Origin: Pseudomonadota bacterium
GTDB taxonomy: Bacteria > Myxococcota_A > UBA796 > SXON01
DNA length: 64,000 nucleotides
Direction of reading: 5' to 3'
NCBI GenBank assembly: GCA_030685065.1
Contig: JAUXQH010000136.1
Span: 62,001 to 126,000 of the forward strand
Below the pieces are notes generated by a model. The model made no database searches. It saw only the letters and a list, made by a program, of their open reading frames with translations, and was not told the DNA's origin. Made by a program: the position numbers and the translations under genes. This document shows positions 1 through 64,000 of this stretch, piece by piece; the first letter of the stretch is position 1, and each line of letters starts with the position of its first letter.

Positions 1-1475
1 GCCGAGATCCCGCCGTGATCCTGCCGGATGCTCGCGAAGTCCTTGATGTGGCCCCAGATCGCCTTGACCCCGCGGGTCATGTAGTCGAGGTCGTCCATCG
101 AGTTCAGGTTGCGCAGCTGGTGCATCAGGAACTTGGGGTGGACGTACAGCTTGTAGAACTGACCCGCCATCTGCACGACCTCTTCCTGGTTCATGTCCGT
201 CAGCACGCACGCGGGCTCGGTCATGTCGTAGCGGTCGTATTCCTTTGGATCGAAGCGGATCCAGCCGTTCTTCTGGCAGAGGTCGAACAGCGGCGTGCCC
301 GGGTAGGGCATGACGACGGTGGCCTGGAGGTGGTGCGCGTACCCGTTGTGCATCAGGTACTTCGCGAGGGAGAGCGTCTCGTAGGCGTCCTCCTTCGTCT
401 CCCACGGGTAGCCGACCATCATCGTGAGGTGCGGCTGCAGGCCGGCCGAGGACGCCATCTTGCAGCCCTCGATGATCTGCTCGCGGGTGAGCGACTTGTC
501 GAGGATGTCGATGGTGCGTTCGGACGCCGACTCGATGCCGAGGATGAGCTTGCGGAAGCCCGCCTTCTTCATGAGGTGGACGTTCTTCTCGGTGAAGTAG
601 TCGAAGCGGAAGTTGCAGTCGAAGACGACCTTCTCGTTGATCTTCCGGTCCACCATCTCGTGGCACAGGCGCGTGAGCCAGTTGCCGGTGGGGAGCGCGC
701 CGGTGTCGTCGAAGATGTTCTTGGCGCCGTGGCGCGTGATGAGCATCTCCATCTCGTCCGCGAGGCGCTCGGGCGAGACGGTGCGGAACTTCGGGTAGGT
801 CACGGTCCACGAGCAGAAGGTGCACTTGCCGTACGGGCAGTCGCGACCCGCCATGGTCCAGAGGAACGGCAGGCGGTACTTCCACTTCTCGAAGTACAGG
901 TGCGCGTTCGTGAGGTCACGGTCCCAGAACGGCAGCTCCTCGAGGTTGCCCTCGTTGGAGTACGGGCCGCTGTTCTTGATGCTGCCGTTCTCCTTCCACC
1001 AGATGCCGCCGCCGAGCTTCGTCCCCTTGGTGATCCAGTCGACCAGCGACTGGAGCGAGAAGTCGTAGTCGCCGCCCTGGATGCAGTAGTCGGTCTCGCT
1101 CTCCTCGAGGGTCTCGCTGGGGTTGCCGGCGATGTGGTCCCCGAACAGCACGCACTGGGCGCCGGGCACGCGCTCCTTGATGTGCTTGACGATCTTCCAG
1201 TGCATCTTCACGACCGGAGACTTGGTCTCCATCGCGACGAGCTCGGGCTTGAAGTCGTCCAGGATGCGATCGAACTGCGCCCAGCTCTTCTTCTCGGCGA
1301 TGCAATCGACCCAGTACACCTCGTGGCCGTTGCTCTGGAGGAGCGTGGCGGCCGACGCCGGAATGCAGGGGTACAGGTAGCTCGGGTCGTGGAACCACTG
1401 GAACTGCCGGTTCTGCGTGAGCATGGGGGAGCCCTTGGCGGACTCGATGGGCGGGTAGCAGATGAGCACACGCAT
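1..1475 (-). CDS. B12-binding-domain radical SAM protein (3' end cut by window)
   Basis: Read on the minus strand from ATG at 1475; the frame is open to the window edge, so the C-terminus is missing after about 491 residues. The first ~150 residues look like a cobalamin-binding Rossmann fold (start MRVLICYPPIES, later CVLFGDHIAGNPSE). The radical SAM core begins with the cysteines 213, 218 and 221 in CPYGKCTFC, followed by GALPTGNW, LILGIESASERT and MMVGYPWET, which match the SAM-binding strands of BchE/HpnP-like Fe-S oxidoreductases. The first two cysteines are four residues apart rather than the usual three. The family performs methylations, cyclisations or rearrangements by radical chemistry; the substrate cannot be read here. 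Confidence 0.88.
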   Translation of the reverse strand, partial: MRVLICYPPIESAKGSPMLTQNRQFQWFHDPSYLYPCIPASAATLLQSNGHEVYWVDCIAEKKSWAQFDRILDDFKPELVAMETKSPVVKMHWKIVKHIKERVPGAQCVLFGDHIAGNPSETLEESETDYCIQGGDYDFSLQSLVDWITKGTKLGGGIWWKENGSIKNSGPYSNEGNLEELPFWDRDLTNAHLYFEKWKYRLPFLWTMAGRDCPYGKCTFCSWTVTYPKFRTVSPERLADEMEMLITRHGAKNIFDDTGALPTGNWLTRLCHEMVDRKINEKVVFDCNFRFDYFTEKNVHLMKKAGFRKLILGIESASERTIDILDKSLTREQIIEGCKMASSAGLQPHLTMMVGYPWETKEDAYETLSLAKYLMHNGYAHHLQATVVMPYPGTPLFDLCQKNGWIRFDPKEYDRYDMTEPACVLTDMNQEEVVQMAGQFYKLYVHPKFLMHQLRNLNSMDDLDYMTRGVKAIWGHIKDFASIRQDHGGIS

Positions 1476-1579
1476 GCGGATCTCGGGCGGTCGCCCAAGG
1501 TGGCATCCGGCACTCCCCTCGTCAATCGATCAATTCCGCGGACGCGCGGAACGGGAGGGGTCGGTCACCAGCCGGAGCC

Positions 1580-2893
1580 CTACGCCCCGCTCCACGTCCC
1601 CACGCTCTCGTCCATCCACGCGAACCGCGCGTGCGCGAACGCGAGCACCCGCGCGATCTCCTCGTCGTAGGAGCTCACCGCGTAGAGGTAGCCGCTGAAC
1701 TGGATGTCGCCGATCGGCCACCGCTCGAAGTTGCGGGCGGGGGCATCGCCGAGCGCGCGGACCACCCCCGTGAGCCGCGCGTCGAACGCGTCGTCCGCGA
1801 GGCCGCCGGCCCGCCACTCCGCCCACATCGAGGCCATCCGCGCGGGAAAGCCGGGGATGCGGCCCATGCCGAGCACGATCTCGGGCCGGTAGGCGAGCCA
1901 GGTCGTCGGGTTCTCGTTGTCGTTGTAGGACGGCTGTCCGAGGGACAGGTCGAGATCCCATGGCGCGAAGTGGAGCTTTCCATCGTCGTGCACGTAGACG
2001 TGGTGGGACAGGTAGAACGCGTCGTTGTTCTTGAACGCCTCTTCGATGAGCACGAAGGCGACGGCGCTGTCGAGATCGATCTGGTCCCACAGCGCGGGAT
2101 CGCGCGCGGCCAGCAGGGACTCCATGCGCGCGAGCCGGGCGGTGACCCCCGCGATGACCTCGGGGGTCTGCGCGGCGGCGGACGGGTAGACGACCTCCCA
2201 CAGCCCGTACTGCAGGCTCGACGGGATGCCCGCCTCGGAGGCCTTCACGATGAAGGCGGCGCCGGTGCCGTCATCCGCGGGGACGGGAGTGCGATCGTCG
2301 GCACGGTCGATACGCTCGACGAGCGTGAACAGGCCGATGTACTCGCCCTGGTACGTGACCTCGACGTACTCGGACTCGGGCGCCCAATCGTGGTCGTCCG
2401 TCAGGTCGCGGTACAGGTCGTACGCGAGCTTGTTCCGGAGCAGCGCGCGGTCGACGTACATGCCGTTGAGCAGCCAGTCGGCCTCCTCGCCCGTGCCGAG
2501 CAGGTTCGCGGGGGCGTCGGCGCCCGCTTCGTCGCGCAGCTCGAGGGCGAGCTGAGGCTTGGGAAACCCGGCGGAAGAGCGCCCGTGCAGCCCCACCCCC
2601 GCGGTGCCCTCCCAGACGAGAACGCCGTGGGCGTCCACGAGCCGGAAGGCGCACGGGGTCTTGCCGTCCGTGGGAATGGCCTCGGCGCAGCTCAGCGTCG
2701 CGACGGCGGGGGGGCTCGGCGGGCGGTCGGGGAGCGCGGTGTCGGAGAGGCCGGTGTCGGAGAGACCGGGGAGCGTCTCGACCCCACCTTCCGAGGTGTC
2801 GCCGGTCTCGCGCGCGGGGTCCGTGTCCGGCGGCTGATCCCGCGTGGGCCGCTCGACCGTCACGCCGATGCACGCCGAAAGGACCAGGATCAT
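1580..2893 (-). CDS. CotH kinase family lipoprotein
   Basis: The protein is about 437 residues. It begins with a very short lipoprotein signal (MILVLSAC) and an Asp/Thr/Pro-rich linker that contains a GLSDT repeat. The rest resembles CotH-type secreted kinases: VGLHGRSSAGFPKPQ, the segment DWLLNGMYVDRALLRNKLAY, YIGLFTLVERIDR, and the acidic motif PWDLDLSLGQ near residue 313. CotH proteins phosphorylate spore-coat or surface proteins in Bacillus, so a role on envelope proteins is an inference. The ATG at 2893 overlaps the TGA of the upstream VWA gene (ATGA), which favours this start; an in-frame ATG at 2914 would give a longer signal with an Arg. Confidence 0.82.
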   Translation of the reverse strand: MILVLSACIGVTVERPTRDQPPDTDPARETGDTSEGGVETLPGLSDTGLSDTALPDRPPSPPAVATLSCAEAIPTDGKTPCAFRLVDAHGVLVWEGTAGVGLHGRSSAGFPKPQLALELRDEAGADAPANLLGTGEEADWLLNGMYVDRALLRNKLAYDLYRDLTDDHDWAPESEYVEVTYQGEYIGLFTLVERIDRADDRTPVPADDGTGAAFIVKASEAGIPSSLQYGLWEVVYPSAAAQTPEVIAGVTARLARMESLLAARDPALWDQIDLDSAVAFVLIEEAFKNNDAFYLSHHVYVHDDGKLHFAPWDLDLSLGQPSYNDNENPTTWLAYRPEIVLGMGRIPGFPARMASMWAEWRAGGLADDAFDARLTGVVRALGDAPARNFERWPIGDIQFSGYLYAVSSYDEEIARVLAFAHARFAWMDESVGTWSGA

Positions 2894-3801
2894 TCCGGAT
2901 CTGGCCCCAGCCACTTCAGATAGGTCACGACGATCCCCATCCCGGCACGCGGCACCGCGCGCCCGTGGAACACGATCGCGTTGTCGCCGAGGGAGTAGGT
3001 CCAGCCGTCCGCCGCGCGCTCGGGGATCAGCACGCCCTCCACACGCACCTCCAGGCTGTCCTCCGAGGGCAGGCGCGAGAGGGCGAAGGTGTCGGCGAGG
3101 CCGCTCACGTCGAGCCCGACGCGGGTGAGCAGGCCGGTGTAGTCGTCCGCGCAGATGGACTCGACGAAGCCCAGGGTGGTCCCGGCGGCGTCGAGATAGC
3201 GGCCGCCCGGGTCCGCAGCGGAGGTGCCCGAGGCGCAGCCGGCGGGGAGGTCCCCCACGAGCGCGTGGGCGCCGAATTCCTCACCCGCGATGTTGCCGAG
3301 CCGCCCGAGGTAGTCGGCCACGTCGGCGGGGCTGTGATCGTCCTCGTCGGACACGAACACCACGTTGAACCGCGAGCCGCCGCGCACGAAGCCGGGGTTC
3401 CGCTCGGGGTCGACCGCGAGGGCCGCGGCGGAGAGCCCCTGCTCGTCCCTCGACCCATCGGTTCCGGCGACGACCGCGGCGCGGAACGCCGCGTCGAGAT
3501 CGGGCGTCGCGGACGAGAGGACGCCGCCGCGGAGGACACCGGCCGCCTCGGTGGAGACGTCCGTCGTGACCACACCCACCTGCCAGTCTGCGTAGGACGA
3601 CGCCAGCACCTCGACGAACGCGCCGAAGTTCGACGCGAGGCGATCCTGCTCCTCCTCCATCGATGCCGAGTCGTCCACGACGAACAATACGTCGGTGGAG
3701 AGCTCGATGTCGGCCTGCACGAACGTGTCGTCGAACGTGAGGGTGCCGAAGCCCTGGTCGGAGCAGGCGGGCAGCAGCAACAGGAGCATGGGGAGGCGCA
3801 C
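2890..3801 (-). CDS. von Willebrand factor A domain lipoprotein
   Basis: The protein has 303 residues and starts at GTG 3801; ATG 3789 would leave a signal of only eight residues before the lipobox Cys (LLLPAC). A VWA fold follows, with the MIDAS motif DDSASM near residue 43, a strand WQVGVVTTDVS and a third metal-site region NVVFVSDEDDHSPAD. VWA domains bind protein partners through a divalent metal. The gene is coupled to the CotH-like gene by a 4-nt overlap, so the two probably work together at the cell surface. The VWA protein at 22408-23433 has the same layout. It is transcribed away from the propeller lipoprotein at 3852. Confidence 0.85.
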   Translation of the reverse strand: MRLPMLLLLLPACSDQGFGTLTFDDTFVQADIELSTDVLFVVDDSASMEEEQDRLASNFGAFVEVLASSYADWQVGVVTTDVSTEAAGVLRGGVLSSATPDLDAAFRAAVVAGTDGSRDEQGLSAAALAVDPERNPGFVRGGSRFNVVFVSDEDDHSPADVADYLGRLGNIAGEEFGAHALVGDLPAGCASGTSAADPGGRYLDAAGTTLGFVESICADDYTGLLTRVGLDVSGLADTFALSRLPSEDSLEVRVEGVLIPERAADGWTYSLGDNAIVFHGRAVPRAGMGIVVTYLKWLGPDPE

Positions 3802-3851
3802 GCGCGTATACTACGGCCTCGCGGGCGGAGGCGGCAATCCTGTTCACCACC

Positions 3852-5444
3852 TTGTTGGGATGCGCGTCGGAAAAGGGCGGCGAAACCGGGGCCCCCAGCG
3901 CCGAGGTGACGGCGCTCGTCGTCGAGCCCGCGGTCGCGGAGCTGCACACGGGTCCGGACGGCGGAGAGGCGCTCCAGTTCGACGTCGTGGCCACCTTCGG
4001 CGATGGCAGGTCGGGCCGGCTCCAAGCCGCGGAGTGGAGCGTGTCCAACCGCACCTCCGGCGCGATCGACGAGACAGGCTTGTTCTCTCCTTCGTCCGAG
4101 AACGGCGGCATCACCTGGGTCACCGCGCGGTTCGACGGGCTCGAGGCCACCGCCGAGCTGACGGTCGTGTTCGACGAGGAGATCGTCGCGGACGGCGCCC
4201 CCACCGGCGGCTACGACCGGCGCCCCACCGAGACCACGGGGCTGTGGCTCTACCCCGAGAACGGGGTGAACTTTCCTCGAAACACGCCCAGCATCCTCTT
4301 CCAGTGGGCCGACGCCGCCGCCAGCGGCTACCGGCTGCGCTTCACCGGGGCGACCACCGATCTGACCGTCTACACCACGGCGCTCTCCTGGTCGGCGGAC
4401 GAGGTCACGTGGGCGCGCGTGGTGGGCGCAAACGGCGGGGCCACGCTCGAGGTCGAGCTCTCCGCGATCGTGGGAGACACGCTCGTCGCGGAGCCGCTGC
4501 GCACGCTCAACGTCAACCGCATGGATGGCGACGGCACCATCTACTACTGGAGCACCTCGGTTTCGGGCCTCCTGCGGGTGCCGTACGGCGGCACGGCCGA
4601 GGAATACCTGACGGCCACGACCACCGGCCACTGCGTCGGGTGCCACGACATCTCGCCCGACGGTGACATCGCTTTTACCTACGACGGCGGGAACGGGCCG
4701 CTCGGGGTGCGCGACATGGCCACGGGGACCGACGTGGTCCCCTACGGCTCGGGGCTCATCGGCAACTTCAAGACGTACAGCCCGGACGGGCGCTACCTGC
4801 TCACGACGCTCGCGGGCGCGCTGCTCCTCCACGACGCTGCAACGGGCGCGTTCCTGTGGGAAGTCCCGGTGGACGGCACGGCAACCCAGGTGGACTGGTC
4901 ACCCGACGGGGAGACCGTCGTCGTGGTGCTCAGCACGGCCCACACCTATGACTGGGTGTTCACCGGCGGGCGCATCGCGCTCCTGGAGCACCACGGAGAC
5001 GGCGTGTTCGGCGCCCCCCGCGTGATCTACGACCCCACGGTGATCGGCCCCACGTACAACGCCTTCTACCCGGTGTATTCGCCGGACGGCGCGTGGATCG
5101 CGTTCAACGTCTCCACGGGCGACTCGTACGACGACCCGGACGCCAACGTGTACGTCGTCTCCGCGGACGGGGGCCCCGCCGTCGCGCTCACCGCCGCCAA
5201 CCAGACGGACGGCATCACCAACTCCTGGCCTCGCTGGGGCCCGCTCCCCGACGACGACGTGATGTGGCTCGCCTTCTCCTCCAAGCGCAACTACGGCGCG
5301 ATCACGGCGGGCGCCCCGCAGATCTGGGTGGCCGCGTTCGATCCGGCCCGCGCGCGGGACGGCGTCGATCCCTCCTGGCCGGCGTTCTGGCTCCCCGGGC
5401 AGGATCCCGCGCAGAACAACCACATCCCGCTGTGGGCCGATTGA
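3852..5444 (+). CDS. TolB/PD40-type beta-propeller lipoprotein with a CxxCH motif
   Basis: About 530 residues. The mature Cys (LLGCASEKGG) lies four codons into the frame. In-frame TTG codons at 3852 and 3855 and a CTG at 3840 are the only start-like codons, so the true start is uncertain and the signal would be very short. An Ig-like N-terminal part (WSVSNRTSG, GLFSPSSENGG) precedes propeller blades carrying SPDG-type motifs (ISPDGDIAF, YSPDGRYLL, WSPDGETVV, YSPDGAWIAF). Residues 261-265 read CVGCH, a haem c-type CxxCH motif directly before the first SPDG strand. The stop codon overlaps the next ATG. A sensor or binding role at the outer membrane is likely but not shown. Confidence 0.8.
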   Translation: MLGCASEKGGETGAPSAEVTALVVEPAVAELHTGPDGGEALQFDVVATFGDGRSGRLQAAEWSVSNRTSGAIDETGLFSPSSENGGITWVTARFDGLEATAELTVVFDEEIVADGAPTGGYDRRPTETTGLWLYPENGVNFPRNTPSILFQWADAAASGYRLRFTGATTDLTVYTTALSWSADEVTWARVVGANGGATLEVELSAIVGDTLVAEPLRTLNVNRMDGDGTIYYWSTSVSGLLRVPYGGTAEEYLTATTTGHCVGCHDISPDGDIAFTYDGGNGPLGVRDMATGTDVVPYGSGLIGNFKTYSPDGRYLLTTLAGALLLHDAATGAFLWEVPVDGTATQVDWSPDGETVVVVLSTAHTYDWVFTGGRIALLEHHGDGVFGAPRVIYDPTVIGPTYNAFYPVYSPDGAWIAFNVSTGDSYDDPDANVYVVSADGGPAVALTAANQTDGITNSWPRWGPLPDDDVMWLAFSSKRNYGAITAGAPQIWVAAFDPARARDGVDPSWPAFWLPGQDPAQNNHIPLWAD

Positions 5445-6013
5445 TGCGGGGCGGATTGATGCGGGGCCGAGTCCTCGTGGGCCTGCTCGCCCTCCTCGCC
5501 GCGTGCTCCACCGACTCCGCGTCCACCGCCGGCACCAGCTTCGCGGCCTACGCGGGTGACCCCGGCCACCTCTACGAGCTCCGCGCGCCCGCCCCTCCCG
5601 GGGACACCGCGGATACCGGCGCCTCGGATACCGCCGCTTCCGATACCGCCGCCCCCCCGGCCCCCTCCCGCTGGCTCCGCGTCGACGAGGCGTCCTGGAC
5701 CCTCACCGAGGGCGCCACCGCCGATGTCGGCGCCACCGTCGGCACCTGGGTCACCCGTCGTGAGGGCGGCCTGTTCGTGGACGAGATCCGGCTCCTGCCC
5801 GACCCGGTCCTCGCCGGGAAGGCCGCGGACGGCGCCACCGTCCGCGCCATCGCCGACTGGGAGACGCGCTACGGCAGGTTCCCCGACGCCGCGGAGATCG
5901 AGATCGCGGGCGACGGCGGCGCGTGGGCGGGCACCCAGGTGTTCGCGAGGGGCGTGGGCCCGGTGTTCCTGACGATCGACGGCGCCGCGTGGGAGACCGT
6001 CTGGTACGAGTAG
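5444..6013 (+). CDS. Small lipoprotein, unknown function
   Basis: About 190 residues from ATG 5444, which overlaps the stop of the propeller gene (TGATG). A second in-frame ATG at 5459 is also possible, because a 15-bp tandem duplication (5439-5468) has copied the start region. The signal ends in LLALLAAC, then comes a linker with repeated DTA units (DTADTGASDTAASDTAAPP) and a small globular domain (WLRVDEASWTLTEGATADVG). No family is recognised. It is co-transcribed with its neighbours and overlaps the sulfatase-like gene by 25 nt. Confidence 0.75.
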   Translation: MRGGLMRGRVLVGLLALLAACSTDSASTAGTSFAAYAGDPGHLYELRAPAPPGDTADTGASDTAASDTAAPPAPSRWLRVDEASWTLTEGATADVGATVGTWVTRREGGLFVDEIRLLPDPVLAGKAADGATVRAIADWETRYGRFPDAAEIEIAGDGGAWAGTQVFARGVGPVFLTIDGAAWETVWYE

Positions 6014-7656
6014 GGTCCGTCGTCACGGCGTGTGCGCTTGTCGGCCTGATCGAAGCGGCTGTCGGCCTCGCGCGGGGCGCCCCCCTCCCCGCCTCCCTCG
6101 CGCTCGTGCTCACCTGGGCCGGCATCGGCGCGCTGCTGACCGGGCTCGGCGCGCGGGCCCAATCCTGGGCGGTCCCCCTCGCCGTCCTCCTCGGCACGGC
6201 CTTGCTCGTGGTGGAGGCCCGCGGCCTGGCCCTCGTGCTCGCGAGCCTCGGCGCGCTCACGATCCTCGTGGTGAGCCTCCGCGCGCTCGGTCCTCGCCTC
6301 CCCTGGCTCGGCGCCGTAGTCGCCATCCCCGCAGCGTTCGCCTCGCTCGCGGCCCGCGACGCGCTGCCTCCGTTCGCGGTCGCACGACCACCCGCACCGG
6401 CGCGAGCGGCCGGCCCCACGATCCTCCTCCTCACCGTCGACACCCTCCGCGCCGATGCCGCGGGCCCCACCTTCCAGGCGCTCGCCCGCCGCGGGCTGTC
6501 GGGCCCCGCCTGGTCCACCGCCCCGTGGACCCTCCCCGCGCTCGCCTCCCTGCACACCGGGCGCACCCCCTACGAGCACGGCGCCCTCGTGCGCGCGCCC
6601 CTCGCCGGCCAGACGCGCATCGCCGGCCTCGCCTCGACCGTCGGCCCCACCCTCGCCGAGGCGCTTCGGGCGGCCGGATGGCGCACCGGCGCCTTCGTCG
6701 AGAACCCGCAGGTGACCCGCGCCCGCGGCTTCGGGCGAGGCTTCTCGGTGTGGGATTCCCCCGACGATCGGGACGCCCCGCGCTCGATGCTCCTCGATCC
6801 GTTCGGGGTCGACCTCGCCGGCGAGCCGCTCGTCGTCCGTGGCCGCGATCCTTCCGCCCGGGTCGATCGCGCCCTCGCGTGGCTCGCGGAGCAGGCGGTG
6901 CCCACGTTTCTCTGGGTCCACCTGCTCGGGCCCCACCTCCCCTACCTGAACGCCGACCTCGGGCCCGGCACCGCGCTCGGCGACGCGCTCGGCCCCGGCC
7001 AGGCCACGCGCCTGAACCTCGACTTCCTCCGGCGCGGGAGCCTCCGGTGGACCCCCGCGCTTCGCGCCGAGGTGCGCACCGCCTATGCCAACGAGGCCGC
7101 CCGTTCCGACGCCGCCCTCGCGCGCCTCGTCGCCGCCGCGGGCCCCGACGCCGTGATCGTCTACGCCGCGGACCACGGCGAGGAGCTCGGTGAGCACGGC
7201 GGATGGGAGCACGGCCACGCGCTCTGGGAGGAGGTCGTGCGCGTTCCGCTCGCGATGGCCGGACCGGGCGTTCCCGCGGCGACCTTCGGCGGTCCGGCGT
7301 CGCTCGTCGACGTGGCGCCGACGCTGCTCGCGCTCGCCGGGGTCTCCGGGGGGTCCGGCATCGACCTGCGCGCCATCCCCGCCGACCGCACGCTCGTCCT
7401 CGCGGACACGCTCTACCTCGAGGAGCGGGAGGGCCTCGTGCGGTGGCCGTGGAAGCTCACCCGTACGCTCTCCGGTGACGACGTCCGCCTCGTCGACCTC
7501 GACGCCGACCCGGGCGAGCTCGTGAATCGTTCGTCGACCGATCCGGACGCGCTCACGACGCTCTCGGGGGCGCTGGACGCGGAGCGGGCGCGGCTCGGAG
7601 ACACGCCGACGGGGACGATCGGCGAGGAGCTGCGGGCGTTGGGGTACGTCGAGTGA
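5989..7656 (+). CDS. Membrane-anchored sulfatase-like hydrolase/transferase
   Basis: About 555 residues from GTG 5989, overlapping the previous gene by 25 nt. The first ~130 residues form about five hydrophobic segments. The rest is an alkaline-phosphatase-superfamily domain: LLLTVDTLRADA carries the metal-binding Asp, APWTLPALASLHTG holds the nucleophile position, and YAADHGEELGEHGGWEHGHALWEE supplies the DH and His metal ligands. The nucleophile site has Thr, not the Cys or Ser of formylglycine sulfatases, as in phosphoglycerol or phosphoethanolamine transferases. Either sulfate-ester cleavage or transfer of a phospho-head group to an envelope polymer is possible. Confidence 0.83.
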   Translation: MGDRLVRVGSVVTACALVGLIEAAVGLARGAPLPASLALVLTWAGIGALLTGLGARAQSWAVPLAVLLGTALLVVEARGLALVLASLGALTILVVSLRALGPRLPWLGAVVAIPAAFASLAARDALPPFAVARPPAPARAAGPTILLLTVDTLRADAAGPTFQALARRGLSGPAWSTAPWTLPALASLHTGRTPYEHGALVRAPLAGQTRIAGLASTVGPTLAEALRAAGWRTGAFVENPQVTRARGFGRGFSVWDSPDDRDAPRSMLLDPFGVDLAGEPLVVRGRDPSARVDRALAWLAEQAVPTFLWVHLLGPHLPYLNADLGPGTALGDALGPGQATRLNLDFLRRGSLRWTPALRAEVRTAYANEAARSDAALARLVAAAGPDAVIVYAADHGEELGEHGGWEHGHALWEEVVRVPLAMAGPGVPAATFGGPASLVDVAPTLLALAGVSGGSGIDLRAIPADRTLVLADTLYLEEREGLVRWPWKLTRTLSGDDVRLVDLDADPGELVNRSSTDPDALTTLSGALDAERARLGDTPTGTIGEELRALGYVE

Positions 7657-7676
7657 GGGGCCGCCCTCTCTACCCC

Positions 7677-7718
7677 ACGCCGCTCACCACACGCCGCTCA
7701 CCACACGCCGCTCACCAA
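7677..7718. repeat. Three tandem copies of a 14-bp unit
   Basis: The unit ACGCCGCTCACCAC occurs at 7677-7690 and 7691-7704 exactly, and at 7705-7718 with one change in the last base. It lies in the 55-nt gap between two convergent genes, and the third copy runs into the stop codon of the metallo-hydrolase gene. Confidence 0.9.
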
Positions 7719-8536
7719 ACGTTGGTGGTCACCCGCACCGGCGGTAGCGCCGCCCGCTGGAGGCACACGCTCACGGCCACCCGACCGAAGGCGCCGCCGT
7801 CCTGCAACGTGCGTTGGGCGGCGACGAGGGCGCGCGTGGGCGTGTTGTTGTCCTCGGAGAGGTGCGCGAGCATCAGGTGGCGCAGGCTGCCCCCCAGGCC
7901 GTCGGCCAGGAGCATCTGGGCCTGGCGATTGGAGAGGTGGCCGTGGTTGCCCTTGATCCGCTGCTTGAGCGGGTACGGATAGGGCCCGTCCATCAACATG
8001 TCCTCGTCGTGGTTGAACTCGAGGACGAGCGCGTGGCACTCGCGGATGTGCCGCGCCAGCAGCGCCGTCGGCTTGCCCAGATCGGTGATGACGGCCACCG
8101 CGGCGTCCCCCACGTTCACGCGGTAGGCGACGGGATCCTGCGTGTCGTGCGGCACCGGGATGGGCTCGATCTGGAGGTGACGTACGCGGAACCCCGTGCC
8201 CGCCTCGACGATCTCGACGCCGTCGGGCAGGCAGGAGGGGTGTACCCCGCGCGAGGTGCCGTGCGTCATGTAAAACGGGACGGGCCGGCCGCGCTTCGCG
8301 AGCGCGCGCCCGAGGACAGCGGCCGCGCCTACGTGATCGGTGTGCTCGTGTGTCACGAGCACGGCGTCGATCGGCGCGTCCGCCAGGCCCACCTCGGCCA
8401 GCCGCCCCAGGATCTGCTTGGTCGACACCCCACAGTCGATCAACACGCCCGCGTGCTTGTCGCCCACGTAGGTGCAGTTGCCGGCCGAGCCCGAGGACAA
8501 CACGCAGACCGTGACATCGCGCTGAAAGAGCGACAT
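7712..8536 (-). CDS. MBL-fold metallo-hydrolase, WalJ/YycJ-like
   Basis: The protein has 274 residues. Its start is typical of the YycJ/WalJ group: VCVLSSGSAGNCTYV, then the metal-binding THEHTDH motif near residue 62, a later His/Asp (VITDLG) and the C-terminal LAHLSEDNNTP. The fold binds two metal ions and hydrolyses phosphodiesters; WalJ-type proteins are linked to DNA processing and to cell-wall signalling in Firmicutes, but neither role is established here. It stands alone on the minus strand. The last codons overlap the 14-bp repeat array, which may have reshaped the C-terminus. Confidence 0.88.
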   Translation of the reverse strand: MSLFQRDVTVCVLSSGSAGNCTYVGDKHAGVLIDCGVSTKQILGRLAEVGLADAPIDAVLVTHEHTDHVGAAAVLGRALAKRGRPVPFYMTHGTSRGVHPSCLPDGVEIVEAGTGFRVRHLQIEPIPVPHDTQDPVAYRVNVGDAAVAVITDLGKPTALLARHIRECHALVLEFNHDEDMLMDGPYPYPLKQRIKGNHGHLSNRQAQMLLADGLGGSLRHLMLAHLSEDNNTPTRALVAAQRTLQDGGAFGRVAVSVCLQRAALPPVRVTTNVW

Positions 8537-8724
8537 GCGGGGGGCTCGCGAGGGGGAGGGCTCGAGGGTCGCCCCGAGGGGGCGAGGGAGGCCCCGCGAA
8601 CGCGAGACCAGAGGGGGCGTGAATACTACCCTGGTTCACGCGCGTCGGCTCGGCCGGCGCCACCGCGGCGCAGGTTCACGGAAAACCGCTTGCCGATCCG
8701 TCATGCGCGGAGACATAAGGGGAC

Positions 8725-8805
8725 ATGTCCGCCATGCCCGACCTCCTGCTTCAGCTGACCATGGCCATCCTGCTCGCCGTCGGCATGTTCGGGCTGGCGC
8801 GGTAG
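8725..8805 (+). CDS. Putative 26-residue membrane peptide
   Basis: ATG 8725 opens a 26-codon frame ending at TAG 8805. It reads MSAMPDLLLQLTMAILLAVG and then MFGLAR, a single hydrophobic helix with a short Arg-ending tail. An AAGGGG ribosome-binding sequence lies four bases upstream (8718-8723). The frame sits alone in the gap between the divergent metallo-hydrolase and the convergent SH3-like gene. No family can be named. The ribosome-binding sequence and the membrane-helix composition are the only support. Confidence 0.45.
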   Translation: MSAMPDLLLQLTMAILLAVGMFGLAR

Positions 8806-8815
8806 CGCCTGCGCC

Positions 8816-9136
8816 TCACGGCGTCGGCGGGGCCTCGGGGGCCGGCGGAGCCTCTTCCGCGCCCGGGATCGTGAAGCTGGGCATCTCGTCGTCCCCGCCT
8901 TCGACCGCGGGCTTGACGGGCTCGACATCCGTGAGCGCGCTCGCGGCGACCCACCCGAAGTCGGTGCCCTTGCGTACGCGCACCTTCTCGCCGTCGCGCA
9001 CCAACACCTCGATCCGATCGGCCTCGGTCAAGGTCACGGAGACGGTGGTGACATCGGGCCAGCGCACCCCCTCGACCGGCGCGAGCGCCCACAGATCTTC
9101 GGCAAACGCGTGAGAACAGAGGAGCAGCAAGAACAT
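8816..9136 (-). CDS. Secreted SH3b-like protein
   Basis: A 106-residue protein from ATG 9136. A short signal peptide without a charged residue (MFLLLLCSHAFA) precedes a domain with SH3b-like features: VTTVSVTLTEADRIEVLVRD, then KVRVRKGTDFGWVAAS, which resembles the motif used for binding or positioning near the wall. The C-terminus is rich in Glu, Ala and Pro. The start region overlaps the likely start of the divergent permease gene by 27 nt, so one of the two starts may be downstream of the one given. Confidence 0.6.
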   Translation of the reverse strand: MFLLLLCSHAFAEDLWALAPVEGVRWPDVTTVSVTLTEADRIEVLVRDGEKVRVRKGTDFGWVAASALTDVEPVKPAVEGGDDEMPSFTIPGAEEAPPAPEAPPTP

Positions 9137-9943
9137 GGCGCACCCAGGCAACAGACGCCGCGCTATATCGCGGCTCGCCCCGCTGCTGCCATTACGCGCC
9201 CCCATCAGACCCTCGCCCGAATCGGACGCTTCGGCCTTTTCAGCGCCGCGGTGCTGCGCCGCGCGCTGACGCCCCCGTGGAACGTGCACGACATCTTCCG
9301 GCACACCTGGCTGGTGGCGACACGCTGCATGGCGCCCGTGGCCGCGGTGACATTCCCGTTCGGCATGGTCATCGGCCTCCAGGGCCTGCAGATCTTCGAC
9401 CTGTTCGGCGCCCAGCGCATGCTCCCCTCCCTCATCAGCGTGGCCGTGCTGCGGGAGCTCTCGCCCATGCTCGCGAGCGTGCTCGTGGCCGCGCAGGGCG
9501 GGAGCGCCTTCGCGGCCGAGCTCGGCGCGATGCGGATCAAGGAGGAGCTCGATGCCACCGAGGTCATGGCGGTGGACAGCCTGCGGTGGCACGTGGTGCC
9601 GCGGGTGCTCGCGTTGGTCATCGCGTGCCCGATCCTGAACGTGCTGGGGACGGTCGCGGGGCTGCTCGGGGGGTTCGTCATGGCGGTGGCCATCCAGGGC
9701 GAGCCCGCGGGCGTCTTCATCGCGAACCTCTGGGCGTTCACCGTGCCGTTCGACCTGGTGGCCGGCGTCATCAAGACCGTCGTGTTCGGCCTGCTCATCG
9801 GCCTCGTCGCCTGCTACCACGGCTTCAATGTCACGGGCGGCGCGGCCGGGGTCGGCAAGGGAGTGAACGACACCGTGGTGCACGCGGTGCTGCTGTTCTT
9901 CGGGGCCAACTACCTGCTCACCAGCGCGATGTTCGCGCTGTGA
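9110..9943 (+). CDS. mlaE: MlaE-type lipid ABC transporter permease (first copy)
   Basis: 277 residues from GTG 9110; no better start is visible before the conserved region. It has the MlaE/YrbE layout: an N-terminal amphipathic stretch (LARIGRFGLFSAAVL), then about five membrane segments with the family signatures LISVAVLRELSPMLASVLVA, GGSAFAAELGAMRIKEELDA and VACYHGFNVTGGAAGVGKG. The complex moves phospholipids or related lipids between the membranes through the MCE protein encoded at 11546. A second, different permease gene follows after 38 nt. It starts the transporter operon. Confidence 0.92.
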   Translation: MRTEEQQEHGAPRQQTPRYIAARPAAAITRPHQTLARIGRFGLFSAAVLRRALTPPWNVHDIFRHTWLVATRCMAPVAAVTFPFGMVIGLQGLQIFDLFGAQRMLPSLISVAVLRELSPMLASVLVAAQGGSAFAAELGAMRIKEELDATEVMAVDSLRWHVVPRVLALVIACPILNVLGTVAGLLGGFVMAVAIQGEPAGVFIANLWAFTVPFDLVAGVIKTVVFGLLIGLVACYHGFNVTGGAAGVGKGVNDTVVHAVLLFFGANYLLTSAMFAL

Positions 9944-9968
9944 AGATCGCACTTTGAAGATCGCACTG
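9941..9968. repeat. 14-bp tandem duplication spanning the mlaE stop
   Basis: TGAAGATCGCACTT (9941-9954) is followed by TGAAGATCGCACTG (9955-9968). The first base triplet is the stop codon of the first permease gene, so each copy begins with TGA. The ribosome-binding sequence of the second permease gene follows directly. Confidence 0.9.
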
Positions 9969-9981
9969 TGAGGAGCCCCCG

Positions 9982-10716
9982 ATGAGCTGGCTCGCCGCGA
10001 TCGGCCGCTTCGGCGCCTTCTGCTTCGCCTTCGGCGCGGCGAACCTCCGCCTCCCGCCCCCCGGCCGTACGATGGAGGAGGCCTACCGCATCGGCGTGCA
10101 GAGCCTGCCCGTGCTGCTCACCATCAGCGTTTTCGTGGGAACCAACCTATCGTTACAGGGCTACAACGCGTTCACGCCCCTCGGCGGCCAACGCCTCGTG
10201 GGCATGTTCGTGGCGCTCGCGGGCGTGCGAGAGCTCGCGCCGATCATCGCCGCGGCGATGGTGGCAGCCAAGGCCGGCACCGAGATGGCGAGCCAGATCG
10301 CCGTGATGCGCACCCGCGATCAGATCGACGCGCTCGAGGTGATGGCGGTCAACCCCCTGTGGTGGCTCGTCACGCCGAGACTCCTCGCGATCGTGCTCGT
10401 GATGCCGGCGCTCACGGTGATCGCGATCTTCACGACCATCGCCGCGAGTTGGCTGGTGGCAACCGCTCAGCTGGGCCTCAACGGCACCGAATTCCTCGAC
10501 CTGGTGCGGACGTCGATCGACGCCCGGGATCTGATCGCCTGCGAGATCAAGGGCATGCTCTTCGGCGTCGTGATCTGCCTGGTGAGCTGCTACTGCGGGT
10601 TCACGAGCGGGAAGGGCCCGGAGGGGGTCGGCCAGGCCACCAACGCGGCGGTCGTCATCTCCAGCGTCACGTGTGTCAGCCTCAACTTCCTCATCTCCCA
10701 GGTGCTCTATGGGTGA
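9982..10716 (+). CDS. mlaE: MlaE-type lipid ABC transporter permease (second copy)
   Basis: 244 residues from ATG 9982, with GGAG upstream. It shares the MlaE pattern with the previous gene but differs in sequence: GVRELAPIIAAAMVAAKAGT, EMASQIAVMRTRDQIDALEV and VSCYCGFTSGKGPEGVGQAT. The characterised E. coli complex uses two identical MlaE subunits. Two adjacent genes suggest a heterodimeric permease, or two permeases sharing one ATPase. The ATPase gene starts three bases after its stop. Confidence 0.92.
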   Translation: MSWLAAIGRFGAFCFAFGAANLRLPPPGRTMEEAYRIGVQSLPVLLTISVFVGTNLSLQGYNAFTPLGGQRLVGMFVALAGVRELAPIIAAAMVAAKAGTEMASQIAVMRTRDQIDALEVMAVNPLWWLVTPRLLAIVLVMPALTVIAIFTTIAASWLVATAQLGLNGTEFLDLVRTSIDARDLIACEIKGMLFGVVICLVSCYCGFTSGKGPEGVGQATNAAVVISSVTCVSLNFLISQVLYG

Positions 10717-10719
10717 GCC

Positions 10720-11520
10720 GTGATCGACGAGAACGCCCCGCCCATCGAGCTGCGCTCCGTGTCCAAACGGTTCGGCAGCCTCGTGGTGCTCGACAACGTG
10801 AGCCTCACGATGCCCCGGGGGCAGACCACCGCGGTCATCGGCCCCTCCGGCACCGGCAAGAGCGTGCTCCTCAAGCACATCGTGGGCCTCCTGCGCCCCG
10901 ATGCGGGGGAGGTGCGCGTGTTCGGCGTGGACATGGCGACCGCCTCGGAGAAGCTGGTGTACCAGGTGCGCAAGCGGCTCGGCATGTTGTTTCAGGACGG
11001 CGCCCTGTTCGATTCGTTGTCCACGGGTGACAACATCGCCTTTCCGCTCGCCCGTCATCGGCCGGATCTGAGCGCCAAGAAGCGCCGCGAGCGGGTGGAG
11101 GAGGTCTTGGAGCTGGTGGAGCTGCCCAACCTCTACGATCGGCCCACCAGCGCGCTCTCGGGCGGCCAACGGAAGCGGGTGGGGCTCGCGCGGGCGATCG
11201 TGACCGAGCCCGAGGTGGTGTTGTTCGACGAGCCCAATTCGGGCCTCGACCCCATCACGAGCGACGCCATCGATCAGCTCATCGTGAGCATGAAGCAGCG
11301 GCTGCACATCACGTTCGTCGTCATCTCCCACGACATCGTCGGGACGCTGAACGTCGCGGATCGAATCTGCATGTTGTACGGGGGGAAGGTGGTCGCCAGC
11401 GGCACCACCGCCGAGGTCACCCACTCGGACAACGTGATGGTGCGTCGCTTCTTGAGCCGCAATCTCGTGCTCCCGGAACCGGGGGATCCGGCGATGGCGA
11501 CCCTCCCCCACATCGGATAG
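10720..11520 (+). CDS. mlaF: MlaF-type ABC transporter ATP-binding protein
   Basis: 266 residues from GTG 10720. It carries Walker A GPSGTGKS near residue 45, the Q-loop region MLFQDGALFDSL, the ABC signature LSGGQRKRVGLARAI and Walker B VVLFDEPNSGLDP, with the H-loop in VISHD. DEPNSGLDP and the GALFDSL segment are typical of MlaF/Ttg2A proteins. It powers lipid movement by the two MlaE permeases encoded just upstream. Its C-terminal tail (RFLSRNLVLPEPGDPAM) is short, as in MlaF. Confidence 0.94.
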   Translation: MIDENAPPIELRSVSKRFGSLVVLDNVSLTMPRGQTTAVIGPSGTGKSVLLKHIVGLLRPDAGEVRVFGVDMATASEKLVYQVRKRLGMLFQDGALFDSLSTGDNIAFPLARHRPDLSAKKRRERVEEVLELVELPNLYDRPTSALSGGQRKRVGLARAIVTEPEVVLFDEPNSGLDPITSDAIDQLIVSMKQRLHITFVVISHDIVGTLNVADRICMLYGGKVVASGTTAEVTHSDNVMVRRFLSRNLVLPEPGDPAMATLPHIG

Positions 11521-11545
11521 CCGGGGCGTTCATGGCAGTTTCACG

Positions 11546-12460
11546 ATGACCATGCCGGGTCGGTACGAAGCGGGGGTCGGCTGCCTGGTGGTCGTAGCGG
11601 CCGGCCTCTTGGCGTTCATGGCGCTCCAGGTGGGCGCGATCCGCGGCTTGGGTGAGCACATCGACGTCGTGGCGGTGCTGGACAGCGCGGCGGGGCTCTC
11701 CACCGGCGCGGTGGTCAGCATCGCCGGGGTGTCCGTGGGCCGGGTGTCCCACCTCGAGGTCGACTTCGACAAGGCGCGCGTCCGGCTCTCGTTGGACGCC
11801 GATGCCCAGGTCCGGAACGACGCGACGCTCGTCATGCGCGCGCGTTCGGTGCTCGGAGAGAAGTACCTCGAGATCGTGCCGAACAGCCGCGACGCGCCGC
11901 TCCTCGCGGACAATGACGTCATCACGAACACCAAGGGCGCGGTCGAGATCGACCAGCTCGTCACCCGGATGGCCCCCCTGGTGGAGGCCCTCGATCCCGA
12001 GGCGCTGCGCATGGTGGGAGAGTCCCTCTCCCGGGCGCTGGCCGAGGATCCGGATCGCCCTGCCCGGATGTTGGCCGACGCGGAGCGCGCCCTCGAGAAC
12101 GCCGCGAACGCCAGCGAGGCGCTGCCGGGGCTCGTCGGCGACGCTCGCGCCACGCTCGCCTCGGTGAAGAAGACGAGCGACGCAGCCCGCCCCGTGATCG
12201 TGAAGGCGGAGGGTGCGGTCAGCCGCCTCGACGCGCTCGTCGCGAGCGTGCCGCCCGAGGAGCTCCCCGCGCTCGTGGCGGACCTCCGCGGCGCGGTGAA
12301 GGAGGGGCGCGCGGTGATCACGCGGCTCGACGGCTCGTCGGTGGACGTGGCGGAGATCCTCGCCAAGCTCAACAACATCACGGCGGACGAGCTGTCCTAC
12401 TGGGCCCGCGAGGAGGGCGTGTTGATCCGCCTGATCCCGAAGACGAAAGCGAAGAAGTGA
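11546..12460 (+). CDS. mlaD: MlaD/MCE-domain lipid-binding protein
   Basis: 304 residues from ATG 11546. One N-terminal membrane helix (VGCLVVVAAGLLAFMALQVG) is followed by a single MCE domain: VVAVLDSAAGLSTGAVVSIAGVSVGRV, then VRNDATLVMRARSVLGEKYL. The C-terminal half is alpha-helical (residues ~140-280) and would form the long helical needle seen in larger MCE proteins. It sits in the inner membrane and receives or delivers lipid for the MlaE/MlaF pump encoded upstream. No MlaB, MlaC or MlaA gene is next to it, so those parts must be elsewhere or absent. Confidence 0.9.
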   Translation: MTMPGRYEAGVGCLVVVAAGLLAFMALQVGAIRGLGEHIDVVAVLDSAAGLSTGAVVSIAGVSVGRVSHLEVDFDKARVRLSLDADAQVRNDATLVMRARSVLGEKYLEIVPNSRDAPLLADNDVITNTKGAVEIDQLVTRMAPLVEALDPEALRMVGESLSRALAEDPDRPARMLADAERALENAANASEALPGLVGDARATLASVKKTSDAARPVIVKAEGAVSRLDALVASVPPEELPALVADLRGAVKEGRAVITRLDGSSVDVAEILAKLNNITADELSYWAREEGVLIRLIPKTKAKK

Positions 12461-12511
12461 GGGCGCTGGCGGAGCTCGTCCCGCCTCCCCGCCCCTGCCC
12501 TTCCTGCCGCC

Positions 12512-12952
12512 CTACTCGTCCTTCCGACCCTTCTCGGCCGGGGCGCGATCCTCGCGCGGCACCTTGTCGGCCTCGGCGAGCTTGCGCAGGTTCACGCTCG
12601 CATGCAGCTCGAGCGAATAGTTGGTCATGAGGTTGTGGAGGTCATCCTTGAGGCCGAGCTCCTCGAGGTAGTTGCGCACCTCGCGCGCCACCGCGCGGAC
12701 CACCTCGGTCTTGGCCTTGTCGCCCCCCTCGAGCACGGCGCCGAAGACCTCCTTCGCGTCACCGAGGATGGTGCGGCCCTCGCGGTCCCCCCCCTCGTTC
12801 TCGCCCATGATCCGCCGCCCGAGGCGCCGAAAGCGGCCGCCGCGGTCGGGGCTGGGCCGATCGGGGCTCGGACGATCCGACGTGGAGCGCTCTCCCGCCT
12901 TGTCGGCTCCGGCGCGATCATCGGCGTCTTCGGGGGGTTCACGTTCGGCCAC
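12512..12952 (-). CDS. Hypothetical protein, charged
   Basis: About 146 residues from GTG 12952, chosen because AGGAG lies six bases upstream; a TTG at 12976 would add eight residues. The N-terminal ~45 residues are low complexity with an SPDRP repeat. The remainder is helical and charged (RTILGDAKEVFGAVLEGGD, AREVRNYLEELGLKDDLHNL), ending in a Lys/Glu tail. No family is recognised. It lies downstream of the TPR and apaG genes on the same strand and could be their last operon member. Confidence 0.65.
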   Translation of the reverse strand: MAEREPPEDADDRAGADKAGERSTSDRPSPDRPSPDRGGRFRRLGRRIMGENEGGDREGRTILGDAKEVFGAVLEGGDKAKTEVVRAVAREVRNYLEELGLKDDLHNLMTNYSLELHASVNLRKLAEADKVPREDRAPAEKGRKDE

Positions 12953-13004
12953 GGCGCTCTCCTGCCCGGTCGTCAACCGGCCTGCTTCTCAACCACCGTG
13001 CCGC

Positions 13005-13376
13005 TCAGGCACCCTGTGTGTAACGACGGAGGAAGACCTCCATCTCCTTGCCCGACTGGTAGTCCCCCGTGCGGTCGGCCACGATCACGCCGCGCTCGAA
13101 CACCGCGCGGGCGGCGTCCGTGTCGCCTTCGGCCACGAGCGCGCGGCCGAGCCCGCGGTACGCTGCGGTGTAGTCGGGGTCCGCCGTGATCACCTGCTCG
13201 AAGTGCGGGATCGCCTGCAGGTGCCGACCCGCCTTGGCGAGCTCGGTGGCGAGCATGAACCGGGCGGTGTGATCGTCGGGATCGTCCGCGACGATCTCCT
13301 CGAGCCCCTCGATGCGCTCGAGGAGCGCCGGATCGAGTGGTGCAGGATCGAGTGGATCGGCGCTCACGCCGTGCAC
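13005..13376 (-). CDS. Small TPR-repeat protein
   Basis: 123 residues from GTG 13376 (a GTG at 13367 is an alternative). Three helical-hairpin repeats are visible: DDHTARFMLATELAKAGRHL, QAIPHFEQVITADPDYTAAYR and GLGRALVAEGDTDAARAVFE, the TPR pattern of small residues at fixed spacing. TPR folds bind peptides or proteins. The N-terminus carries a duplicated LDPA motif caused by a 15-bp tandem duplication at 13330-13359. It follows apaG with a gap of seven bases. Confidence 0.82.
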   Translation of the reverse strand: MHGVSADPLDPAPLDPALLERIEGLEEIVADDPDDHTARFMLATELAKAGRHLQAIPHFEQVITADPDYTAAYRGLGRALVAEGDTDAARAVFERGVIVADRTGDYQSGKEMEVFLRRYTQGA

Positions 13377-13383
13377 GCGGCCA

Positions 13384-13767
13384 TCAATTGACCGTGTACG
13401 GCTCGGCGAGCGTGAACGGCGCGATCTCCGCGTCGAAGCGCTCGCCCTTCTGCGTCACCATCTGGTAGGCGCCGTGCATCGTCCCCATGGGCGTCGGAAG
13501 CGGGCAACCGCTCGTGTAGTCGAAGCTCTGCCCCGGCTTGAGGACCGGCTGCTCCCCGACGACCCCGGGCCCACGCACTTCTTCGACGCGTCCGGTCGCG
13601 TCGGTGATGATCCAATGCCGGCTCACGAGCTGCACCGTGTCGGCGCCGTCGTTCAGGATCCGCACGTGGTACGCGAACATCCAGAGGCCGCTCCGCGGAT
13701 CGGATTGGTGCTCCAGGTAGTCGGGACGAACCTCGACGCGAATGCCCCGCGTCGTCGCTTCGGACAT
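13384..13767 (-). CDS. apaG: ApaG/CorD family protein
   Basis: 127 residues from ATG 13767 with GGAGGG upstream, the usual ApaG length. The single fibronectin-like domain is recognised from FAYHVRILNDGADTVQLVSRHW, the WIITDATGRVEEVRGPGVVG segment, PVLKPGQSFDYTSGCPL and GTMHGAYQMV. ApaG is linked to cobalt/magnesium tolerance and to diadenosine-tetraphosphate hydrolysis operons in enterobacteria; its molecular action is still unsettled. Here it leads a small minus-strand unit with the TPR and hypothetical genes. Confidence 0.95.
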   Translation of the reverse strand: MSEATTRGIRVEVRPDYLEHQSDPRSGLWMFAYHVRILNDGADTVQLVSRHWIITDATGRVEEVRGPGVVGEQPVLKPGQSFDYTSGCPLPTPMGTMHGAYQMVTQKGERFDAEIAPFTLAEPYTVN

Positions 13768-13962
13768 CGTGTTCCCTCCGTGGCCCGCATAACCCGGGAG
13801 CGCGCCGGAGGTCGCCCGTCGGCGCGACCGCGCGAGCCCGCCGCGCTCACCCTCCGGACGGCCTGCGGCAAGAGGCTCTTTGGGCGCCCCACCCCCGAGT
13901 TCTTGTTAGCTTGCCGCCCCCACGCAGGGCCCGCCGCCCCTCCCCGTGGATTGGAGCCGACC

Positions 13963-15057
13963 TTGTCCGCGTCCGCCCCCGCCGTACCCCATCTGACCGC
14001 CCCCTTGGCCACCGCGCCCCTGGCGACCATGCCGCTGCCGCCCCCCCTCCCGCCGCGGTCGTCGCTCCCGGCGATCACGCGGGACAGCCTGCTCGCCCTC
14101 TACCGGAAGATGGTGCTCATCCGCCGGGTCGAGGAGCTCGCGGCGAAGGCGTACACCCAGCGCAAGATCTTCGGGTTCTGCCACCTCTACATCGGGCAGG
14201 AGTCGGTGGCGGTCGGCGCCGCTGCCGCATGCCAGAAGAATGACCGTTGGATCGCGGCGTATCGCGAGCACGGCCAGGCGATGGCGAAGGGCGTGAGCCC
14301 GCGCGCCGTCATGGCGGAGCTGTACGGCAAGGCCACGGGCTGCACCAAGGGCCTGGGCGGCTCGATGCACCTGTTCGACTCCTCGGTGCACTTCATGGGC
14401 GGGTACGGCATCGTCGGCGGGCACATCCCGCTCGCGGCGGGCGTGGCCTGGGCCGTCAAGCAACAGAAAACAGGCGACGTGGTGGTCTGCTTCTTCGGGG
14501 ACGGCTCGGCCCACCAGGGCGCTTTCTTCGAGGCCCTCTGCCTCGCGCAGCTCTACAAGCTGCCCGTCGTCTTCCTCTGCGAGAACAACTACTACGCGAT
14601 GGGGACCTCCATCGACCGCCAGTCGGCGCTCATCGACATGAGCCTGCGCGGGCTGGGCGTCGGCATGGTGCGCGAGCAGTTCGACGGCTTCGATGTCGAG
14701 CACGTGCGTGACCGCGTCGGCGCCGCGGTCGAATACGCGCGATCCGGCCAGGGCCCCGTCATCCTCGAGGCGATCACCTACCGGTTCCGCGGCCACTCGA
14801 TGTCGGACCCCGCCAAGTACCGCAAGGCGGGCGAGCTCGAGGAGAAGAAGAAGTCCGATCCCATCGCGATCACCGAGCAGCGCCTCAAGGGCGACTACGG
14901 CGTGACCGACGCGGAGCTCGAGGCCATCCGCGCCTCGTGTGACGAGGAGGCGGAGGACGCGGCGAAGTTCGCTGAGGACAGCCCCTGGCCCGACCCCGCG
15001 AACCTGTACGACTACACGTACGCTCCGTCCGCAGCTTCCACCGAAGGGGACCGCTAG
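13963..15057 (+). CDS. pdhA: Pyruvate dehydrogenase E1 component, alpha subunit
   Basis: About 364 residues. A TTG at 13963 has GGAG six bases upstream and is taken as the start; ATG 14029 is the alternative and would remove a Pro/Ala-rich leader. The thiamine-pyrophosphate motif is GDGSAHQGAFFEALCLAQLY with CENN at the end; the phosphorylation-loop region reads YRFRGHSMSDPAKYR, and GSMHLFD lies near the substrate channel. With the beta subunit it decarboxylates pyruvate and passes the acetyl group to E2. The E1 beta gene begins at the next base. Confidence 0.95.
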   Translation: MSASAPAVPHLTAPLATAPLATMPLPPPLPPRSSLPAITRDSLLALYRKMVLIRRVEELAAKAYTQRKIFGFCHLYIGQESVAVGAAAACQKNDRWIAAYREHGQAMAKGVSPRAVMAELYGKATGCTKGLGGSMHLFDSSVHFMGGYGIVGGHIPLAAGVAWAVKQQKTGDVVVCFFGDGSAHQGAFFEALCLAQLYKLPVVFLCENNYYAMGTSIDRQSALIDMSLRGLGVGMVREQFDGFDVEHVRDRVGAAVEYARSGQGPVILEAITYRFRGHSMSDPAKYRKAGELEEKKKSDPIAITEQRLKGDYGVTDAELEAIRASCDEEAEDAAKFAEDSPWPDPANLYDYTYAPSAASTEGDR

Positions 15058-16053
15058 ATGCCGGTGATGCAGATGCGCGAGGCGCTCCGCCGCGCGATGA
15101 GCGAGGAGATGCGCCGCGATCCGAACATCTTCCTCATGGGGGAAGAGGTCGCCTATTACGACGGCGCCTACAAGGTCAGCCAGGGCATGCTCGAGGAGTT
15201 CGGGCCCGAGCGCGTGGTGGACACGCCGATCAGCGAGAACGGTTTTGCCGGGCTCGGCATCGGCGCGGCGATGGCGGGCATGCGCCCGATCATCGAGTTC
15301 ATGACGTTCAACTTCAGCCTCGTCGCCTACGACCAGGTCGTCAACAACGCCGCCCGCATCTACCAGATGAGCGCGGGCCAGTACAAGGTGCCCATCGTGT
15401 TCCGCGGCCCCAACGGCGCCGCCGAGAACCTGGCCTCCCAGCACAGCACCTCGGTCGAGTCGATCTACGCCCACTTCCCCGGCCTCAAGGTGGTGTCCGT
15501 CGCCACGCCGTATGACGCCTACGGGCTCCTCAAGAGCGCCATCCGCGACGACAACCCCGTGATCTTCCTCGAGAGCGAGATGATGTACGGGCTCAAGGGC
15601 GAGGTCCCGGCGGAGGAGTTCACGATCCCGCTCGGCAAGGCCGACCTGAAGCGGGACGGCACCGACGTCACCCTCGTGACCTGGGGCAAGCAGGTCCAGA
15701 CCTGCCTCGCCGCCGCGGAGACGTTGGAGAAGGAGGGCATCTCGGCCCAGGTGCTCGACCTGCGCTCGATCCGCCCGCTCGACCACGAGATGTTGTTCGC
15801 CTGCGTCTCGAAGACCCACCGGGCCGTGATCGTGCAGGAAGGCTTCACCTTCGCCGGCATGGCCGCCGAGCTGGTGACCCGCATCCAGGAGAGCTGCTTC
15901 GAGCTGCTCGACGCGCCCGTGCGGCGCGTGACCAACCGCGACGTGCCGATGCCGTACGCGCCCAACCTGGAGAAGCTGGTGGTCATTACTCCGGAGCGCG
16001 TGGTCGACGCCGCGCGCGCCACGGTCGGCAAGAAGAACGGGGGGAAGTCCTAG
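15058..16053 (+). CDS. pdhB: Pyruvate dehydrogenase E1 component, beta subunit
   Basis: 331 residues, starting directly after the E1 alpha stop and ending directly before E2. The family pattern is complete: MREALRRAMSEEM, FLMGEEVAYYDGAYKVSQGM, RVVDTPISENGFAGLGIGAA, RGPNGAAENLASQHS and LRSIRPLDHEM. It forms the alpha2-beta2 E1 tetramer with the protein encoded upstream and supplies half of the cofactor site (the conserved ISE). The zero-base spacing on both sides implies tightly coupled synthesis. Confidence 0.96.
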   Translation: MPVMQMREALRRAMSEEMRRDPNIFLMGEEVAYYDGAYKVSQGMLEEFGPERVVDTPISENGFAGLGIGAAMAGMRPIIEFMTFNFSLVAYDQVVNNAARIYQMSAGQYKVPIVFRGPNGAAENLASQHSTSVESIYAHFPGLKVVSVATPYDAYGLLKSAIRDDNPVIFLESEMMYGLKGEVPAEEFTIPLGKADLKRDGTDVTLVTWGKQVQTCLAAAETLEKEGISAQVLDLRSIRPLDHEMLFACVSKTHRAVIVQEGFTFAGMAAELVTRIQESCFELLDAPVRRVTNRDVPMPYAPNLEKLVVITPERVVDAARATVGKKNGGKS

Positions 16054-17478
16054 ATGGCCGAGCTCTTCGTCATGCCGCAGGCCTCCCCCACGATGGTGAC
16101 CGGTGTCATCGCCAAGTGGGTGGCCCCCGAGGGCTCCGATCTCGCCCCCCAGAGCGTCATCGCCCAGGTCGAGACCGACAAGGCCACGATGGACATCGAG
16201 GTCTTCGACAAGGGCGTGATGCTCAAGCATCTCGTCGCCGAGGGCGCCGAGGTGCCCGCGGGCGCCCCGATCGCGATCATCGGCAAGGCCAAGGGAGAGG
16301 ACATCTCCGCGCTCCTGGCCGAGTACGAGAAGTCGAAGGGCGCCGCGCCGGCCAGCGAAGCCGCGCCGACGAAGGCCAGCGAGGCCGCGCCGGCGAAGGC
16401 CAGCGAGGCCGCACCGGCGGCGCAGAAGGTGGTCGCCGCGCCCGAGGCCGCTCCGGCTGCCCCCGCGCCCGCGGCCCCCGCACCTGCCGTCCCTGCTCCC
16501 ACTGCCGCGATGGCCGGTCCCGCGAGCCCGCAGGCCCAGGTCAAGCCCGGCGAGGTGCCGAAGCTCGCCTGGATGGGCCGCGCCATCCCCGACGCGATCA
16601 TGGAGCCCCTCTCCGCCTACGTGCCGCCCGGCGTCGTGGTCCGCGCGAGCCCCCTCGCCAAGGCGATGGCGGCCGACAAGGGCCTCGCGCTCGCGAAGAT
16701 CACGGGCACCGGCACCGGCGGGCGCATCGTCGCCGCGGATGTCGAGGCTGCTGCTACTGCGCCGCAGGCGGCCCCCGCGCCGAGCGCGGCGGCCGGGCGT
16801 CGGGAGGACGTGACCGTTCGCGCCACCCAGATGCGCAAGACCATCGCGCGCCGCCTCACCGATGCCCACCAGTCCGTCCCCGTGTTCTACCTGACCGTCA
16901 CGTTCGACGGCGCGGGGCTCGTCGCGCTCAAGGAGCAGGCGGGCAAGCGCGGGATCAAGGTCAGCTACAACGATCTGGTGCTCAAGGCCGTGGCGCAGGC
17001 GCTGGTGGACGTGCCCGAGTGCAACGCCGCCTGGCAGGGTGACACCATCGTGCGCCGCGGCAGCGTCGATCTCGGCGTGGCCGTGGCCCTCCCGGAGGGG
17101 CTCATCACCCCCGTGATCCGGGACGCCGACAAGAAGAGCGTGCGCCAGATCGGCGCCGAGCTGCGGGAGCTCGCGGCCCGCGCCAAGACGGGCAAGCTCG
17201 CGCCCGAGGAGTACACCGGGGCCAGCTTCTCCGTGTCGAACCTCGGCATGCTCGAGATCGACCAGTTCACGGCGATCCTCAACCCCCCCGAGGCCGGGAT
17301 CCTCGCCGTCGGCGCCCTTCTGCAGGTGCCGGTGGTCGAGAACGGCGCGCTGACGGTGGGCTGGCGGATGAAGGCGACGCTCACGTGTGACCATCGCGTC
17401 ATCGACGGTGCGCTCGGCGCGCGGCTCCTCCAGGCGCTCCGCGGCTACGTCGAGCTGCCCGCGCTGATGGTGATCTGA
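16054..17478 (+). CDS. pdhC: Dihydrolipoamide acetyltransferase (E2) of pyruvate dehydrogenase
   Basis: 474 residues. One lipoyl domain (residues 1-80) carries the lipoylated Lys in ETDKATMDIEVFDKG. An Ala/Pro-rich linker follows that contains three tandem ASEAAP(T/A)K-type units. Next come the peripheral subunit-binding domain (VRASPLAKAMAADKGLALAK) and the catalytic core, with the HxxxDG motif in DHRVIDGALGARLLQ near the C-terminus. It transfers the acetyl group to coenzyme A. Its stop codon shares one base with the start of the E3 gene. Confidence 0.96.
   Translation: MAELFVMPQASPTMVTGVIAKWVAPEGSDLAPQSVIAQVETDKATMDIEVFDKGVMLKHLVAEGAEVPAGAPIAIIGKAKGEDISALLAEYEKSKGAAPASEAAPTKASEAAPAKASEAAPAAQKVVAAPEAAPAAPAPAAPAPAVPAPTAAMAGPASPQAQVKPGEVPKLAWMGRAIPDAIMEPLSAYVPPGVVVRASPLAKAMAADKGLALAKITGTGTGGRIVAADVEAAATAPQAAPAPSAAAGRREDVTVRATQMRKTIARRLTDAHQSVPVFYLTVTFDGAGLVALKEQAGKRGIKVSYNDLVLKAVAQALVDVPECNAAWQGDTIVRRGSVDLGVAVALPEGLITPVIRDADKKSVRQIGAELRELAARAKTGKLAPEEYTGASFSVSNLGMLEIDQFTAILNPPEAGILAVGALLQVPVVENGALTVGWRMKATLTCDHRVIDGALGARLLQALRGYVELPALMVI
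16351..16422. repeat. 24-bp tandem repeat in the E2 linker
   Basis: Three 24-bp units at 16351-16374, 16375-16398 and 16399-16422 encode ASEAAPTK, ASEAAPAK and ASEAAPAA. They lie in the flexible linker between the lipoyl and subunit-binding domains, where length changes are tolerated. Confidence 0.88.
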
Positions 17479-18875
17479 TGGCGGCCTTTGATGTCCTCGT
17501 GATCGGCTCGGGCCCCGGCGGCTACGTCGCGGCCATCCGGGCGCAGCAAGCCGGCCTCACGGCCGCGTGCATCGAGAAGGAGAAGCTCGGCGGCGTGTGC
17601 CTCAACTGGGGCTGCATCCCGAGCAAGGCGCTGCTCAAGGCGGCGGAGCACTCCCTGTTCCTCAAGGACGAGACCGCCGCGTTCGGCCTCGCCTGTGACA
17701 ACCCGCGCCACGACTACGCGGCCGTGGTGAAGCGCTCCCGCCGCGTGGCGGACCAGTCCGAGCGCGGCGTCAAGTTCCTCTTCCAGAAGTACGGCGTCAC
17801 CTCGATCGCCGGCACCGCCACGATCGAGAGCGCGAGCGCCTCCGGTGGCGGCACGGTGAGCGTCACGACGAAGGCCGGCGTGGAGGTCCACGAGGCGAAG
17901 CACATCATCATCGCGACCGGCGCCCGCGCGCGCACGTTCCCCGGCATCACGCCCGACGGCGAGAAGATCCTCACCTACCGCGAGGCGATCGCCAGCCCCG
18001 CGCAGCCGAAGTCGGCGATCGTGCTCGGCTCCGGCGCCATCGGCCTGGAGTTCGCGTACTTCTGGAACGCCTTCGGCACGGAGGTCACCGTGGTCGAAGG
18101 GGCCGCCCGCCTGTGCCCTCTGGAGGACGGCGAGGTCTCCACGGAGCTCGCCAAGGCCTACAAGAAGCTCGGCATCAAGACGGCGGTCGGCACCTTCTGC
18201 AAGAGCGTGACGCGGGACGGAGACGGCGTGGTCGTCACGCTCCAGGACGGTCGCGAGCTGCGTGCCGAGGTGTGCCTGATCGCGGTCGGCATCGCGCCCA
18301 ACACCGAGGGACTCGGCCTCGACAAGGTCGGGATCCAACTCGAGAAGGGCTTCATCGCCCACGATTCGTCGTATCGCACGAACGTCCCCGGTTTCTATGC
18401 CATCGGGGATGTGTGTGGGGGCCCCGCGCTCGCGCACACGGCGTACGCCGAGGCCCACACCTGCATCGACCGCATCGCCGGCAAGCACAGCCCCGACGTG
18501 GACTATGGCAACATGCCCGCGGCCACCTATTGCCAGCCGCAGATCGCCAGCGTCGGACTCACGGAAGAGGCCGCCAAGGCCAAGGGCCTCGACTTCACGG
18601 TGGGCCGCTACCCCTTCTCCGCGAACGGCAAGGCGCGCGGTACGGGGCACACCGACGGCTTCGTGAAGGTGCTCGTCGCCAAGAAGTACGGCGAGATCCT
18701 CGGGGCGCACATCATCGGTCACGACGCGAGCGAGCTGCTCTCCACGTTCGTGATGGCCCGCGCCGCGGAGATGACCGCCGAGGCCTTCCTCCACGTCGTG
18801 TTCGCGCACCCCACGATGGGCGAGGCGATGTACGAGGCCGTCGCCGTGGCGCTCGGGAAGAGCGCGCACATCTAG
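17478..18875 (+). CDS. lpdA: Dihydrolipoyl dehydrogenase (E3)
   Basis: 465 residues. The N-terminal FAD-binding motif is VIGSGPGGYVAAIRAQQAGL, and the redox disulfide lies in GGVCLNWGCIPSKALL (CxxxxC). A second Rossmann motif (IVLGSGAIGLEF) binds NAD, and the C-terminal dimer interface contains the catalytic HPTMGE. It re-oxidises the lipoyl arm of E2 and completes the complex. It is the last gene of the operon, followed by a stem-loop at 18880-18901. A role in a second 2-oxoacid dehydrogenase is possible, since E3 is often shared. Confidence 0.96.
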   Translation: MAAFDVLVIGSGPGGYVAAIRAQQAGLTAACIEKEKLGGVCLNWGCIPSKALLKAAEHSLFLKDETAAFGLACDNPRHDYAAVVKRSRRVADQSERGVKFLFQKYGVTSIAGTATIESASASGGGTVSVTTKAGVEVHEAKHIIIATGARARTFPGITPDGEKILTYREAIASPAQPKSAIVLGSGAIGLEFAYFWNAFGTEVTVVEGAARLCPLEDGEVSTELAKAYKKLGIKTAVGTFCKSVTRDGDGVVVTLQDGRELRAEVCLIAVGIAPNTEGLGLDKVGIQLEKGFIAHDSSYRTNVPGFYAIGDVCGGPALAHTAYAEAHTCIDRIAGKHSPDVDYGNMPAATYCQPQIASVGLTEEAAKAKGLDFTVGRYPFSANGKARGTGHTDGFVKVLVAKKYGEILGAHIIGHDASELLSTFVMARAAEMTAEAFLHVVFAHPTMGEAMYEAVAVALGKSAHI

Positions 18876-18879
18876 GCGC

Positions 18880-18901
18880 GGCCGCGCATCAGCGCGCGGC
18901 C
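18880..18901. terminator. Stem-loop between convergent genes
   Basis: GGCCGCGC (18880-18887) pairs perfectly with GCGCGGCC (18894-18901) across a 6-base loop. It fills the 28-nt gap between the stop of lpdA and the stop of the opposing gene, so it could act for both. No T-run follows on either strand. Confidence 0.55.
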
Positions 18902-18903
18902 CC

Positions 18904-20187
18904 CTACCCCAGGGCGCGGCGCCGACGAAGCAACGCCGCCGCTCCGAGCGCGGCTGCCCAGACACCGACCGCGCCCCCGCCCGTCGCGCAGCCGCAATCG
19001 GGCTCGTCCGTGCCGGGCTCCCCCGTGTCGTCCGAGCCCCCGTCGGTGTCCGTGTCGCCGCCCGAGTCCGTATCGGTGTCGGTGTCCGTGTCGGCGTCCG
19101 TGTCCGCGTCGGTATCGGCATCCGTATCGGTGTCGGCGTCCCCCGTGTCGATCTCCCACGCGCAGGCCCGGCCATCCGGCGCGGCCCAGGAGGTCGCCGT
19201 CGCCGCCATCCCGATGCCCTTCTTCCCGGTGGAGGTGTCCGTCATCCCGTAGAACACGAGAAAGTCGCCGCCGGCCGGCAAGACCTCGAGGTGGTTGAGA
19301 GAAGCCACGGCCAACGATTCCCCCGGGAGGGGGTCCCCCGCCTCCCACACGGCGAGATCGGTCGAGCTGCCGAGGCCGATGGCGCGCGTGGAGTAGGCGG
19401 CGTCCGCGTAGCCGCCGATCAGGAGGCCGAGCGTGTCGTCCGTGCAGTAGAGCGAGGGCGAGAACACCCCGTAGGCCCCCCACTCGGTCGCGAGCCACGG
19501 GGCCGACACCACGGGGTCCCAGAGGCTCCACACGCTCGTCCCCGTGTTGTACTTCCCGGCGTACATGTTCGTGCCGCTCAGGTAGACGATGTAGAGCGTG
19601 TCGTTGATCATCGTCACGCTCGGCATGCCGAGCGCCGTCGTCATCAAGCCCGCGTCGGGGGCGTGCCAATCCCCGGAGGGCGGGCCATCCTCGCTGTCCC
19701 CGAGCGGCGTGGGGGCCGCGACGATCGTGAAGGACACGCCGTCGGCGCTGGTCGCGTAGCCGATGCCCGCGGCGCGATTCACGCCGGAGCCGGAGTCCTG
19801 CTTGTCGTCCCCCATCGTGAAGAGCAGGTGGAACAAGCCGCCCGCATACACGACGGCGGGCTGCGCCACGGAGCAGGAGTAGACGGAGAGATCGTCCTCG
19901 GTGTCGGGGCCGAGCACCGGCGCCTCGTCGAGCGTCCAGGTGAGGGCGTCGGGGGAGGTGGCCCGGCCGATCGCGTAGCTGTTGGCGCAGTAGGCGGGGG
20001 TGTCCGCGGCGGGCAGGAGCGCCTCGAAGTACATGACGTACTGCGCGCCGTCCCACGCGACGGTCGGCGCGTTCATGCCTGCCGCGAAGGTCCCGGACTC
20101 CGGCGCCGTCACGATGAAGCCGGCGTCGATGAAGATGGGCTCGGAGGCGGGGGCGGCGAGCGACGACGCGGCGAGGAGCAGCAGCAT
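18904..20187 (-). CDS. MYXO-CTERM beta-propeller glycosidase-like protein
   Basis: 427 residues from ATG 20187. A signal peptide without a charged residue (MLLLLAASSLAAP) leads into a repeat-bladed domain with glycoside-hydrolase-43/32-like strands (NAPTVAWDGAQYVMYFEA, QPAVVYAGGLFHLLFTMGDD, GIGYATSADGVSFTIVAAP, MPSVTMINDTLYIVYLSG). Catalytic acids cannot be assigned with confidence. A long Asp-Thr stalk follows (residues ~340-395), then CGCATGGGAVGVW, a hydrophobic helix and LLRRRR. That ending is the MYXO-CTERM sorting signal, so the protein is probably anchored at the cell surface. Confidence 0.85.
   Translation of the reverse strand: MLLLLAASSLAAPASEPIFIDAGFIVTAPESGTFAAGMNAPTVAWDGAQYVMYFEALLPAADTPAYCANSYAIGRATSPDALTWTLDEAPVLGPDTEDDLSVYSCSVAQPAVVYAGGLFHLLFTMGDDKQDSGSGVNRAAGIGYATSADGVSFTIVAAPTPLGDSEDGPPSGDWHAPDAGLMTTALGMPSVTMINDTLYIVYLSGTNMYAGKYNTGTSVWSLWDPVVSAPWLATEWGAYGVFSPSLYCTDDTLGLLIGGYADAAYSTRAIGLGSSTDLAVWEAGDPLPGESLAVASLNHLEVLPAGGDFLVFYGMTDTSTGKKGIGMAATATSWAAPDGRACAWEIDTGDADTDTDADTDADTDADTDTDTDTDSGGDTDTDGGSDDTGEPGTDEPDCGCATGGGAVGVWAAALGAAALLRRRRALG
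19066..19140. repeat. Hexanucleotide-type repeat encoding an Asp-Thr/Asp-Ala stalk
   Basis: The + strand shows a degenerate (GTGTCG/GTATCG/GCGTCC)n array. On the coding minus strand it encodes alternating Asp with Thr or Ala. Similar arrays lie at 35395-35460 and 42914-42980 in two other surface proteins. The 6-bp period keeps the frame when copy number changes. Confidence 0.85.
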
Positions 20188-20295
20188 GGGGAGGCCTCTG
20201 CGCGCCAGCTTAGCGGAACGAGCGCCCGGGCGCCCCTGGGGACCGCGCGGAGCTAAGCGCGGAGTAGGGCCCCGGCGGGGGTCGCGGGCGGCTGG

Positions 20296-22104
20296 CTACT
20301 CGCCCGCTACGCCCGTGTCGATCCGCCCCTCGTTCAGGAAGGTCAGGATCTGCTGGAGGCCGCGCGTGCCTTCCGTGCCCCCCCAGGGCAGAAAAGCGTG
20401 CCCCTCGTCGAACTGGGTGAGGCCAGCGGTCACGAACACCCCGTCCGCCCCTTCCACGTTGTCGATCGCGGGCATGGCGACGAGGGGGAGCCCGGCGATT
20501 GCCTCGAGCGAGGGATTCAGCAGGGGCAGCCCCATCGAGCGGGCCAGGACCTCGGTCGTCTGGTTCACCACGGTGTCGTCGTGTACGGCCTCCTGCACGA
20601 GCACGGGCCGCGCGGGCGCGCTGGTGAGGATGCGCGACGCGACCACCGCGGGATCGCCCGGATCCACGATGATCTGGGCCATGGCGCTGAACAGCTCGAT
20701 CTCCGCCGCTTGGTTCTCCTTGTCGAAGTAGATGTTCATCAGCGCGGCATAGGCCACGTTGGCACGCACGATCTCGATGAGGCGCCCGCCCGGGACGTTC
20801 AGCACGCACCGGTCCAGGCCGGTGTCGAGCGCGCAGGTGTTCGAGCCGATGATGCCGCCGAGGGATTGGCCGACATAGCTGGCGTTCTCCGCGTCGACCT
20901 CGAATCCGTACGCCGAAAATCCGCCGGCATCCCCCGTCGCCGAGAGGATCGTGCGGAGCGCGAGGTGATCGGCCGCGGTCTGGCGGATGTTGTCGCGCGC
21001 CCGGGCGACCAACCACTGCTCGAAGTCGACCCCGAAGAACGCGGTGGTGGTGTCACCCTCACGCGGGCGGTCACCGTGCGCCACCGCGTCGATCGCGACG
21101 ACCGCGTGCCCGCCGGCGACGAGCATCTGCCCGAGGCTCGCGATGTCCTCCTTGGTCCCCCCGAGCCCGTGCTGGAGCACGATCAGCGGCGCGGGAGCGG
21201 TTCGGCCGGACTCCGGCACCATCAACCAATACGCCACCGGCTCGGCCCCCTGCGGCGCCGGAGCCCCCTGGGCGTCGGTCACGAACGAGCCCGCCGGGCC
21301 CTGCCACGTCGGCAGCGAGGCCACCCCGCGCACCACGAGGGCCACGCCGCCGCCGCAGAAGGCATCTCCTGTCTCGGTGCTGCAGTCCGCCACGCTGTCG
21401 ATCGTCAGATCGTCCGCCGCGACGAGCCCCGGCACGAGCCCCGCGAGCGCGGTCATGGTCACCGCCTCGCTGATGGCGGATCGGGTCGTGAACGGGATGA
21501 CGACCGCGACGTTGGTCACACCCGCGGCATCGAGCGCGGCGCGCGCGGCCGCCATCTCGTCGGCCAGGGCGTCACCCGCCTGCTCCGCGGCCACGATGGC
21601 GGGCCCGGCGGAGAAGCAGGAGCTGGTGGGGAGGTCTTCGCGCAGGACGATCGCGTGGAGCGCGCCGGGGCGCAGCGCCACGTCGGGCCAGGCGGTGAGC
21701 GTGGTGCCGTCGGTGGTGACGGCGAGCCGGCCCGAGACCACGGTCCCCGCGTCGACGTCGAGGATGCCGATCGGCGCGGTGGCATCGGAGACCACACCGA
21801 ACGCGGCGGGATCGACGGGGGTGTCGAGCTGGACCACGACCGGCGCGATGCGGGAGAAGCCGTCGAGCCCGGAGAGGTGGGCCACATCGAGCGATACGCC
21901 GTCGTTGCGCGTCAGCGGGATGAGGGACTCGTCGAGCGTCAGGGAGACGCCGGTGGGCGAGGCATCGTCACGGGTGACGAGCCTGTTCGACGGAAACGGC
22001 CACGCGCCCTCCCAGATCGGGTGGACACACCCATCGTCGGTGATCGCGGCGGTGTCGTCGGGGGTGGCGGGGCCGGAGCAGGCGAGCAAGGGCAGGAGCA
22101 GCAT
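20296..22104 (-). CDS. Lipoprotein alpha/beta-hydrolase (VolA/Pla-1-like esterase or lipase)
   Basis: 602 residues from ATG 22104. The signal is minimal (MLLLPLLAC). The N-terminal ~300 residues are Ig/SbsA-like beta domains (PWPFPSNRLVTRDDASPTG, DTPVDPAAFGVVSDATAPIG). The hydrolase follows: APLIVLQHGLGGTKEDIASL supplies the oxyanion HG, and YVGQSLGGIIG is the GxSxG nucleophile elbow. FDEGHAFLPWG near the end would contain the catalytic His. The layout resembles surface lipoprotein phospholipases of the VolA/Pla-1 type; the substrate is not known. Divergent from the VWA lipoprotein gene at 22408. Confidence 0.83.
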   Translation of the reverse strand: MLLLPLLACSGPATPDDTAAITDDGCVHPIWEGAWPFPSNRLVTRDDASPTGVSLTLDESLIPLTRNDGVSLDVAHLSGLDGFSRIAPVVVQLDTPVDPAAFGVVSDATAPIGILDVDAGTVVSGRLAVTTDGTTLTAWPDVALRPGALHAIVLREDLPTSSCFSAGPAIVAAEQAGDALADEMAAARAALDAAGVTNVAVVIPFTTRSAISEAVTMTALAGLVPGLVAADDLTIDSVADCSTETGDAFCGGGVALVVRGVASLPTWQGPAGSFVTDAQGAPAPQGAEPVAYWLMVPESGRTAPAPLIVLQHGLGGTKEDIASLGQMLVAGGHAVVAIDAVAHGDRPREGDTTTAFFGVDFEQWLVARARDNIRQTAADHLALRTILSATGDAGGFSAYGFEVDAENASYVGQSLGGIIGSNTCALDTGLDRCVLNVPGGRLIEIVRANVAYAALMNIYFDKENQAAEIELFSAMAQIIVDPGDPAVVASRILTSAPARPVLVQEAVHDDTVVNQTTEVLARSMGLPLLNPSLEAIAGLPLVAMPAIDNVEGADGVFVTAGLTQFDEGHAFLPWGGTEGTRGLQQILTFLNEGRIDTGVAGE

Positions 22105-22407
22105 GGCGGGGATGGTAACAGGTGCGGCTGCCCGGCACGACCTCCGCACTTTGACCCCGACAGACAGGCCGAGGCCTCCTGTGACATCTCCCCGCGCCCG
22201 CGGCGCCGACCCTCCGATTTCTCCCCAGGGTCCGCGCTTTCCCCACAGGGTTGTGCGGCCAACCCTGTCACCGCTCCCCTCCCGCCGTCCGAAAGTGTAA
22301 CAAAGCGCCCACCGAGCCCGACCCCACGATTGCGCCGGACCCACGCCGAAGTTTGCCCGGTAAGCATCCTTACGCTATCCACACGGCCATCTCCCCCGCG
22401 GTGACCA
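22105..22407. other. Divergent intergenic region
   Basis: This 303-bp gap separates the esterase gene (minus) from the VWA lipoprotein gene (plus), so it should hold both promoters. No convincing -35/-10 pair was found. The clear structure is the inverted repeat at 22245-22268, listed separately. Confidence 0.6.
22245..22268. promoter_or_regulatory. Perfect 9-bp inverted repeat, possible operator or hairpin
   Basis: ACAGGGTTG (22245-22253) and CAACCCTGT (22260-22268) are exact reverse complements separated by TGCGGC. The repeat lies about midway between two divergent lipoprotein genes. It could be a regulator site acting on both, or a transcribed stem-loop. Confidence 0.45.
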
Positions 22408-23433
22408 GTGCCCCTCCCGATCCGCCAAGTACCGGTCCTCCTGCTCCCGCTCCTCGTGGGATGCAGCGAATACCAGGCGATCCGCCAGGGCGGCATCGAC
22501 ACGTTCGTGCAGGATCCGGCCGACAAGATCGATGTCCTGATGGTGGTGGACAACTCCTCCTCGATGGAGTCGTACCAATACGAGCTGGGCTCGAATTTCC
22601 AGGCATTCATCTCCTGGTTCGTCGCGGGCAACGTCGACTACCAGATCGCGGTCACCACGACCGACGATGGCAATGACAGCTCCGTGTCCAACCCTGCGCG
22701 TGGGGAGTTCGTCGGGCCGATCATTACCTCCGACATGGAGTTCGAAACCGCGGAGAACCTGTTCCGCGTCGAGGTCAACGTGGGCACGTCCGGCTCCGGC
22801 ATCGAGACGGGCCTCAAGACCGCGTACCTCGCGCTCACGGACACGGAGCGCCTCGGGGACCAGATCTCCGCGTTCCTCCGGGACGACGCCGGCCTCTCCA
22901 TCGTGTTCGTGAGCGACGAGGAGGACAGCTCCCCCTGGCCGGTGAACGACTACGTCAACGCGTTCTTCGAGCTCAAGGGCCATCGCGACCGTGACTCGTT
23001 CAACGCTTCGGCGCTGACCGTCACCGACGAGACGCTCTGCACCGAGCAGCTGGCCGCCTTCAGCTCCCCCGGCACCCGCTACGTGGACGTGGCCGCGCAG
23101 ACCCACGGCCTGACCGGAAACCTGTGTGACTCCGACTTCGCCCAGATCGTGAACGACCTGTCCCTCGCCAACAGCGGCATCACCGACACCTACCCCTTGT
23201 CGCACGAGCCGGACACGGAGACCCTGTCCGTGACCCTCGAGGTCGACGGCGTCGTGACCGAGCTGGCCTGCGACTCCGGAGAGTGGTCGTACCAGCGCAT
23301 CCTGATCTACGAGGCGGACACCCCCGCCATCGTGTTCGACCGAGAGCACCTGCCTCCACCCGGATCGAGCCTGTTCATCCGCTACCTCTACGGGGACGGC
23401 AGCGCCTCTGCCTTCTGCGGCGGTGCATCGTGA
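22408..23433 (+). CDS. von Willebrand factor A domain lipoprotein
   Basis: 341 residues from GTG 22408. The lipobox is LLPLLVGC. The MIDAS motif DNSSSM follows KIDVLMVV near residue 50, as in the VWA protein at 2890-3801, and LSIVFVSDEEDSSPWPVND is the later acidic strand shared by both. The C-terminal part (VTLEVDGVVTELACDSGEW) contains paired Cys residues. It is a surface protein that probably binds a partner through a metal ion. Its stop overlaps the GTG of the Cys-rich lipoprotein gene, so the two are coupled. Confidence 0.85.
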   Translation: MPLPIRQVPVLLLPLLVGCSEYQAIRQGGIDTFVQDPADKIDVLMVVDNSSSMESYQYELGSNFQAFISWFVAGNVDYQIAVTTTDDGNDSSVSNPARGEFVGPIITSDMEFETAENLFRVEVNVGTSGSGIETGLKTAYLALTDTERLGDQISAFLRDDAGLSIVFVSDEEDSSPWPVNDYVNAFFELKGHRDRDSFNASALTVTDETLCTEQLAAFSSPGTRYVDVAAQTHGLTGNLCDSDFAQIVNDLSLANSGITDTYPLSHEPDTETLSVTLEVDGVVTELACDSGEWSYQRILIYEADTPAIVFDREHLPPPGSSLFIRYLYGDGSASAFCGGAS

Positions 23434-24005
23434 GGGCTGTGATCCTCGCCGTCGCGATGTTCCTGCTCGCATCGTGTGCCCCCGCGTACGAGTGCGTCGA
23501 CCTCGGCGACTGTGGCGAGCTGGAGATCTGCGACCTGGGAACGTGCGTGTCCGTCGGCTGTGTCGAGTCCCAGGACTGCGGAATCGACGAGTACTGCGAC
23601 GAGGTCGCGTACACGTGTGACACCGGCTGCGAAACAAACGACGACTGCCTCGCGGGCGAAGATTGCGTCGACGAGACGCACGAGTGCACGGCGTACGGAT
23701 GCCGCTCCACCGCGCTCGATTGTGGCGTCGGGCAACAGTGTGACATCCCCCTGGGCACCTGCTCCGACGTGCCGAGCTGCGAGCCCTGCAGCGGCCCGGG
23801 GAGCACGGAGTGTGGCACCGGCGCCTGCGTCGACTTCGACCTCGACAATGCCGGCGGCGACCACTGCCTCATGCCCTGCCTCGTGGTGGACGATCCCGAA
23901 CAGTGCCCCCGCGGGCTCGAGTGCCGGGACCTGAGCGGCACGGGTGACCTGTACTGCTACGCCGACTGCCCCGCGCTCCTCGAGGAGCTGAACGACGGGT
24001 CGTAG
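23430..24005 (+). CDS. Cys-rich lipoprotein with Dickkopf/EGF-like repeats
   Basis: 191 residues from GTG 23430, overlapping the upstream stop. The signal ends at MFLLASC. The rest has over 30 Cys in repeating units such as CVDLGDCGELEICDLGTC, CGIDEYCDEVAYTC and CETNDDCLAGEDCVDE. Pairs of DC and xxC at regular spacing indicate disulfide-bonded modules like those found in many myxobacterial surface proteins. The product is expected at the outer membrane with the VWA protein; no enzyme motif is present. Confidence 0.8.
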   Translation: MRAVILAVAMFLLASCAPAYECVDLGDCGELEICDLGTCVSVGCVESQDCGIDEYCDEVAYTCDTGCETNDDCLAGEDCVDETHECTAYGCRSTALDCGVGQQCDIPLGTCSDVPSCEPCSGPGSTECGTGACVDFDLDNAGGDHCLMPCLVVDDPEQCPRGLECRDLSGTGDLYCYADCPALLEELNDGS

Positions 24006-24011
24006 GTTCGA

Positions 24012-24035
24012 GCACGCGGCGGGGCACGCGGCGGG
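24012..24035. repeat. 12-bp tandem duplication
   Basis: GCACGCGGCGGG occurs twice without a break (24012-24023 and 24024-24035), followed by a partial third copy. It lies just after the stop of the Cys-rich lipoprotein gene. Confidence 0.85.
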
Positions 24036-24107
24036 GCACGGCCCCCTGACACACGATCGCCCCACGGATGTTGCCGGGAGTGATCGCGCGGACCCCATAC
24101 AGTTACC

Positions 24108-25307
24108 ATGACCGAACATGGAGATCGCGTCACCGCCGAGCGCGAGGGGGTCGACTGCTCGCCGCGTCCGGAGCGAGTGGGGATCCTGGAGATCGGCTCG
24201 CAGACGACCACGCTCGCCCTCTTCCGCACCGGCACGGGAGGGCTGCGGCGCACCGAGCAGATGCGCGTGGCGCTGCCCCTGGTGCGCCACCTCTCCTCGG
24301 AGGGCGAATTGGCGCCGGAGGCAGTGTCCAAGATCGCGCGCGTCGTCGGGAAGCTTGGCCGGTACGCGCGCCGTCGAGGCTGGCGCCGGCTCAAATGTGT
24401 CGCGACGAGCGCGGTCCGCGACGCGGTGAACGCGCTGGACGTGGTCGCCGAGGTCGTCGCACGGTCCGGCTTGATCCTCGAGATCCTCGACGGCCGCGCC
24501 GAGGGCGAGGCCGCCGGCCTCGCGGTGACGAACACCCTGCCCGTCCGGGACGGATGCTTCTTCGACCTGGGGGGTGGCAGCCTGCAGCTCGGACGGCTGC
24601 GGGCCGGACGGTGCCACCGCGTCGAGAGCTTGCCGCTCGGCGCGCTGCGCATGGCGGTTCAGCATCTCGGGCACCATCCGCCCGGGCCAGCGGAGCTCGG
24701 GGCGCTCGAGGATCGCGTGGCGGCGGCCCTGGCGGAGCACCGCTGGGTGCGCGGCGCGCGACAGCTGGTGGGGGTCGGCGGGACGATCCGGGCCCTGGCG
24801 AAGGTGGACCGGCTCGCGAACGGATGGCCCATTCGACACAGCCACGGCTATTGGCTCTCGGCCGATGCCGTTCGAGAGGGCGTGCAGCGCCTCGTCGCGC
24901 TGTCACCGAAGGAGCGCGCCTCCCTCGGCGTGCCGAGACACCGCGTCAACTCGATCCTCGCGGGAGGGCTGATCATTCGCGCGATCCTGCTCGCGGGCGG
25001 GTTCGAGGGGGTGCGTGTCTGCGGGTTCGGCGTGCGCTACGGCGTGGCGCACCAGCTGATGGGAGTGCGGGCACCCGAGCAGGCACACCGGGGCGCGGCC
25101 GAGTGGAGGCTCGCCGTGACGCTCGCGGACCAGCTCCGCGGTAGCGGACGCGCGACGACGGACAGGCTCCTCGGCAAGCCGCTCTCGGGCTGGTACCAGG
25201 AGGAGGCGCTCGCCGCGGCGGCGCTGCTCGGGAACGAGGACGCGGCGCGGGCGATGGACCGGATGGACGTGCTCGCCGGCTGGCGGAGGGCTCGACTCTC
25301 CCACTGA
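24108..25307 (+). CDS. Ppx/GppA-family protein with altered active-site loops
   Basis: 399 residues from ATG 24108. The actin-like fold of exopolyphosphatase/pppGpp phosphatase is clear: GILEIGSQTTTLALF, LKCVATSAVRDAVN, EILDGRAEGEAAGL, FFDLGGGSLQLG and GVGGTIRALAKV. Two positions differ from active members: the first phosphate loop has Glu28 where Asp is usual (DxGS), and the second loop reads GGGSLQ with Gln160 where Glu is usual (GGGSTE). Catalysis may be changed or lost. The family sets polyphosphate and alarmone levels. The gene lies upstream of the unusual response regulator on the same strand. Confidence 0.85.
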   Translation: MTEHGDRVTAEREGVDCSPRPERVGILEIGSQTTTLALFRTGTGGLRRTEQMRVALPLVRHLSSEGELAPEAVSKIARVVGKLGRYARRRGWRRLKCVATSAVRDAVNALDVVAEVVARSGLILEILDGRAEGEAAGLAVTNTLPVRDGCFFDLGGGSLQLGRLRAGRCHRVESLPLGALRMAVQHLGHHPPGPAELGALEDRVAAALAEHRWVRGARQLVGVGGTIRALAKVDRLANGWPIRHSHGYWLSADAVREGVQRLVALSPKERASLGVPRHRVNSILAGGLIIRAILLAGGFEGVRVCGFGVRYGVAHQLMGVRAPEQAHRGAAEWRLAVTLADQLRGSGRATTDRLLGKPLSGWYQEEALAAAALLGNEDAARAMDRMDVLAGWRRARLSH

Positions 25308-25377
25308 CTCAACCGGGAAGGCCACCAGGAATGTCACACCGGCTCGCCAAGACGTTCCCAATCCGACCCGGAGGTGT

Positions 25378-25390
25378 AACCGTGACGGTT
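25378..25390. promoter_or_regulatory. Palindrome before the response regulator gene
   Basis: AACCGTGACGGTT has perfect 6-bp arms around a single G. It ends 12 bases before the ATG of the OmpR-type regulator, at a position that would block transcription or initiation. Autoregulation is an inference. Confidence 0.4.
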
Positions 25391-25402
25391 TAATCTCACG
25401 GG

Positions 25403-26083
25403 ATGACAGCGCGTATCCTGTTGGTCGATGCGGCGAACGCGACGACCCAAGACCTGGCATCCAGACTCCGCGCCGAAGGATTCGTGGTCGACGTCGAATC
25501 CGACGGCGTCACGGCGTTCGAACGCGCCGTGGTGACAGGGTATGGGTGCGTCGTGACCGAGCTCGATCTCCCCGGCGTGTCGGGCCTCGAGTCGGCGCGC
25601 CGCCTGCGCGCCGATCCGCGTACGGCGCGGGTGCCCATCATCGTGATCTCCACGCGGGACGCCGAGATCGACCGCGTGGTGGCGTTCGAGGTGGGCGTCG
25701 ACGACTATGTCGTCAAGCCCTGTTCCTGGCGCGAGCTCGCCCTCCGAATCCTGGCCCGGACCCGGACGCTGAGGGGCCCCCCGCTCGTTCCTCCCCCGTT
25801 CCACTACGCGGGGATGGAATTCGACCTGGCGCGCTTCCGCGTCTCCCTGGAGGGGGCCGCGCTGGCCCTGACCGTCACGGAAGTGGCGCTCCTGTTGGCG
25901 CTCGTACGCGGCCAGGGAGCGGTGGTGTCGCGGGAGTCGCTGTTGCGGGACGTGTGGGGCCTCCCGAGCGGGGATGAGAGCCGCGTGGTCAAGGCCTCGG
26001 TCAGCCGGCTCCGCGAGAAGCTCGGGAGCGTGGGACATCGGCTGGAAAACGTGCGCGGCGCCGGGTACCGGCTCCCGCCGTAG
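25403..26083 (+). CDS. OmpR/PhoB-type response regulator with atypical receiver
   Basis: 226 residues from ATG 25403. The receiver domain (1-115) ends in VVKPCSW with the conserved Lys105, and the winged-helix DNA-binding domain (130-226) has LTVTEVALLLALVRGQGAVVSR and NVRGAGYRL. At the phosphorylation site the strand reads VVTELDLPGVSG, which puts Glu53 where Asp is required, and the acidic pair at the start reads VDA (Asp9-Ala10) instead of two acids. Normal phosphorylation is unlikely; Glu can mimic phospho-Asp, so the protein may be active without a kinase. No histidine kinase gene is near. Confidence 0.9.
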   Translation: MTARILLVDAANATTQDLASRLRAEGFVVDVESDGVTAFERAVVTGYGCVVTELDLPGVSGLESARRLRADPRTARVPIIVISTRDAEIDRVVAFEVGVDDYVVKPCSWRELALRILARTRTLRGPPLVPPPFHYAGMEFDLARFRVSLEGAALALTVTEVALLLALVRGQGAVVSRESLLRDVWGLPSGDESRVVKASVSRLREKLGSVGHRLENVRGAGYRLPP

Positions 26084-26120
26084 GCCGGGTCCCGGCGGTC
26101 CCATGGGGATCGACCCGCCA

Positions 26121-29100
26121 TCACGGTTGCCAGGTCAGCCCGAGGCTCGCCGCCCACCCCGAGCGCGCGCTCTCGCTGATGTTGTCCCCCACCTTCTGGA
26201 TGGAGGGCCAGTCGAGCAGGTTGGAGCCCTTGACACGGGCCGTCCAGTGCTTGCCGATGCCCTGGGACCACACCAGATCGACGCGGTGCACCGGCATCTC
26301 GTAGGTGTCGGGGATGCCGGAGGTGCCGACGTCCACGATGCGAGGACCAAAGGCGTTGTAGAGGAGCGACACGGACAGGCGCAGGTCGGGATTTTCGTAG
26401 CTGATCTGGGCGTTGGCCACCCAGGGGGACTGCCCCTGTAGCGGGCGACGGTCCGAGGTCTGGTTGCCCTCGGTGTCCGAGAGGTCCACCTGTGAGGCGA
26501 TGAACGAGACGTTTCCGCTCACGTAGAGGTCGGCCAGCCAGGGGTGGATGCGGTCGAGACGTTGGCGCGCGTCCAGCTCGGCGCCCACGTTGGTCGCGCT
26601 CGTGGCATTGGCGAAGGTCCCCACGCTCCCCGACACCGCGCTCACCGCGACCACCGACTCGATCGGGTGGTCGAAGTACTTGAAGAACGCGCCCACCGAC
26701 ACGCTCTCGCCTTCCCGCGGATACCACTCCCAGCGCGCGTCGACGTTCTCGATCGTGGCTCGATGGAGATCGGGGTTGCCATAGAGCGTGCGCCCGGTGC
26801 GGTAGTCGTAGTATTGGACCTCGGTGAGCTCGCGGAACTCGGGCCGAGAGAGGGTCCTGCCGTAGCCCGCGCGCACGAGCATCTGGTCCGGCTCCGCCTT
26901 CTTGCCGATCGCATAGGTGACCATGACGGCGGGCAGGAAATCGCTCGAGCCGAGGTCGGCGACGACGGGCTCCTTGCTGGTGTCGAACTGCTCGAAGGTG
27001 ATGACGGACTGGACCGAGCGCTCGAAGCGCACGCCCGCGAGGGTACGGAGCCGCTCGGTCCACACAACGTCGGCCATCCCGTAGGCGGCGTAGAGCTCCT
27101 GGCCGGCCTCGTAATCGTCGGAGTTGATCGTGTTCTCTTCGATCTGGAGGTAACCGCCGTCGCCCTCGCCCTCCTCGCCGATGTTCTCGGGGACGACCAA
27201 CTCCTCGATGGGCGCCCCAAGGTCGAGGCCGTCGGTGCCGTGGAACTGGAAGCCGAAGCGGCGGGTGCCCGAGTCGCGGGCCCGCGTGGCCCGGGCACCG
27301 CCGACCTTCAGCGCCGTGCCCGCCCGGGGCCAGGGGAGCGGCACGGTCACGTCGACGCCGCCGTCCCGCATCACGTCCCGGAGCGCGAGGTACTGGATGT
27401 CGCTCCAGCTCCCGCGTTGGGAGAGCACGTAGGCGCCCTCTTCGGTCCGGAGGTAGTTCCACTCACGACGATCCGGCTCGAGGCGGGACGCGACGGCGGT
27501 GGCGTAGCGGCCCTCTACCTTCACCACCTTCAGATCCACCTCGGCGGCGATCTGCTCGAAGAGGAGCTGCTGCTCGACCCAGGAGCTGCGCTCGCTCCGG
27601 GTGTCGCTGCTGCCAGTGGGGTCGTCGGCGTCGTAGCGCAGGCCGGTCGCGACGCTGGTGCGGTTCAGGAGCGTGGTCGAGGTGACCTTCACCACGTCCT
27701 TCCACTCCGCGCCGAGGGCCAGCGCCCCGCCGAGGCGCACCTGGTTCTCGGTGCTGGTGAAGGTGGTGCGACGGCTCTCCACCAGGCCCTCCGCGCCGCT
27801 GGCGTAGACGGAGCGGACGCCGTCGTCGACGTCCCAACCGTTCTGGTACACGGCGCCGAGGAGGCCGCCGAGCGAGAGGTCGCCGAAGCGGACGCGGCCG
27901 CCGGCGTTGAGGGTGGCGCCGAAGTCGGGGGGGAGGTCGCGGGCGGAGAGCCCCCACCGGTTCGGAATGAGCTCGCCCAGGGTCTCGAGCTCCTCGGGCG
28001 TGTAGCCCCCCTCGGAGAAGCGGCCGGCGGGCTTGATGGCCTCCGCTTCGCTGGCGGCGTCGAGCTCCTCGGGGAGCGCGCGGAAGTCCGTGCCGAACCC
28101 GAGCCAGTCCGTGGGCCCCGGCGCTCCCACGATGCCGGTGCCGAAGGAGGTCCCCGACGCGTAGGTCCCGGACACCCCGAGGTTGAAGAGCGGCTTCTCG
28201 GGCACTCCTCGGGTGATCACCTCGACCACGCCCCCCCCGAACTCGGCCGGACGATCGGGGGAGAACGTCTTCTGGATCACCACCTGCTCGATCAGCGAGG
28301 CCGGGAAGATGTCGAGCGGGACGACGCGCTTCTCGGGCTCCGGGCTCGGGAGCGACGAGCCGTTCAGCAGCGTCGCCGAGTAGCGATCGCCCAGGCCGCG
28401 GACGTAGACGTACTTGCCGCCGACGACGGTCAAGCCGGTGACGCGCTTGAGCGCGGAGGCGGCGTCGCTGTCGCCGGACTTGCTCATCTGCTCGGCGCCG
28501 AGGATGTCCGACACCGTGCTCGCCTCCCGACGCTCGTCGAGCACCGAGGCGGTGCCGCCGACGATGCGGGGGGCGTTGATCGTGAAGTCGGAGAGCTGGA
28601 GGCCGGTCTTCTCCATCGACACGGCGACGCTCACCTGGTCGTTGGCGACGACGGTCGCCGTCACGGCGCCGGTCGCGTAGCCGGGGCGCACCAGGGAGAG
28701 GTCCCACGGCCCCTCCGGGAGGGTCAGCGTGAAGGTGCCGTCCGCGCCGGTGGTCGCGGAGCCGTCGGATCCTCGGACGAACACGCGCACCGCGGCGAGC
28801 GGGGCGCCCGTAGCGGGGTCGATGACGCGCCCCGTCAAGCGGCCGGCCGGGCCGGTGCGGGCCTCGGCGGCGGCCGTGGTCGGCGGCGCCTCCAGGCTCA
28901 CGCGCGCCGGCGGACCGATGGTGACGAGCACCTCCGTCGCCTGGCCGGCGACGACGGGCACGTGCTCGACGCGCGCCGTCGGAGCTGCAGCAACGGCCGC
29001 GCCGATCTCGACCACCACCTCGCCCGGGGGGAGATCGAGGTGCCAGGCGCCAGCGCCGTCGGTGTGCGTGACCTGGTCCGCGACGCGCACCTCGACGCCC

Positions 29101-29216
29101 GCGAGCGGCGCGCCATCGGGGGAGAACACCACTCCCCCCACCGCCCCGAGGGGCTCCGCGAAGGCCGCCTGGGTGAAGAAGACCAGTGTGGTGAAGACCA
29201 GAGTAGACAGGATCAC
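26121..29216 (-). CDS. TonB-dependent outer-membrane receptor with carboxypeptidase-like N-domains
   Basis: 1031 residues from GTG 29216, which overlaps the stop of the TPR gene (GTGA). A signal peptide ends in TQAAFA. Two carboxypeptidase-regulatory-like domains (about 24-95 and 130-215; GAVGGVVFSPDGAPLAGVEV, LTGRVIDPATGAPLAAVRV) precede the plug (SDILGAEQMSKSGDSDAASA, YVYVRGLGDRYSATLLNG) and a 22-strand-type barrel that runs to the end (LGLTWQP). It imports or handles a large ligand using TonB energy. It is the last of eight genes in the TonB operon, and the only receptor in it. The ligand is unknown. Confidence 0.93.
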   Translation of the reverse strand: MILSTLVFTTLVFFTQAAFAEPLGAVGGVVFSPDGAPLAGVEVRVADQVTHTDGAGAWHLDLPPGEVVVEIGAAVAAAPTARVEHVPVVAGQATEVLVTIGPPARVSLEAPPTTAAAEARTGPAGRLTGRVIDPATGAPLAAVRVFVRGSDGSATTGADGTFTLTLPEGPWDLSLVRPGYATGAVTATVVANDQVSVAVSMEKTGLQLSDFTINAPRIVGGTASVLDERREASTVSDILGAEQMSKSGDSDAASALKRVTGLTVVGGKYVYVRGLGDRYSATLLNGSSLPSPEPEKRVVPLDIFPASLIEQVVIQKTFSPDRPAEFGGGVVEVITRGVPEKPLFNLGVSGTYASGTSFGTGIVGAPGPTDWLGFGTDFRALPEELDAASEAEAIKPAGRFSEGGYTPEELETLGELIPNRWGLSARDLPPDFGATLNAGGRVRFGDLSLGGLLGAVYQNGWDVDDGVRSVYASGAEGLVESRRTTFTSTENQVRLGGALALGAEWKDVVKVTSTTLLNRTSVATGLRYDADDPTGSSDTRSERSSWVEQQLLFEQIAAEVDLKVVKVEGRYATAVASRLEPDRREWNYLRTEEGAYVLSQRGSWSDIQYLALRDVMRDGGVDVTVPLPWPRAGTALKVGGARATRARDSGTRRFGFQFHGTDGLDLGAPIEELVVPENIGEEGEGDGGYLQIEENTINSDDYEAGQELYAAYGMADVVWTERLRTLAGVRFERSVQSVITFEQFDTSKEPVVADLGSSDFLPAVMVTYAIGKKAEPDQMLVRAGYGRTLSRPEFRELTEVQYYDYRTGRTLYGNPDLHRATIENVDARWEWYPREGESVSVGAFFKYFDHPIESVVAVSAVSGSVGTFANATSATNVGAELDARQRLDRIHPWLADLYVSGNVSFIASQVDLSDTEGNQTSDRRPLQGQSPWVANAQISYENPDLRLSVSLLYNAFGPRIVDVGTSGIPDTYEMPVHRVDLVWSQGIGKHWTARVKGSNLLDWPSIQKVGDNISESARSGWAASLGLTWQP

Positions 29217-30358
29217 AGGCAGCCTCCCCCGCGCTCGCACGCCGCCATCGCCTCGCGCAGCTCGGTGGCCCGACGGAAGGCCGCCGGCTCCCGGATGTCG
29301 CGGAGCCAGCGCTCGGCGTGGGCATGCTCGCCGAGCCGGAACCAGCTGTAGGCGAGCCCGTACGCGATGCCGTCGTCCTTCGTGAGCCCGGCGCGCACCA
29401 GGCGCGGCTCCAGCGCGACGGCGCGCTCCCACCCCTGCTCCTCGATGAGCAGGCCGAGCCGTTGGCGGGCCTTCGCGGCGGGGTCGGCCACCTGGCCGTT
29501 CATCCGCAGCGCGGCGTCGAGGTCGCCCCCGCGCCGGTACGCCTCGGCCGCCTCGAGCGCGAGGGCCGAATCGAGGATGGTCGCGCGCTCGAGGAAGCGG
29601 CCGGCGTTGCGGGGCTGGGCGTCGTCCAGGGACGCGCGGGCCGCCTGGACGAGCAGATCGCGGTCCTCCCCCTCCTCGAGCAGCGCCGCCTCCAGGATGG
29701 TGAGGGCCTCGCGCGTCTCGCCGCCCCGGCGGAGCGCCTCCGAGATGGCGACGGCGTCATCCGCGTCGGCGTCGGGGCGGGCGAGCAGCGCCTCGCCACG
29801 CGCGCGGGCTTCGCGGAACAGGCCGAGTCGAACGAGCAGGAACACCTGCTGGCGGCGGAGCTCGGGCTGGTCCGGGAAGCGCTCCGCCCCCGCGTCGAGC
29901 GCCGACCAGGCGTCATCCGTGCGCCCGGCGGCCTCGCACGCGGAAGCGCGCAGGAGCCAGGTGCCGGGGAGGCTCGCCCCCACATCGCCCGCCCGCTCCA
30001 GGGCGGCGAGCGCCTCGTCCGGCACCTCGGCGGCGAGGAGCGCTCGCGCCAGGTGGAGCTCCAGGAGCTCGCGCCCCTCGGTCGCGGTGGCGAGGGCCGC
30101 CCGAAAGGACGTGGCGGCCTCGGCGGCGCGCCGCTCGTGCAGCTCCACCAGGCCGCGCAGGGTCCAGTAGCGTGGCAGATCCACGCCCTTCGCCTTGGTG
30201 TCGACCGCGGCGATCGCGGTGGCCGCGCGCTCCCACTCGCCCTCGCGGACGAGGAGTCCGGCCAGCGAGACACCATCCTCCTGCTCGGCGGGGCGCTTGC
30301 GGGGGGCGGCGTAGGCCACGGAGAGGCCGATCAACGCGATCAGGAGGAAGCGTCGCAT
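29213..30358 (-). CDS. Periplasmic TPR protein of the TonB operon
   Basis: 381 residues from ATG 30358, two bases after the tonB stop. A signal peptide (MRRFLLIALIGLSVAYA) is followed by about eight TPR-like helical pairs (YWTLRGLVELHERRAAEAAT, LLELHLARALLAAEVPDEAL, TWLLRASACEAAGRTDDAWS, and others). A TPR protein occupies the same place in Vibrio TonB2 clusters. It may scaffold the ExbB-ExbD-TonB complex or contact the receptor encoded next. The C-terminus has two Cys (ACERGGGCL). Confidence 0.85.
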   Translation of the reverse strand: MRRFLLIALIGLSVAYAAPRKRPAEQEDGVSLAGLLVREGEWERAATAIAAVDTKAKGVDLPRYWTLRGLVELHERRAAEAATSFRAALATATEGRELLELHLARALLAAEVPDEALAALERAGDVGASLPGTWLLRASACEAAGRTDDAWSALDAGAERFPDQPELRRQQVFLLVRLGLFREARARGEALLARPDADADDAVAISEALRRGGETREALTILEAALLEEGEDRDLLVQAARASLDDAQPRNAGRFLERATILDSALALEAAEAYRRGGDLDAALRMNGQVADPAAKARQRLGLLIEEQGWERAVALEPRLVRAGLTKDDGIAYGLAYSWFRLGEHAHAERWLRDIREPAAFRRATELREAMAACERGGGCL

Positions 30359-30360
30359 CG

Positions 30361-31005
30361 TCACTGCAGCTCGAAGCGGAGGGTCTGGCGGACGCGGACG
30401 GCGACGGGGTTGCCCTGGTGCCGACCCGGATCGAAGCGCCACTCGCGCACCGCGGCGACCGCGGCGTCGTCGAACACGCCGGGCGGGTCCGACTCGACCA
30501 CGTGGACATCCTGGCTGGTGCCGTCCACGTCAACCACGAAGGAGAGGGTCACGTGCCCCGCCTGGCCGAGGGCGCGGGCCCGCGCCGGAAAGGTGGGCGC
30601 GACGCGCTCGGTGGGCGTGGGGGGCTCCTGCACGGCGTCCTCCTCCATGACCGCGGTGCCGACGTCGTCGACGAGGGCCTGGGTGGCCTGGGAGAGGGCG
30701 GCGTCGGCGGCGTCTCCGAGCCCGAAGTCGAGGCCGGAGAGGTTAGCGGCGAGCAGCGGCGAGGGCGAGGGCGCCGAGCGGGCGGTCTTGCGGGGCGTGG
30801 GCGCGCGGCGCTGGCGTGACTTTGCGGCCGCCTTGGGCGTCGGCCCGACCGCCAGCTCCTCGATCACGCTCACGGGCTCGAGCACTTTCTTCTCCACCTG
30901 GGCGTTCATCCCGAGCGAGAGGCCGATGACCCCGACGGTGCCGAGGATCGCCACCACGAGCGAACCCAGGTGCCGGAAGATGCTGTGCCTGACGATGCTA
31001 CCCAT
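30361..31005 (-). CDS. tonB: TonB family energy-transducing protein
   Basis: 214 residues from ATG 31005, overlapping exbD by 8 nt. It has an N-terminal membrane helix (LGSLVVAILGTVGVIGLSLG), a Lys/Arg/Pro-containing spacer and a C-terminal TonB domain (residues ~130-214): VAPTFPARARALGQAGHVTL, SFVVDVDGTSQDVHVVESDP and AAVAAVREWRFDPGRHQGNP. The spacer is short, as in TonB2 proteins. The protein carries proton-motive energy from ExbB/ExbD to the receptor encoded two genes downstream. Confidence 0.93.
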   Translation of the reverse strand: MGSIVRHSIFRHLGSLVVAILGTVGVIGLSLGMNAQVEKKVLEPVSVIEELAVGPTPKAAAKSRQRRAPTPRKTARSAPSPSPLLAANLSGLDFGLGDAADAALSQATQALVDDVGTAVMEEDAVQEPPTPTERVAPTFPARARALGQAGHVTLSFVVDVDGTSQDVHVVESDPPGVFDDAAVAAVREWRFDPGRHQGNPVAVRVRQTLRFELQ

Positions 31006-31402
31006 CCTCGATGTCCGTCACCACGCCGATGTCCTTGGCGCCCGCCAGCCGGCACTGGTCGACCACCTCGACCAGCTTCTCGGCGGACACGCGCCGGTCC
31101 GTGACGACGAGGACCGTCTTGTCCCCCGCGGTCCCGAGCGCGTCCCGCACCCGCGATTGGAGCATCCACGGGCGCACCGGCGCCTCGTTCACGTAGATGT
31201 TCAGCGAACGATCGATGAACACGCGCAGCGCCTTGCTGCTCGCCGGGGTGGCGCTCTTCGCGCCCGGCCGCTCGATCTGGAGCTCGGCGTCCTTCGCGAA
31301 GGTGGTCGTGACCATGAAGAAGATCAGGAGCACGAGGATGCAGTCGATGAGCGGCACCACGTCGATGTGGGGATCCTGGTGCTCCGCGTGACGACGCCTC
31401 AT
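30998..31402 (-). CDS. exbD: ExbD/TolR family biopolymer transport protein
   Basis: 134 residues from ATG 31402, which overlaps the exbB stop (ATGA). One membrane helix carries the proton-binding Asp in HIDVVPLIDCILVLLIFFMV (near residue 20). The periplasmic domain follows (LRVFIDRSLNIYVNEAPVRP, KTVLVVTDRRVSAEKLVEVV). It forms the proton channel with the ExbB proteins encoded upstream. Confidence 0.94.
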   Translation of the reverse strand: MRRRHAEHQDPHIDVVPLIDCILVLLIFFMVTTTFAKDAELQIERPGAKSATPASSKALRVFIDRSLNIYVNEAPVRPWMLQSRVRDALGTAGDKTVLVVTDRRVSAEKLVEVVDQCRLAGAKDIGVVTDIEDG

Positions 31403-32031
31403 CGGGTCGCCTGCGCTGGAGCCTGGCGGGCGCCGCCGAGTACGGCCTTGAGCTCCTCGAGCTCGCCGGCGAGCCGGGTCTGCCGCTGCCGGAGGAACCC
31501 GCTCATGAGCAGGCCGGGGACCGCGATGGCGAGGCCCATCTGGGTGGCGTAGAGCGCCTCCACGATGCCGCCGGCGATGCCCTCCGACGCGGCGGACGTG
31601 GAGGACGTGCCGAGCGAGCCGAAGGTCCCGATGAGCCCGGTGACGGTGCCGAGGAGGCCGAGCAGCGGCGCCATGGCGACGAGGCAGGTGACCAGGCGTG
31701 TGCCGAAGTTCAGACGGAGCTCGAGCTCTCCGAGCGCCTCGTCGAGGAGCGGCAGGGGGACCGGGCCGCCCTGCTCCCGCCACAGGCGCGCGCCGCGGAC
31801 GACGGCGGTGTCGATCACCCCCCGCTCCGCGACCGGCCGGCCGGTCCTCGACGCTCCGGCCAGCGCGGCGTCGACGAGCACCCGCACCGGGCGCGCATCG
31901 CCGCGGCGGAGGAGGAACAGCCGCTCGCCCATCGCAAACCACAACACGAACGCGGTGGCGAAGAGGCCCGGCATCACGACGCCGCCGCCGGACCAGAGGT
32001 CGTAGACCAGGAAGGCCAGGCGCTCAATCAT
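31399..32031 (-). CDS. exbB: ExbB/MotA-TolQ family proton channel protein (short)
   Basis: 210 residues from ATG 32031, chosen over an in-frame upstream ATG at 32055 because it overlaps the preceding gene by only 8 nt. Three membrane segments are seen, with the TolQ/ExbB signature VTCLVAMAPLLGLLGTVTGL and a later YATQMGLAIAVPGLLMSG. It is the channel subunit proper, equivalent to Vibrio ExbB2. The long ExbB homologue encoded just upstream makes this a two-ExbB system. Confidence 0.92.
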   Translation of the reverse strand: MIERLAFLVYDLWSGGGVVMPGLFATAFVLWFAMGERLFLLRRGDARPVRVLVDAALAGASRTGRPVAERGVIDTAVVRGARLWREQGGPVPLPLLDEALGELELRLNFGTRLVTCLVAMAPLLGLLGTVTGLIGTFGSLGTSSTSAASEGIAGGIVEALYATQMGLAIAVPGLLMSGFLRQRQTRLAGELEELKAVLGGARQAPAQATR

Positions 32032-33388
32032 CGGCCGCCCCCGCCGACCGGGCACGGAGCGCGGGAGGAGCGTCCACGCGTGACTCCTCGTCCAGGAGCC
32101 GGGCGGCCTGGTCGAGCGCGTTCACCATCGCGAGCGAGGCTCGCTCGATCGTGTTCTTGATGCTGTCCGCGACGCTGGCGAGCACGTTGCCGGCGAGCAG
32201 CGTGGGGATCGCGACGGCAAGGCCCAGGGCCGTGCACACCAGGGCCTCCGCGATGCCCGCCGACATCAGCTTGGGGTTCCCGGTGCCGTGCTCGGTGATG
32301 ACGTCGAAGGTGGCGATCATGCCGGTGACGGTCCCGAGGAGCCCGAGGAGCGGCGAGCCGGCGGTGATGACGACGAGCGCGGAGGCGAAGCGATCCACGC
32401 CCGGAGTCTCGAGCAGGATCGCCTCGTCGACCACCCGCGCAAGCTCCTCGGGGGGACGATCCCCGGCGCCGAGGATGGCGCGCAACACCCGTGCGAGCGG
32501 CCCCCCGCGGCGGGCCAGGAGCCCGTGCGCGAGGTCGCTGCGCCCGGCCCGCACGTGCCGGTTCACCGCGTCCACCAGCGGCTGCCCGCCGCGCCGCGCG
32601 AACAGGAGGGTGATGCCGCGCACGACCACGAGCGTGGCGCTGAGGACGCCGAGGCCGAAGAGCACCTGCCCCATCGTCCCCGCCTCGTTGAGCAGCTCCC
32701 CGAGGCCGCCCTGCTTCTCGGCCTCCTCCGCGCCCCGCTCGGCCTCGAAGAGCTGGAGCTCGAGCGACTTCGGCGCCACCGCTCCGCTCAGCGCGGCGGC
32801 GGTCGCGCGGCCGAACTCCTGCCGGAGCTGCATGCGCCCCTCGCCCGCGGGTGCCAGCGCGCCGCTGGCCGCCGGGGACGCGCCCCAGGCCCCGATCTGG
32901 CCGAGCGCGTACACCCTTCCCGAGACCTGCTCTCCGCCCGGGAGAAAGAACTCTCCGTCGCGCCAGCCCGTGAACGCGGCGCCCTCCACCTGGCCCGCGG
33001 CGGCATCGAACACGGACGGCAAGGCGACGGCCGGATCGTCGGGAGCCGGCATCTCCAGGGTCTCGGCGGCCTGCCGGAGGGTCGTGTCGAGGAGCGCCTC
33101 GGCGTCGTCCATCGTGCTGGCCTCGCGCTCGAGCGCGTCGAAGTCGTCCTCCGCGCGATCCGCCCGCCGGCCCGTCGCGACGAGCTTCGCCTGGAGATCG
33201 GCGAGCTCTTCGTCGGCAGCGGCGATCCGCTCGGCGGAGTCCCGCTCCACCTCGGCCACGCGGCCCGCGAGCTCCTGCTTCTCCGCGAGCAGGTAGGCGT
33301 ACTCCTTCTGGTAGGCCGCCTCCAGCGTCCCCGAGGGGGCGGCGGGAGCGTCCTGCGCGAGGGTGAGACCAGCGAACAACAGGATCAT
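32024..33388 (-). CDS. Long ExbB/TtpC-like protein with periplasmic coiled coil
   Basis: 454 residues from ATG 33388, overlapping the DUF3450 gene (ATGA). A signal peptide (MILLFAGLTLAQ) and a coiled coil (about 30-110; YAYLLAEKQELAGRVAEVER) precede a beta-rich stretch and then a MotA/TolQ/ExbB domain from about residue 250, with the signature LVVITAGSPLLGLLGTVTGM. This is the architecture of TtpC, an additional ExbB-like subunit needed by Vibrio TonB2 systems. It probably extends the complex into the periplasm. Confidence 0.88.
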   Translation of the reverse strand: MILLFAGLTLAQDAPAAPSGTLEAAYQKEYAYLLAEKQELAGRVAEVERDSAERIAAADEELADLQAKLVATGRRADRAEDDFDALEREASTMDDAEALLDTTLRQAAETLEMPAPDDPAVALPSVFDAAAGQVEGAAFTGWRDGEFFLPGGEQVSGRVYALGQIGAWGASPAASGALAPAGEGRMQLRQEFGRATAAALSGAVAPKSLELQLFEAERGAEEAEKQGGLGELLNEAGTMGQVLFGLGVLSATLVVVRGITLLFARRGGQPLVDAVNRHVRAGRSDLAHGLLARRGGPLARVLRAILGAGDRPPEELARVVDEAILLETPGVDRFASALVVITAGSPLLGLLGTVTGMIATFDVITEHGTGNPKLMSAGIAEALVCTALGLAVAIPTLLAGNVLASVADSIKNTIERASLAMVNALDQAARLLDEESRVDAPPALRARSAGAADD

Positions 33389-34140
33389 GGCGCACCCCCG
33401 GCGTACGGGTTCGGAAGCGTGAAGGCCCCCGTGCGGACCCCGTGTTTGAGCTTGTCGAACAGGACCCCGACCGCCTTTTCGTCCTCCCGGTCTTCGAGGC
33501 GGGTCCACTGCCACCCGCCGCCGCCCCGGGTGACCATGCCGACCACGCCGCCTTCCGTGCGGAAGTACAGCGCCACCATGCCGAGCCGCGCCACGTCGGC
33601 GAGCACCTCGGCGCCGTCCACCGACACGACCTGGCGGTCCAGCCCGTTCTCCCGGGCCAGCCGCAGCTCGTCCTCCGTGAAAGCCCAGAGCCGTGCCGCC
33701 GCGGCCTCGGGCGTGAGGCTCGCCGTCGCGAGCTGGGAGGAGAGCGTGTCCATCTCCGCGAGGCGATCCGGAAGATGGAAGGGCAACCCCGCGGCCACCA
33801 CCGCCCGCATGCGGGCGATCGCGGCCTGTACGGCGAGCGCGAGGTCCGCGCCCCGCGTCGCGTGGCTCGTGAGCTCCGCGCGCCGCGCCTCCGCTTCGCC
33901 GGCCACTTGGGCCAGCCGCAGCTCCTCCCGGCGGATCTGCACCTCGATCTCCACCTTCTGCGCCTCGATGGCGCGGAGGCGCCCCCGGGCGTCCTCCTTC
34001 TCTTCCCCCAGCTCCGTCGAGAGGGTCTCCACCTCGCGGCGGAGCCGAGCAAGCGCCTCGGCGCGGGAGTCGGCCGGGGCCTCGGCCCACGCGCTCGACA
34101 GGAGCGCGCTGGCAAAGAAGACAAGAAGGGCGCGTGTCAT
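33385..34140 (-). CDS. DUF3450 family periplasmic coiled-coil protein
   Basis: 251 residues from ATG 34140. A signal peptide ends at SSAWA. A long coiled coil (about 25-100; ALARLRREVETLSTELGEEK, AQKVEIEVQIRREELRLAQV) is followed by a compact C-terminal domain (VVSVDGAEVLADVARLGMVA, LYFRTEGGVVGMVTRGG). DUF3450 genes regularly sit immediately before TtpC/ExbB genes in TonB2-type clusters. It may be a structural partner of the long ExbB protein, whose coiled coil faces the same compartment. Confidence 0.88.
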   Translation of the reverse strand: MTRALLVFFASALLSSAWAEAPADSRAEALARLRREVETLSTELGEEKEDARGRLRAIEAQKVEIEVQIRREELRLAQVAGEAEARRAELTSHATRGADLALAVQAAIARMRAVVAAGLPFHLPDRLAEMDTLSSQLATASLTPEAAAARLWAFTEDELRLARENGLDRQVVSVDGAEVLADVARLGMVALYFRTEGGVVGMVTRGGGGWQWTRLEDREDEKAVGVLFDKLKHGVRTGAFTLPNPYAGGAP

Positions 34141-34146
34141 GTCTGC

Positions 34147-35550
34147 TTAGTCCACGTCGTGGTGGGTCCAGCCGGCCGTCCAGTCCGTCGTCCCGTCCAT
34201 CGCGCCGACGTAGGTGGCGGCATCGAAGAACGCGTCGGCCGGAGCCGCGCCGCCGGTGAGCAGCGGCGAGCCGCTCGTCGGCTTGAAGTCGGGCGCCGCG
34301 ATGTTCCACGCGTCCCCCAGCATCAGGTCGCTGACGGTGCGGTTGTTCGCGCCGGCGGCGTCGAAGATGTCCTCCTCGGTGCCGGTCTCCGTCTCGGTGC
34401 CCTCCTCGAAGGGCAGGTCGCACGCGACCACGCTGTTCGTGATCGAGGTGGTGCCGTCGGTGTAGTAGTCGTACGTGGCCTGGTCACGCACCGCGATGCA
34501 CGCGGTGGAGAAGCCGGCGATGGCGATGTTGCTGAGCGTGGGCGCGAAGCCGCGGCGCAACAGCATGCCGAAGTTGGACTCCACGAGCGCCTCGTCCCCG
34601 ATGAAGGTGACATTGGCCATCGTCGGCGTGGTGCCCGGGATGGCGGTGTGCACGTCGGGGTTGTTGTCCGCCTCCATCCCGTTGTTTCCGGTGCCGCCGC
34701 CCTGCTGGACCACCGCGAATTGGATCTTGCCCTGGTACCCGAGATCGAAATCGATCCCGTCGTCGCCGGGAGAGGTGCAGACGAGGTGCTTCAGCGTGGC
34801 CGCGCCGCCCCAGAACTCGATGCAATCGTCGAGGGTCTGGTGCACCTGGATGTAGTCGAGCGTCGTCCCGCTGCCGGCGCCCTGCATGCTGATGCCGTTG
34901 ATCTCGTTGTCGGGGCTCACCTCGGTGCCGCCGAACTCGACGATGACGTACCGCAGCGAACCGCTGTTGTCGGCCAGATCGTCTCCGCCGTAGGTGCCGG
35001 TGTTGCCCTCGCCCTCGGCCTCGCAGGGGGTGGTGCCGTCCGTGCAGGAGTTGATCGGCGCGCGCCCGTTGATGACCAACCCGCCCCAGTCGCCGCGGGC
35101 GCGTGAGCCCTCGAGCTGGTCGGAGGTGAAGACGATGGGCGCGGCCGCCGTGCCGTTCGCAAAGATCTTGGAGCCGCGGCGGATGATGAGCACGGCGTCC
35201 GTGGACGCCTCGCCGTAGATCTGGGTCCCAGGCTCGATCTCGAGGATCGTCTCGTTGGTGTCGTCCCCGATCAGCACGCCGCTGCGGAGCAACCAGGGCT
35301 TGTCGGCGGTGAGCCGCATGCTGGCGGTGTACTCGCCGGAGAGCAGGCAGGCGCCGCCCTCGTCGACACACGCAGCCGCCGGAATGTCACTCCCGGTGTC
35401 CGTATCGGTGTCCGTGTCGGTGTCGGTGTCCGTGTCGGTGTCGGTGTCCGTGTCGGCGTCGGACTCGCCGGTGTCGGTATCCTTGGGGTCCTCTCCCGTG
35501 CAGCCGAGGAGGAGGATCGGAAGAAACACAGGCAGAAGGCGGAGCCGCAT
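34147..35550 (-). CDS. Stalked lipoprotein with right-handed beta-helix-like domain
   Basis: 467 residues from ATG 35550. The lipobox is LPILLLGC. An Asp-Thr repeat stalk (residues ~24-52) carries a large domain rich in short beta strands and Asn/Asp/Gly turns: LLRSGVLIGDDTNETILEIE, VLIIRRGSKIFANGTAAAP, IVFTSDQLEGSRARGDWGGL, RYVIVEFGGTE, TLKHLVCTSPGDDGIDFDLG and MANVTFIGDEALVES. The pattern fits a parallel beta-helix, a fold common in polysaccharide-binding and surface proteins. It opens the TonB operon and ends six bases before the DUF3450 gene, so it may be the cargo or a surface partner of the receptor. Confidence 0.8.
   Translation of the reverse strand: MRLRLLPVFLPILLLGCTGEDPKDTDTGESDADTDTDTDTDTDTDTDTDTDTGSDIPAAACVDEGGACLLSGEYTASMRLTADKPWLLRSGVLIGDDTNETILEIEPGTQIYGEASTDAVLIIRRGSKIFANGTAAAPIVFTSDQLEGSRARGDWGGLVINGRAPINSCTDGTTPCEAEGEGNTGTYGGDDLADNSGSLRYVIVEFGGTEVSPDNEINGISMQGAGSGTTLDYIQVHQTLDDCIEFWGGAATLKHLVCTSPGDDGIDFDLGYQGKIQFAVVQQGGGTGNNGMEADNNPDVHTAIPGTTPTMANVTFIGDEALVESNFGMLLRRGFAPTLSNIAIAGFSTACIAVRDQATYDYYTDGTTSITNSVVACDLPFEEGTETETGTEEDIFDAAGANNRTVSDLMLGDAWNIAAPDFKPTSGSPLLTGGAAPADAFFDAATYVGAMDGTTDWTAGWTHHDVD
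35395..35460. repeat. Hexanucleotide-type repeat encoding an Asp-Thr stalk
   Basis: A near-perfect (GTGTCC/GTGTCG)n array on the + strand encodes Asp-Thr pairs in the lipoprotein of the TonB operon. It is the most regular of the three such arrays in the window. Length change by slippage would stay in frame. Confidence 0.88.
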
Positions 35551-35725
35551 GCAAGAGCCATGTCCCCCGGGGAAGGGCGGGGGGCCGCCGTCCGAGGCCC
35601 ACCAACCTAAAATTCGCCTGTGCCAGCCCTGAAACGCCCGCGCGAAGACTCGGGGTCACACGCTCGAGAGGCAGGAATGTGCCGGACATCGCACGTTTGG
35701 GCTTCCCCGGGCCGCTCTGGACGCG

Positions 35726-35742
35726 CATTCGTGTGACGAATG
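35726..35742. promoter_or_regulatory. Inverted repeat in the gap between the TonB operon and selO
   Basis: CATTCGT (35726-35732) and ACGAATG (35736-35742) are exact reverse complements around GTG. A further GACGAATGA copy lies at 35784-35792. The pair falls in the 281-bp gap upstream of the eight-gene operon (minus strand) and downstream of selO. It is a candidate operator for the operon. Confidence 0.4.
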
Positions 35743-35831
35743 AGCAGTCCGGCACCGCGCTGTAACGACAGGCGATGAGCGCCGACGAATGACACACAAT
35801 CGCCCGCCCGCTCACCTGATCGTCACATATG

Positions 35832-37241
35832 TCACGCCTTCGAGAGCAGCGCGCCCAACTCCCGGATCCCCGCCACGTGGGCGTGGAGCGGCGCCCAATC
35901 GTCCTTGTAGGCGATCGCGTCCCACAGCGCCTCGACGGTCTCGATCCGGAGATCCACCGGCCGTTCGCGCGCCCAGTACGGATCGGCGAGCCGCTCGGGA
36001 GCCACCGGCACGAAGGCACTGAGCACGTCGAGGACCGGGGCAAACCCCTCCCCCGCATACAAGCCGGCGGACGGCGACCGCGCCGCCCGCGCCGAGCCCG
36101 ACACCCCGCCGTACCAATCGAAAAAGAGCCGATCGAAGGGCGCCCGGCTCTGCTCCGCGAACCCGAACCACGCCTGCACGAGCGCGGTGTCGGCCGCCTC
36201 GCCGGCGGAAGCGAGCCCGAGGCGTCGCAAGAGGCCCGTGCTCATCCCCTCGAACAGCGCGGCCCCGAAGCCGTCGAGCGCGCCGTCCAGCGGCTCGCCG
36301 AGGGTGGAGAGGGCGAACGCGAGCTGGTCGAGGTTCCAGCGCACCGCCACCGGCTGGCGCCCGTACGCGTAGAGGCCGCCGGAGTCGAAGTACGCGGCGG
36401 TGAAGCGGGGGTCCGCCTCGGGGAGGAAGCGCCACGGCCCGTAGTCGAAGCTCTCGCCGGTGATGTTCATGTTGTCGGTGTTCAGCACGCCGTGCACGAA
36501 ACCCGCGGACATCCACCGGCCGCAGGTGAACGCGACCTTCGAGCACACCGCCGACAGGAACGCGGCGGGCCCGGCCACCCCGCCCTGCAGGAGCTGGGGG
36601 TGGTACTGCTCGATCGCATAGGCGAGCAGCCGCTCCATGCGGGCCCGATCGCGGTACGCGGCGAGCCGTTGGAACGTGCCGAAGCGGAGGTGGGAGTGGG
36701 AGAGCCGCACCATCACGGACGAGCGGGTGGGCGAGGGCTCGTCGCCCCGCCAGAGATCCTCACCGGTCTCGTAGAGGCTGAAGGTCTTGGACGTGTCGAC
36801 GCCGAGCGCCTCGAGCATCTCCGTCGCGAGGATCTCGCGCACGCCGCCCTTCAACGTGAGGCGCCCGTCGCCGCCGCGAGACCATGGCGTCGTGCCGCTC
36901 CCCTTGGTGCCAAGATCGAGCAGCCGCCCGCGGTCGTCGCGGAGCTGGGCGTACAGGAATCCTCGCCCGTCGCCGAGCTGGGGGTTGTAGCTGTGGAACT
37001 GGTGCCCGTGGTAGCGGAGGGCGAGCGGGCCCGCGAGGTTGCCCGGGAGCGGCTCGAAGCGCGCAAAGGCTGCTTCCCACTCGGGATCCGTCAGGGTGTC
37101 GAGCCCCACGCGCGCGGCGTGACGGTCGTTCCGGAAGCGGAGGATGCGCTTCGGAAAGCGGGCGGCGGGCACGGGATCGGCGAAGCCCTCGCCCAGGGCG
37201 GAGTAGCGCGGATCGGGGGCGTAGCTCGTGGAGGTCGGCAT
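35832..37241 (-). CDS. selO: Protein adenylyltransferase SelO (YdiU)
   Basis: 469 residues from ATG 37241, near the usual family length. The pseudokinase-fold signatures are LRYHGHQFHSYNPQLGDGRG, GTKGSGTTPWSRGGDGR, LKGGVREILATEMLEALGV, RLSHSHLRFGTFQ, and the metal-binding FVHGVLNTDNMNITGESFDY. SelO transfers AMP to Ser, Thr or Tyr of target proteins and affects redox and stress responses. The C-terminus lacks the Cys-rich tail (CxxU or CSS) of many members. The gene is divergent from the MATE exporter gene. Confidence 0.94.
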   Translation of the reverse strand: MPTSTSYAPDPRYSALGEGFADPVPAARFPKRILRFRNDRHAARVGLDTLTDPEWEAAFARFEPLPGNLAGPLALRYHGHQFHSYNPQLGDGRGFLYAQLRDDRGRLLDLGTKGSGTTPWSRGGDGRLTLKGGVREILATEMLEALGVDTSKTFSLYETGEDLWRGDEPSPTRSSVMVRLSHSHLRFGTFQRLAAYRDRARMERLLAYAIEQYHPQLLQGGVAGPAAFLSAVCSKVAFTCGRWMSAGFVHGVLNTDNMNITGESFDYGPWRFLPEADPRFTAAYFDSGGLYAYGRQPVAVRWNLDQLAFALSTLGEPLDGALDGFGAALFEGMSTGLLRRLGLASAGEAADTALVQAWFGFAEQSRAPFDRLFFDWYGGVSGSARAARSPSAGLYAGEGFAPVLDVLSAFVPVAPERLADPYWARERPVDLRIETVEALWDAIAYKDDWAPLHAHVAGIRELGALLSKA

Positions 37242-37307
37242 CCGCGCCCGTATCGCGGCGCACGTCCGGACCCGCCCCCGAGCCCACCCCGCGCGATAGA
37301 CCGCGCC

Positions 37308-38669
37308 GTGCCCCCGGCCCCCTCCCTCGCGACCGCCCTCGAAGGAGGCGCCCCCGGCGCCGCCCCGGTGGTCACCCGCGGCATGGTCTTCCGCCTCGCC
37401 GCCCCGGCGGCCGCGTCGGCGGTGCTCAACAACGCCTTCCGCGTCATCGATCAGTACGCCGCCGGGGCGATCGGCACGTCCGCGCAGGCCGCCATCGGCT
37501 CGTGCACCTTCGTGCTCATCGCCGCGTGGGCCGTCTACGCGCTCGTCAGCGGCGGGGCGGGCCCCCTGATGGCCCGCGCGACCGGCGCCGGAGACCACGA
37601 GCTCCGTCGTCGCGTGTTCGACGCCTCGCTCACCGGATCGGCGCTGCTCGGCGTCGGGCTCGGGGTGCTCGTGCTGGTCGGCGCGGACTGGATCGCCGCG
37701 GGCCTCGGCCTCCAGGGTGAGGTCGCCGCCGACGCCGCGGTGTTCCTCCGGACGCTCGCCATCGGCGGCATCCCCCTCGCCGTCCATCCCTTGCTCGACG
37801 CGTTTTTCGTCGCCATCGGCCGCACCGGCACGATGCTCGGCCTCCAGGTGGCGGCCGCGCTGCTCAACGCGGCGCTCAACCCCCTGTTCATCGACACCTT
37901 CGGCCTCGGCATCGCCGGCACTGGCCTCGCCACCTGCTTGTCGCGCTTCCTGACCGTCGGCATCGGCGTGTACGTGCTCGTGCGGGAATTCCGCCCACGC
38001 CTCTCCGACTTCGCGGTCGGCGCCACCCTCCTGCGCGTCGCGCGCATCGGCGCGCCGATCACCATCAACACGCTGTTTTACGCGGCCGTGTACGCGGCGC
38101 TCCTGCGCACGACCATCTCGCCCCTCGGCCCCCACGTCAACGCGGCGCTCGGCATCGGCTTCTCCGCGCTCGAGGGCTTCACCTACCCGATGTTCCTCGG
38201 CGTCTCGCTGGGCGTCGCGAGCCTGGTGGGGCGCGAGCTCGGCGCCGGCCGGCCGGAGGGCGCGCTGCGTGCCGCCCGCCTCGGCTTTCCGATGGCGACC
38301 GCGCTCGGTCTCGGAGCGAGCGCCCTGTTCTGGTTCGGCGCCGAGCCGCTCTGCGCGCCCTTCACCGACGATCCCGCCGTGCTCGACGCCGCCGTCACCT
38401 ACGCGCGAACGCTCGGGCTCACCCAGGTCTTCGTGGCGTGGGAAGCCCTCGCCGAGGGCATCCTCGCCGGCGCTGGCGCCACCCGGGCGATCTTCTGGCT
38501 CTCCGCCCCGATCAACCTCCTCCGCGTCCCGCTCGGGTTCGCCCTCGCCTTCCCCTTCGGCTGGGGCGCCGCGGGGGTGTGGTGGGCCATCAACGCCACC
38601 AGCGTCGTCAAGGCGCTCGCCAAGGGCGCGGCCGCGGCGCAGGGGAGCTGGACCAGGCAGGTGGTGTGA
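37308..38669 (+). CDS. MATE-family multidrug or metabolite exporter
   Basis: 453 residues from GTG 37308; ATG 37383 would remove 25 residues. About twelve membrane segments in two similar halves are seen, with MATE-type features FRLAAPAAASAVLNNAFRVI, LAIGGIPLAVHPLLDAFFVA, GRTGTMLGLQVAAALLNAAL, FGLGIAGTGLATCLSRF and PITINTLFYAAVYAAL. MATE proteins export cationic or other compounds in exchange for Na+ or H+. The start is 66 bp from that of selO on the opposite strand. No regulator gene is adjacent. Confidence 0.9.
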   Translation: MPPAPSLATALEGGAPGAAPVVTRGMVFRLAAPAAASAVLNNAFRVIDQYAAGAIGTSAQAAIGSCTFVLIAAWAVYALVSGGAGPLMARATGAGDHELRRRVFDASLTGSALLGVGLGVLVLVGADWIAAGLGLQGEVAADAAVFLRTLAIGGIPLAVHPLLDAFFVAIGRTGTMLGLQVAAALLNAALNPLFIDTFGLGIAGTGLATCLSRFLTVGIGVYVLVREFRPRLSDFAVGATLLRVARIGAPITINTLFYAAVYAALLRTTISPLGPHVNAALGIGFSALEGFTYPMFLGVSLGVASLVGRELGAGRPEGALRAARLGFPMATALGLGASALFWFGAEPLCAPFTDDPAVLDAAVTYARTLGLTQVFVAWEALAEGILAGAGATRAIFWLSAPINLLRVPLGFALAFPFGWGAAGVWWAINATSVVKALAKGAAAAQGSWTRQVV

Positions 38670-38998
38670 GGCGTAGGCGGTGGCTGGTCCGCCGGGTCTG
38701 GAGCTTCTTGGGGCGGGGCCCGCCCCGCAACGCCCGAAGGCACCCACCGCGGGGGATAACTCAATGGAAAACCCGATCCGCCTGTGTACGAAAGAGAGTA
38801 TTTCGATTTGTTCGCCCCCGACGGAGCGCGGCTTCGAAGTCGATTGTCGTGGCTTTTGGAGATTGGGTACCGCGCGACCGCGGCGGCGCGGCGGGAGCCC
38901 CTCCCGCTCGAAAGCGCGATCGGAAGCGGGAGAGGCGCCTGGGCCTTGACAGCCAATCAAACGATTGATTAGTAGACAGACGCGCCCGGACGTCCCTC
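38670..38998 (+). other. Intergenic region ahead of the PhyH gene
   Basis: This 329-bp stretch holds a GC palindrome at 38710-38726 (GGGGCGGG, G, CCCGCCCC) that could end transcription of the MATE gene, followed by sequence poorer in GC than its neighbours. The promoter at 38946-38974 lies at the far end. A 62-codon frame from GTG 38784 runs through it but lacks the codon bias of real genes here. Confidence 0.6.
38946..38974 (+). promoter_or_regulatory. Sigma-70-type promoter with a palindrome in the spacer
   Basis: TTGACA at 38946-38951 matches the -35 consensus, and TTAGTA at 38969-38974 can be the -10, with a 17-bp spacer. The spacer contains AATCAA (38955-38960), ACGA, TTGATT (38965-38970), a perfect 6-bp inverted repeat of the kind bound by TetR-like repressors. 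The ATG at 38999 follows closely, so the leader is very short and has no ribosome-binding sequence. Confidence 0.62.
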
Positions 38999-39994
38999 AT
39001 GTCGGTCCCCCTGCCCGCCGCGACCCACGACCTCCCGCCCCCGAAGAACCCGCCGAGCTGGGACCCCACGGATGTCCCGCCGCCCGTGTACGCGGAGGAC
39101 GCCCTGCTTGCCCTCGCCCCCGAGGAGGCCGCGCGGATCGCCGCCACCCTCCCCCTGGGCGTGCGCTTTCGCCTTCGCGATGCGCTCACGCCCGTGCAAC
39201 GGGCCTTCCTCGATCGGCACGGCTACGTCGTGTTCGATCGGGTGGCGGACCGCCCCGAGGTCGACGGGATCCTGGCCGAGGTCGACCGGATCGAGGCCGA
39301 GCTGCTCGCCGCGGGGCAGCGCAAGGTGTACGGCGTCCCGGTGTGGTTCGGGCTCGACCCCGACGGGAAGGACTTCCTCTACCGCATGGGGTTCACCTCG
39401 GTCTACAGCGCGTTCCTGGCGGCGTTCGTGCGGGACGCCCGGTTCGAGCCCATCCGCCGCCTCATCGGGGAGGACGCGCGGATCGGTGACAAGGAGAAGG
39501 ACGGGGTGGTGTTCAACCGCTACGTCCGCGCCGAGGGCAGCCTGCGCCCCAGCCTCGCGTGGCACACCGACGCCCTGCGCGATGTGTTCTACAACCGGCG
39601 GATGCCCGGCCCCATGCTGAACGTCGGCCTGCACTTCGATCGCATCCGCCCGGCGGACGGCGGGCTGCGCCTGCTTCCGGGGACACACACCCAGGGCGTC
39701 TGGTCGACGCTCTTCCGCAAGATCCACTTCGTCACCCAGGCGGCCGACCGCCGCGAAGTACCCGTGGAGACCTGGCCGGGTGACCTCACCGTACACGACG
39801 GGCGGATGTGGCACCGCGTGGAGGCGTCCCCGCGAACGGGCTGGGAGAGCCTGCGTCGGAGCATGTACGTGCCCTACGTGTGTGACGCCTACCAACCCAA
39901 GTCGGAGGCGAGCGCGACCCCTGGATACATGCGCCTGTTCGACGCCATCATGCGATGGAAAAGCGCCCGGGCGCGGAAGCAGATCGGTGGCTGA
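38999..39994 (+). CDS. Phytanoyl-CoA dioxygenase (PhyH) family protein
   Basis: 331 residues from ATG 38999. The Fe(II)/2-oxoglutarate oxygenase core is seen in LAWHTDALRDVFYNRRMPGP (His and Asp of the facial triad), GGLRLLPGTHTQGV, and TVHDGRMWHRVEASPRTGWE (distal His, then the 2-oxoglutarate-binding Arg). The N-terminus is Pro-rich. Members hydroxylate lipids or small metabolites. The operator-like palindrome in its promoter suggests that it is induced by a compound, perhaps its substrate. It is the only gene in the window with a near-consensus promoter. Confidence 0.88.
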   Translation: MSVPLPAATHDLPPPKNPPSWDPTDVPPPVYAEDALLALAPEEAARIAATLPLGVRFRLRDALTPVQRAFLDRHGYVVFDRVADRPEVDGILAEVDRIEAELLAAGQRKVYGVPVWFGLDPDGKDFLYRMGFTSVYSAFLAAFVRDARFEPIRRLIGEDARIGDKEKDGVVFNRYVRAEGSLRPSLAWHTDALRDVFYNRRMPGPMLNVGLHFDRIRPADGGLRLLPGTHTQGVWSTLFRKIHFVTQAADRREVPVETWPGDLTVHDGRMWHRVEASPRTGWESLRRSMYVPYVCDAYQPKSEASATPGYMRLFDAIMRWKSARARKQIGG

Positions 39995-40038
39995 GCGGCT
40001 CGCGGGCGCGCCCATGCGGCGCGGGCTATCCTCGCCCG

Positions 40039-41460
40039 ATGCTCCTCTTCCTCCTCGCGGCCTGCTCCCCCGACGCGCCTCCCGCGGAGTGCGCCTGTAA
40101 CCTCGATACCGGCGTACCGGACGACACGGACACCGCGGTCGACGACACGGATACCGCGGAGCCAGACACCGGCGAGGATGACACGGGCGTCGAAGATACC
40201 GCCGGGCACGACACCGACACGGGGGTCACCCCACCGACGCCCCTCCAGGTCTACCTGCTGGCTGGCCAATCGAACATGGACGGCTACGCCTATGTCTCGG
40301 GCCTGCCCCCTTCCCTCCAGGTGGCCCAGCGCGATGTCCGCTTGTATTGGTCGGGCAATGGCGCGTGGACCGACCTGATGCCCGCGTCGTTCGGAATCAC
40401 GTATGGCATCGAGTATTTCGGTCCCGAGATCACGTTCGGCCGCGCCCTCGCGGACGCCGACCCCACCGGCTCACACGCGCTCATCAAGCACGCCGTGGGT
40501 GGCACCGATCTGGCCACCTATTGGTACCCGGGCACGTCGCGCACGGACCCGTCCCAGGGCGACGGCTACCGTGCGTTCCTCACGACGATCGACCTCGCGC
40601 TCGCCGACCTCGACGCGGAGAGCACCGACTGGGAGATCGCCGGCATGATCTGGATGCAGGGGGAGTCCGACGCGTACACCACCCTGGAGCAGGCGGAGGC
40701 CTACGAGGGCAACCTGACCGCCTTCATCGCGCGCGTGCGCGAGGACGTGGCCGCGCCCGACATGCCCTTCAGCATCGGCAAGATCCACTGCCCGACGTGC
40801 GTGTACCCCGACGTCGTCCGCGCGGGGCAGGACGCGGTGGCGGCCAGCGTGCCCAACGTGGTGGCGTTCGACACGGTCGATCTCCCGGTCAACACGGACG
40901 GCATCCACTACGACGGCTCCGGGATGCGGACCCTCGGCGTGCGCTTCGCCCAGTCCCTCCTCGACGTGCCGCTCTCCAAGACGCCCAGCCCCGTGTTCGG
41001 GTTGATCGGAAGCTTCTCCGCCGACTACACGGGCAACTTCTTCCTCGGATACACGTTCGAGGTCGACCGCCCCATCACCGTGACCGACCTCGGCACGCTC
41101 GACTATGGGCTCACCGGGATGGCATACGCCTCCGAGGTCGCGATCTACGACACGGCGTCGGGCTCCCTCCTGGCGCGGGGCATCGTGCCGGCCTGGTACA
41201 CCCAACCGACCGCGCCCTGGAACAATTGGCGCTACGTCGCGATCGAGCCCCTCGATCTGGAGCCCGGGGCCTACACGATCGCGTCGCAGGTCTTCAACGG
41301 CTCCGAGGATCGCTACATCTACGCGGCGGACATGGCGGCGGCCGAGGGGTTCACCTGGGTGGAGGGGCTGCACAAGGACGGCGCGACCGTCGGGATGCCT
41401 GTCTACCCCACGTCCATGGCGGCGAGCTGGTTCGGTCCCAACCTGCTCTACCTGGAGTGA
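40039..41460 (+). CDS. SASA-type carbohydrate esterase lipoprotein
   Basis: 473 residues from ATG 40039. The signal is minimal (MLLFLLAAC), followed by an Asp-Thr stalk (residues ~25-70). The esterase domain of the sialate O-acetylesterase/SGNH type has VYLLAGQSNMDG (nucleophile Ser), AVGGTDLATYW, WMQGESDAYTTLEQAEAYEG and TDGIHYDGSGMRTLG (Asp/His). The C-terminal ~150 residues (SADYTGNFFLGYTFEVDRPI) resemble DUF4082 and form a beta-sandwich. It would remove acetyl groups from extracellular polysaccharides or glycans. Confidence 0.88.
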   Translation: MLLFLLAACSPDAPPAECACNLDTGVPDDTDTAVDDTDTAEPDTGEDDTGVEDTAGHDTDTGVTPPTPLQVYLLAGQSNMDGYAYVSGLPPSLQVAQRDVRLYWSGNGAWTDLMPASFGITYGIEYFGPEITFGRALADADPTGSHALIKHAVGGTDLATYWYPGTSRTDPSQGDGYRAFLTTIDLALADLDAESTDWEIAGMIWMQGESDAYTTLEQAEAYEGNLTAFIARVREDVAAPDMPFSIGKIHCPTCVYPDVVRAGQDAVAASVPNVVAFDTVDLPVNTDGIHYDGSGMRTLGVRFAQSLLDVPLSKTPSPVFGLIGSFSADYTGNFFLGYTFEVDRPITVTDLGTLDYGLTGMAYASEVAIYDTASGSLLARGIVPAWYTQPTAPWNNWRYVAIEPLDLEPGAYTIASQVFNGSEDRYIYAADMAAAEGFTWVEGLHKDGATVGMPVYPTSMAASWFGPNLLYLE

Positions 41461-41467
41461 ACCTCCT

Positions 41468-41486
41468 GGCGCGCCGACCGCGCGCC
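41468..41486. terminator. Stem-loop between convergent genes
   Basis: GGCGCGC (41468-41474) pairs with GCGCGCC (41480-41486) over a 5-base loop. It sits 7 bases after the esterase stop and 6 bases before the stop of the opposing RIO-kinase gene. No T-run follows. Confidence 0.5.
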
Positions 41487-41492
41487 GCCGGC

Positions 41493-42323
41493 CTATCCTC
41501 GACGCATCCGCGCTTCGCGCGCGGCATCCTCGATCTCGCGCATGACCGCTCGGGTGTCGGCCTTGCGGTTGGAGCCCCGAAACCGGCCCGTCAGCACCGA
41601 GTCCGGCGTGAGCTGCGCGCGCTCGTACAGGCCCCAGATCTCCTGGCCGAAGCGGGTCTCGGCGAGGTCGGGCGCGAAGCGGGCCAGGAACGCCGTGAGG
41701 TTGTCGATGTCGCGGATGAGCAGGGCGCGGGCCTGTTGGTTGTGCGCCGCGTCGATCGCCTGGGGCAGATCGATGATCGTCGGACCGTCAGCCGCGAGGA
41801 GCACGTTGTACTCGGAGAGATCGCCGTGGATGAGCCCGGCGCAGAGCATCCGCACCACCTGGCGCACCACGAACTGGTGGGTGTTCCACGCCTGCTCGGG
41901 GGTGAACGCGCAGTCGCACAGGCGCGGCGCGGGCTGCCCCTCGGGATCGAGAACAATCTCCATGAGCAGCACGCCTTCTGAGAAGGCGAGCACCTTCGGC
42001 ACGCGCACGCCCGCGGCGCCGAGCTTCTCGAGCGCGTCGACCTCGGCGGTCTGCCAGGCCGCCTCCTGCTGCTCCTTTCCGTACTTCGAGCCCTTCTCCA
42101 TCGCGCGGCGCTGGCGGCTGTTCCGTACCTGGCGCCCTTCGGTGTACGCCGTGCGCTGGCGGAAGCTCCGGTTGTTGGCCTCTTTGTACACCTTGGCCAC
42201 GGCGTAGGTCTCGCCGTTGTGCACGACGTAGACGGCGGCTTCCTTGCCGCTCATCAACGGTCGCACGACCTCGTGGATGAGCCCTTGCTCGAGCAACGGG
42301 AGGAGACGGTCGGGGATCTTCAT
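41493..42323 (-). CDS. RIO1-like serine/threonine protein kinase
   Basis: 276 residues from ATG 42323. The kinase core has VVRPLMSGKEAAVYVVHNGE with the Gly loop, ETYAVAKVYKEANNRSFRQR (ATP-binding Lys), the catalytic loop LIHGDLSEYNVLLA and the metal-binding loop TIIDLPQAIDAAH. HGDLSEYN and IDxPQ are diagnostic of RIO kinases, which act in ribosome maturation in archaea and eukaryotes. Bacterial RIO proteins are uncommon and their substrates are largely unknown. No neighbouring gene indicates its target. Confidence 0.9.
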   Translation of the reverse strand: MKIPDRLLPLLEQGLIHEVVRPLMSGKEAAVYVVHNGETYAVAKVYKEANNRSFRQRTAYTEGRQVRNSRQRRAMEKGSKYGKEQQEAAWQTAEVDALEKLGAAGVRVPKVLAFSEGVLLMEIVLDPEGQPAPRLCDCAFTPEQAWNTHQFVVRQVVRMLCAGLIHGDLSEYNVLLAADGPTIIDLPQAIDAAHNQQARALLIRDIDNLTAFLARFAPDLAETRFGQEIWGLYERAQLTPDSVLTGRFRGSNRKADTRAVMREIEDAAREARMRRG

Positions 42324-42447
42324 CGGTGCCGAGACATTATCGCGAGGTTGCGGGAAACGTCGAGACGCGCGCTGCGTTCCTCCATCTGCGCGTAGCGACT
42401 TCTCGCCGAACCGGTGGGACGCGCTTACAACGATGCCGGAGGTCCGC

Positions 42448-42657
42448 ATGGCCCTACGCTCCAAAGACCCTGGAATCGGCGCCGTTCTCTCCCTGGTGGT
42501 GCCCGGGGTGGGGCAGATCTACGCGGGCCACTGGGGATGGGGCATCTTCTGGCTCATCATCACGCCGGGCTTCTGGATCGGCAGCGGCGGCATGCTCGGC
42601 TGGGTCTGCCACCTCGCGTCGGCGTACCAGGCGCACGGCCAGGTGAAGCGGGGGTAG
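42448..42657 (+). CDS. Small TM2-like membrane protein
   Basis: 69 residues from ATG 42448, which has GGAGG five bases upstream; the in-frame ATG at 42433 precedes that sequence and is less likely. Two hydrophobic helices flank a short turn (AVLSLVVPGVGQIYAGHWGW, FWLIITPGFWIGSGGMLGWV), as in TM2-domain proteins. The PGVGQIYAG motif matches the family. No function is known. Confidence 0.72.
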   Translation: MALRSKDPGIGAVLSLVVPGVGQIYAGHWGWGIFWLIITPGFWIGSGGMLGWVCHLASAYQAHGQVKRG

Positions 42658-42806
42658 GGAGGCCGCCCCGCTTGCGCTCGTAGGCGCAAGAACGCCTGGG
42701 CCGCCGCCGCCTCGGCGATCGCCTGCAGGCGAGCCGCCAGCGATGTCAACGGCAGCGATTGACGTCCGGCCGTCTCCGGTACACGTTGCAGCGCGGAGAC
42801 CCAACC

Positions 42807-43412
42807 ATGCGTGTATTGCCCCTCACCCTCCTTCTCTCCGTCGCGTGCACGGGCCTTCTCTCCGTCGCGTGCACGGGCCCCAAGTCGGAGGACACCGGCG
42901 ACACGTCGGCGGCCGACACCGACACGGACACGGATGCGGACACCGACGCGGATACCGACGCGGACACCGACACCGACACCAACAGCATGGACGACACCAT
43001 CGAGCTCCCCGACAGCCCGCTGCCCATCACGCTCCAGCTGGCGGGGGACGCGGTGGGTCCGGCGCGGTTCGACACGATCACCTGCTCGCACCCCCCGAAC
43101 AACCAGCTCCAGCTCACCTACGCGGACAGCGGCACGGAGTTCGGTTGGAACGTCCGGCTGTTCGTGCGCGAGCCGTTCACCGGCGCGGGCACCTACAACA
43201 CCACGGTCCAGGCCCAGCTCCTCGAGAACACCAGCGGGGGCCGCTACTACGCCGCGAACAGCAGCGAGGTCGAGGTCGAGGTCGTCGTCGAGGGCTTCGG
43301 CATCAACGGGACGTACGGCACGTTCACGACCGGGCCGCTCTCCGGCGATTCGGGGGACACCACCATCACTCCCCAGCCGATCCCCTTCTGGTGTGACGTG
43401 ATCGACGATTGA
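42807..43412 (+). CDS. Lipoprotein with duplicated lipobox and Asp-Thr stalk
   Basis: 201 residues from ATG 42807. The signal region reads LLLSVACTGLLSVACTGPKS: a perfect 24-bp duplication (42831-42878) has produced two consecutive lipoboxes. An Asp-Thr stalk (residues ~35-60) follows, then a C-terminal domain with two Cys (TITCSHPPNNQLQLTYA, FWCDVIDD) and beta-strand pattern. No family is recognised. It stands alone between the TM2-like gene and a hypothetical gene. Confidence 0.75.
   Translation: MRVLPLTLLLSVACTGLLSVACTGPKSEDTGDTSAADTDTDTDADTDADTDADTDTDTNSMDDTIELPDSPLPITLQLAGDAVGPARFDTITCSHPPNNQLQLTYADSGTEFGWNVRLFVREPFTGAGTYNTTVQAQLLENTSGGRYYAANSSEVEVEVVVEGFGINGTYGTFTTGPLSGDSGDTTITPQPIPFWCDVIDD
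42831..42878. repeat. Perfect 24-bp tandem duplication in a lipobox
   Basis: The 24 bases at 42831-42854 are repeated exactly at 42855-42878. They code for LLSVACTG twice, so the signal-peptidase II site is present in two copies eight residues apart. Confidence 0.92.
42914..42980. repeat. Hexanucleotide-type repeat encoding an Asp-Thr/Asp-Ala stalk
   Basis: GACACC/GACGCG/GATACC units alternate on the coding strand directly behind the lipobox of the lipoprotein at 42807. The array encodes Asp with Thr or Ala and matches those at 19066 and 35395. Confidence 0.85.
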
Positions 43413-43461
43413 CCCCCCACCGCCGCACGCGGTAGAGGTCGGGCCCCACCCACGAAGCCGC

Positions 43462-44070
43462 ATGAACCTCTCCGCCCGCCTCCGTGACCCGACGACCGCG
43501 CTGGGCGCGCTCCGCGACGATCTCGACGCCCTCGACCACGCGGGGCGCCTCGACGCGGTCGTCGGGTGTGATCGCGTGGAGCTCGCGCGGCTCTACGAGC
43601 TGGCCGCCGACGCCCCTCCGATCGACGACATCCACTTCGTCGGTGACCGCGGCCCGCTCGAACCGGCCACGCACGACGGATGGAATTCCCTTCCCCTGCC
43701 GCGCGCATCTCGCCGCTTCCAGAAGGTGTTCGCGCGGCCGGAGCCCGGAGGCGCCCCCCGCTTGTTCGGCTACAACGAGGGCGACGCCCGCAAGTGGATC
43801 GGCCCCGGCTACTTTCAGCTCGTGCCGACGGCGGGCACCCCCGAGTGGGAGGCCCGTGGCGCCTGGGTGGTCGACTATTTCCGCGTACCGGACGGGAAGG
43901 TGCCCGACGGCTGGCCCAAGGTCGTGCCGAATTGGTGGGGACCCCAAGTGCTGGTGTACGACGGCACGCGTGACTTCATGCGCCGCGTGTCCCGCCACGT
44001 GAGCATCGGAAAGCCGTGGGGGCGCCTCGGCTCGCTTCCGTTCTGCTTCGCGTTGGTGCGCAGGGACTGA
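43462..44070 (+). CDS. Conserved-looking hypothetical protein
   Basis: 202 residues from ATG 43462. No signal peptide or membrane helix is present, so it is probably cytoplasmic. It is rich in Trp and Pro in its second half (RKWIGPGYFQLVPTAGTPEW, VPDGWPKVVPNWWGPQVLVY) and resembles a compact enzyme-like or ligand-binding fold, but no motif is diagnostic. Codon use is like that of its neighbours. It precedes the pair of cyclic-nucleotide-binding genes. Confidence 0.7.
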   Translation: MNLSARLRDPTTALGALRDDLDALDHAGRLDAVVGCDRVELARLYELAADAPPIDDIHFVGDRGPLEPATHDGWNSLPLPRASRRFQKVFARPEPGGAPRLFGYNEGDARKWIGPGYFQLVPTAGTPEWEARGAWVVDYFRVPDGKVPDGWPKVVPNWWGPQVLVYDGTRDFMRRVSRHVSIGKPWGRLGSLPFCFALVRRD

Positions 44071-44115
44071 CGCAACGGTCGGCTCTTCAGGATCCGTTTG
44101 ACCAGATCCGGCCGG

Positions 44116-44748
44116 ATGGACTACCGTCAGAAAATGTCCGAAACCGGATCACTCGCCAACCTCGAAGACGCGTTCTTCCGCCTGGGCCCCCTTCGGGGGG
44201 TGCCGCCCGAGGCCCTCCGCGGGCTGCTCGCCATCACAACGCTCGTCACCTTCCCGGCCGAGCGGTGCTTGTTCCTCCAGGGAGACCCCCTCTCGGAGCA
44301 CGCCTGGTTGCTGGTGACCGGGCGCCTCTCGGTGCTGGTCACCTCGGGCGGGCAGCAGCGCGTGATGGCGGACGTTTGGCCGGGCGAGATCGTCGGCGAA
44401 GCCGCGCTGTACGCCCGCGGCCGCGCACGCTCGGCCACCGTCATGACCGTGGGCCCCTCGGTGGTGCTGCGGATCCCTCGCTCCGCCCTCCTCGAGAGCG
44501 AGAACCAACCCGCGCTCATCGCCCTCGAGCTGCACCTGCTCGAGACCATGGCCAAGCGCCTGCGCTCGACGAACGTGGTTCTCCAGCGCGTGATCACCGA
44601 GCAGCGCCACGTGAGGTCCACCGCCGCCGCCACGCTCACGTCGAATGCCGATCGCGCGCACGCATCGGCGACCCGACACCCCGCGCACGAAGCACCGCGC
44701 CCCACCCTCGCCCAGCGGCTCGCGCGCTGGTTCCACACGACGGACTGA
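44116..44748 (+). CDS. Cyclic nucleotide-binding domain protein (first of pair)
   Basis: About 210 residues from ATG 44116 (ATG 44134 is possible). A CRP-like cyclic nucleotide-binding domain spans about residues 15-140: RCLFLQGDPLSEHAWLLVTG, then WPGEIVGEAALYARGRARSA, which is the phosphate-binding cassette. No helix-turn-helix follows. The C-terminal tail is His/Arg-rich and ends in a basic amphipathic stretch (LAQRLARWFH) that could touch membranes. It may sense cAMP, c-di-GMP or another nucleotide. It overlaps the next gene by one base. Confidence 0.8.
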   Translation: MDYRQKMSETGSLANLEDAFFRLGPLRGVPPEALRGLLAITTLVTFPAERCLFLQGDPLSEHAWLLVTGRLSVLVTSGGQQRVMADVWPGEIVGEAALYARGRARSATVMTVGPSVVLRIPRSALLESENQPALIALELHLLETMAKRLRSTNVVLQRVITEQRHVRSTAAATLTSNADRAHASATRHPAHEAPRPTLAQRLARWFHTTD

Positions 44749-45317
44749 TGAGCGCACACGACCTCGACCTGCAGGCCATCTCGGAATCCTTCCTCCGTGG
44801 TTACGAGCTCGCGCCGCAAGACGCGGCCGCGATCGAGGAGATGCTCGCCCTCTTCGAGGTGCGCTCCCTTCAGGACGGAGAGGTCCTCTTTCGCGAGCAC
44901 AACGCGGGTGACGACGCCTTTCTGCTGATCCGCGGGCGCGTCAGCGTCTCGAAGTGCGACGTGCGCGGCGACTCCACGAGCGTCTCCACCCTCGAGGCCC
45001 CCAGCCTGTTCGGACACATGAGCCTCATCGACGGATCGCCGCGGAGCGCCACGTGCGCCGCGGTGGGGGCGTGTGTCGTGAGCGTGATCGAACAGAGCGC
45101 GTTCACGTCGCTCGTCCGAGCTCCGGGCGCGCGTGGGGCGGCGCTCCGGCGCCTCCTCATCGCCGCGATGAGCGAGCAGCTCGCGGGCGCGAACGGGCGC
45201 ATCCGCACGATCATCGACCCGCCGCCCGACTTCCCCGTCGACGACGAGACGACCGAGCACGGCATCGAGGAAGCGAACCAGGCGCTCGAAGGGTGGAAGG
45301 GGCGTTCGGCCCGCTAG
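44748..45317 (+). CDS. Cyclic nucleotide-binding domain protein (second of pair)
   Basis: 189 residues from ATG 44748, overlapping the upstream stop (TGATG). The binding domain spans about residues 25-145 (GEVLFREHNAGDDAFLLIRG, APSLFGHMSLIDGSPRSATC). As in the first protein there is no DNA-binding domain. In both, the Arg of the phosphate-binding cassette is present (RARSA, PRSAT). Two nucleotide-sensor proteins made together could form a heterodimer. The gene ends tail-to-tail with the malate synthase-like gene, sharing CTAG. Confidence 0.8.
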   Translation: MSAHDLDLQAISESFLRGYELAPQDAAAIEEMLALFEVRSLQDGEVLFREHNAGDDAFLLIRGRVSVSKCDVRGDSTSVSTLEAPSLFGHMSLIDGSPRSATCAAVGACVVSVIEQSAFTSLVRAPGARGAALRRLLIAAMSEQLAGANGRIRTIIDPPPDFPVDDETTEHGIEEANQALEGWKGRSAR

Positions 45318-47377
45318 CGATATCTCCCAGGACACAGCTCCTGGGCGGCCGCCCACGGGTCGCCGGCCCCCCGCACCACGTCGAACGTGAACGGCAGCAG
45401 GAGCTCCGTCACGAACTCCGGCGGAGAGGGGTCCGTCACGAGCTGGCGGAGGATGCGCCCCGCGAGCGGATACCAACGCGCGGCCTCGCCCTCCCACCGC
45501 ACCTGCACGCGCTTGTGCGAGGTGTCGGCCCCCGCGCGCAGGAACGCGAGCTCTTCTTCGAGGACACGGTCGAACAGGGCCGGGGCCACGCGCCCGTGGT
45601 GGAGCTCCGCCCAGAGCTCCCAGCGCGAGCGCTCGGTGGTCGCGAGATCGTCCATGATCCGGACGTTCACGGTCTCGCCGCGCGCGTTCCGCATCGTCGC
45701 CGGCAGGGCGACGCAGCCGTTCCCACAGAGCCAGTCGGCGAGGTACTGCAGCGCCTGGAACACGTTGTAGCGCACCTCTTCCGGGTCGTCGTTCGCGATC
45801 ACCGAGGATCCGCCGAGCTCCGCGGCGAGCACGGCGCGCCGGTACCGGGGGTCATCCTGGGACAAGCCGGGCGCGTCGGGGCCCGCCACGAACGCGAGCA
45901 GCGGCCCCTGCTCCACGGGATCGGGCACCAGGGCGCGCACGAGGCGGTCGAGCGAGGTGTCCGCCGGATCCCGCTCGAAGCGGCGCCACGCCTCGACCAA
46001 CGCGATGCCGATGCGCACGAAATCGGGGTGGGCCACCCAGAAGCCGTCGAGCCCGCGCTTCATCTGCGTCACGACGTCCCGGAGGAATCCGACCATGCTC
46101 ACCGAGAACGAGGCCGGGTCGTCGTCCGTGAACAACACGCCGTACATCCCACCGATCTTGAGCGCGCCCATCGCGCCGAGATCCCGGACGAGGATGCGGT
46201 GGGACTCGCGGATGTGGCGGATCACGATGTTGGGATCGGCCTTGACCGGGATGCGGTAGCCGGGGTCGTGCCGGAACAGCCGCGCCGTGGAGGCGAGAAA
46301 ATCGTGCCACCCGAGGCTGCCGCCGAGGAACCAGGGGGCGAGCGCCGCCGCCATCTCCCGAATGCGGAAGATCGCGCGCGGGTTCTCGAACACGAGGATG
46401 AGACGGACCGTGCCCGCGCGATACGACGGATGCCGCGCGGTGACCCCCGCTTCGGTCGCCCGGAGGAGCGCCGCGATGTAGGCGGCCTCCTCGTCGTTCT
46501 CGAGCTTCGGGAGGTAGAACGTGAGCGCCTCGGGCCGATCCCGGTGGCGCCAGACGTGCTGGACCAGCTCCACCAGGTGCAGCGGGAGCGGGTTGCCGTC
46601 GAGCAGGTGATGGCCGTCCGGCAGGGCGAGGCCCGCCACCCGCTTGATGGGGAGCGCGCGCCCGGTCTCGGCGAGCGCGTAGACCCGGCCGGTGCGCGGG
46701 TCCTCCACGCGCAAGGTGCCCTCGAAGCAGCCAGCGAGGTTCTCGCTCGCCGTGAGCAGGTCGCGCATGCGCGGGGTCTTGCTGTCCTCGCTGTCGGCGC
46801 CCCAACGCGGGACCTGTCCCGACGACTCCACGAGCTCGCCCACCAACGCCGGCTCGTCCGCCCGGCGGCGGTGGAGCGCGTTCATCGCGTTGATCGAGAG
46901 CTTGGCCGAGTCCGGCGGGCCAAACAACGTGACCTGGTGCCCGCGCATGAACGCGGGGACCTCCACCCGCGGCGCGTCGATCTCCACGCCCGTGGGCCCG
47001 ACGACCACGCGCCCCATCGCGTCTACCCGACCCACGACCGTCGCGTACGCAGGATCGGTGACAGCGCGACCGAGGTTCGGCTCGACGCAGGCGAGGGTCT
47101 CGCGGTCGATGAAGGCCCGATCCGCGACGCGCTGCTCCAGGATCGCGCGCAGATCGGACCGCACGGCGCGGTACACCTCGCAGACGAGGCCCAGGATCTC
47201 GGCGTTCTCGAGCCGCGGGAACTCGGCCTGGAGGCCCGCGGCGACACGCAGGCCGGGCACCCCGGGGACCGGCTCGGCCGCGGCGTGGAGGGCTGCGAGC
47301 AGCGGGGTAGGCAGGAACGCGCGGTAGGCGGGGAGGTCGACGGGGTGCACCACGGGCGGCTCCTGGGGGCGACTCAC
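45314..47377 (-). CDS. Malate synthase A-like protein, enlarged
   Basis: 687 residues from GTG 47377, against about 530 for typical malate synthase A. The TIM-barrel core is recognised in FYLPKLENDEEAAYIAALL, LILVFENPRAIFRIREMAAA (catalytic Glu position), GGSLGWHDFLAS (metal-binding Asp), GLDGFWVAHPDFVRIG, and the C-terminal LQYLADWLCGNGC with RIMDDLATTERSRWE (catalytic Asp). These match glyoxylate/acetyl-CoA condensation residues. The extra length lies at the N-terminus and between the barrel and the C-terminal domain. Either a divergent glyoxylate-shunt enzyme or a paralogue using another acyl-CoA is possible. Confidence 0.8.
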   Translation of the reverse strand: MSRPQEPPVVHPVDLPAYRAFLPTPLLAALHAAAEPVPGVPGLRVAAGLQAEFPRLENAEILGLVCEVYRAVRSDLRAILEQRVADRAFIDRETLACVEPNLGRAVTDPAYATVVGRVDAMGRVVVGPTGVEIDAPRVEVPAFMRGHQVTLFGPPDSAKLSINAMNALHRRRADEPALVGELVESSGQVPRWGADSEDSKTPRMRDLLTASENLAGCFEGTLRVEDPRTGRVYALAETGRALPIKRVAGLALPDGHHLLDGNPLPLHLVELVQHVWRHRDRPEALTFYLPKLENDEEAAYIAALLRATEAGVTARHPSYRAGTVRLILVFENPRAIFRIREMAAALAPWFLGGSLGWHDFLASTARLFRHDPGYRIPVKADPNIVIRHIRESHRILVRDLGAMGALKIGGMYGVLFTDDDPASFSVSMVGFLRDVVTQMKRGLDGFWVAHPDFVRIGIALVEAWRRFERDPADTSLDRLVRALVPDPVEQGPLLAFVAGPDAPGLSQDDPRYRRAVLAAELGGSSVIANDDPEEVRYNVFQALQYLADWLCGNGCVALPATMRNARGETVNVRIMDDLATTERSRWELWAELHHGRVAPALFDRVLEEELAFLRAGADTSHKRVQVRWEGEAARWYPLAGRILRQLVTDPSPPEFVTELLLPFTFDVVRGAGDPWAAAQELCPGRYR

Positions 47378-47390
47378 GGGAGAGATGTGC

Positions 47391-48515
47391 CTACGCGGAC
47401 TCTGCGGACCCGGCGGACACAGGGGGGGCCGCCGGGGTCAGCCATGTCTCGTACACGAACGCGCAGTCCCGACGGATGCGGTCCGCGTCGAGGCCGTACT
47501 TCTCGAGCTTGTAGGTGTGCTTGCTCTGGTAGGCCCGCTGCTCGTGGGCGGTCTTGCGGATCGCCGCCAGCTGGGCCTCGGTGGGGTGCATGTCGAAGAA
47601 GGGGATCATCTCCGCCATCAAGCCGTCGAAGTCCTGCATCATCCGGTCGTAGGAGACGACCATCACCCGGCTGCGATCGATCCGCCCGGAGGTCCAGTCG
47701 GCGTGGAACCGGCGGAAAAGGTCGACCAGGGCGACGTAGAGTCGCTCGTTGTAGCGATCGCGCACGTCCGCCGGGAGCGTGGAGTAGCCGAAGGCCTTGT
47801 CGAGAACGCCGGTGACGAGGCTGAAGGTGGACGGGATCACGTCGACCGGATCGCGCACCATGTAGAGGATGTGGGCGTCCGGAAAACGCTTGAGGAAGGC
47901 CGGCGTGCGCGGGCCGGTCGAGAACAGCTTCGCGACGATGCGGTCCGATCCTTGCGCCACGAGGCTCCGGCGCCAGGCGGCCTCGAGCCAATCGAAGTCC
48001 CGCGCCGTCGTGTCCCGGACGTTCGGATCGAACATCGGAAAGCGATCCTCCGGATCCCACGCGAGGAAGAACCCGTAGAGGAAGAAGCCGTCGAAGTAGC
48101 GAAAGAACACCGACACGTCGTCGGTCTCGACGGAGGAGAGGTCGGTCTCGTGAGCGGCGGACTTGTGAAACCGCGCCGGGCTCACCTTCTCGAGGAGCGG
48201 CAGGAAGGGGCGGAGCACCTTCTGGAGCACGATCGACGGGTACAAGCTCCGATACAGGTGCATCCCCGAGCCGAAGCGATTCTCGACGAGGAACCGGTGA
48301 AGGAACGTCGTGCCGGTGCGGGGGTTGCCGACGATCACGATGGGACGCTCCACCTTCGTGCGGCCCAGCGCGGGGAACACGAGGTTGTCGAGCGCCTGGG
48401 CGACGAAGACCCAGGCGCGGAGCCCTCCGTAGAGCCATACGACGAAGAGCGGGATGAACCGGACCCGGAAGGTGCCGGAGAGGACCCCGTAGGCGAGCGA
48501 CAAGCGGCGCAACAT
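47391..48515 (-). CDS. Sulfotransferase family protein
   Basis: 374 residues from ATG 48515. An N-terminal membrane-associated segment (FIPLFVVWLYGGLRAWVFVA) precedes the sulfotransferase domain: IVIVGNPRTGTTFLHRFLVE is the PAPS 5'-phosphosulfate loop, and AHILYMVRDPVDVIPSTFSL plus RVMVVSYDRMMQDF form the 3'-phosphate-binding strands. It would add sulfate from PAPS to a lipid, glycan or protein. It lies 13 bases upstream of the malate synthase-like gene on the same strand and is divergent from the UvrA-like gene. Confidence 0.87.
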   Translation of the reverse strand: MLRRLSLAYGVLSGTFRVRFIPLFVVWLYGGLRAWVFVAQALDNLVFPALGRTKVERPIVIVGNPRTGTTFLHRFLVENRFGSGMHLYRSLYPSIVLQKVLRPFLPLLEKVSPARFHKSAAHETDLSSVETDDVSVFFRYFDGFFLYGFFLAWDPEDRFPMFDPNVRDTTARDFDWLEAAWRRSLVAQGSDRIVAKLFSTGPRTPAFLKRFPDAHILYMVRDPVDVIPSTFSLVTGVLDKAFGYSTLPADVRDRYNERLYVALVDLFRRFHADWTSGRIDRSRVMVVSYDRMMQDFDGLMAEMIPFFDMHPTEAQLAAIRKTAHEQRAYQSKHTYKLEKYGLDADRIRRDCAFVYETWLTPAAPPVSAGSAESA

Positions 48516-48585
48516 GCCGGCGGGACTAACGCGGACGGAGGTTCTGGTCGTCCGCCGCCCCGCGTCGCGATTACGTTCGCACGCC

Positions 48586-51306
48586 ATGGACAGACCCACC
48601 GTCGCCATCCGGATTCGCGGGGCGAGCGAGCACAACCTCCGCTCGGTCGATCTCGACCTCCCGCGCGAGCGCCTCATCGTCTTCACCGGCCCCTCCGGCA
48701 GCGGCAAGTCCTCGCTCGCGTTCGACACGCTGCACGCGGAGTCCCAGCGCCGCTTCGTCGAGGCCCTCTCCAGCTACGTGCGCCAGCAATTCGGGCCCAC
48801 CCGCAAGCCCGCCTACGAGCTCCTCACCGGGCTCACTCCGAGCATCGGCGTCGCGCAACGCGGCCTCGTCGCCCCCTCCCCCCGCGCCACCGTGGCCACC
48901 CTCACGGAGGTGCACGAGCTGCTTCGCGTGCTCTGGGCGCGCGTGGGGGAGCCCCACTGTCCGCGCTGCGACCGCCCCGTCACGCGTACGCCCGCCGACG
49001 CGATCGTCCGCGCGCTCCTGCTCCTGCCCGTCGGCGCCCGCCTCGTCGTGTGCGCCCCCCTCGCGCGCGGTCGCACGGGCAGCCTCAAGCCGCTGCTCGA
49101 TGGCCTGGTCGGCCAGGGCTTCCTGCGCGTCCGCATCGACCGCACGACCGTCGCCATCGACGAGGTGCCCCCGATGGACGCGCGGGTGCCCCACGACATC
49201 GACATCGTCGTCGACCGCATCAAGGTCGCCCCCGACCGGAAGGACCGCGTCCAGGAGGCGGTCGACGCCGCGCTCCGCATCGGCCGCGGCAGCCTCGTCG
49301 CCGAGGTCGACGGCGAGGACCGCACCTTCACCTCCGTCCTCCGCTGCCTGTCGTGCGATCTGGACCTCCCGGAGCCCTCCCCTCGCCTCTTCTCGTTCAA
49401 CTCTCCCGTCGGCGCCTGCCCCGACTGCCAGGGCCTCGGCGTCACCCGCGCGGTCGACCCCGACCGCCTCGTGACCGACCCCACCAGGTCGCTCGCGGAC
49501 GGCGCGGTCGAGGGGTGGAGAGGCGCCATCAAGCGCTCGCTCGAAGCGCAGGCCCGCGCCCGCGGCGTACCGACGGACGTGCCGTGGAACGTGCTCCCGT
49601 GGGAGCAGCGGCACCTGGTCCTCCACGGGGACCCGCCGGAGTCGACCCTCGCGCCGCGGCTCGAGGGCGCGGTGGCGATGGCGGCGAAGAAGATGACGGA
49701 GAGCAAGAGCACGGTCGCGGTCGACGAGCGCACCTGTCCCGCCTGCAAGGGCGCCCGCCTCGGGCCCACCGCCCGCGCGGTGCGTGTCGCGGGCCGCTCG
49801 CTCGCGGAGGTGTCCGCGCTCGCGCTGGTCGACGCGCGGGTGTTCGTGGCGGGCCTCCCGATCGGCCCCATCGTGGCGCCGTTGCAGGAGGAGCTCGGCC
49901 GCCGTCTCGACTTCCTCCTCCGCACCGGCCTCGGCTACCTCACGCTCGATCGCAGCGCCGCCACGCTCTCCGGCGGGGAGCTCCAGCGTCTGCGGCTCGC
50001 GGCCCAGGCGGGCAACCAGCTCTCGGGCGTGCTCTACGTCCTCGACGAGCCCACCGCCGGCCTCCACCCCGAGGACACCCGGGCCCTCGTCGCGGTGCTC
50101 ACCGACCTTCGGGACGCCGGCAACACCGTGCTCGTGGTGGAGCACGATCTGGACGTGGTGCGCGCCGCGGACCTCGTCGTGGACTTCGGCCCGGGAGCCG
50201 GGCGCGCGGGCGGGGAGGTGGTGTTCGTCGGCACGCCCGAGGCGCTGATGACGGCCGACACGTCCACGGGGCGGTGGCTCTCGGGGCGCGACACGATCCC
50301 CGGCCCGACCGCTCGACGCTTCGATCGCTGGGTCACCCTCTCCGGCGCCTCCGGGCACAACCTCCGGGCCCCCGCGGTGCGCTTCCCCCTCCGCGCGCTG
50401 GTCGGGGTCACCGGCGTGAGCGGGTCGGGCAAGAGCTCGCTCGTCGACGACACGCTCGGGCGCGCGCTCACCCGCGGCCTGGGGTTCGGTGGGGCGGAGC
50501 CCCTCCCCCACGATCGGCTCGAAGGCGCCGACGCCATCACGCGCATCGTGCGGGTCGACCAGTCGCCGCTCGGCCGCTCCGCGCGCTCCAACCCCGCCAC
50601 CGCCACCAAGATCTGGGACCCCATCCGCCAGCTGTTCGCCAAGACCGCCGAGGCGAAGCTGCGCGGCTTCGGCCCCGAGCGGTTCTTGTTCAACGCGCCC
50701 GGGGGCCGCTGCGAAGCGTGCGAAGGCGAGGGCGTGCGCCGCGTCGCGATGCACTTTCTCCCCGACGTGCCCGTGCCCTGCGAGGTGTGCGACGGCCGGC
50801 GCTTCGACGAGGCCACGCTGGCCGTCACCTGGAAGGGCGCCAGCATCGCGGACGTGCTCGCGATGCCCGTCCGGGACGCGCGCGCGCTCTTCCCGTCCGT
50901 CCTCCCGATCGCCGGCCCGCTCGCGACGCTCGACGCGCTTGGCCTCGGTTACCTCGCGCTCGGCCAGCCGGGGGACACCTTGTCCGGGGGCGAGGCGCCG
51001 CGCGGGAAGCTCGCGCGCGAGCTGGGCCGGAAGGGGGACGTTCCGGGCACGCTCTACCTGCTCGACGAGCCCTCCGTGGGCCTCCACCCGGCGGACGTGG
51101 CGTTGCTGGTCGAGGCGCTGCGACAGCTCGTCGAGCAAGGCGGCAGCGTGCTCGCGGTGGAGCACGATCCGATCCTGCTCGGCGCCTGCGACTGGCTGCT
51201 CGAGCTCGGGCCCGGCGCGGGTGCCGCGGGCGGCCAGCTCATCGCGGAGGGGCCGCCGGACGCGATCCGGGCCGCGCCCGCATCGCGAACGGGGAAGTAC
51301 CTGTGA
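48586..51306 (+). CDS. uvrA: UvrA-like excinuclease ATPase (probable paralogue)
   Basis: 906 residues from ATG 48586. Both ABC modules are present: Walker A GPSGSGKSSLAF near residue 36 and GVSGSGKSSLVD near 610. The first signature is LSGGELQRLRLA (about 461) and the Walker B motifs are YVLDEPTAGLHP and YLLDEPSVGLHP. Zinc-module cysteines occur in CPRCDRPV, CLSCDLDL/CPDCQGLG and CEACEGEG/CEVCDGRR. The second signature reads LSGGEAPRGKLA near 799, where canonical UvrA has LSGGEAQRVKLA. It recognises DNA damage or a related substrate. A four-base overlap couples it to the next gene. Confidence 0.88.
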   Translation: MDRPTVAIRIRGASEHNLRSVDLDLPRERLIVFTGPSGSGKSSLAFDTLHAESQRRFVEALSSYVRQQFGPTRKPAYELLTGLTPSIGVAQRGLVAPSPRATVATLTEVHELLRVLWARVGEPHCPRCDRPVTRTPADAIVRALLLLPVGARLVVCAPLARGRTGSLKPLLDGLVGQGFLRVRIDRTTVAIDEVPPMDARVPHDIDIVVDRIKVAPDRKDRVQEAVDAALRIGRGSLVAEVDGEDRTFTSVLRCLSCDLDLPEPSPRLFSFNSPVGACPDCQGLGVTRAVDPDRLVTDPTRSLADGAVEGWRGAIKRSLEAQARARGVPTDVPWNVLPWEQRHLVLHGDPPESTLAPRLEGAVAMAAKKMTESKSTVAVDERTCPACKGARLGPTARAVRVAGRSLAEVSALALVDARVFVAGLPIGPIVAPLQEELGRRLDFLLRTGLGYLTLDRSAATLSGGELQRLRLAAQAGNQLSGVLYVLDEPTAGLHPEDTRALVAVLTDLRDAGNTVLVVEHDLDVVRAADLVVDFGPGAGRAGGEVVFVGTPEALMTADTSTGRWLSGRDTIPGPTARRFDRWVTLSGASGHNLRAPAVRFPLRALVGVTGVSGSGKSSLVDDTLGRALTRGLGFGGAEPLPHDRLEGADAITRIVRVDQSPLGRSARSNPATATKIWDPIRQLFAKTAEAKLRGFGPERFLFNAPGGRCEACEGEGVRRVAMHFLPDVPVPCEVCDGRRFDEATLAVTWKGASIADVLAMPVRDARALFPSVLPIAGPLATLDALGLGYLALGQPGDTLSGGEAPRGKLARELGRKGDVPGTLYLLDEPSVGLHPADVALLVEALRQLVEQGGSVLAVEHDPILLGACDWLLELGPGAGAAGGQLIAEGPPDAIRAAPASRTGKYL

Positions 51307-52043
51307 GCCTCGAGGTCGCGCTCCACCAGCGCCTCGTCACCAGCCCGTACACCCGGAGGCGGTTCTGGGACGAGCGGCCCGTGATCGCGCTGATCGCAGG
51401 CGACATGGCCTGGATCATCCGCGATCGCGGGCTCCTCCCGGCAAGCGACGGCCCCACCCTGGGCGCCACCGTCGACGCCGTGATCCGCTGCACCGAGGGC
51501 GATCTCGCCGCCATGGCCGGCGGCCGGGCCCCCGCCTCGGTGTCGTACACGCTGGGCGGACGCTCCGGGGCCGACCGTCGCAAGCAGGCCTGCGTGCTGC
51601 TCGTGCTGGCGGCGCTCGGCTGGTGTGGTCCCTGGCCCGATCCCTCCGCCGACCCGGAGCACGTCCGGCTCGTGCGCGCGGCCCACTACGATCTCGGCAT
51701 CGGCCCCACGGATGGCGTCGCGCGCCTGTTCCCGGAGGGCGGGCCGCTCCCGGAGGTGACGGTGCGGCTCACGCACGGCGCGCAAGGAATCGAGCTGGTG
51801 ACCGTGGGCCTGGCCGACGTGATCGGGCGCCCCGAGGTCGCGACGGTCGTGCCCGGACGCGGCGAACCTCGGCTCGGCTTTCCCGCCCTCCGCGTCGCGG
51901 CGCTCGCGGCCTCCGAGGGCGTATTGACGCGCGCCCTGCCCGCTGGGGATCGCGTGCTCCGCACCGGCCCGCACCCGCGCTTTCCGGATGGCCTCGCGCT
52001 TCCGAACCAGCTCACCTGGCTCGTCCGGGTGGGATGGGCGTGA
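51303..52043 (+). CDS. Hypothetical protein coupled to the UvrA-like gene
   Basis: 246 residues from GTG 51303, which overlaps the stop of the UvrA-like gene (GTGA). No membrane helix or signal peptide is present. Stretches such as RRFWDERPVIALIAGDMAWI, DRRKQACVLLVLAALGWCGP and GFPALRVAALAASEGVLTRA suggest a mixed alpha/beta protein. No family is recognised. Coupling to the UvrA paralogue is the only clue to its role. Confidence 0.7.
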   Translation: MSLEVALHQRLVTSPYTRRRFWDERPVIALIAGDMAWIIRDRGLLPASDGPTLGATVDAVIRCTEGDLAAMAGGRAPASVSYTLGGRSGADRRKQACVLLVLAALGWCGPWPDPSADPEHVRLVRAAHYDLGIGPTDGVARLFPEGGPLPEVTVRLTHGAQGIELVTVGLADVIGRPEVATVVPGRGEPRLGFPALRVAALAASEGVLTRALPAGDRVLRTGPHPRFPDGLALPNQLTWLVRVGWA

Positions 52044-52091
52044 CCCACGGGGCTCTCGCGCCTCCGCACCGACGTGCTACAGCCCCGCCGC

Positions 52092-53288
52092 ATGGCCACC
52101 CCCACGCCACCGCGGACACGCCTGCAGCTGCTCGCCGCCGTCGTGGCGCTCGAGGCCGCGTCGGGCATGCCCTTCGGCGTCGTCAATGACCTGGTGCCCG
52201 TCTGGCTGAAGGTGAACGGGGTGGACACGGCGGCCATCGGCGCGATGACGCTCGTCGGCCTGCCGTGGACGCTCAAGGCGCTCTGGGCCCCCGCCGTCGA
52301 CCGTGTCGGCACCTACAAGAGCTGGATCGCGGCCGGCCTCTGCGGCGCCGCGTCCGCCGTCGTGCTCCTGCCGCTGCTCGGGCCGACCCCCGCCCTGCTC
52401 ATCCCCGCGCTCCTCGCCCTCGCGATCGCGAGCGCCACGCAGGACGTCGCCATCGACGGCTGGCTCGTCTCCGCGGTCCCCGCCGACGAACAGGGCCGCG
52501 TCACCGGCGTGCGGGTCGCCGCCTACCGCGGCGCGATGGCGCTCGCGGGGGGCGGAGCCGTCGTCATCGGCGACAAGCTCGACTGGCGCTGGGCCTTCGG
52601 TGCGGTCGCCATCCTCATCCTCGCGGTGCTCCCTGTCGTCGCCCGCCTGCCCGCCGTCCCGCGCGCGCCGCCCACGCCCGCCGCGGACTGGCTCACGCTC
52701 CTGCGTGACTGGGCCGCTCAGCCCGGCACCCTGGTGCTCTTCGCGTTCGTGCTGCTCTACAAGCTGGGCGACAGCGCGATGGCCCCCATGGTCAAGCTCT
52801 TCCTGGTCGACACGGGGCTCTCCCCCACCGAGGTCGGGCTCCTCTCCACCACCGCCGGCGCCGTGCTCGTCGCCGTGGGCGCGATCGTCGGCGGGGACGT
52901 GCTCTCCCGCATCGGCATGGCCCGCGGGGTCCTGCTCCTCGGCTCGCTCCAGGCCTTGTCCAACCTCGGCTACGCGGCGGCGGCCACGAGCGGGACGCGC
53001 TGGGCGGCCTACCTCGCCAGCTTCGGCGAGAGCCTCACCGCGGGCCTCGGCACCGCCGCGTTGCTCGCGCTCGCCATGCGCGCGGCAACCGGCCCTCAGG
53101 CCGCCACGCGGTTCGCCATCTTGACCGGAATCGTCGGCTTGACGCGCACGCTCGCCGGCTCCATCTCGGGCGTCGCCGTGGCCCGGATCGGCTACGCCGA
53201 GTGGTTCCTCGTCACCTTCCTGCTCGCGTTGCCCGCGCTGGCGCTCGTGCCGCGTGTCTCCCAGCGCCCGGTCGCCGCCGCCTCATGA
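52092..53288 (+). CDS. AmpG-like major facilitator transporter
   Basis: 398 residues from ATG 52092; a GTG at 52074 is an alternative start. About twelve membrane helices are seen. Features of the AmpG/acetyl-CoA-transporter branch are GMPFGVVNDLVPVWLKVNGV, GLPWTLKALWAPAVDRVG, the loop ASATQDVAIDGWLVSAVP, and RVAAYRGAMALAGGGAVVIG. AmpG imports muropeptides for peptidoglycan recycling. The substrate is an inference from this resemblance. Its stop overlaps the start of the DUF5522 gene. Confidence 0.83.
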   Translation: MATPTPPRTRLQLLAAVVALEAASGMPFGVVNDLVPVWLKVNGVDTAAIGAMTLVGLPWTLKALWAPAVDRVGTYKSWIAAGLCGAASAVVLLPLLGPTPALLIPALLALAIASATQDVAIDGWLVSAVPADEQGRVTGVRVAAYRGAMALAGGGAVVIGDKLDWRWAFGAVAILILAVLPVVARLPAVPRAPPTPAADWLTLLRDWAAQPGTLVLFAFVLLYKLGDSAMAPMVKLFLVDTGLSPTEVGLLSTTAGAVLVAVGAIVGGDVLSRIGMARGVLLLGSLQALSNLGYAAAATSGTRWAAYLASFGESLTAGLGTAALLALAMRAATGPQAATRFAILTGIVGLTRTLAGSISGVAVARIGYAEWFLVTFLLALPALALVPRVSQRPVAAAS

Positions 53289-53500
53289 GTCGAATGCCGG
53301 CCCCCCCCACGGCGGAAGCCCAGCGCCGCCACGACGCCGCGGAGGCGGAGCGCCGCGACGGCTATCCGGACCCCGCCACGGGCTACTTCGTCCTGACCGC
53401 GGGCTTCTTGAAGCGCCGCGGCACGTGCTGTGGAAACGGCTGCCGCCACTGCCCGTGGCCCCCCGAGGAGCAGGCGCGGGCGGGGCGGCCGGGGTCCTGA
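53285..53500 (+). CDS. DUF5522 family Cys-containing small protein
   Basis: 71 residues from ATG 53285, overlapping the previous stop. The family pattern is clear: RRDGYPDPATGYFVLTAGFL then RRGTCCGNGCRHCPW, with four Cys and one His in CCGNGCRHC that could bind metal. DUF5522 proteins are short and of unknown function. It is the last gene of the unit that starts with the UvrA paralogue. Confidence 0.87.
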   Translation: MSRMPAPPTAEAQRRHDAAEAERRDGYPDPATGYFVLTAGFLKRRGTCCGNGCRHCPWPPEEQARAGRPGS

Positions 53501-53507
53501 ACGTCGG

Positions 53508-53528
53508 GGCCGCGAGCCCTACGCGGCC
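53508..53528. terminator. Stem-loop between convergent genes
   Basis: GGCCGCG (53508-53514) pairs with CGCGGCC (53522-53528) around a 7-base loop. It sits in the 18-nt gap between the DUF5522 and glutaredoxin genes and extends over the glutaredoxin stop codon. No T-run follows. Confidence 0.5.
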
Positions 53529-53980
53529 GGCTGCGCCTTCGCGATGAGCTCCTTGAGCTCCCCGCTCTCGTGCAGCTGCTTGAGGATGTCGGCCCCGCCC
53601 ACGAACTCGCCGCCGACGAACACCTGGGGGATGGTCGGCCAGTTGGAGTAGTCCTTCACCGCGTCGCGCACTTCGGGGTCGGCGAGGACGTTGACCGTGG
53701 CGTAGGGCTTGCCGTAGCCGGTCAGGATCGCGCTGGCGCCCGCCGAGAATCCACACTGGGGCGCCTGGGGCGAGCCCTTCATGAAGAGCACCACGGGGTT
53801 TCCCTTCACCACCTCGTCGATGTAGTCCTTCACCGGCTTGCCGCCGCGCGGGGAGGCTTCTTCCTTCTCTTCTTCTTCTTCCATCCGGGTCGGTGCGAGC
53901 GTCACCTTCCGGGCGGGCGCCGGGGCGGGGGGCGCGCCGAGGATGGGGAGACGGCGCTTGATCCGATCGATGATGCCCAT
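53519..53980 (-). CDS. grxD: Monothiol glutaredoxin, Grx4 (CGFS) type, with N-terminal extension
   Basis: 153 residues from ATG 53980. The glutaredoxin domain (about 46-150) contains the iron-sulfur-binding motif in FMKGSPQAPQCGFSAGA, followed by NVLADPEVRDAVKDYSNWPT and IPQVFVGGEFVGGADIL, all standard for Grx4. The first ~45 residues are an unusual basic/Pro-rich stretch and then an acidic run (MEEEEEKEEA). Grx4 proteins carry [2Fe-2S] clusters with BolA partners; no bolA gene is adjacent. The extra segment could direct the protein to a partner. Confidence 0.92.
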   Translation of the reverse strand: MGIIDRIKRRLPILGAPPAPAPARKVTLAPTRMEEEEEKEEASPRGGKPVKDYIDEVVKGNPVVLFMKGSPQAPQCGFSAGASAILTGYGKPYATVNVLADPEVRDAVKDYSNWPTIPQVFVGGEFVGGADILKQLHESGELKELIAKAQPAA

Positions 53981-54085
53981 GGGAGATTCCTCTTTCGGCA
54001 CTTGTAGCGCACCAGCCTCCCTCGCCGGCGTGGCCTGCCTCACTGGATGTACAGGTGGTAGGCTGCCAGCCCCAGCGGGCCCCCG

Positions 54086-55075
54086 ATGTCCATTCTCCTC
54101 GTCCTCCTGTCGGTCTTCTGCGCGACCGTCCCGATGCTCGCGTTCCTGATGCTGGTCTGGTGGATGGACCGCCACGATCGCGAGCCCCTCTGGCTCTTCG
54201 GCCTCACGTTCCTCTGGGGCGCCATCGGCTCGATCTTCCTGTCGCTCATCGGCAGCACCACGCTCATGCTGCCGCTCGGGTGGGTCCTGGGGCCCGAGAT
54301 GGCGGATCAGCTCTCGGCCGTGATCGTCGCGCCGCTCGTCGAAGAGCCGATGAAGGCCCTGATCCTCTTCTCGGTGATGTTCTCTCGGCACTTCGACAAC
54401 GCGTCCGACGGCTTCGTCTACGGCGCCGCCGCCGGCCTCGGCTTCGGCATGACCGAGAACTTCCTGTACTTCGTGGATGTCGCCTCCTCCGGCGACGTGA
54501 TGGTGTGGATGCAGACCGTCGTGATCCGCACCTTCTTCTCCGCCGTGATGCACGCCTGCGCGACGTCCTGGGTGGGCGCGTCGCTCGGCTTCGCCCGCTT
54601 CCGCGGCATTGGCTGGAAGATCCTGGCGTTACCGGTCGGGCTGGGCGGGGCGATGGGCATCCACGCGCTGTGGAACGGGCTCCTCACCGTCGGCGACATG
54701 ATGCAGACCCAGGCGTTCGTCGCGGTGAACCTCGCCATCTTCCCGATCGAGTTCCTCCTCCTCTTTGCCGTGTTCCAGCTCGCGCTCTGGGAAGAGCGCG
54801 CGACCATCCGCCGCGAGCTGGCGGACGAGGTCCAGCAGGGCCTGCTCCCCCTCCCCCACGCCCGCGCGATCGCGAGCTACTTCCAGCGTCGCGACGGCGC
54901 CTGGGTGCCGCGCGGCGTGCCCCAGTGGCCGTACATCCGGGCCGTCACGACGCTCGCGCTCCGGAAGCACCAGTGCCGCAACGCCTCGACCCGCTCCTAC
55001 CGCTTCTACAGCGACGAGGTGCTGCGGCTTCGGCGCGAGGTGCACGGGCTGCTCCAGCTCGCGAAGGCGAGCTGA
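54086..55075 (+). CDS. PrsW-type intramembrane metalloprotease
   Basis: 329 residues from ATG 54086. About seven membrane helices carry the PrsW signatures: VIVAPLVEEPMKALILF (EExxK), GFGMTENFLYF (ENFLYF), VIRTFFSAVMHACATSW (metal-binding His) and GAMGIHALWNG. PrsW cleaves anti-sigma factors in Bacillus, and related proteins act on other membrane targets. The C-terminal ~90 residues are cytoplasmic and helical. No sigma or anti-sigma gene is near. It faces the S41 protease gene tail-to-tail. Confidence 0.88.
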   Translation: MSILLVLLSVFCATVPMLAFLMLVWWMDRHDREPLWLFGLTFLWGAIGSIFLSLIGSTTLMLPLGWVLGPEMADQLSAVIVAPLVEEPMKALILFSVMFSRHFDNASDGFVYGAAAGLGFGMTENFLYFVDVASSGDVMVWMQTVVIRTFFSAVMHACATSWVGASLGFARFRGIGWKILALPVGLGGAMGIHALWNGLLTVGDMMQTQAFVAVNLAIFPIEFLLLFAVFQLALWEERATIRRELADEVQQGLLPLPHARAIASYFQRRDGAWVPRGVPQWPYIRAVTTLALRKHQCRNASTRSYRFYSDEVLRLRREVHGLLQLAKAS

Positions 55076-55096
55076 AGGGACGGAAGCCGCCCCCCG

Positions 55097-58003
55097 CTAC
55101 GGAGTGACCTTCTTCTCCGGCGGCACGGGCGCCGCCGCGGTCGCCGTCGGCGGGCGGTACACGTCGATCGCGCGGGTCGACGTGAGGCCGTTGGAGTCCC
55201 GCACGAGCACGACGATGAGGTTGTTGCCCGGCTCCAGGGTGGCGGTGGCCGTGAACGGCACCGACGCGAGGCCGGTCCCCTCCCCGCCGCCCGCATACGC
55301 GATCTTCTGGGCGCCGTGGTACACGATCACGTCGTGTACGCCGACGTCGTCGGTCGCCACGCCGGAGATCGTGACCTCGCCTTGCTCGATGGTCAGCCCC
55401 GGCGCGCGCGACACGGTGATGCTGGGCGGCTCACGCCTCCCGGCCGCCGGCACGCTGCCGAGGGGGATCGTGAGCTCCTCGGTCTGGGTGTAGTAGTTGT
55501 AGAACTCGCCCTTGATGATCGAGGCGTAGTCGTAGCGCTCGGCGTCCCGCACGCGGAGCTCCAGCCCCACGGGCGCGTCCTCGCTCGGGGCCCGCGTCAC
55601 CAAGAACGAGAGCTTGCCCGAGGCGCGCGCGCCCGGGGCCAGCCTCGGCAACTTGAAGCTGCCGCCGCGGAGCTCCACGGCTTTGCCCATCGAGGCGTCC
55701 TTCTTCAGCTCGAAGTGCGCCACTCCGCCGATGCCGGTGCCGACGTTGAGCACGTCGACGTTCATGTCGATGGTCTCGCCGACCTCGACCGTGCCGTCCC
55801 CGTCGCCGCCGGCCACGTCCGAGAAGGTCCAGCTCCAGGCGTAGCGCGGCAGGTCGATGCCGAGGGTCTTGACGGGCAGCGAGGCCGCAGCGAGCTGCTT
55901 GCGCGAAGCGTCCATCACCGACACGTCCATCACCGACACCTCGGTCGGGTAGCCGTCGGTGAGGCGCACCTTGGTCTCGTAGCTGCGCGACTCTCCCGCG
56001 GGGATCTTCCCGAAGTAGAACTCGACGCCATCGAGCGCGTCGTTGCCGCTCTTGCTGACCGCCGCGACCTGGCAGAGGGGCCGGGTGTCGAGGTTGGTGA
56101 CGGTGAGCTTCACGATCTCGAGCTGCCCGGCGTCCAGCACGCCGTCGGCACCCAGGGAGAGCTCGAGCTTGGTGTTGGCGTCGTCGGGGTTGGCGCAGGC
56201 GCCCCAGTTGATGCCGACCCGCTCGTCGAACGCCTTCTCGATGCGGATGCCCTCGGCCTTGGAGCGGCTGGCGACGACGGTCGCCGCGTCGCGGATGACG
56301 TCGGCCCGGCGCGAGCCGTGGGCCGCCAACAACACGTCCCGCGCGAACATCACCTGGAAGTCCTTGCGCGGATCGCGGCGGTCGCTCCGCTCTTCTCCCT
56401 CCACTGGGAGCGGCGCGAGGTAGCGGAGCCCGTAGACGGGAGGGGTCTCGAGGTTCTCGTCGTTGACGAGGTGGCCCTCCAGATCGGCCTCGCGCTGCAG
56501 CCGATCGCGCGAGAACAAGGAGACGCGCGGCCCGCTCATCTCCTTGCGCTTGACGCCGCCCTCCTCGATCTCGATCTCGCGGGGAGGCATGAGCACCGCC
56601 CCCTCGACCATGATGTCGGGCGGGATCCCGACGCTCTGGATCGAGTGATCACCGGGGGTGAGGTAGCGGGCGACGGTCAGCTTGAGCTTCGAGCCGTCCG
56701 CGAACGAGTAGAGGTTCTGCACCGACCCCTTCCCGAAGCTCCGCTCGCCGATGATGATGGCGCGCTCTTCGTTCTTGAGCGCTCCCGCCACGATCTCGGC
56801 GGCGGAGGCGCTGTTTCCGCTCATCAGGACCGCCATCGGGTAGTCGGGCTCGGTGCCGGACGCGTTGGCGTTCCGCTGGTCACGGTTCTTGCCGTTGCGC
56901 TCGACCGTCGAGACGATCGTGCCCTTGACGAGGAACTTGTCCGCCACCGCGATGGCCTGGTGGAGGAAGCCGCCGGGGTTGTCGCGCATGTCGAGCACGA
57001 CGCCCTTGAGGCCATCGGGACCGGCCTCGCGAGAGAGGCGGGTCAGCACCTCTTCGAGCTGGGTCTCCACCTGGATGTGGAACTGGTTGATGTAGACCCA
57101 GCCGATGCCGCCCTCGAGCAGCTCACCCTTGACGCGGCTGGCCTTGATCTTGTCGCGCACGATGGTGAAGTCGCGCGGCGCGTCCCAGGAGTCGCGCTCG
57201 ACCGTGATCGTGACGGGAGATCCCGGCGGGCCGCGCATCTTGGACACGGCCTCCTCGAGATCGATGTTGATGGTGCTCTCGCCCTCGATGCGCGTGATGC
57301 GATCCTGCGCGCGGAGGCCGGCCCGATCGGCGGGGGTCTCCTCCAAGGGGTACTCGATGGTGAGCTGCCCCTCGACGAGCACGATGGTGATCCCGAGGCC
57401 GCCGAATTCCCCCTCGTTGTCCTCCTCCATCTTCTTGGAGTTGTCGGGGGCGAGGAAGATCGAGTGGGGATCGAGCGTCTGGAGGACGCCGTTGATCATC
57501 GCCGCCTCGACGTCCTCGTGCGGGATGTCCTTCTTGTCGAGGTTCTCCTCGAGGATCAACGCGACCCGCTTGAGCTCCTCTTCCATCGCCGACACGCTCT
57601 CGAGCGGCTGGACGGTGAGCACGGTCGTGTAGTTGCCCACCGCCACGTGCAGGCGGCGATCGCCGTTCTCCAGGCGGAGGAGCACCTGGGGGACACGACG
57701 CTCGACGGCATCCAGCGCGGAGCGGTACATGCCCGCGTAGTCGATGCGCTGGGGATCGACGTAGTTCTGGACGATGTAGTCGTCCCCGAACGCCAGGTTC
57801 TTGAGGGACGAGAGCCGGTAGCCACCGCCGAGCGCCGCCATCTGGCGAATCATCTCGGCCACCCCGCCCACCCGCCCTTCGTCGTCATGCCCCCGTGTCG
57901 CGGAGGCGAGCCGCGGCGCGGCCCCCGCGGTGAAGTGGTAGCCCGTCAGGACGGCGGCCCCGAGGGCCCCGAGGATCGCGACGCGTCCGAATGCGCGCTT
58001 CAT
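55097..58003 (-). CDS. S41-family C-terminal processing protease, large form
   Basis: 968 residues from ATG 58003, against about 400-550 for typical CtpA. After a membrane-anchoring N-terminus (RVAILGALGAAVLTGYHFTA) come an S41 N-domain (DPHSIFLAPDNSKKMEEDNE), a PDZ domain (GLGITIVLVEGQLTIEYPLE) and the protease core: VVLDMRDNPGGFLHQAIAVA, the nucleophile in MSGNSASAAEIVAGAL and the general-base Lys in GERSFGKGSVQN. About 400 further residues form several Ig/NEW3-like beta domains (LEIVKLTVTNLDTRPLCQVA, VEVGETIDMNVDVLNVGTGI). The form is suited to periplasmic processing of envelope proteins. Confidence 0.92.
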   Translation of the reverse strand: MKRAFGRVAILGALGAAVLTGYHFTAGAAPRLASATRGHDDEGRVGGVAEMIRQMAALGGGYRLSSLKNLAFGDDYIVQNYVDPQRIDYAGMYRSALDAVERRVPQVLLRLENGDRRLHVAVGNYTTVLTVQPLESVSAMEEELKRVALILEENLDKKDIPHEDVEAAMINGVLQTLDPHSIFLAPDNSKKMEEDNEGEFGGLGITIVLVEGQLTIEYPLEETPADRAGLRAQDRITRIEGESTINIDLEEAVSKMRGPPGSPVTITVERDSWDAPRDFTIVRDKIKASRVKGELLEGGIGWVYINQFHIQVETQLEEVLTRLSREAGPDGLKGVVLDMRDNPGGFLHQAIAVADKFLVKGTIVSTVERNGKNRDQRNANASGTEPDYPMAVLMSGNSASAAEIVAGALKNEERAIIIGERSFGKGSVQNLYSFADGSKLKLTVARYLTPGDHSIQSVGIPPDIMVEGAVLMPPREIEIEEGGVKRKEMSGPRVSLFSRDRLQREADLEGHLVNDENLETPPVYGLRYLAPLPVEGEERSDRRDPRKDFQVMFARDVLLAAHGSRRADVIRDAATVVASRSKAEGIRIEKAFDERVGINWGACANPDDANTKLELSLGADGVLDAGQLEIVKLTVTNLDTRPLCQVAAVSKSGNDALDGVEFYFGKIPAGESRSYETKVRLTDGYPTEVSVMDVSVMDASRKQLAAASLPVKTLGIDLPRYAWSWTFSDVAGGDGDGTVEVGETIDMNVDVLNVGTGIGGVAHFELKKDASMGKAVELRGGSFKLPRLAPGARASGKLSFLVTRAPSEDAPVGLELRVRDAERYDYASIIKGEFYNYYTQTEELTIPLGSVPAAGRREPPSITVSRAPGLTIEQGEVTISGVATDDVGVHDVIVYHGAQKIAYAGGGEGTGLASVPFTATATLEPGNNLIVVLVRDSNGLTSTRAIDVYRPPTATAAAPVPPEKKVTP

Positions 58004-58320
58004 GCTAGCTCCGCTCGAGTGTCGGAGCCGTGCTTTCGCACTGATGGCATCCGGTTGGTCGGAAGACGTGGGTCGGAGAGACTCTGGAAGATGCTGGGAA
58101 GATAGGCGCGCCCCGGGATGGGCGCAAGCAGGCTGAACACCCGCCGCTCGGCGGAAGTGGGCAGGCCCGGTTCGACGGAAGAGCGACGGAAGAGGAGTGT
58201 ATATGCGACAACCGCGGCCGAAGAACCAACGAAATCAAAGCATTGACGCAGAGTGACGGAACGGCCCCCCGGTTGCGGCCCACGAGGGGCGGGGGTAGTA
58301 GCTCGGGCGCTCGCTCATCC
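58004..58320. other. Divergent intergenic region with an 11-bp tandem repeat
   Basis: This 317-bp gap lies between the S41 protease (minus) and PBP1A (plus) genes. CGACGGAAGAG is repeated exactly at 58173-58183 and 58184-58194. Base composition falls to a lower GC content around 58195-58245, a likely promoter zone, but no clear -35/-10 pair was found. Confidence 0.6.
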
Positions 58321-61300
58321 ATGGCACTGAAGATCACCTGTCCCCACTGCGGCAATCCCATCCGACTGGAGGAGCCTTACCCGTTGCCGGGGTCCGAACG
58401 GCAATGCAGCTGTGGCCGGGCACTGATGATCACCTATCCGATGGGCCGGATGGAGACGCTCCGGCAACAAGGCAGGCGCTTCGCCAACGAAGAGCCGGAG
58501 CCGGGAACCCGCCCTCCTCCTCGTACCCTTGCCCTCCCTCCGCCGGCCCCCGCCCAGCCCACGACGAAGCTGCCCCCCCGCGTGGCGTCCCCCGTGCCGC
58601 TGCCTCCGGCGCCCTCCCCCGCCGCGACCCGGCAGGCGCCTCCGGCGTTCGATCCGCCCACCGTGAAGGAGCGCCGGAGCAACGTCGAGCACGACGCGAC
58701 GGTGGTCGTCGGCGGTGGCCACGGGCGGAGCGACCCGCAGGAGCCTACCGGCGCGGGTTTCCTCCTGGACGAGACCAGCTCCGGCCGCCCCACCCCCTCG
58801 GACCGGCCGACCAGCGCGGCGCCGCTGGCGCCCTCCATCGCGCTCCCGCGGGTGGCCGCCCCCGTGTCGAACGGCCGGGTCCCGCCCCCCGCGCGATCCT
58901 CGGCGGCCACGTCATCCACCGCGGCCACGGTGGGGGGCGCTCGGCCTTCCGTCCCGTCGGGCCGCCCGCCGCCGCCCGCCTTCCCACCGGGGAACAGGCC
59001 GACCACGAAGAGCTCACGCAGGCCCCCGAAGCAGCGCCGCGGGTGGTTCGTCCGGATCGTCCTCGGCGGGATGGGCCTCGCGGTCGTGGGGGCGGTCGTC
59101 GCGCTCGCGGCCGTTCTGGGCGTGGGCTGGTACCACTCGCGTGACCTCCCCACCGTCGAAGCCCTGGCCGTCTACCGCCCCCCCACGGTCACGGTGGTCT
59201 ACGACCAGAAGGGCCGCCTGATGGGCGAGATCTACGAGAAGCGGCGCTACGTCGTCGAGCTCGACGCGATGCCGCCCCAGGTGATCGACGCCTTCCTCTC
59301 CGCGGAGGACGCGGGCTTCTACGAGCACGACGGCGTCGACTACATGGGGATCGTCCGCGCCGTGCTGCGCAACGCGGCGAAGGGGCGCAAGGCGCAAGGC
59401 GCCTCGACGATCACCCAGCAGGTCGCGCGCAACTTCCTGCTGTCGAACGAGAAGACCTACACCCGCAAGATCAAGGAGATCCTCCTGGCCTGGCGCGTCG
59501 AAGAGGCCTTCGACAAGCACCACATCCTTTTCCTGTACTTGAACCAGATCTACCTGGGTTCGGGCGCGTACGGGGTCGAGGCGGCGGCGCGCGTCTACTT
59601 CGGGAAGCACGTCGGCGAGCTCGACGTGGCCGAGGCCGCCATGATCGCGGGCCTGCCGCAGCGCCCGAGCGACTACTCCCCGCACCGGCACTTCGAGAAG
59701 GCCAAGGCCCGGCAGCAATACGTGCTCGACCAGATGGTGGACAACGGAAAGCTCACCCGCGCCGAGGCCGACGCCGCCTACGCGCAGCCGCTCCAGATCG
59801 TCGAGCGCACCAACGAATTCCTCCTGAGCGCCCCCTGGTTCACCGAGCACGTTCGCCGCTACCTCGTCGATACCTACGGCTCCGACCGTGTCCTGAACGA
59901 GGGTCTCGTCGTCGAGACCACGTGCGACCTCGATCTCCAGCAGAAGGCGCAGCGCGCCGTGACGGAGGGCGTGACCGGTACGGACGAGAAGGTCGGCTGG
60001 CGCGGCCCGACCGAGACCCTCGCGGAGGAGGCCATCGCCGGCCGTCTCACGGAGCTCGCGAAGGTCAACACCAGCCTCGCCGAGGGCGCCCGGTACGACG
60101 GCGTGGTCATCGCCGTGGAGAAGAAGCACGCCGTCGTGGGCCTCGGCGAGTCCGAGGTGATCCTGCCGCTCGCCTGGACCGAGTGGGCCTACAAGCCCGA
60201 CGCGAGCCGGAACAGCAAGTACCGCAAGCAGGACGACCTCACGCGCGCCCTCACCCGCGGTGACACGGTCAAGGTCGAGATCAAGAACCGCGACTTCCGT
60301 CAGGCCGATCCGTTCAAGGACGCGGCGTGGGAGGGGAAGGGTCCGTACGCGGCCGCGGAGCTCTACCAGGCGCCCGCCATCGAGGGTGCGCTCTACAGCT
60401 ACCGCCTCACCGACGGCGCGGTGCTCGCGATGGTCGGCGGGGTCGACTTTCAAGCGACGGAGTTCAACCGCGCCACGCAGGCCTCGCGGCAGGTGGGCAG
60501 CACCTTCAAGCCCATCGTCTACGCGGCCGCCATCGAGACCAAGAAGTTCACCGTCGGCACGATCGTGCAGGACGCGCCCATCGTCTTCAACACGCTCAAG
60601 TCGCAGCTCTGGAAGCCGGAGAACTTCGGCGAGAACTACCTGGGCGACATCACGCTCCGCAACGCGCTCGCGCAGTCGCGAAACGTCGTGACCATCCGCG
60701 TGCTCGACACCATCGGGCTCGACCCCGTGTACCAGCTCGCGCGCCGCCTGGGCATCGAGAGCCACATGGAGGTCGACCTCTCGATGGGCCTCGGCTCGAG
60801 CTCACTCACGATGCCCGAGCTGGCGCGCGCCTACTCGGCGTTCGCCACGCTCGGAAAAAAGGTCGAACCGCACACGGTCGCGCGGGTGCTCGACCGCGAC
60901 GGAAAGGTGCTCGAGGCCTTCACGCCCGTCCCGTTCGAGCAGGTGCTGGACCCCAACGTGGCCTGGATCACGAACTGGCTGCTGCAAGAGGTCGCCTCCA
61001 GCGGGACCGCGGCCAAGGCCCAGAAGCTCGGCCTCCACGTGGCCGGGAAAACCGGCACCACCAACGACTTTCACGACGCCTGGTTCGTCGGCTACACCGC
61101 GCAGGTGCTCACGGCCGTCTGGGTGGGGTACGACCAGCCGAAGTCGCTCGGGTCCTCCGCGACCGGCGGCTACACGTCGCTCCCCATCTGGATGGACTAC
61201 ATGGCGGTGGCGGTCCCCGAGGCGGACGACAAGCCGTTCCCCGGCGCGCCCAACGTCTCCTGGGTCTCCATCGACGAGAAGTCCGGGCGGCCGACCCAGG

Positions 61301-61401
61301 GTGGGCGGTCGATGCCCTTCCTCTCCGGCACCGCCCCCTCGGGCGTGGCCGCGGCGGCGGGTCAGAAGACCTCCGAAGACCTCCTCACCTCCGAGTTCTG
61401 A
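58321..61401 (+). CDS. Class A penicillin-binding protein (PBP1A type) with N-terminal zinc ribbon
   Basis: 1026 residues from ATG 58321. The N-terminus is a cytoplasmic zinc-ribbon-like module (CPHCGNPI and CSCGRAL, about residues 7-40), followed by a ~200-residue Pro-rich linker and one membrane helix (VLGGMGLAVVGAVVALAAVL). The glycosyltransferase-51 domain contains VIDAFLSAEDAGFYEHDGVD (catalytic Glu) and QGASTITQQVARNFLL; the transpeptidase has RQVGSTFKPIVYAAA (SxxK), SQSRNVVTIRVL (SxN) and AGKTGTTNDFHDAW (KTG). It polymerises and cross-links peptidoglycan. Confidence 0.93.
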   Translation: MALKITCPHCGNPIRLEEPYPLPGSERQCSCGRALMITYPMGRMETLRQQGRRFANEEPEPGTRPPPRTLALPPPAPAQPTTKLPPRVASPVPLPPAPSPAATRQAPPAFDPPTVKERRSNVEHDATVVVGGGHGRSDPQEPTGAGFLLDETSSGRPTPSDRPTSAAPLAPSIALPRVAAPVSNGRVPPPARSSAATSSTAATVGGARPSVPSGRPPPPAFPPGNRPTTKSSRRPPKQRRGWFVRIVLGGMGLAVVGAVVALAAVLGVGWYHSRDLPTVEALAVYRPPTVTVVYDQKGRLMGEIYEKRRYVVELDAMPPQVIDAFLSAEDAGFYEHDGVDYMGIVRAVLRNAAKGRKAQGASTITQQVARNFLLSNEKTYTRKIKEILLAWRVEEAFDKHHILFLYLNQIYLGSGAYGVEAAARVYFGKHVGELDVAEAAMIAGLPQRPSDYSPHRHFEKAKARQQYVLDQMVDNGKLTRAEADAAYAQPLQIVERTNEFLLSAPWFTEHVRRYLVDTYGSDRVLNEGLVVETTCDLDLQQKAQRAVTEGVTGTDEKVGWRGPTETLAEEAIAGRLTELAKVNTSLAEGARYDGVVIAVEKKHAVVGLGESEVILPLAWTEWAYKPDASRNSKYRKQDDLTRALTRGDTVKVEIKNRDFRQADPFKDAAWEGKGPYAAAELYQAPAIEGALYSYRLTDGAVLAMVGGVDFQATEFNRATQASRQVGSTFKPIVYAAAIETKKFTVGTIVQDAPIVFNTLKSQLWKPENFGENYLGDITLRNALAQSRNVVTIRVLDTIGLDPVYQLARRLGIESHMEVDLSMGLGSSSLTMPELARAYSAFATLGKKVEPHTVARVLDRDGKVLEAFTPVPFEQVLDPNVAWITNWLLQEVASSGTAAKAQKLGLHVAGKTGTTNDFHDAWFVGYTAQVLTAVWVGYDQPKSLGSSATGGYTSLPIWMDYMAVAVPEADDKPFPGAPNVSWVSIDEKSGRPTQGGRSMPFLSGTAPSGVAAAAGQKTSEDLLTSEF

Positions 61402-61823
61402 TGCTCCTTTCGCTCCTCCTGATGCTGGCGTGCGAAACGGCCACGTCCACGTCCTACAAGACCTGCTCGCTCAACACGCCCGCGCTCGCGCCGGCGAGCG
61501 CCATGCCGGGGGAGCAGGTGGTCCTCACCGCGCAGCCCCTCACCGAGGTGTGGGACACGGCCGTGACCGTCGGCGCGGCGCGCGCCGAGCTGGTCGAGGT
61601 CGATCGCTCCACCTGTGACGATTGTGACGACTGCAGGGACACGGGAGGATGCTCTTCCTGCGACGATTGCGAGGATTGCGCCACGCCCTGCGACACCTGC
61701 GTCCAGACCCTGACGTTCATCGTGCCCGACCTCGGCGCGGGGGAGTGGCCGGTCGAGATCGTGAACCGCCACGGGCGCAGCGAGCGTGTCCTGCTGACCG
61801 TTCTGGCCGTTCCCACGCCCTGA
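61401..61823 (+). CDS. Lipoprotein with a Cys/Asp cluster
   Basis: 140 residues from ATG 61401, overlapping the PBP stop (TGATG). The signal is minimal (MLLSLLLMLAC). A beta-sandwich of the IPT/TIG type seems to be interrupted at about residues 70-100 by ten Cys and many Asp: CDDCDDCRDTGGC then SSCDDCEDCATPCDTC. The spacing CxxC is repeated and could bind metal ions or form disulfides. The strands on both sides (VVLTAQPLTEVWDTAVTVGA, VQTLTFIVPDLGAGEWPVEI) are continuous, so the cluster is an insertion. It is coupled to the PBP gene. Confidence 0.8.
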   Translation: MLLSLLLMLACETATSTSYKTCSLNTPALAPASAMPGEQVVLTAQPLTEVWDTAVTVGAARAELVEVDRSTCDDCDDCRDTGGCSSCDDCEDCATPCDTCVQTLTFIVPDLGAGEWPVEIVNRHGRSERVLLTVLAVPTP

Positions 61824-61842
61824 AGGCGGGTTGACCGCCGCC

Positions 61843-61884
61843 CCACTCTCCACGCGAGCCCCCTGGCGCTCGCGTGGAGAGTGG
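61843..61884. terminator. Perfect 17-bp stem-loop between convergent genes
   Basis: CCACTCTCCACGCGAGC (61843-61859) is the exact reverse complement of the bases at 61868-61884, with an 8-base loop. It lies 20 bases after the lipoprotein stop and about 100 bases beyond the HU stop on the other strand, so it could stop both transcripts. There is no T-run. It is the strongest hairpin in the window. Confidence 0.75.
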
Positions 61885-61980
61885 CCGCCGCGGCCGGGGT
61901 ACCAAAAACACGTCGGGGCGCCTTCCTGGCACCCCGAATGGTGGCCGCGTGAACGCGCGGCGAAGCCGACGACGCGTCGA

Positions 61981-62274
61981 CTAGGACGCGACGCGCTCGC
62001 GCAGGGTCTTGCCCGGCTTGAAGAAGGCGTACTTCTTCGCTTCGATCTGGATCTTCTCACCGTTGGCGGGGTTGGTGCCGACGCGCTTGGCGCGGCTCTT
62101 GGTGCCGAAGGTGCCGAAGCCGGGGATCGTGACCTTGTGGCCACTGTCGAGCTCGACGGCCAGGATGCCCTTGCCGGACTCGGCGTCGAAGAGCGCGTTG
62201 AGGACCTCGCCCGCCTTCGCCTGCGACAGGCCGGTGGTCTTGGCGAGCTTCGCGATGAGTTCCTTCTTGTTCAT
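61981..62274 (-). CDS. hup: HU-family DNA-binding protein
   Basis: 97 residues from ATG 62274, with AAAGGGAT upstream. The sequence is typical of HU: MNKKELIAKLAKTTGLSQAK, GHKVTIPGFGTFGTKSRAKR, and the DNA-binding arm VGTNPANGEKIQIEAKKYA. It binds and bends DNA as a dimer and compacts the nucleoid. It is a single-gene unit. Confidence 0.96.
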   Translation of the reverse strand: MNKKELIAKLAKTTGLSQAKAGEVLNALFDAESGKGILAVELDSGHKVTIPGFGTFGTKSRAKRVGTNPANGEKIQIEAKKYAFFKPGKTLRERVAS

Positions 62275-62689
62275 GAGCGGGATCCCTTTGGTTGGACTGG
62301 TTGCACGGTGCCGGAAGCTGGAGCTCCACGACGCCGCACTTGTATACCAGAATTCCGTGAACGAGAGTCTGCCCGGAGTGCGTCGAAAAGACGCCTACCA
62401 GCGCGATCCGAGGGGGATCCGCGGCGGCACGGGCAACTCAATTTCTCGTGATGCCAATGATCCTTGCTACTTACCGCACCAATGGCGCGACAACGTCGTA
62501 TTGACGCAGGTCGGAGGGGCTCGGTCACTCTGGAGCCGATGGCGAAATACCCGCAGGTCCAGATGCGCGATTCGTAAAATTGACTACAAAAGTCGCCCGA
62601 GGCCTTCGCGACGGCTCGTCTGCTGCGCGGGTTGCGCTGCACCCCCCTAATGGTGTATCAGTGCGCGTTCCCCCGGAGACCGTCGCTCG
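62275..62689. other. Divergent intergenic region with lower GC
   Basis: This 415-bp region holds the promoters of hup (minus) and the outer-membrane-type protein gene (plus). It is clearly poorer in GC than the surrounding sequence. An extended -10-like element lies at 62341-62349 for hup. On the plus strand TTGACT (62580-62585) resembles a -35 but lacks a good -10 at the right distance. No RNA gene or further coding frame is evident. Confidence 0.6.
62341..62349 (-). promoter_or_regulatory. Extended -10-like element for hup
   Basis: On the minus strand the bases read TGGTATACA, an extended -10 form (TGN followed by TATACA). It lies 67 bases upstream of the hup ATG. No good -35 is present, which fits an extended -10 promoter. 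Confidence 0.45.
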
Positions 62690-63283
62690 ATGCGTCCCAT
62701 CATCCCGCTCGCCATCCTCGCCCTCGCCTCTCTGTCCCTGTACGCGGGGCCAGCCTTCGCCGGAGGCATCGGCATCGTCACCACCGCCGGTCTGCACGGC
62801 GACCGCGTCTATTCCTACGAGGAAGACGTAAACGGGGTTGCCACACAGATGGACCCCGAGGACCAGCTCAACTCGAACTTCGGTGGCGGGTTGGAGATCG
62901 TCCTCGGTGACAAAGATTTGAAGATCATGGGCATCTTCCGCGGGTACTACCTGCAGGACGCGCCTCAGCAGGAGCCGAAGAACGGCCCGATCTTCAACGT
63001 CCGCGACGTGCCTCGTGATCTCGGCGTCATCAACGCCGGGCTCCAGTGGGGCATCCTCGGTGATCCGGGCGCGCTCCAGCTGACCGTCGTCGGGACGCTC
63101 GGCGCGGGCGTCTTCACGAATGACTTCACGGGCTACGCGCTGGCGGAAGCCGGCGTGGGCGGCACGTGGATGGCGGCGCGCCGCATCCAGGTCGCGGCCT
63201 CGGTGACCGGGGGGGCGCGCTACCGCAAGCGCTTCTACCCCACCACCAACGTGTACCTCGGCGCCCGCGTCCTGTTCGACTGA
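62690..63283 (+). CDS. Outer-membrane-beta-barrel-like exported protein
   Basis: 197 residues from ATG 62690. A signal peptide (MRPIIPLAILALASLSLYAG, cleavage near PAFA) precedes alternating amphipathic strands: GGGLEIVLGDKDLKIMGIFR, RDLGVINAGLQWGILG, LQLTVVGTLGAGVFTNDFTG, YALAEAGVGGTWMAARRIQV and VYLGARVLFD. The final residues (aromatic near the C-terminus) fit an outer-membrane barrel of about eight strands. No family is assigned. The lipoprotein gene at 63286 follows after two bases and is probably co-transcribed. Confidence 0.75.
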   Translation: MRPIIPLAILALASLSLYAGPAFAGGIGIVTTAGLHGDRVYSYEEDVNGVATQMDPEDQLNSNFGGGLEIVLGDKDLKIMGIFRGYYLQDAPQQEPKNGPIFNVRDVPRDLGVINAGLQWGILGDPGALQLTVVGTLGAGVFTNDFTGYALAEAGVGGTWMAARRIQVAASVTGGARYRKRFYPTTNVYLGARVLFD

Positions 63284-63285
63284 AC

Positions 63286-64000
63286 GTGCGGGCGCTCGCC
63301 TTCCCCGCGTTGGCGCTCGGAGCCTGCTCCTTCGCCGCCACGGGCGAGGATTGGCGTGCCCAGCTCGAGCCGTCGGGGCCCTGCTACGCGGCCAACCTGC
63401 TCGATGGGCTCGACACCCTCTCGACAGCGGAGACGCACGCCGTTTTCGCGTGCCTGAACGGGTCGGGCGCGATCGAGGCCTACGCCCCGATCGACCTCGC
63501 GTTGGACGGCGAGACGAGGGAGGGCGCGGCGGGCCTCGTGCTCGCCCGCTGGATCGCCGCGCTCCCGATGGCGGACCTGTCCCTGGGCCGCCTCGTCGAC
63601 GACGCAGTCGACCTCCTCGCGGACCCGTCCGGCGTCTTCGACGCCCTTCACGTCGGCCTGGAGCTCATCTACGGCAAGCCGTGGCCCTGGCTCGGCGCCT
63701 CGGTGCCGTTCAACAGCCAGTCCGCGCTCGACGCCGGCTTGCTGGTGCCAGCGTTCCCGGTCATGGGCGCGATGGCCGGCGCCGTGCTCGACGAGGATCT
63801 CGCGCCGCTCTCCCCGCTGGCAGACGCCGCCCGGTCGGACTTCACCGCGCGCCTCGTGTGGACGGTCGCCGGCGTCGGCGCGTCCACCGACCCGACGCTG
63901 GCCGCGCTCGCGACGGACTGGGCGCCAGATGTTTCCGATGCGCTTGCCCGGCTCGCGGACCCCGGGAACGACCGCTGGAGCGGCGCGTCGGGCCACTCGC
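63286..64000 (+). CDS. Lipoprotein, 3' end cut by window
   Basis: The frame from GTG 63286 is open to the window edge (238 codons), so the C-terminus is missing. A lipobox (ALALGAC) follows a short signal. The rest is Ala/Leu/Asp-rich and looks helical (GAAGLVLARWIAALPMADLS, LAPLSPLADAARSDFTARLV). It starts two bases after the outer-membrane-type gene, so the two are likely a pair. No family is recognised. Confidence 0.7.
   Translation, partial: MRALAFPALALGACSFAATGEDWRAQLEPSGPCYAANLLDGLDTLSTAETHAVFACLNGSGAIEAYAPIDLALDGETREGAAGLVLARWIAALPMADLSLGRLVDDAVDLLADPSGVFDALHVGLELIYGKPWPWLGASVPFNSQSALDAGLLVPAFPVMGAMAGAVLDEDLAPLSPLADAARSDFTARLVWTVAGVGASTDPTLAALATDWAPDVSDALARLADPGNDRWSGASGHS

Follow-up and report, generated by a model that had tools for sequence, protein, structure and literature searches.

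An eight-gene TonB2-type operon uniting an ElpS-type lipoprotein, its receptor and a Ttp motor, with a probable role in phosphorus acquisition

Gene content and order of the operon

The window, by which we mean the whole 64,000-nucleotide stretch of DNA that was analysed, carries on its minus strand, from position 26121 to 35550, a run of eight intact ORFs in the order lipoprotein, DUF3450 protein (TtpB), long ExbB (TtpC), ExbB, ExbD, TonB, TPR protein (TtpD) and TonB-dependent receptor (TBDR) (Table 1). An earlier note on this DNA had described this order and the tight spacing of neighbouring genes, with gaps of 2-6 bases or overlaps of 4-8 bases, and both are borne out by the ORFs and the Pfam matches. 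When the eight-gene set was sought in other genomes, as that note had envisaged, all eight genes were found together at 21 further loci. With 22 loci including the window holding the complete set, the cluster exceeds chance, and it joins already known parts into one unit.

Table 1. Genes of the operon and its flank, with the junction between each operon gene and the next
Feature	Position	Strand	Evidence and remarks	Junction with next gene (bases)
ElpS-type lipoprotein (by homology)	34147..35550	-	Signal peptide, lipobox, stalk, right-handed beta-helix; AlphaFold; cross-phylum homologues	Gap 6
DUF3450 protein (TtpB-type)	33385..34140	-	Pfam PF11932 E 1e-23	Overlap 4
Long ExbB with N-terminal extension (TtpC-type)	32024..33388	-	PF01618 E 3e-26; position and length match Vibrio TonB2 core	Overlap 8
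ExbB proton-channel subunit	31399..32031	-	PF01618 E 8e-22	Overlap 4
ExbD with transmembrane Asp in PLIDCILVLLIFFMV segment	30998..31402	-	PF02472 E 7e-26	Overlap 8
TonB	30361..31005	-	PF03544 (TonB_C) E 4e-22	Gap 2
TPR protein (TtpD-type)	29213..30358	-	TPR_14 E 4e-10; order as Vibrio ttpD2 (PMC6957404)	Overlap 4
TBDR	26121..29216	-	Pfam barrel E 3e-25, Plug 8.5e-10, two CarboxypepD_reg stretches; start codon GTG at 29216	
OmpR/PhoB-like response regulator	25403..26083	+	Tail-to-tail with TBDR; outside operon	
Ppx/GppA phosphatase family gene	24108..25307	+	PF02541 E 4e-34; putative phosphate link; flanks operon	

The six middle genes correspond to ttpB-ttpC-exbB-exbD-tonB-ttpD in the order of the Vibrio TonB2 cluster, which upholds the earlier claim of a TonB2-type core. 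Iron/Fur control is a trait of Vibrio TonB2 and not of TonB3, and no Fur-like site was found upstream of the window operon (p 0.47), with no enrichment of such sites in relatives either; the core is therefore classed as TonB2-type solely on the genes it contains. Vibrio TonB2 transport cannot proceed without TtpB2 and TtpD2, a need for all six proteins has been demonstrated only in Vibrio vulnificus, and the substrate of TonB3 is not known.

The lipoprotein and its receptor

The lipobox of the lipoprotein reads LLGC, with the cysteine at position 17, and is followed by an Asp-Thr stalk of ~30 residues (about residues 24-52), disordered in the AlphaFold model, and by a predicted right-handed beta-helix (about residues 60-467; mean pLDDT 90.4). 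Relatives likewise have a lipobox and linkers of variable length. Across 46 sequences from several phyla, the acidic helix residues D241, D242, E245, D263, D264, D267 and E293 are invariant and D295 is nearly so, and this acidic face is perhaps a candidate metal-phosphate site. Single-domain homologues in Caulobacterales, at loci where the lipoprotein and TBDR genes are followed by gsp in the ElpS/CC_0171 layout, share 35-40% identity with the window lipoprotein, a figure that refers to these homologues and not to the CC_0170 sequence itself. Beta-helix homology, a lipoprotein signal with a linker, and an adjoining TBDR of the matching subfamily are all present, and on sequence grounds we assign the window lipoprotein to the ElpS/FI-type family of surface lipoproteins. 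As its homologue ElpS of Caulobacter is exposed at the cell surface by proteinase K evidence (PMC2996285), a surface location is favoured for the window lipoprotein as well.

No Pfam or NCBIfam model matched the lipoprotein, no PDB entry matched it by sequence, and a fold search of the PDB returned nothing significant (best E 1.7e-3, TM about 0.3). The weak resemblances in that search were to glycan-active beta-helix enzymes and tailspikes, and a polygalacturonase-like model has been put forward for the FI and FII lipoproteins of Flavobacterium johnsoniae (PMC8115612). Both would suit a SusCD-like glycan-uptake pair, with the beta-helix as a binding protein resembling a polysaccharide lyase or hydrolase. 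We consider such a pair improbable, as the fold matches fall short of significance and as gene linkage and regulation favour phosphate.

The receptor comprises a signal helix, TTR/CarboxypepD-like domains at residues 24-109 and 124-200, a disordered TonB-box linker (about residues 205-220, DFTINAP), and then the plug and beta-barrel. The solved folds closest to its AlphaFold model (pLDDT 88) are TonB-dependent transporters, heme and siderophore receptors among them, and its score against the SusC/RagA model was 34 bits, below the cut-off of 368. In profile comparisons, the lipoprotein-partnered TBDRs form a distinct subfamily, scoring at least 395 bits against their own profile, while other TBDRs in the same genomes score at most 44.

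Distribution and pairing of the genes

Homologues of the lipoprotein occur in 106 of the 237 genomes of the phylum and, across the genome collection, in no fewer than 592 stretches. Among 80 loci retrieved by lipoprotein sequence, 68 have a TBDR nearby on the same strand, and at lipoprotein-TBDR loci the energy core lies between the two genes, lies after them or is absent. Because the two genes co-occur so often despite the varying core, and because the TBDRs form their own subfamily, the lipoprotein and receptor are taken as the constant unit; the pair recurs in many phyla and lineages, also without the core. The proposal of a dedicated, complete machine has gained ground, in that the order is kept in relatives and the source genome has a single DUF3450 gene, the operon's own, against 14 Plug domains. 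Comparison of lipoprotein and receptor divergence, another check envisaged earlier, points the same way, with lipoprotein distances tracking TBDR distances best (r 0.78).

The lipoprotein itself had been proposed as either a cargo or a surface partner of this machine, and the surface exposure of ElpS now favours the partner. As a cargo, the lipoprotein or its beta-helix would be moved by the TBDR and motor onto the outer face or else be released from the cell, comparable to Oar and PopC. The strict pairing of the two genes whatever their order would fit this role, as would the arrival of ElpS at the surface without the T2SS, by a route that is not known (PMC2996285), and the requirement of PopC secretion in Myxococcus xanthus for a TBDT with a Ton system (PMC6434023). 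Nevertheless, we think it unlikely, since the receptor, whose TonB box and plug are normal, looks like TBDRs that act in import, and since ElpS is still produced after cc0171 deletion (production, not location, was reported). Surface lipoproteins that partner TBDRs are, moreover, common in import, SusD being an example.

Links to phosphate

While the first reading identified the TonB2 core and proposed the machine, it missed the core-less pairs in many lineages and the phosphate-starvation identity of the family (ElpS, FI/FII). ElpS is induced by Pi starvation (PMC2996285), and the FI and FII lipoproteins and TBDTs of F. johnsoniae are induced by Pi depletion only and not by iron, with FI, at 18.7% of the exoproteome under Pi depletion, being the most abundant phosphate-starvation exoprotein (PMC8115612). 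Counting against a phosphate reading, cc0171 expression in Caulobacter is reported to be constitutive, and intracellular phosphate in the Caulobacter study had no detectable change between media.

In 20 of 120 lipoprotein stretches (12/80 and 8/40), PhoR, Pst or PhoU genes lie within about 10 kb, most lipoprotein loci having no Pho gene at that distance, compared with 0/39 control TBDR stretches (39 clean stretches, another having been dropped for overlap with a lipoprotein locus). Some Poribacteria ABC ATPases first read as PstB are actually UgpC/MalK-like and were left out of the counts. Pho-box-like repeats were found upstream of 22 of 50 lipoprotein-first loci and of 1 of 39 controls, and in Alteromonas macleodii a single run reads phoB-phoR-pstS-2OG oxygenase-lipoprotein-TBDR-DUF3450-ExbB-ExbB-ExbD-TonB-TPR. 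These data also bear on the idea of a general TonB2-type operon for iron, siderophore or heme uptake, which could be read from a core order identical to that of Vibrio TonB2, a siderophore importer, and from the heme and siderophore receptors among the nearest solved receptor folds, though the latter is true of any TBDR. Fur-like sites, however, are not enriched (2/50 lipoprotein-first loci versus 7/39 controls) whereas Pho genes and Pho-box-like sites are, and the F. johnsoniae homologues do not answer to iron; we regard this idea as very improbable.

Upstream of the window operon a Pho box was not significant (p 0.15), and none was evident upstream in the four eight-gene relatives nearest to it. 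The top NCBIfam model for the flanking regulator is PhoB, at 142 bits below the cut-off of 296. As the search for a Pho box came up empty and the neighbouring regulator is no more than PhoB-like, the phosphate link in the window itself is one that we infer. Several relatives have a similar regulator in divergent orientation upstream of the lipoprotein gene, and PstB of the source genome is encoded on another contig. The neighbouring SelO and Ppx/GppA genes were rejected as functional partners, as they are not kept beside the operon in relatives (40 stretches, queried for these two genes).

Proposed function

We propose that the operon probably encodes a TonB-powered outer-membrane machine for phosphorus acquisition. 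The lipid-anchored beta-helix protein, on its flexible acidic stalk, would capture an extracellular phosphorus-containing substrate, or help to release it, working together with its partner TBDR. The dedicated TtpB-TtpC-ExbB-ExbD-TonB-TtpD motor would open the receptor, which would take phosphate, a phosphate ester or a fragment of a phosphate-bearing polymer into the periplasm, from where it would go to the Pst system or phosphatases. A glycan reading could be compatible with this machine if the substrate were a phosphate-bearing glycan. The proposal draws on the gene content, order, conservation, receptor subfamily and folds described here and on the Pho-gene neighbourhood and Pho-box-like sites of relatives, and, from the literature on homologues, on Pi-starvation induction, ElpS surface exposure and the essentiality of TtpB2 and TtpD2; from these we infer the import direction, the substrate, the lipoprotein-receptor contact and Pho control in the host organism. 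Whether a self-contained phosphorus transporter, in which a beta-helix protein unlike solved structures joins a TBDR of its own and a motor of six proteins, extends from Myxococcota to Alteromonas is a bolder proposition, possible but doubtful.

By coupling an ElpS-type lipoprotein with a single receptor and a complete TonB motor, the operon suggests a role in powered outer-membrane transport for a family one of whose members is so abundant under phosphate starvation in F. johnsoniae, yet of which the window lipoprotein lacks a curated Pfam or NCBIfam model. The Ttp motor gains a candidate non-iron role; no Ttp system linked with phosphate turned up in a literature search. If true, the bolder proposition would provide a TonB-driven outer-membrane route for phosphate or phosphate polymers, where porin diffusion is usually assumed.

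Comparison with known systems

The SusCD and PusCD systems of Bacteroidota are similar in that a surface lipoprotein and a TBDT form a functional pair. SusD and PusD are helical proteins, whereas the window lipoprotein is a predicted beta-helix with no SusD match in Pfam, and together with the sub-threshold SusC/RagA score of its receptor this places the operon outside SusCD. Oar with Ton-oar of M. xanthus is likewise a Myxococcota TBDT with its own TonB, ExbB and ExbD genes, but it acts in PopC secretion and no DUF3450/TtpC/TPR core is described for it (PMC6434023).

ElpS (CC_0170) and the TBDR CC_0171 of Caulobacter crescentus represent the same lipoprotein family with an adjoining TBDR, a gene co-occurrence already remarked by the authors of that study (PMC2996285); their locus differs in being followed by a T2SS cluster and in being without the TtpB/C/D-ExbBD-TonB core. 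In F. johnsoniae, Fjoh_3856/3857 and Fjoh_0546/0545 also place an ElpS-related lipoprotein beside a TBDT, are induced by Pi depletion and, for FII, lie in the phoBR cluster (PMC8115612), but no Ttp core is described in the FI and FII clusters, which have other Pi-responsive enzymes nearby. Vibrio TonB2 and TonB3 share the six core genes and their order with the window operon, and a receptor gene heads the TonB3 cluster (PMC6957404). Several siderophores are served by Vibrio TonB2, for which a beta-helix lipoprotein has not been described, whereas in the window the core sits between the lipoprotein and receptor genes.

Anatomy and conservation of the eight-gene operon

The TonB2-type operon that the earlier note described as dedicated to one receptor and one stalked beta-helix lipoprotein is established as real, with good conservation: all eight ORFs are intact and co-directional, and Pfam assigned the gene types as DUF3450, two MotA/ExbB proteins of 454 and 210 aa, ExbD, TonB_C, TPR, and a TonB-dependent receptor (TBDR) with two CarboxypepD_reg stretches. 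The first gene encodes a 467 aa lipoprotein with the lipobox LLGC followed by an Asp-Thr stalk, for which Pfam, NCBIfam, and a PDB sequence search returned no match. The junctions, in order, measure +6, -4, -8, -4, -8, +2, and -4 bases, a spacing that has, at the sequence level, the pattern of a single translationally coupled transcript.

Coordinates of the window operon and of related clusters
Feature	Sequence	Coordinates	Content
Window operon	window	35550 to 26121, minus strand	lipoprotein, DUF3450 (TtpB), long ExbB (TtpC), ExbB, ExbD, TonB, TPR (TtpD), TBDR
Doubled lipoprotein, eight-gene Myxococcota cluster	L066	4403-7051	domain doubled within one frame
Myxococcus xanthus cluster	L126	1514-8355	tonB-exbB-exbD-exbD-TBDR-lipoprotein
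Alteromonas macleodii 239-kb plasmid	NZ_OX359244.1 (L210)	13222-32409	phoB-phoR-pstS and all eight genes

Within the phylum, the lipoprotein is present in 106 of 237 genomes, although a few of the weakest matches cover the stalk only. The comparison with relatives suggested by the earlier note found all eight genes, order unchanged, in 15 of 40 stretches fetched around these matches, some of the remainder being cut by contig ends, and the 15 come from distantly placed families of the phylum. In five stretches (L034-L038), all of the window's own taxonomic family, lipoprotein and TBDR adjoin without the six-gene core, and further phylum stretches are ordered ExbB/ExbD, TBDR, lipoprotein. A scan of a named genome collection yielded at least 592 lipoprotein relatives, of which 80 were kept for locus comparison, spanning Myxococcota, Poribacteria, Acidobacteria, Gemmatimonadota, Bacteroidota, and Alpha- and Gammaproteobacteria. 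A same-strand TBDR lies close by in 68 of the 80, many of the other 12 sitting near contig ends. The core lies between, after, or before the lipoprotein-TBDR pair, or is absent, and the complete set occurs at 22 distinct loci, window counted.

Several individual loci deserve mention. The lipoprotein domain occurs two or three times per chain (~900-1360 aa) in L096, L104, L210, and other Alpha- and Gammaproteobacteria. A gammaproteobacterial Methylothermaceae MAG (L102) has the Myxococcota-type order lipoprotein-core-TBDR, suggesting horizontal transfer or a binning error. A stretch filed as a Klebsiella pneumoniae MAG (L077) matches G225:C84, from a genome of the window's own family, in length (14931) and gene content, and its label looks wrong. 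Myxococcus xanthus has three clusters in which TBDT genes are accompanied by a complete Ton system, and the L126 cluster may be one of them; MXAN_0821, a TBDT from one of those three, is reported to be apparently essential.

The lipoprotein and its receptor

The lipoprotein is predicted to be a right-handed beta-helix (mean pLDDT 90.4) with residues 1 to ~51 disordered. No PDB fold matched the model with E < 0.001, and the best matches, at TM ~0.3, were phage tailspikes and glycan-active beta-helices; that lipoprotein and TBDR form a glycan pair nevertheless strikes us as quite unlikely. D241, D242, E245, D263, D264, D267, and E293 are identical in 46/46 lipoprotein sequences and D295 in 44/46, and the way these residues are spaced over successive coils suggests that they form one acidic face. 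Stalk composition differs freely among lineages (DT repeats, Gly-rich, Asp-rich, Pro-Thr), as would be expected of a spacer, and Caulobacter ElpS is cleaved in the corresponding linker (PMC2996285).

Every partner TBDR scores at least 395 bits to one profile, versus at most 44 bits for other TBDRs of the same genomes (leaving aside a control at 597 bits that is itself the L103 pair), and the partners therefore form a dedicated subfamily. Over the 22 eight-gene loci, pairwise lipoprotein distances follow TBDR distances most closely (correlation 0.78, versus 0.39-0.66 for core proteins), and TBDR distances correlate at 0.80-0.86 with DUF3450, TtpC, TonB, and TPR. That the lipoprotein is itself cargo we regard as unlikely. 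In the predicted TBDR structure, a pair of TTR-like domains is joined by a disordered linker carrying the TonB box (DFTINAP; DFTVTAP, DFVVTAP, or EEVVATG in aligned relatives) to plug and barrel, and its best fold matches are all TonB-dependent transporters.

Domain counts for the window's genome are 14 for Plug and ten for TonB_C against a single DUF3450, so position links this motor to one receptor. Four large ORFs of this genome (contigs C20, C76, C96, and C101) each carry TonB_C and Plug domains, i.e., TonB fused to TBDR, the architecture of the MxcH model for the myxochelin receptor.

Linkage to phosphate genes

Linkage to Pho genes is established in relatives. Clustering of the remaining neighbour genes yielded PhoB, PhoR, PstB, PstC/A, PstS, and PhoU, with NCBIfam hits above curated cut-offs for PhoB, PhoR, and PstS in Alteromonas, PstB and PhoU in a gammaproteobacterium, and PstC in Pontibacter. 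Some PstB calls proved false and were dropped after NCBIfam counts over all members. At fixed thresholds, PhoR/Pst/PhoU genes occur in 12/80 and 8/40 lipoprotein stretches (one contig common to both sets) versus 0/39 usable control TBDR stretches, taken from genomes with a lipoprotein-TBDR pair. Judged against Markov shuffles, significant Pho-box-like direct repeats lie upstream of 22/50 lipoprotein-first loci versus 1/39 controls, and Fur-like sites upstream of 2/50 versus 7/39; iron uptake as the operon's role is a distinctly improbable reading.

Alteromonas macleodii plasmid pBGP9 joins the full eight-gene set to phoBR, its annotated order, in a single direction, being phoB, phoR, phosphate-binding protein, 2OG oxygenase, 'hypothetical protein', TBDR, DUF3450, ExbB, ExbB, ExbD, TonB, TPR; the 'hypothetical protein' (~1356 aa) belongs to the lipoprotein family, with the domain repeated. 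No Pho box was found upstream of the window operon, and its adjoining regulator resembles PhoB at a score below the NCBIfam cut-off (142 bits versus 296).

The operon is probably a Pho-linked, TonB-powered outer-membrane machine handling a phosphorus source. The stalked lipoprotein would capture or process this source and pass it on to the TBDR, which the dedicated Ttp-ExbBD-TonB motor would open. Here we infer the substrate, the direction, the lipoprotein-TBDR contact, and, in the window's organism, phosphate control of the operon.

Comparison with known systems

By sequence, the window lipoprotein belongs to the ElpS/FI family. Caulobacter ElpS (CC_0170) is a surface-exposed lipoprotein induced by phosphate starvation, and its gene adjoins TBDR CC_0171 and T2SS gsp genes; the same paper records that the genes for ElpS and CC_0171 co-occur (PMC2996285). 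The Caulobacter PhoB regulon has TBDRs among its members (PMC11208175). In the order including Maricaulis, 34/41 genomes have the lipoprotein, and each of eight single-domain homologues (35-40% identity to the window lipoprotein) has a partner-type TBDR as neighbour; for seven, the stretch also contains gsp genes. The pair adjoins gsp genes in alphaproteobacterial stretches L105, L109, L115, L135, L137, and L202-L209. In Flavobacterium johnsoniae, the FI/FII lipoproteins Fjoh_3856/Fjoh_0546 and TBDTs Fjoh_3857/Fjoh_0545 respond to Pi depletion only, FII is placed inside the phoBR cluster, and FI is the most abundant exoprotein (PMC8115612).

The match of the core to Vibrio TonB2 was confirmed: Vibrio vulnificus ttpB2-ttpC2-exbB2-exbD2-tonB2-ttpD2 has the same order as the six middle genes, so the core is not new, and TonB2 function there needs both TtpB2 (DUF3450) and TtpD2 (TPR) (PMC6957404). 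The related Vibrio TonB3 operon starts with a receptor gene and apparently does not serve iron transport (PMC6957404). A literature search covering open-licence papers found none describing the eight genes as a unit; the ElpS/FI pairs and the Ttp core are already known, each separately.
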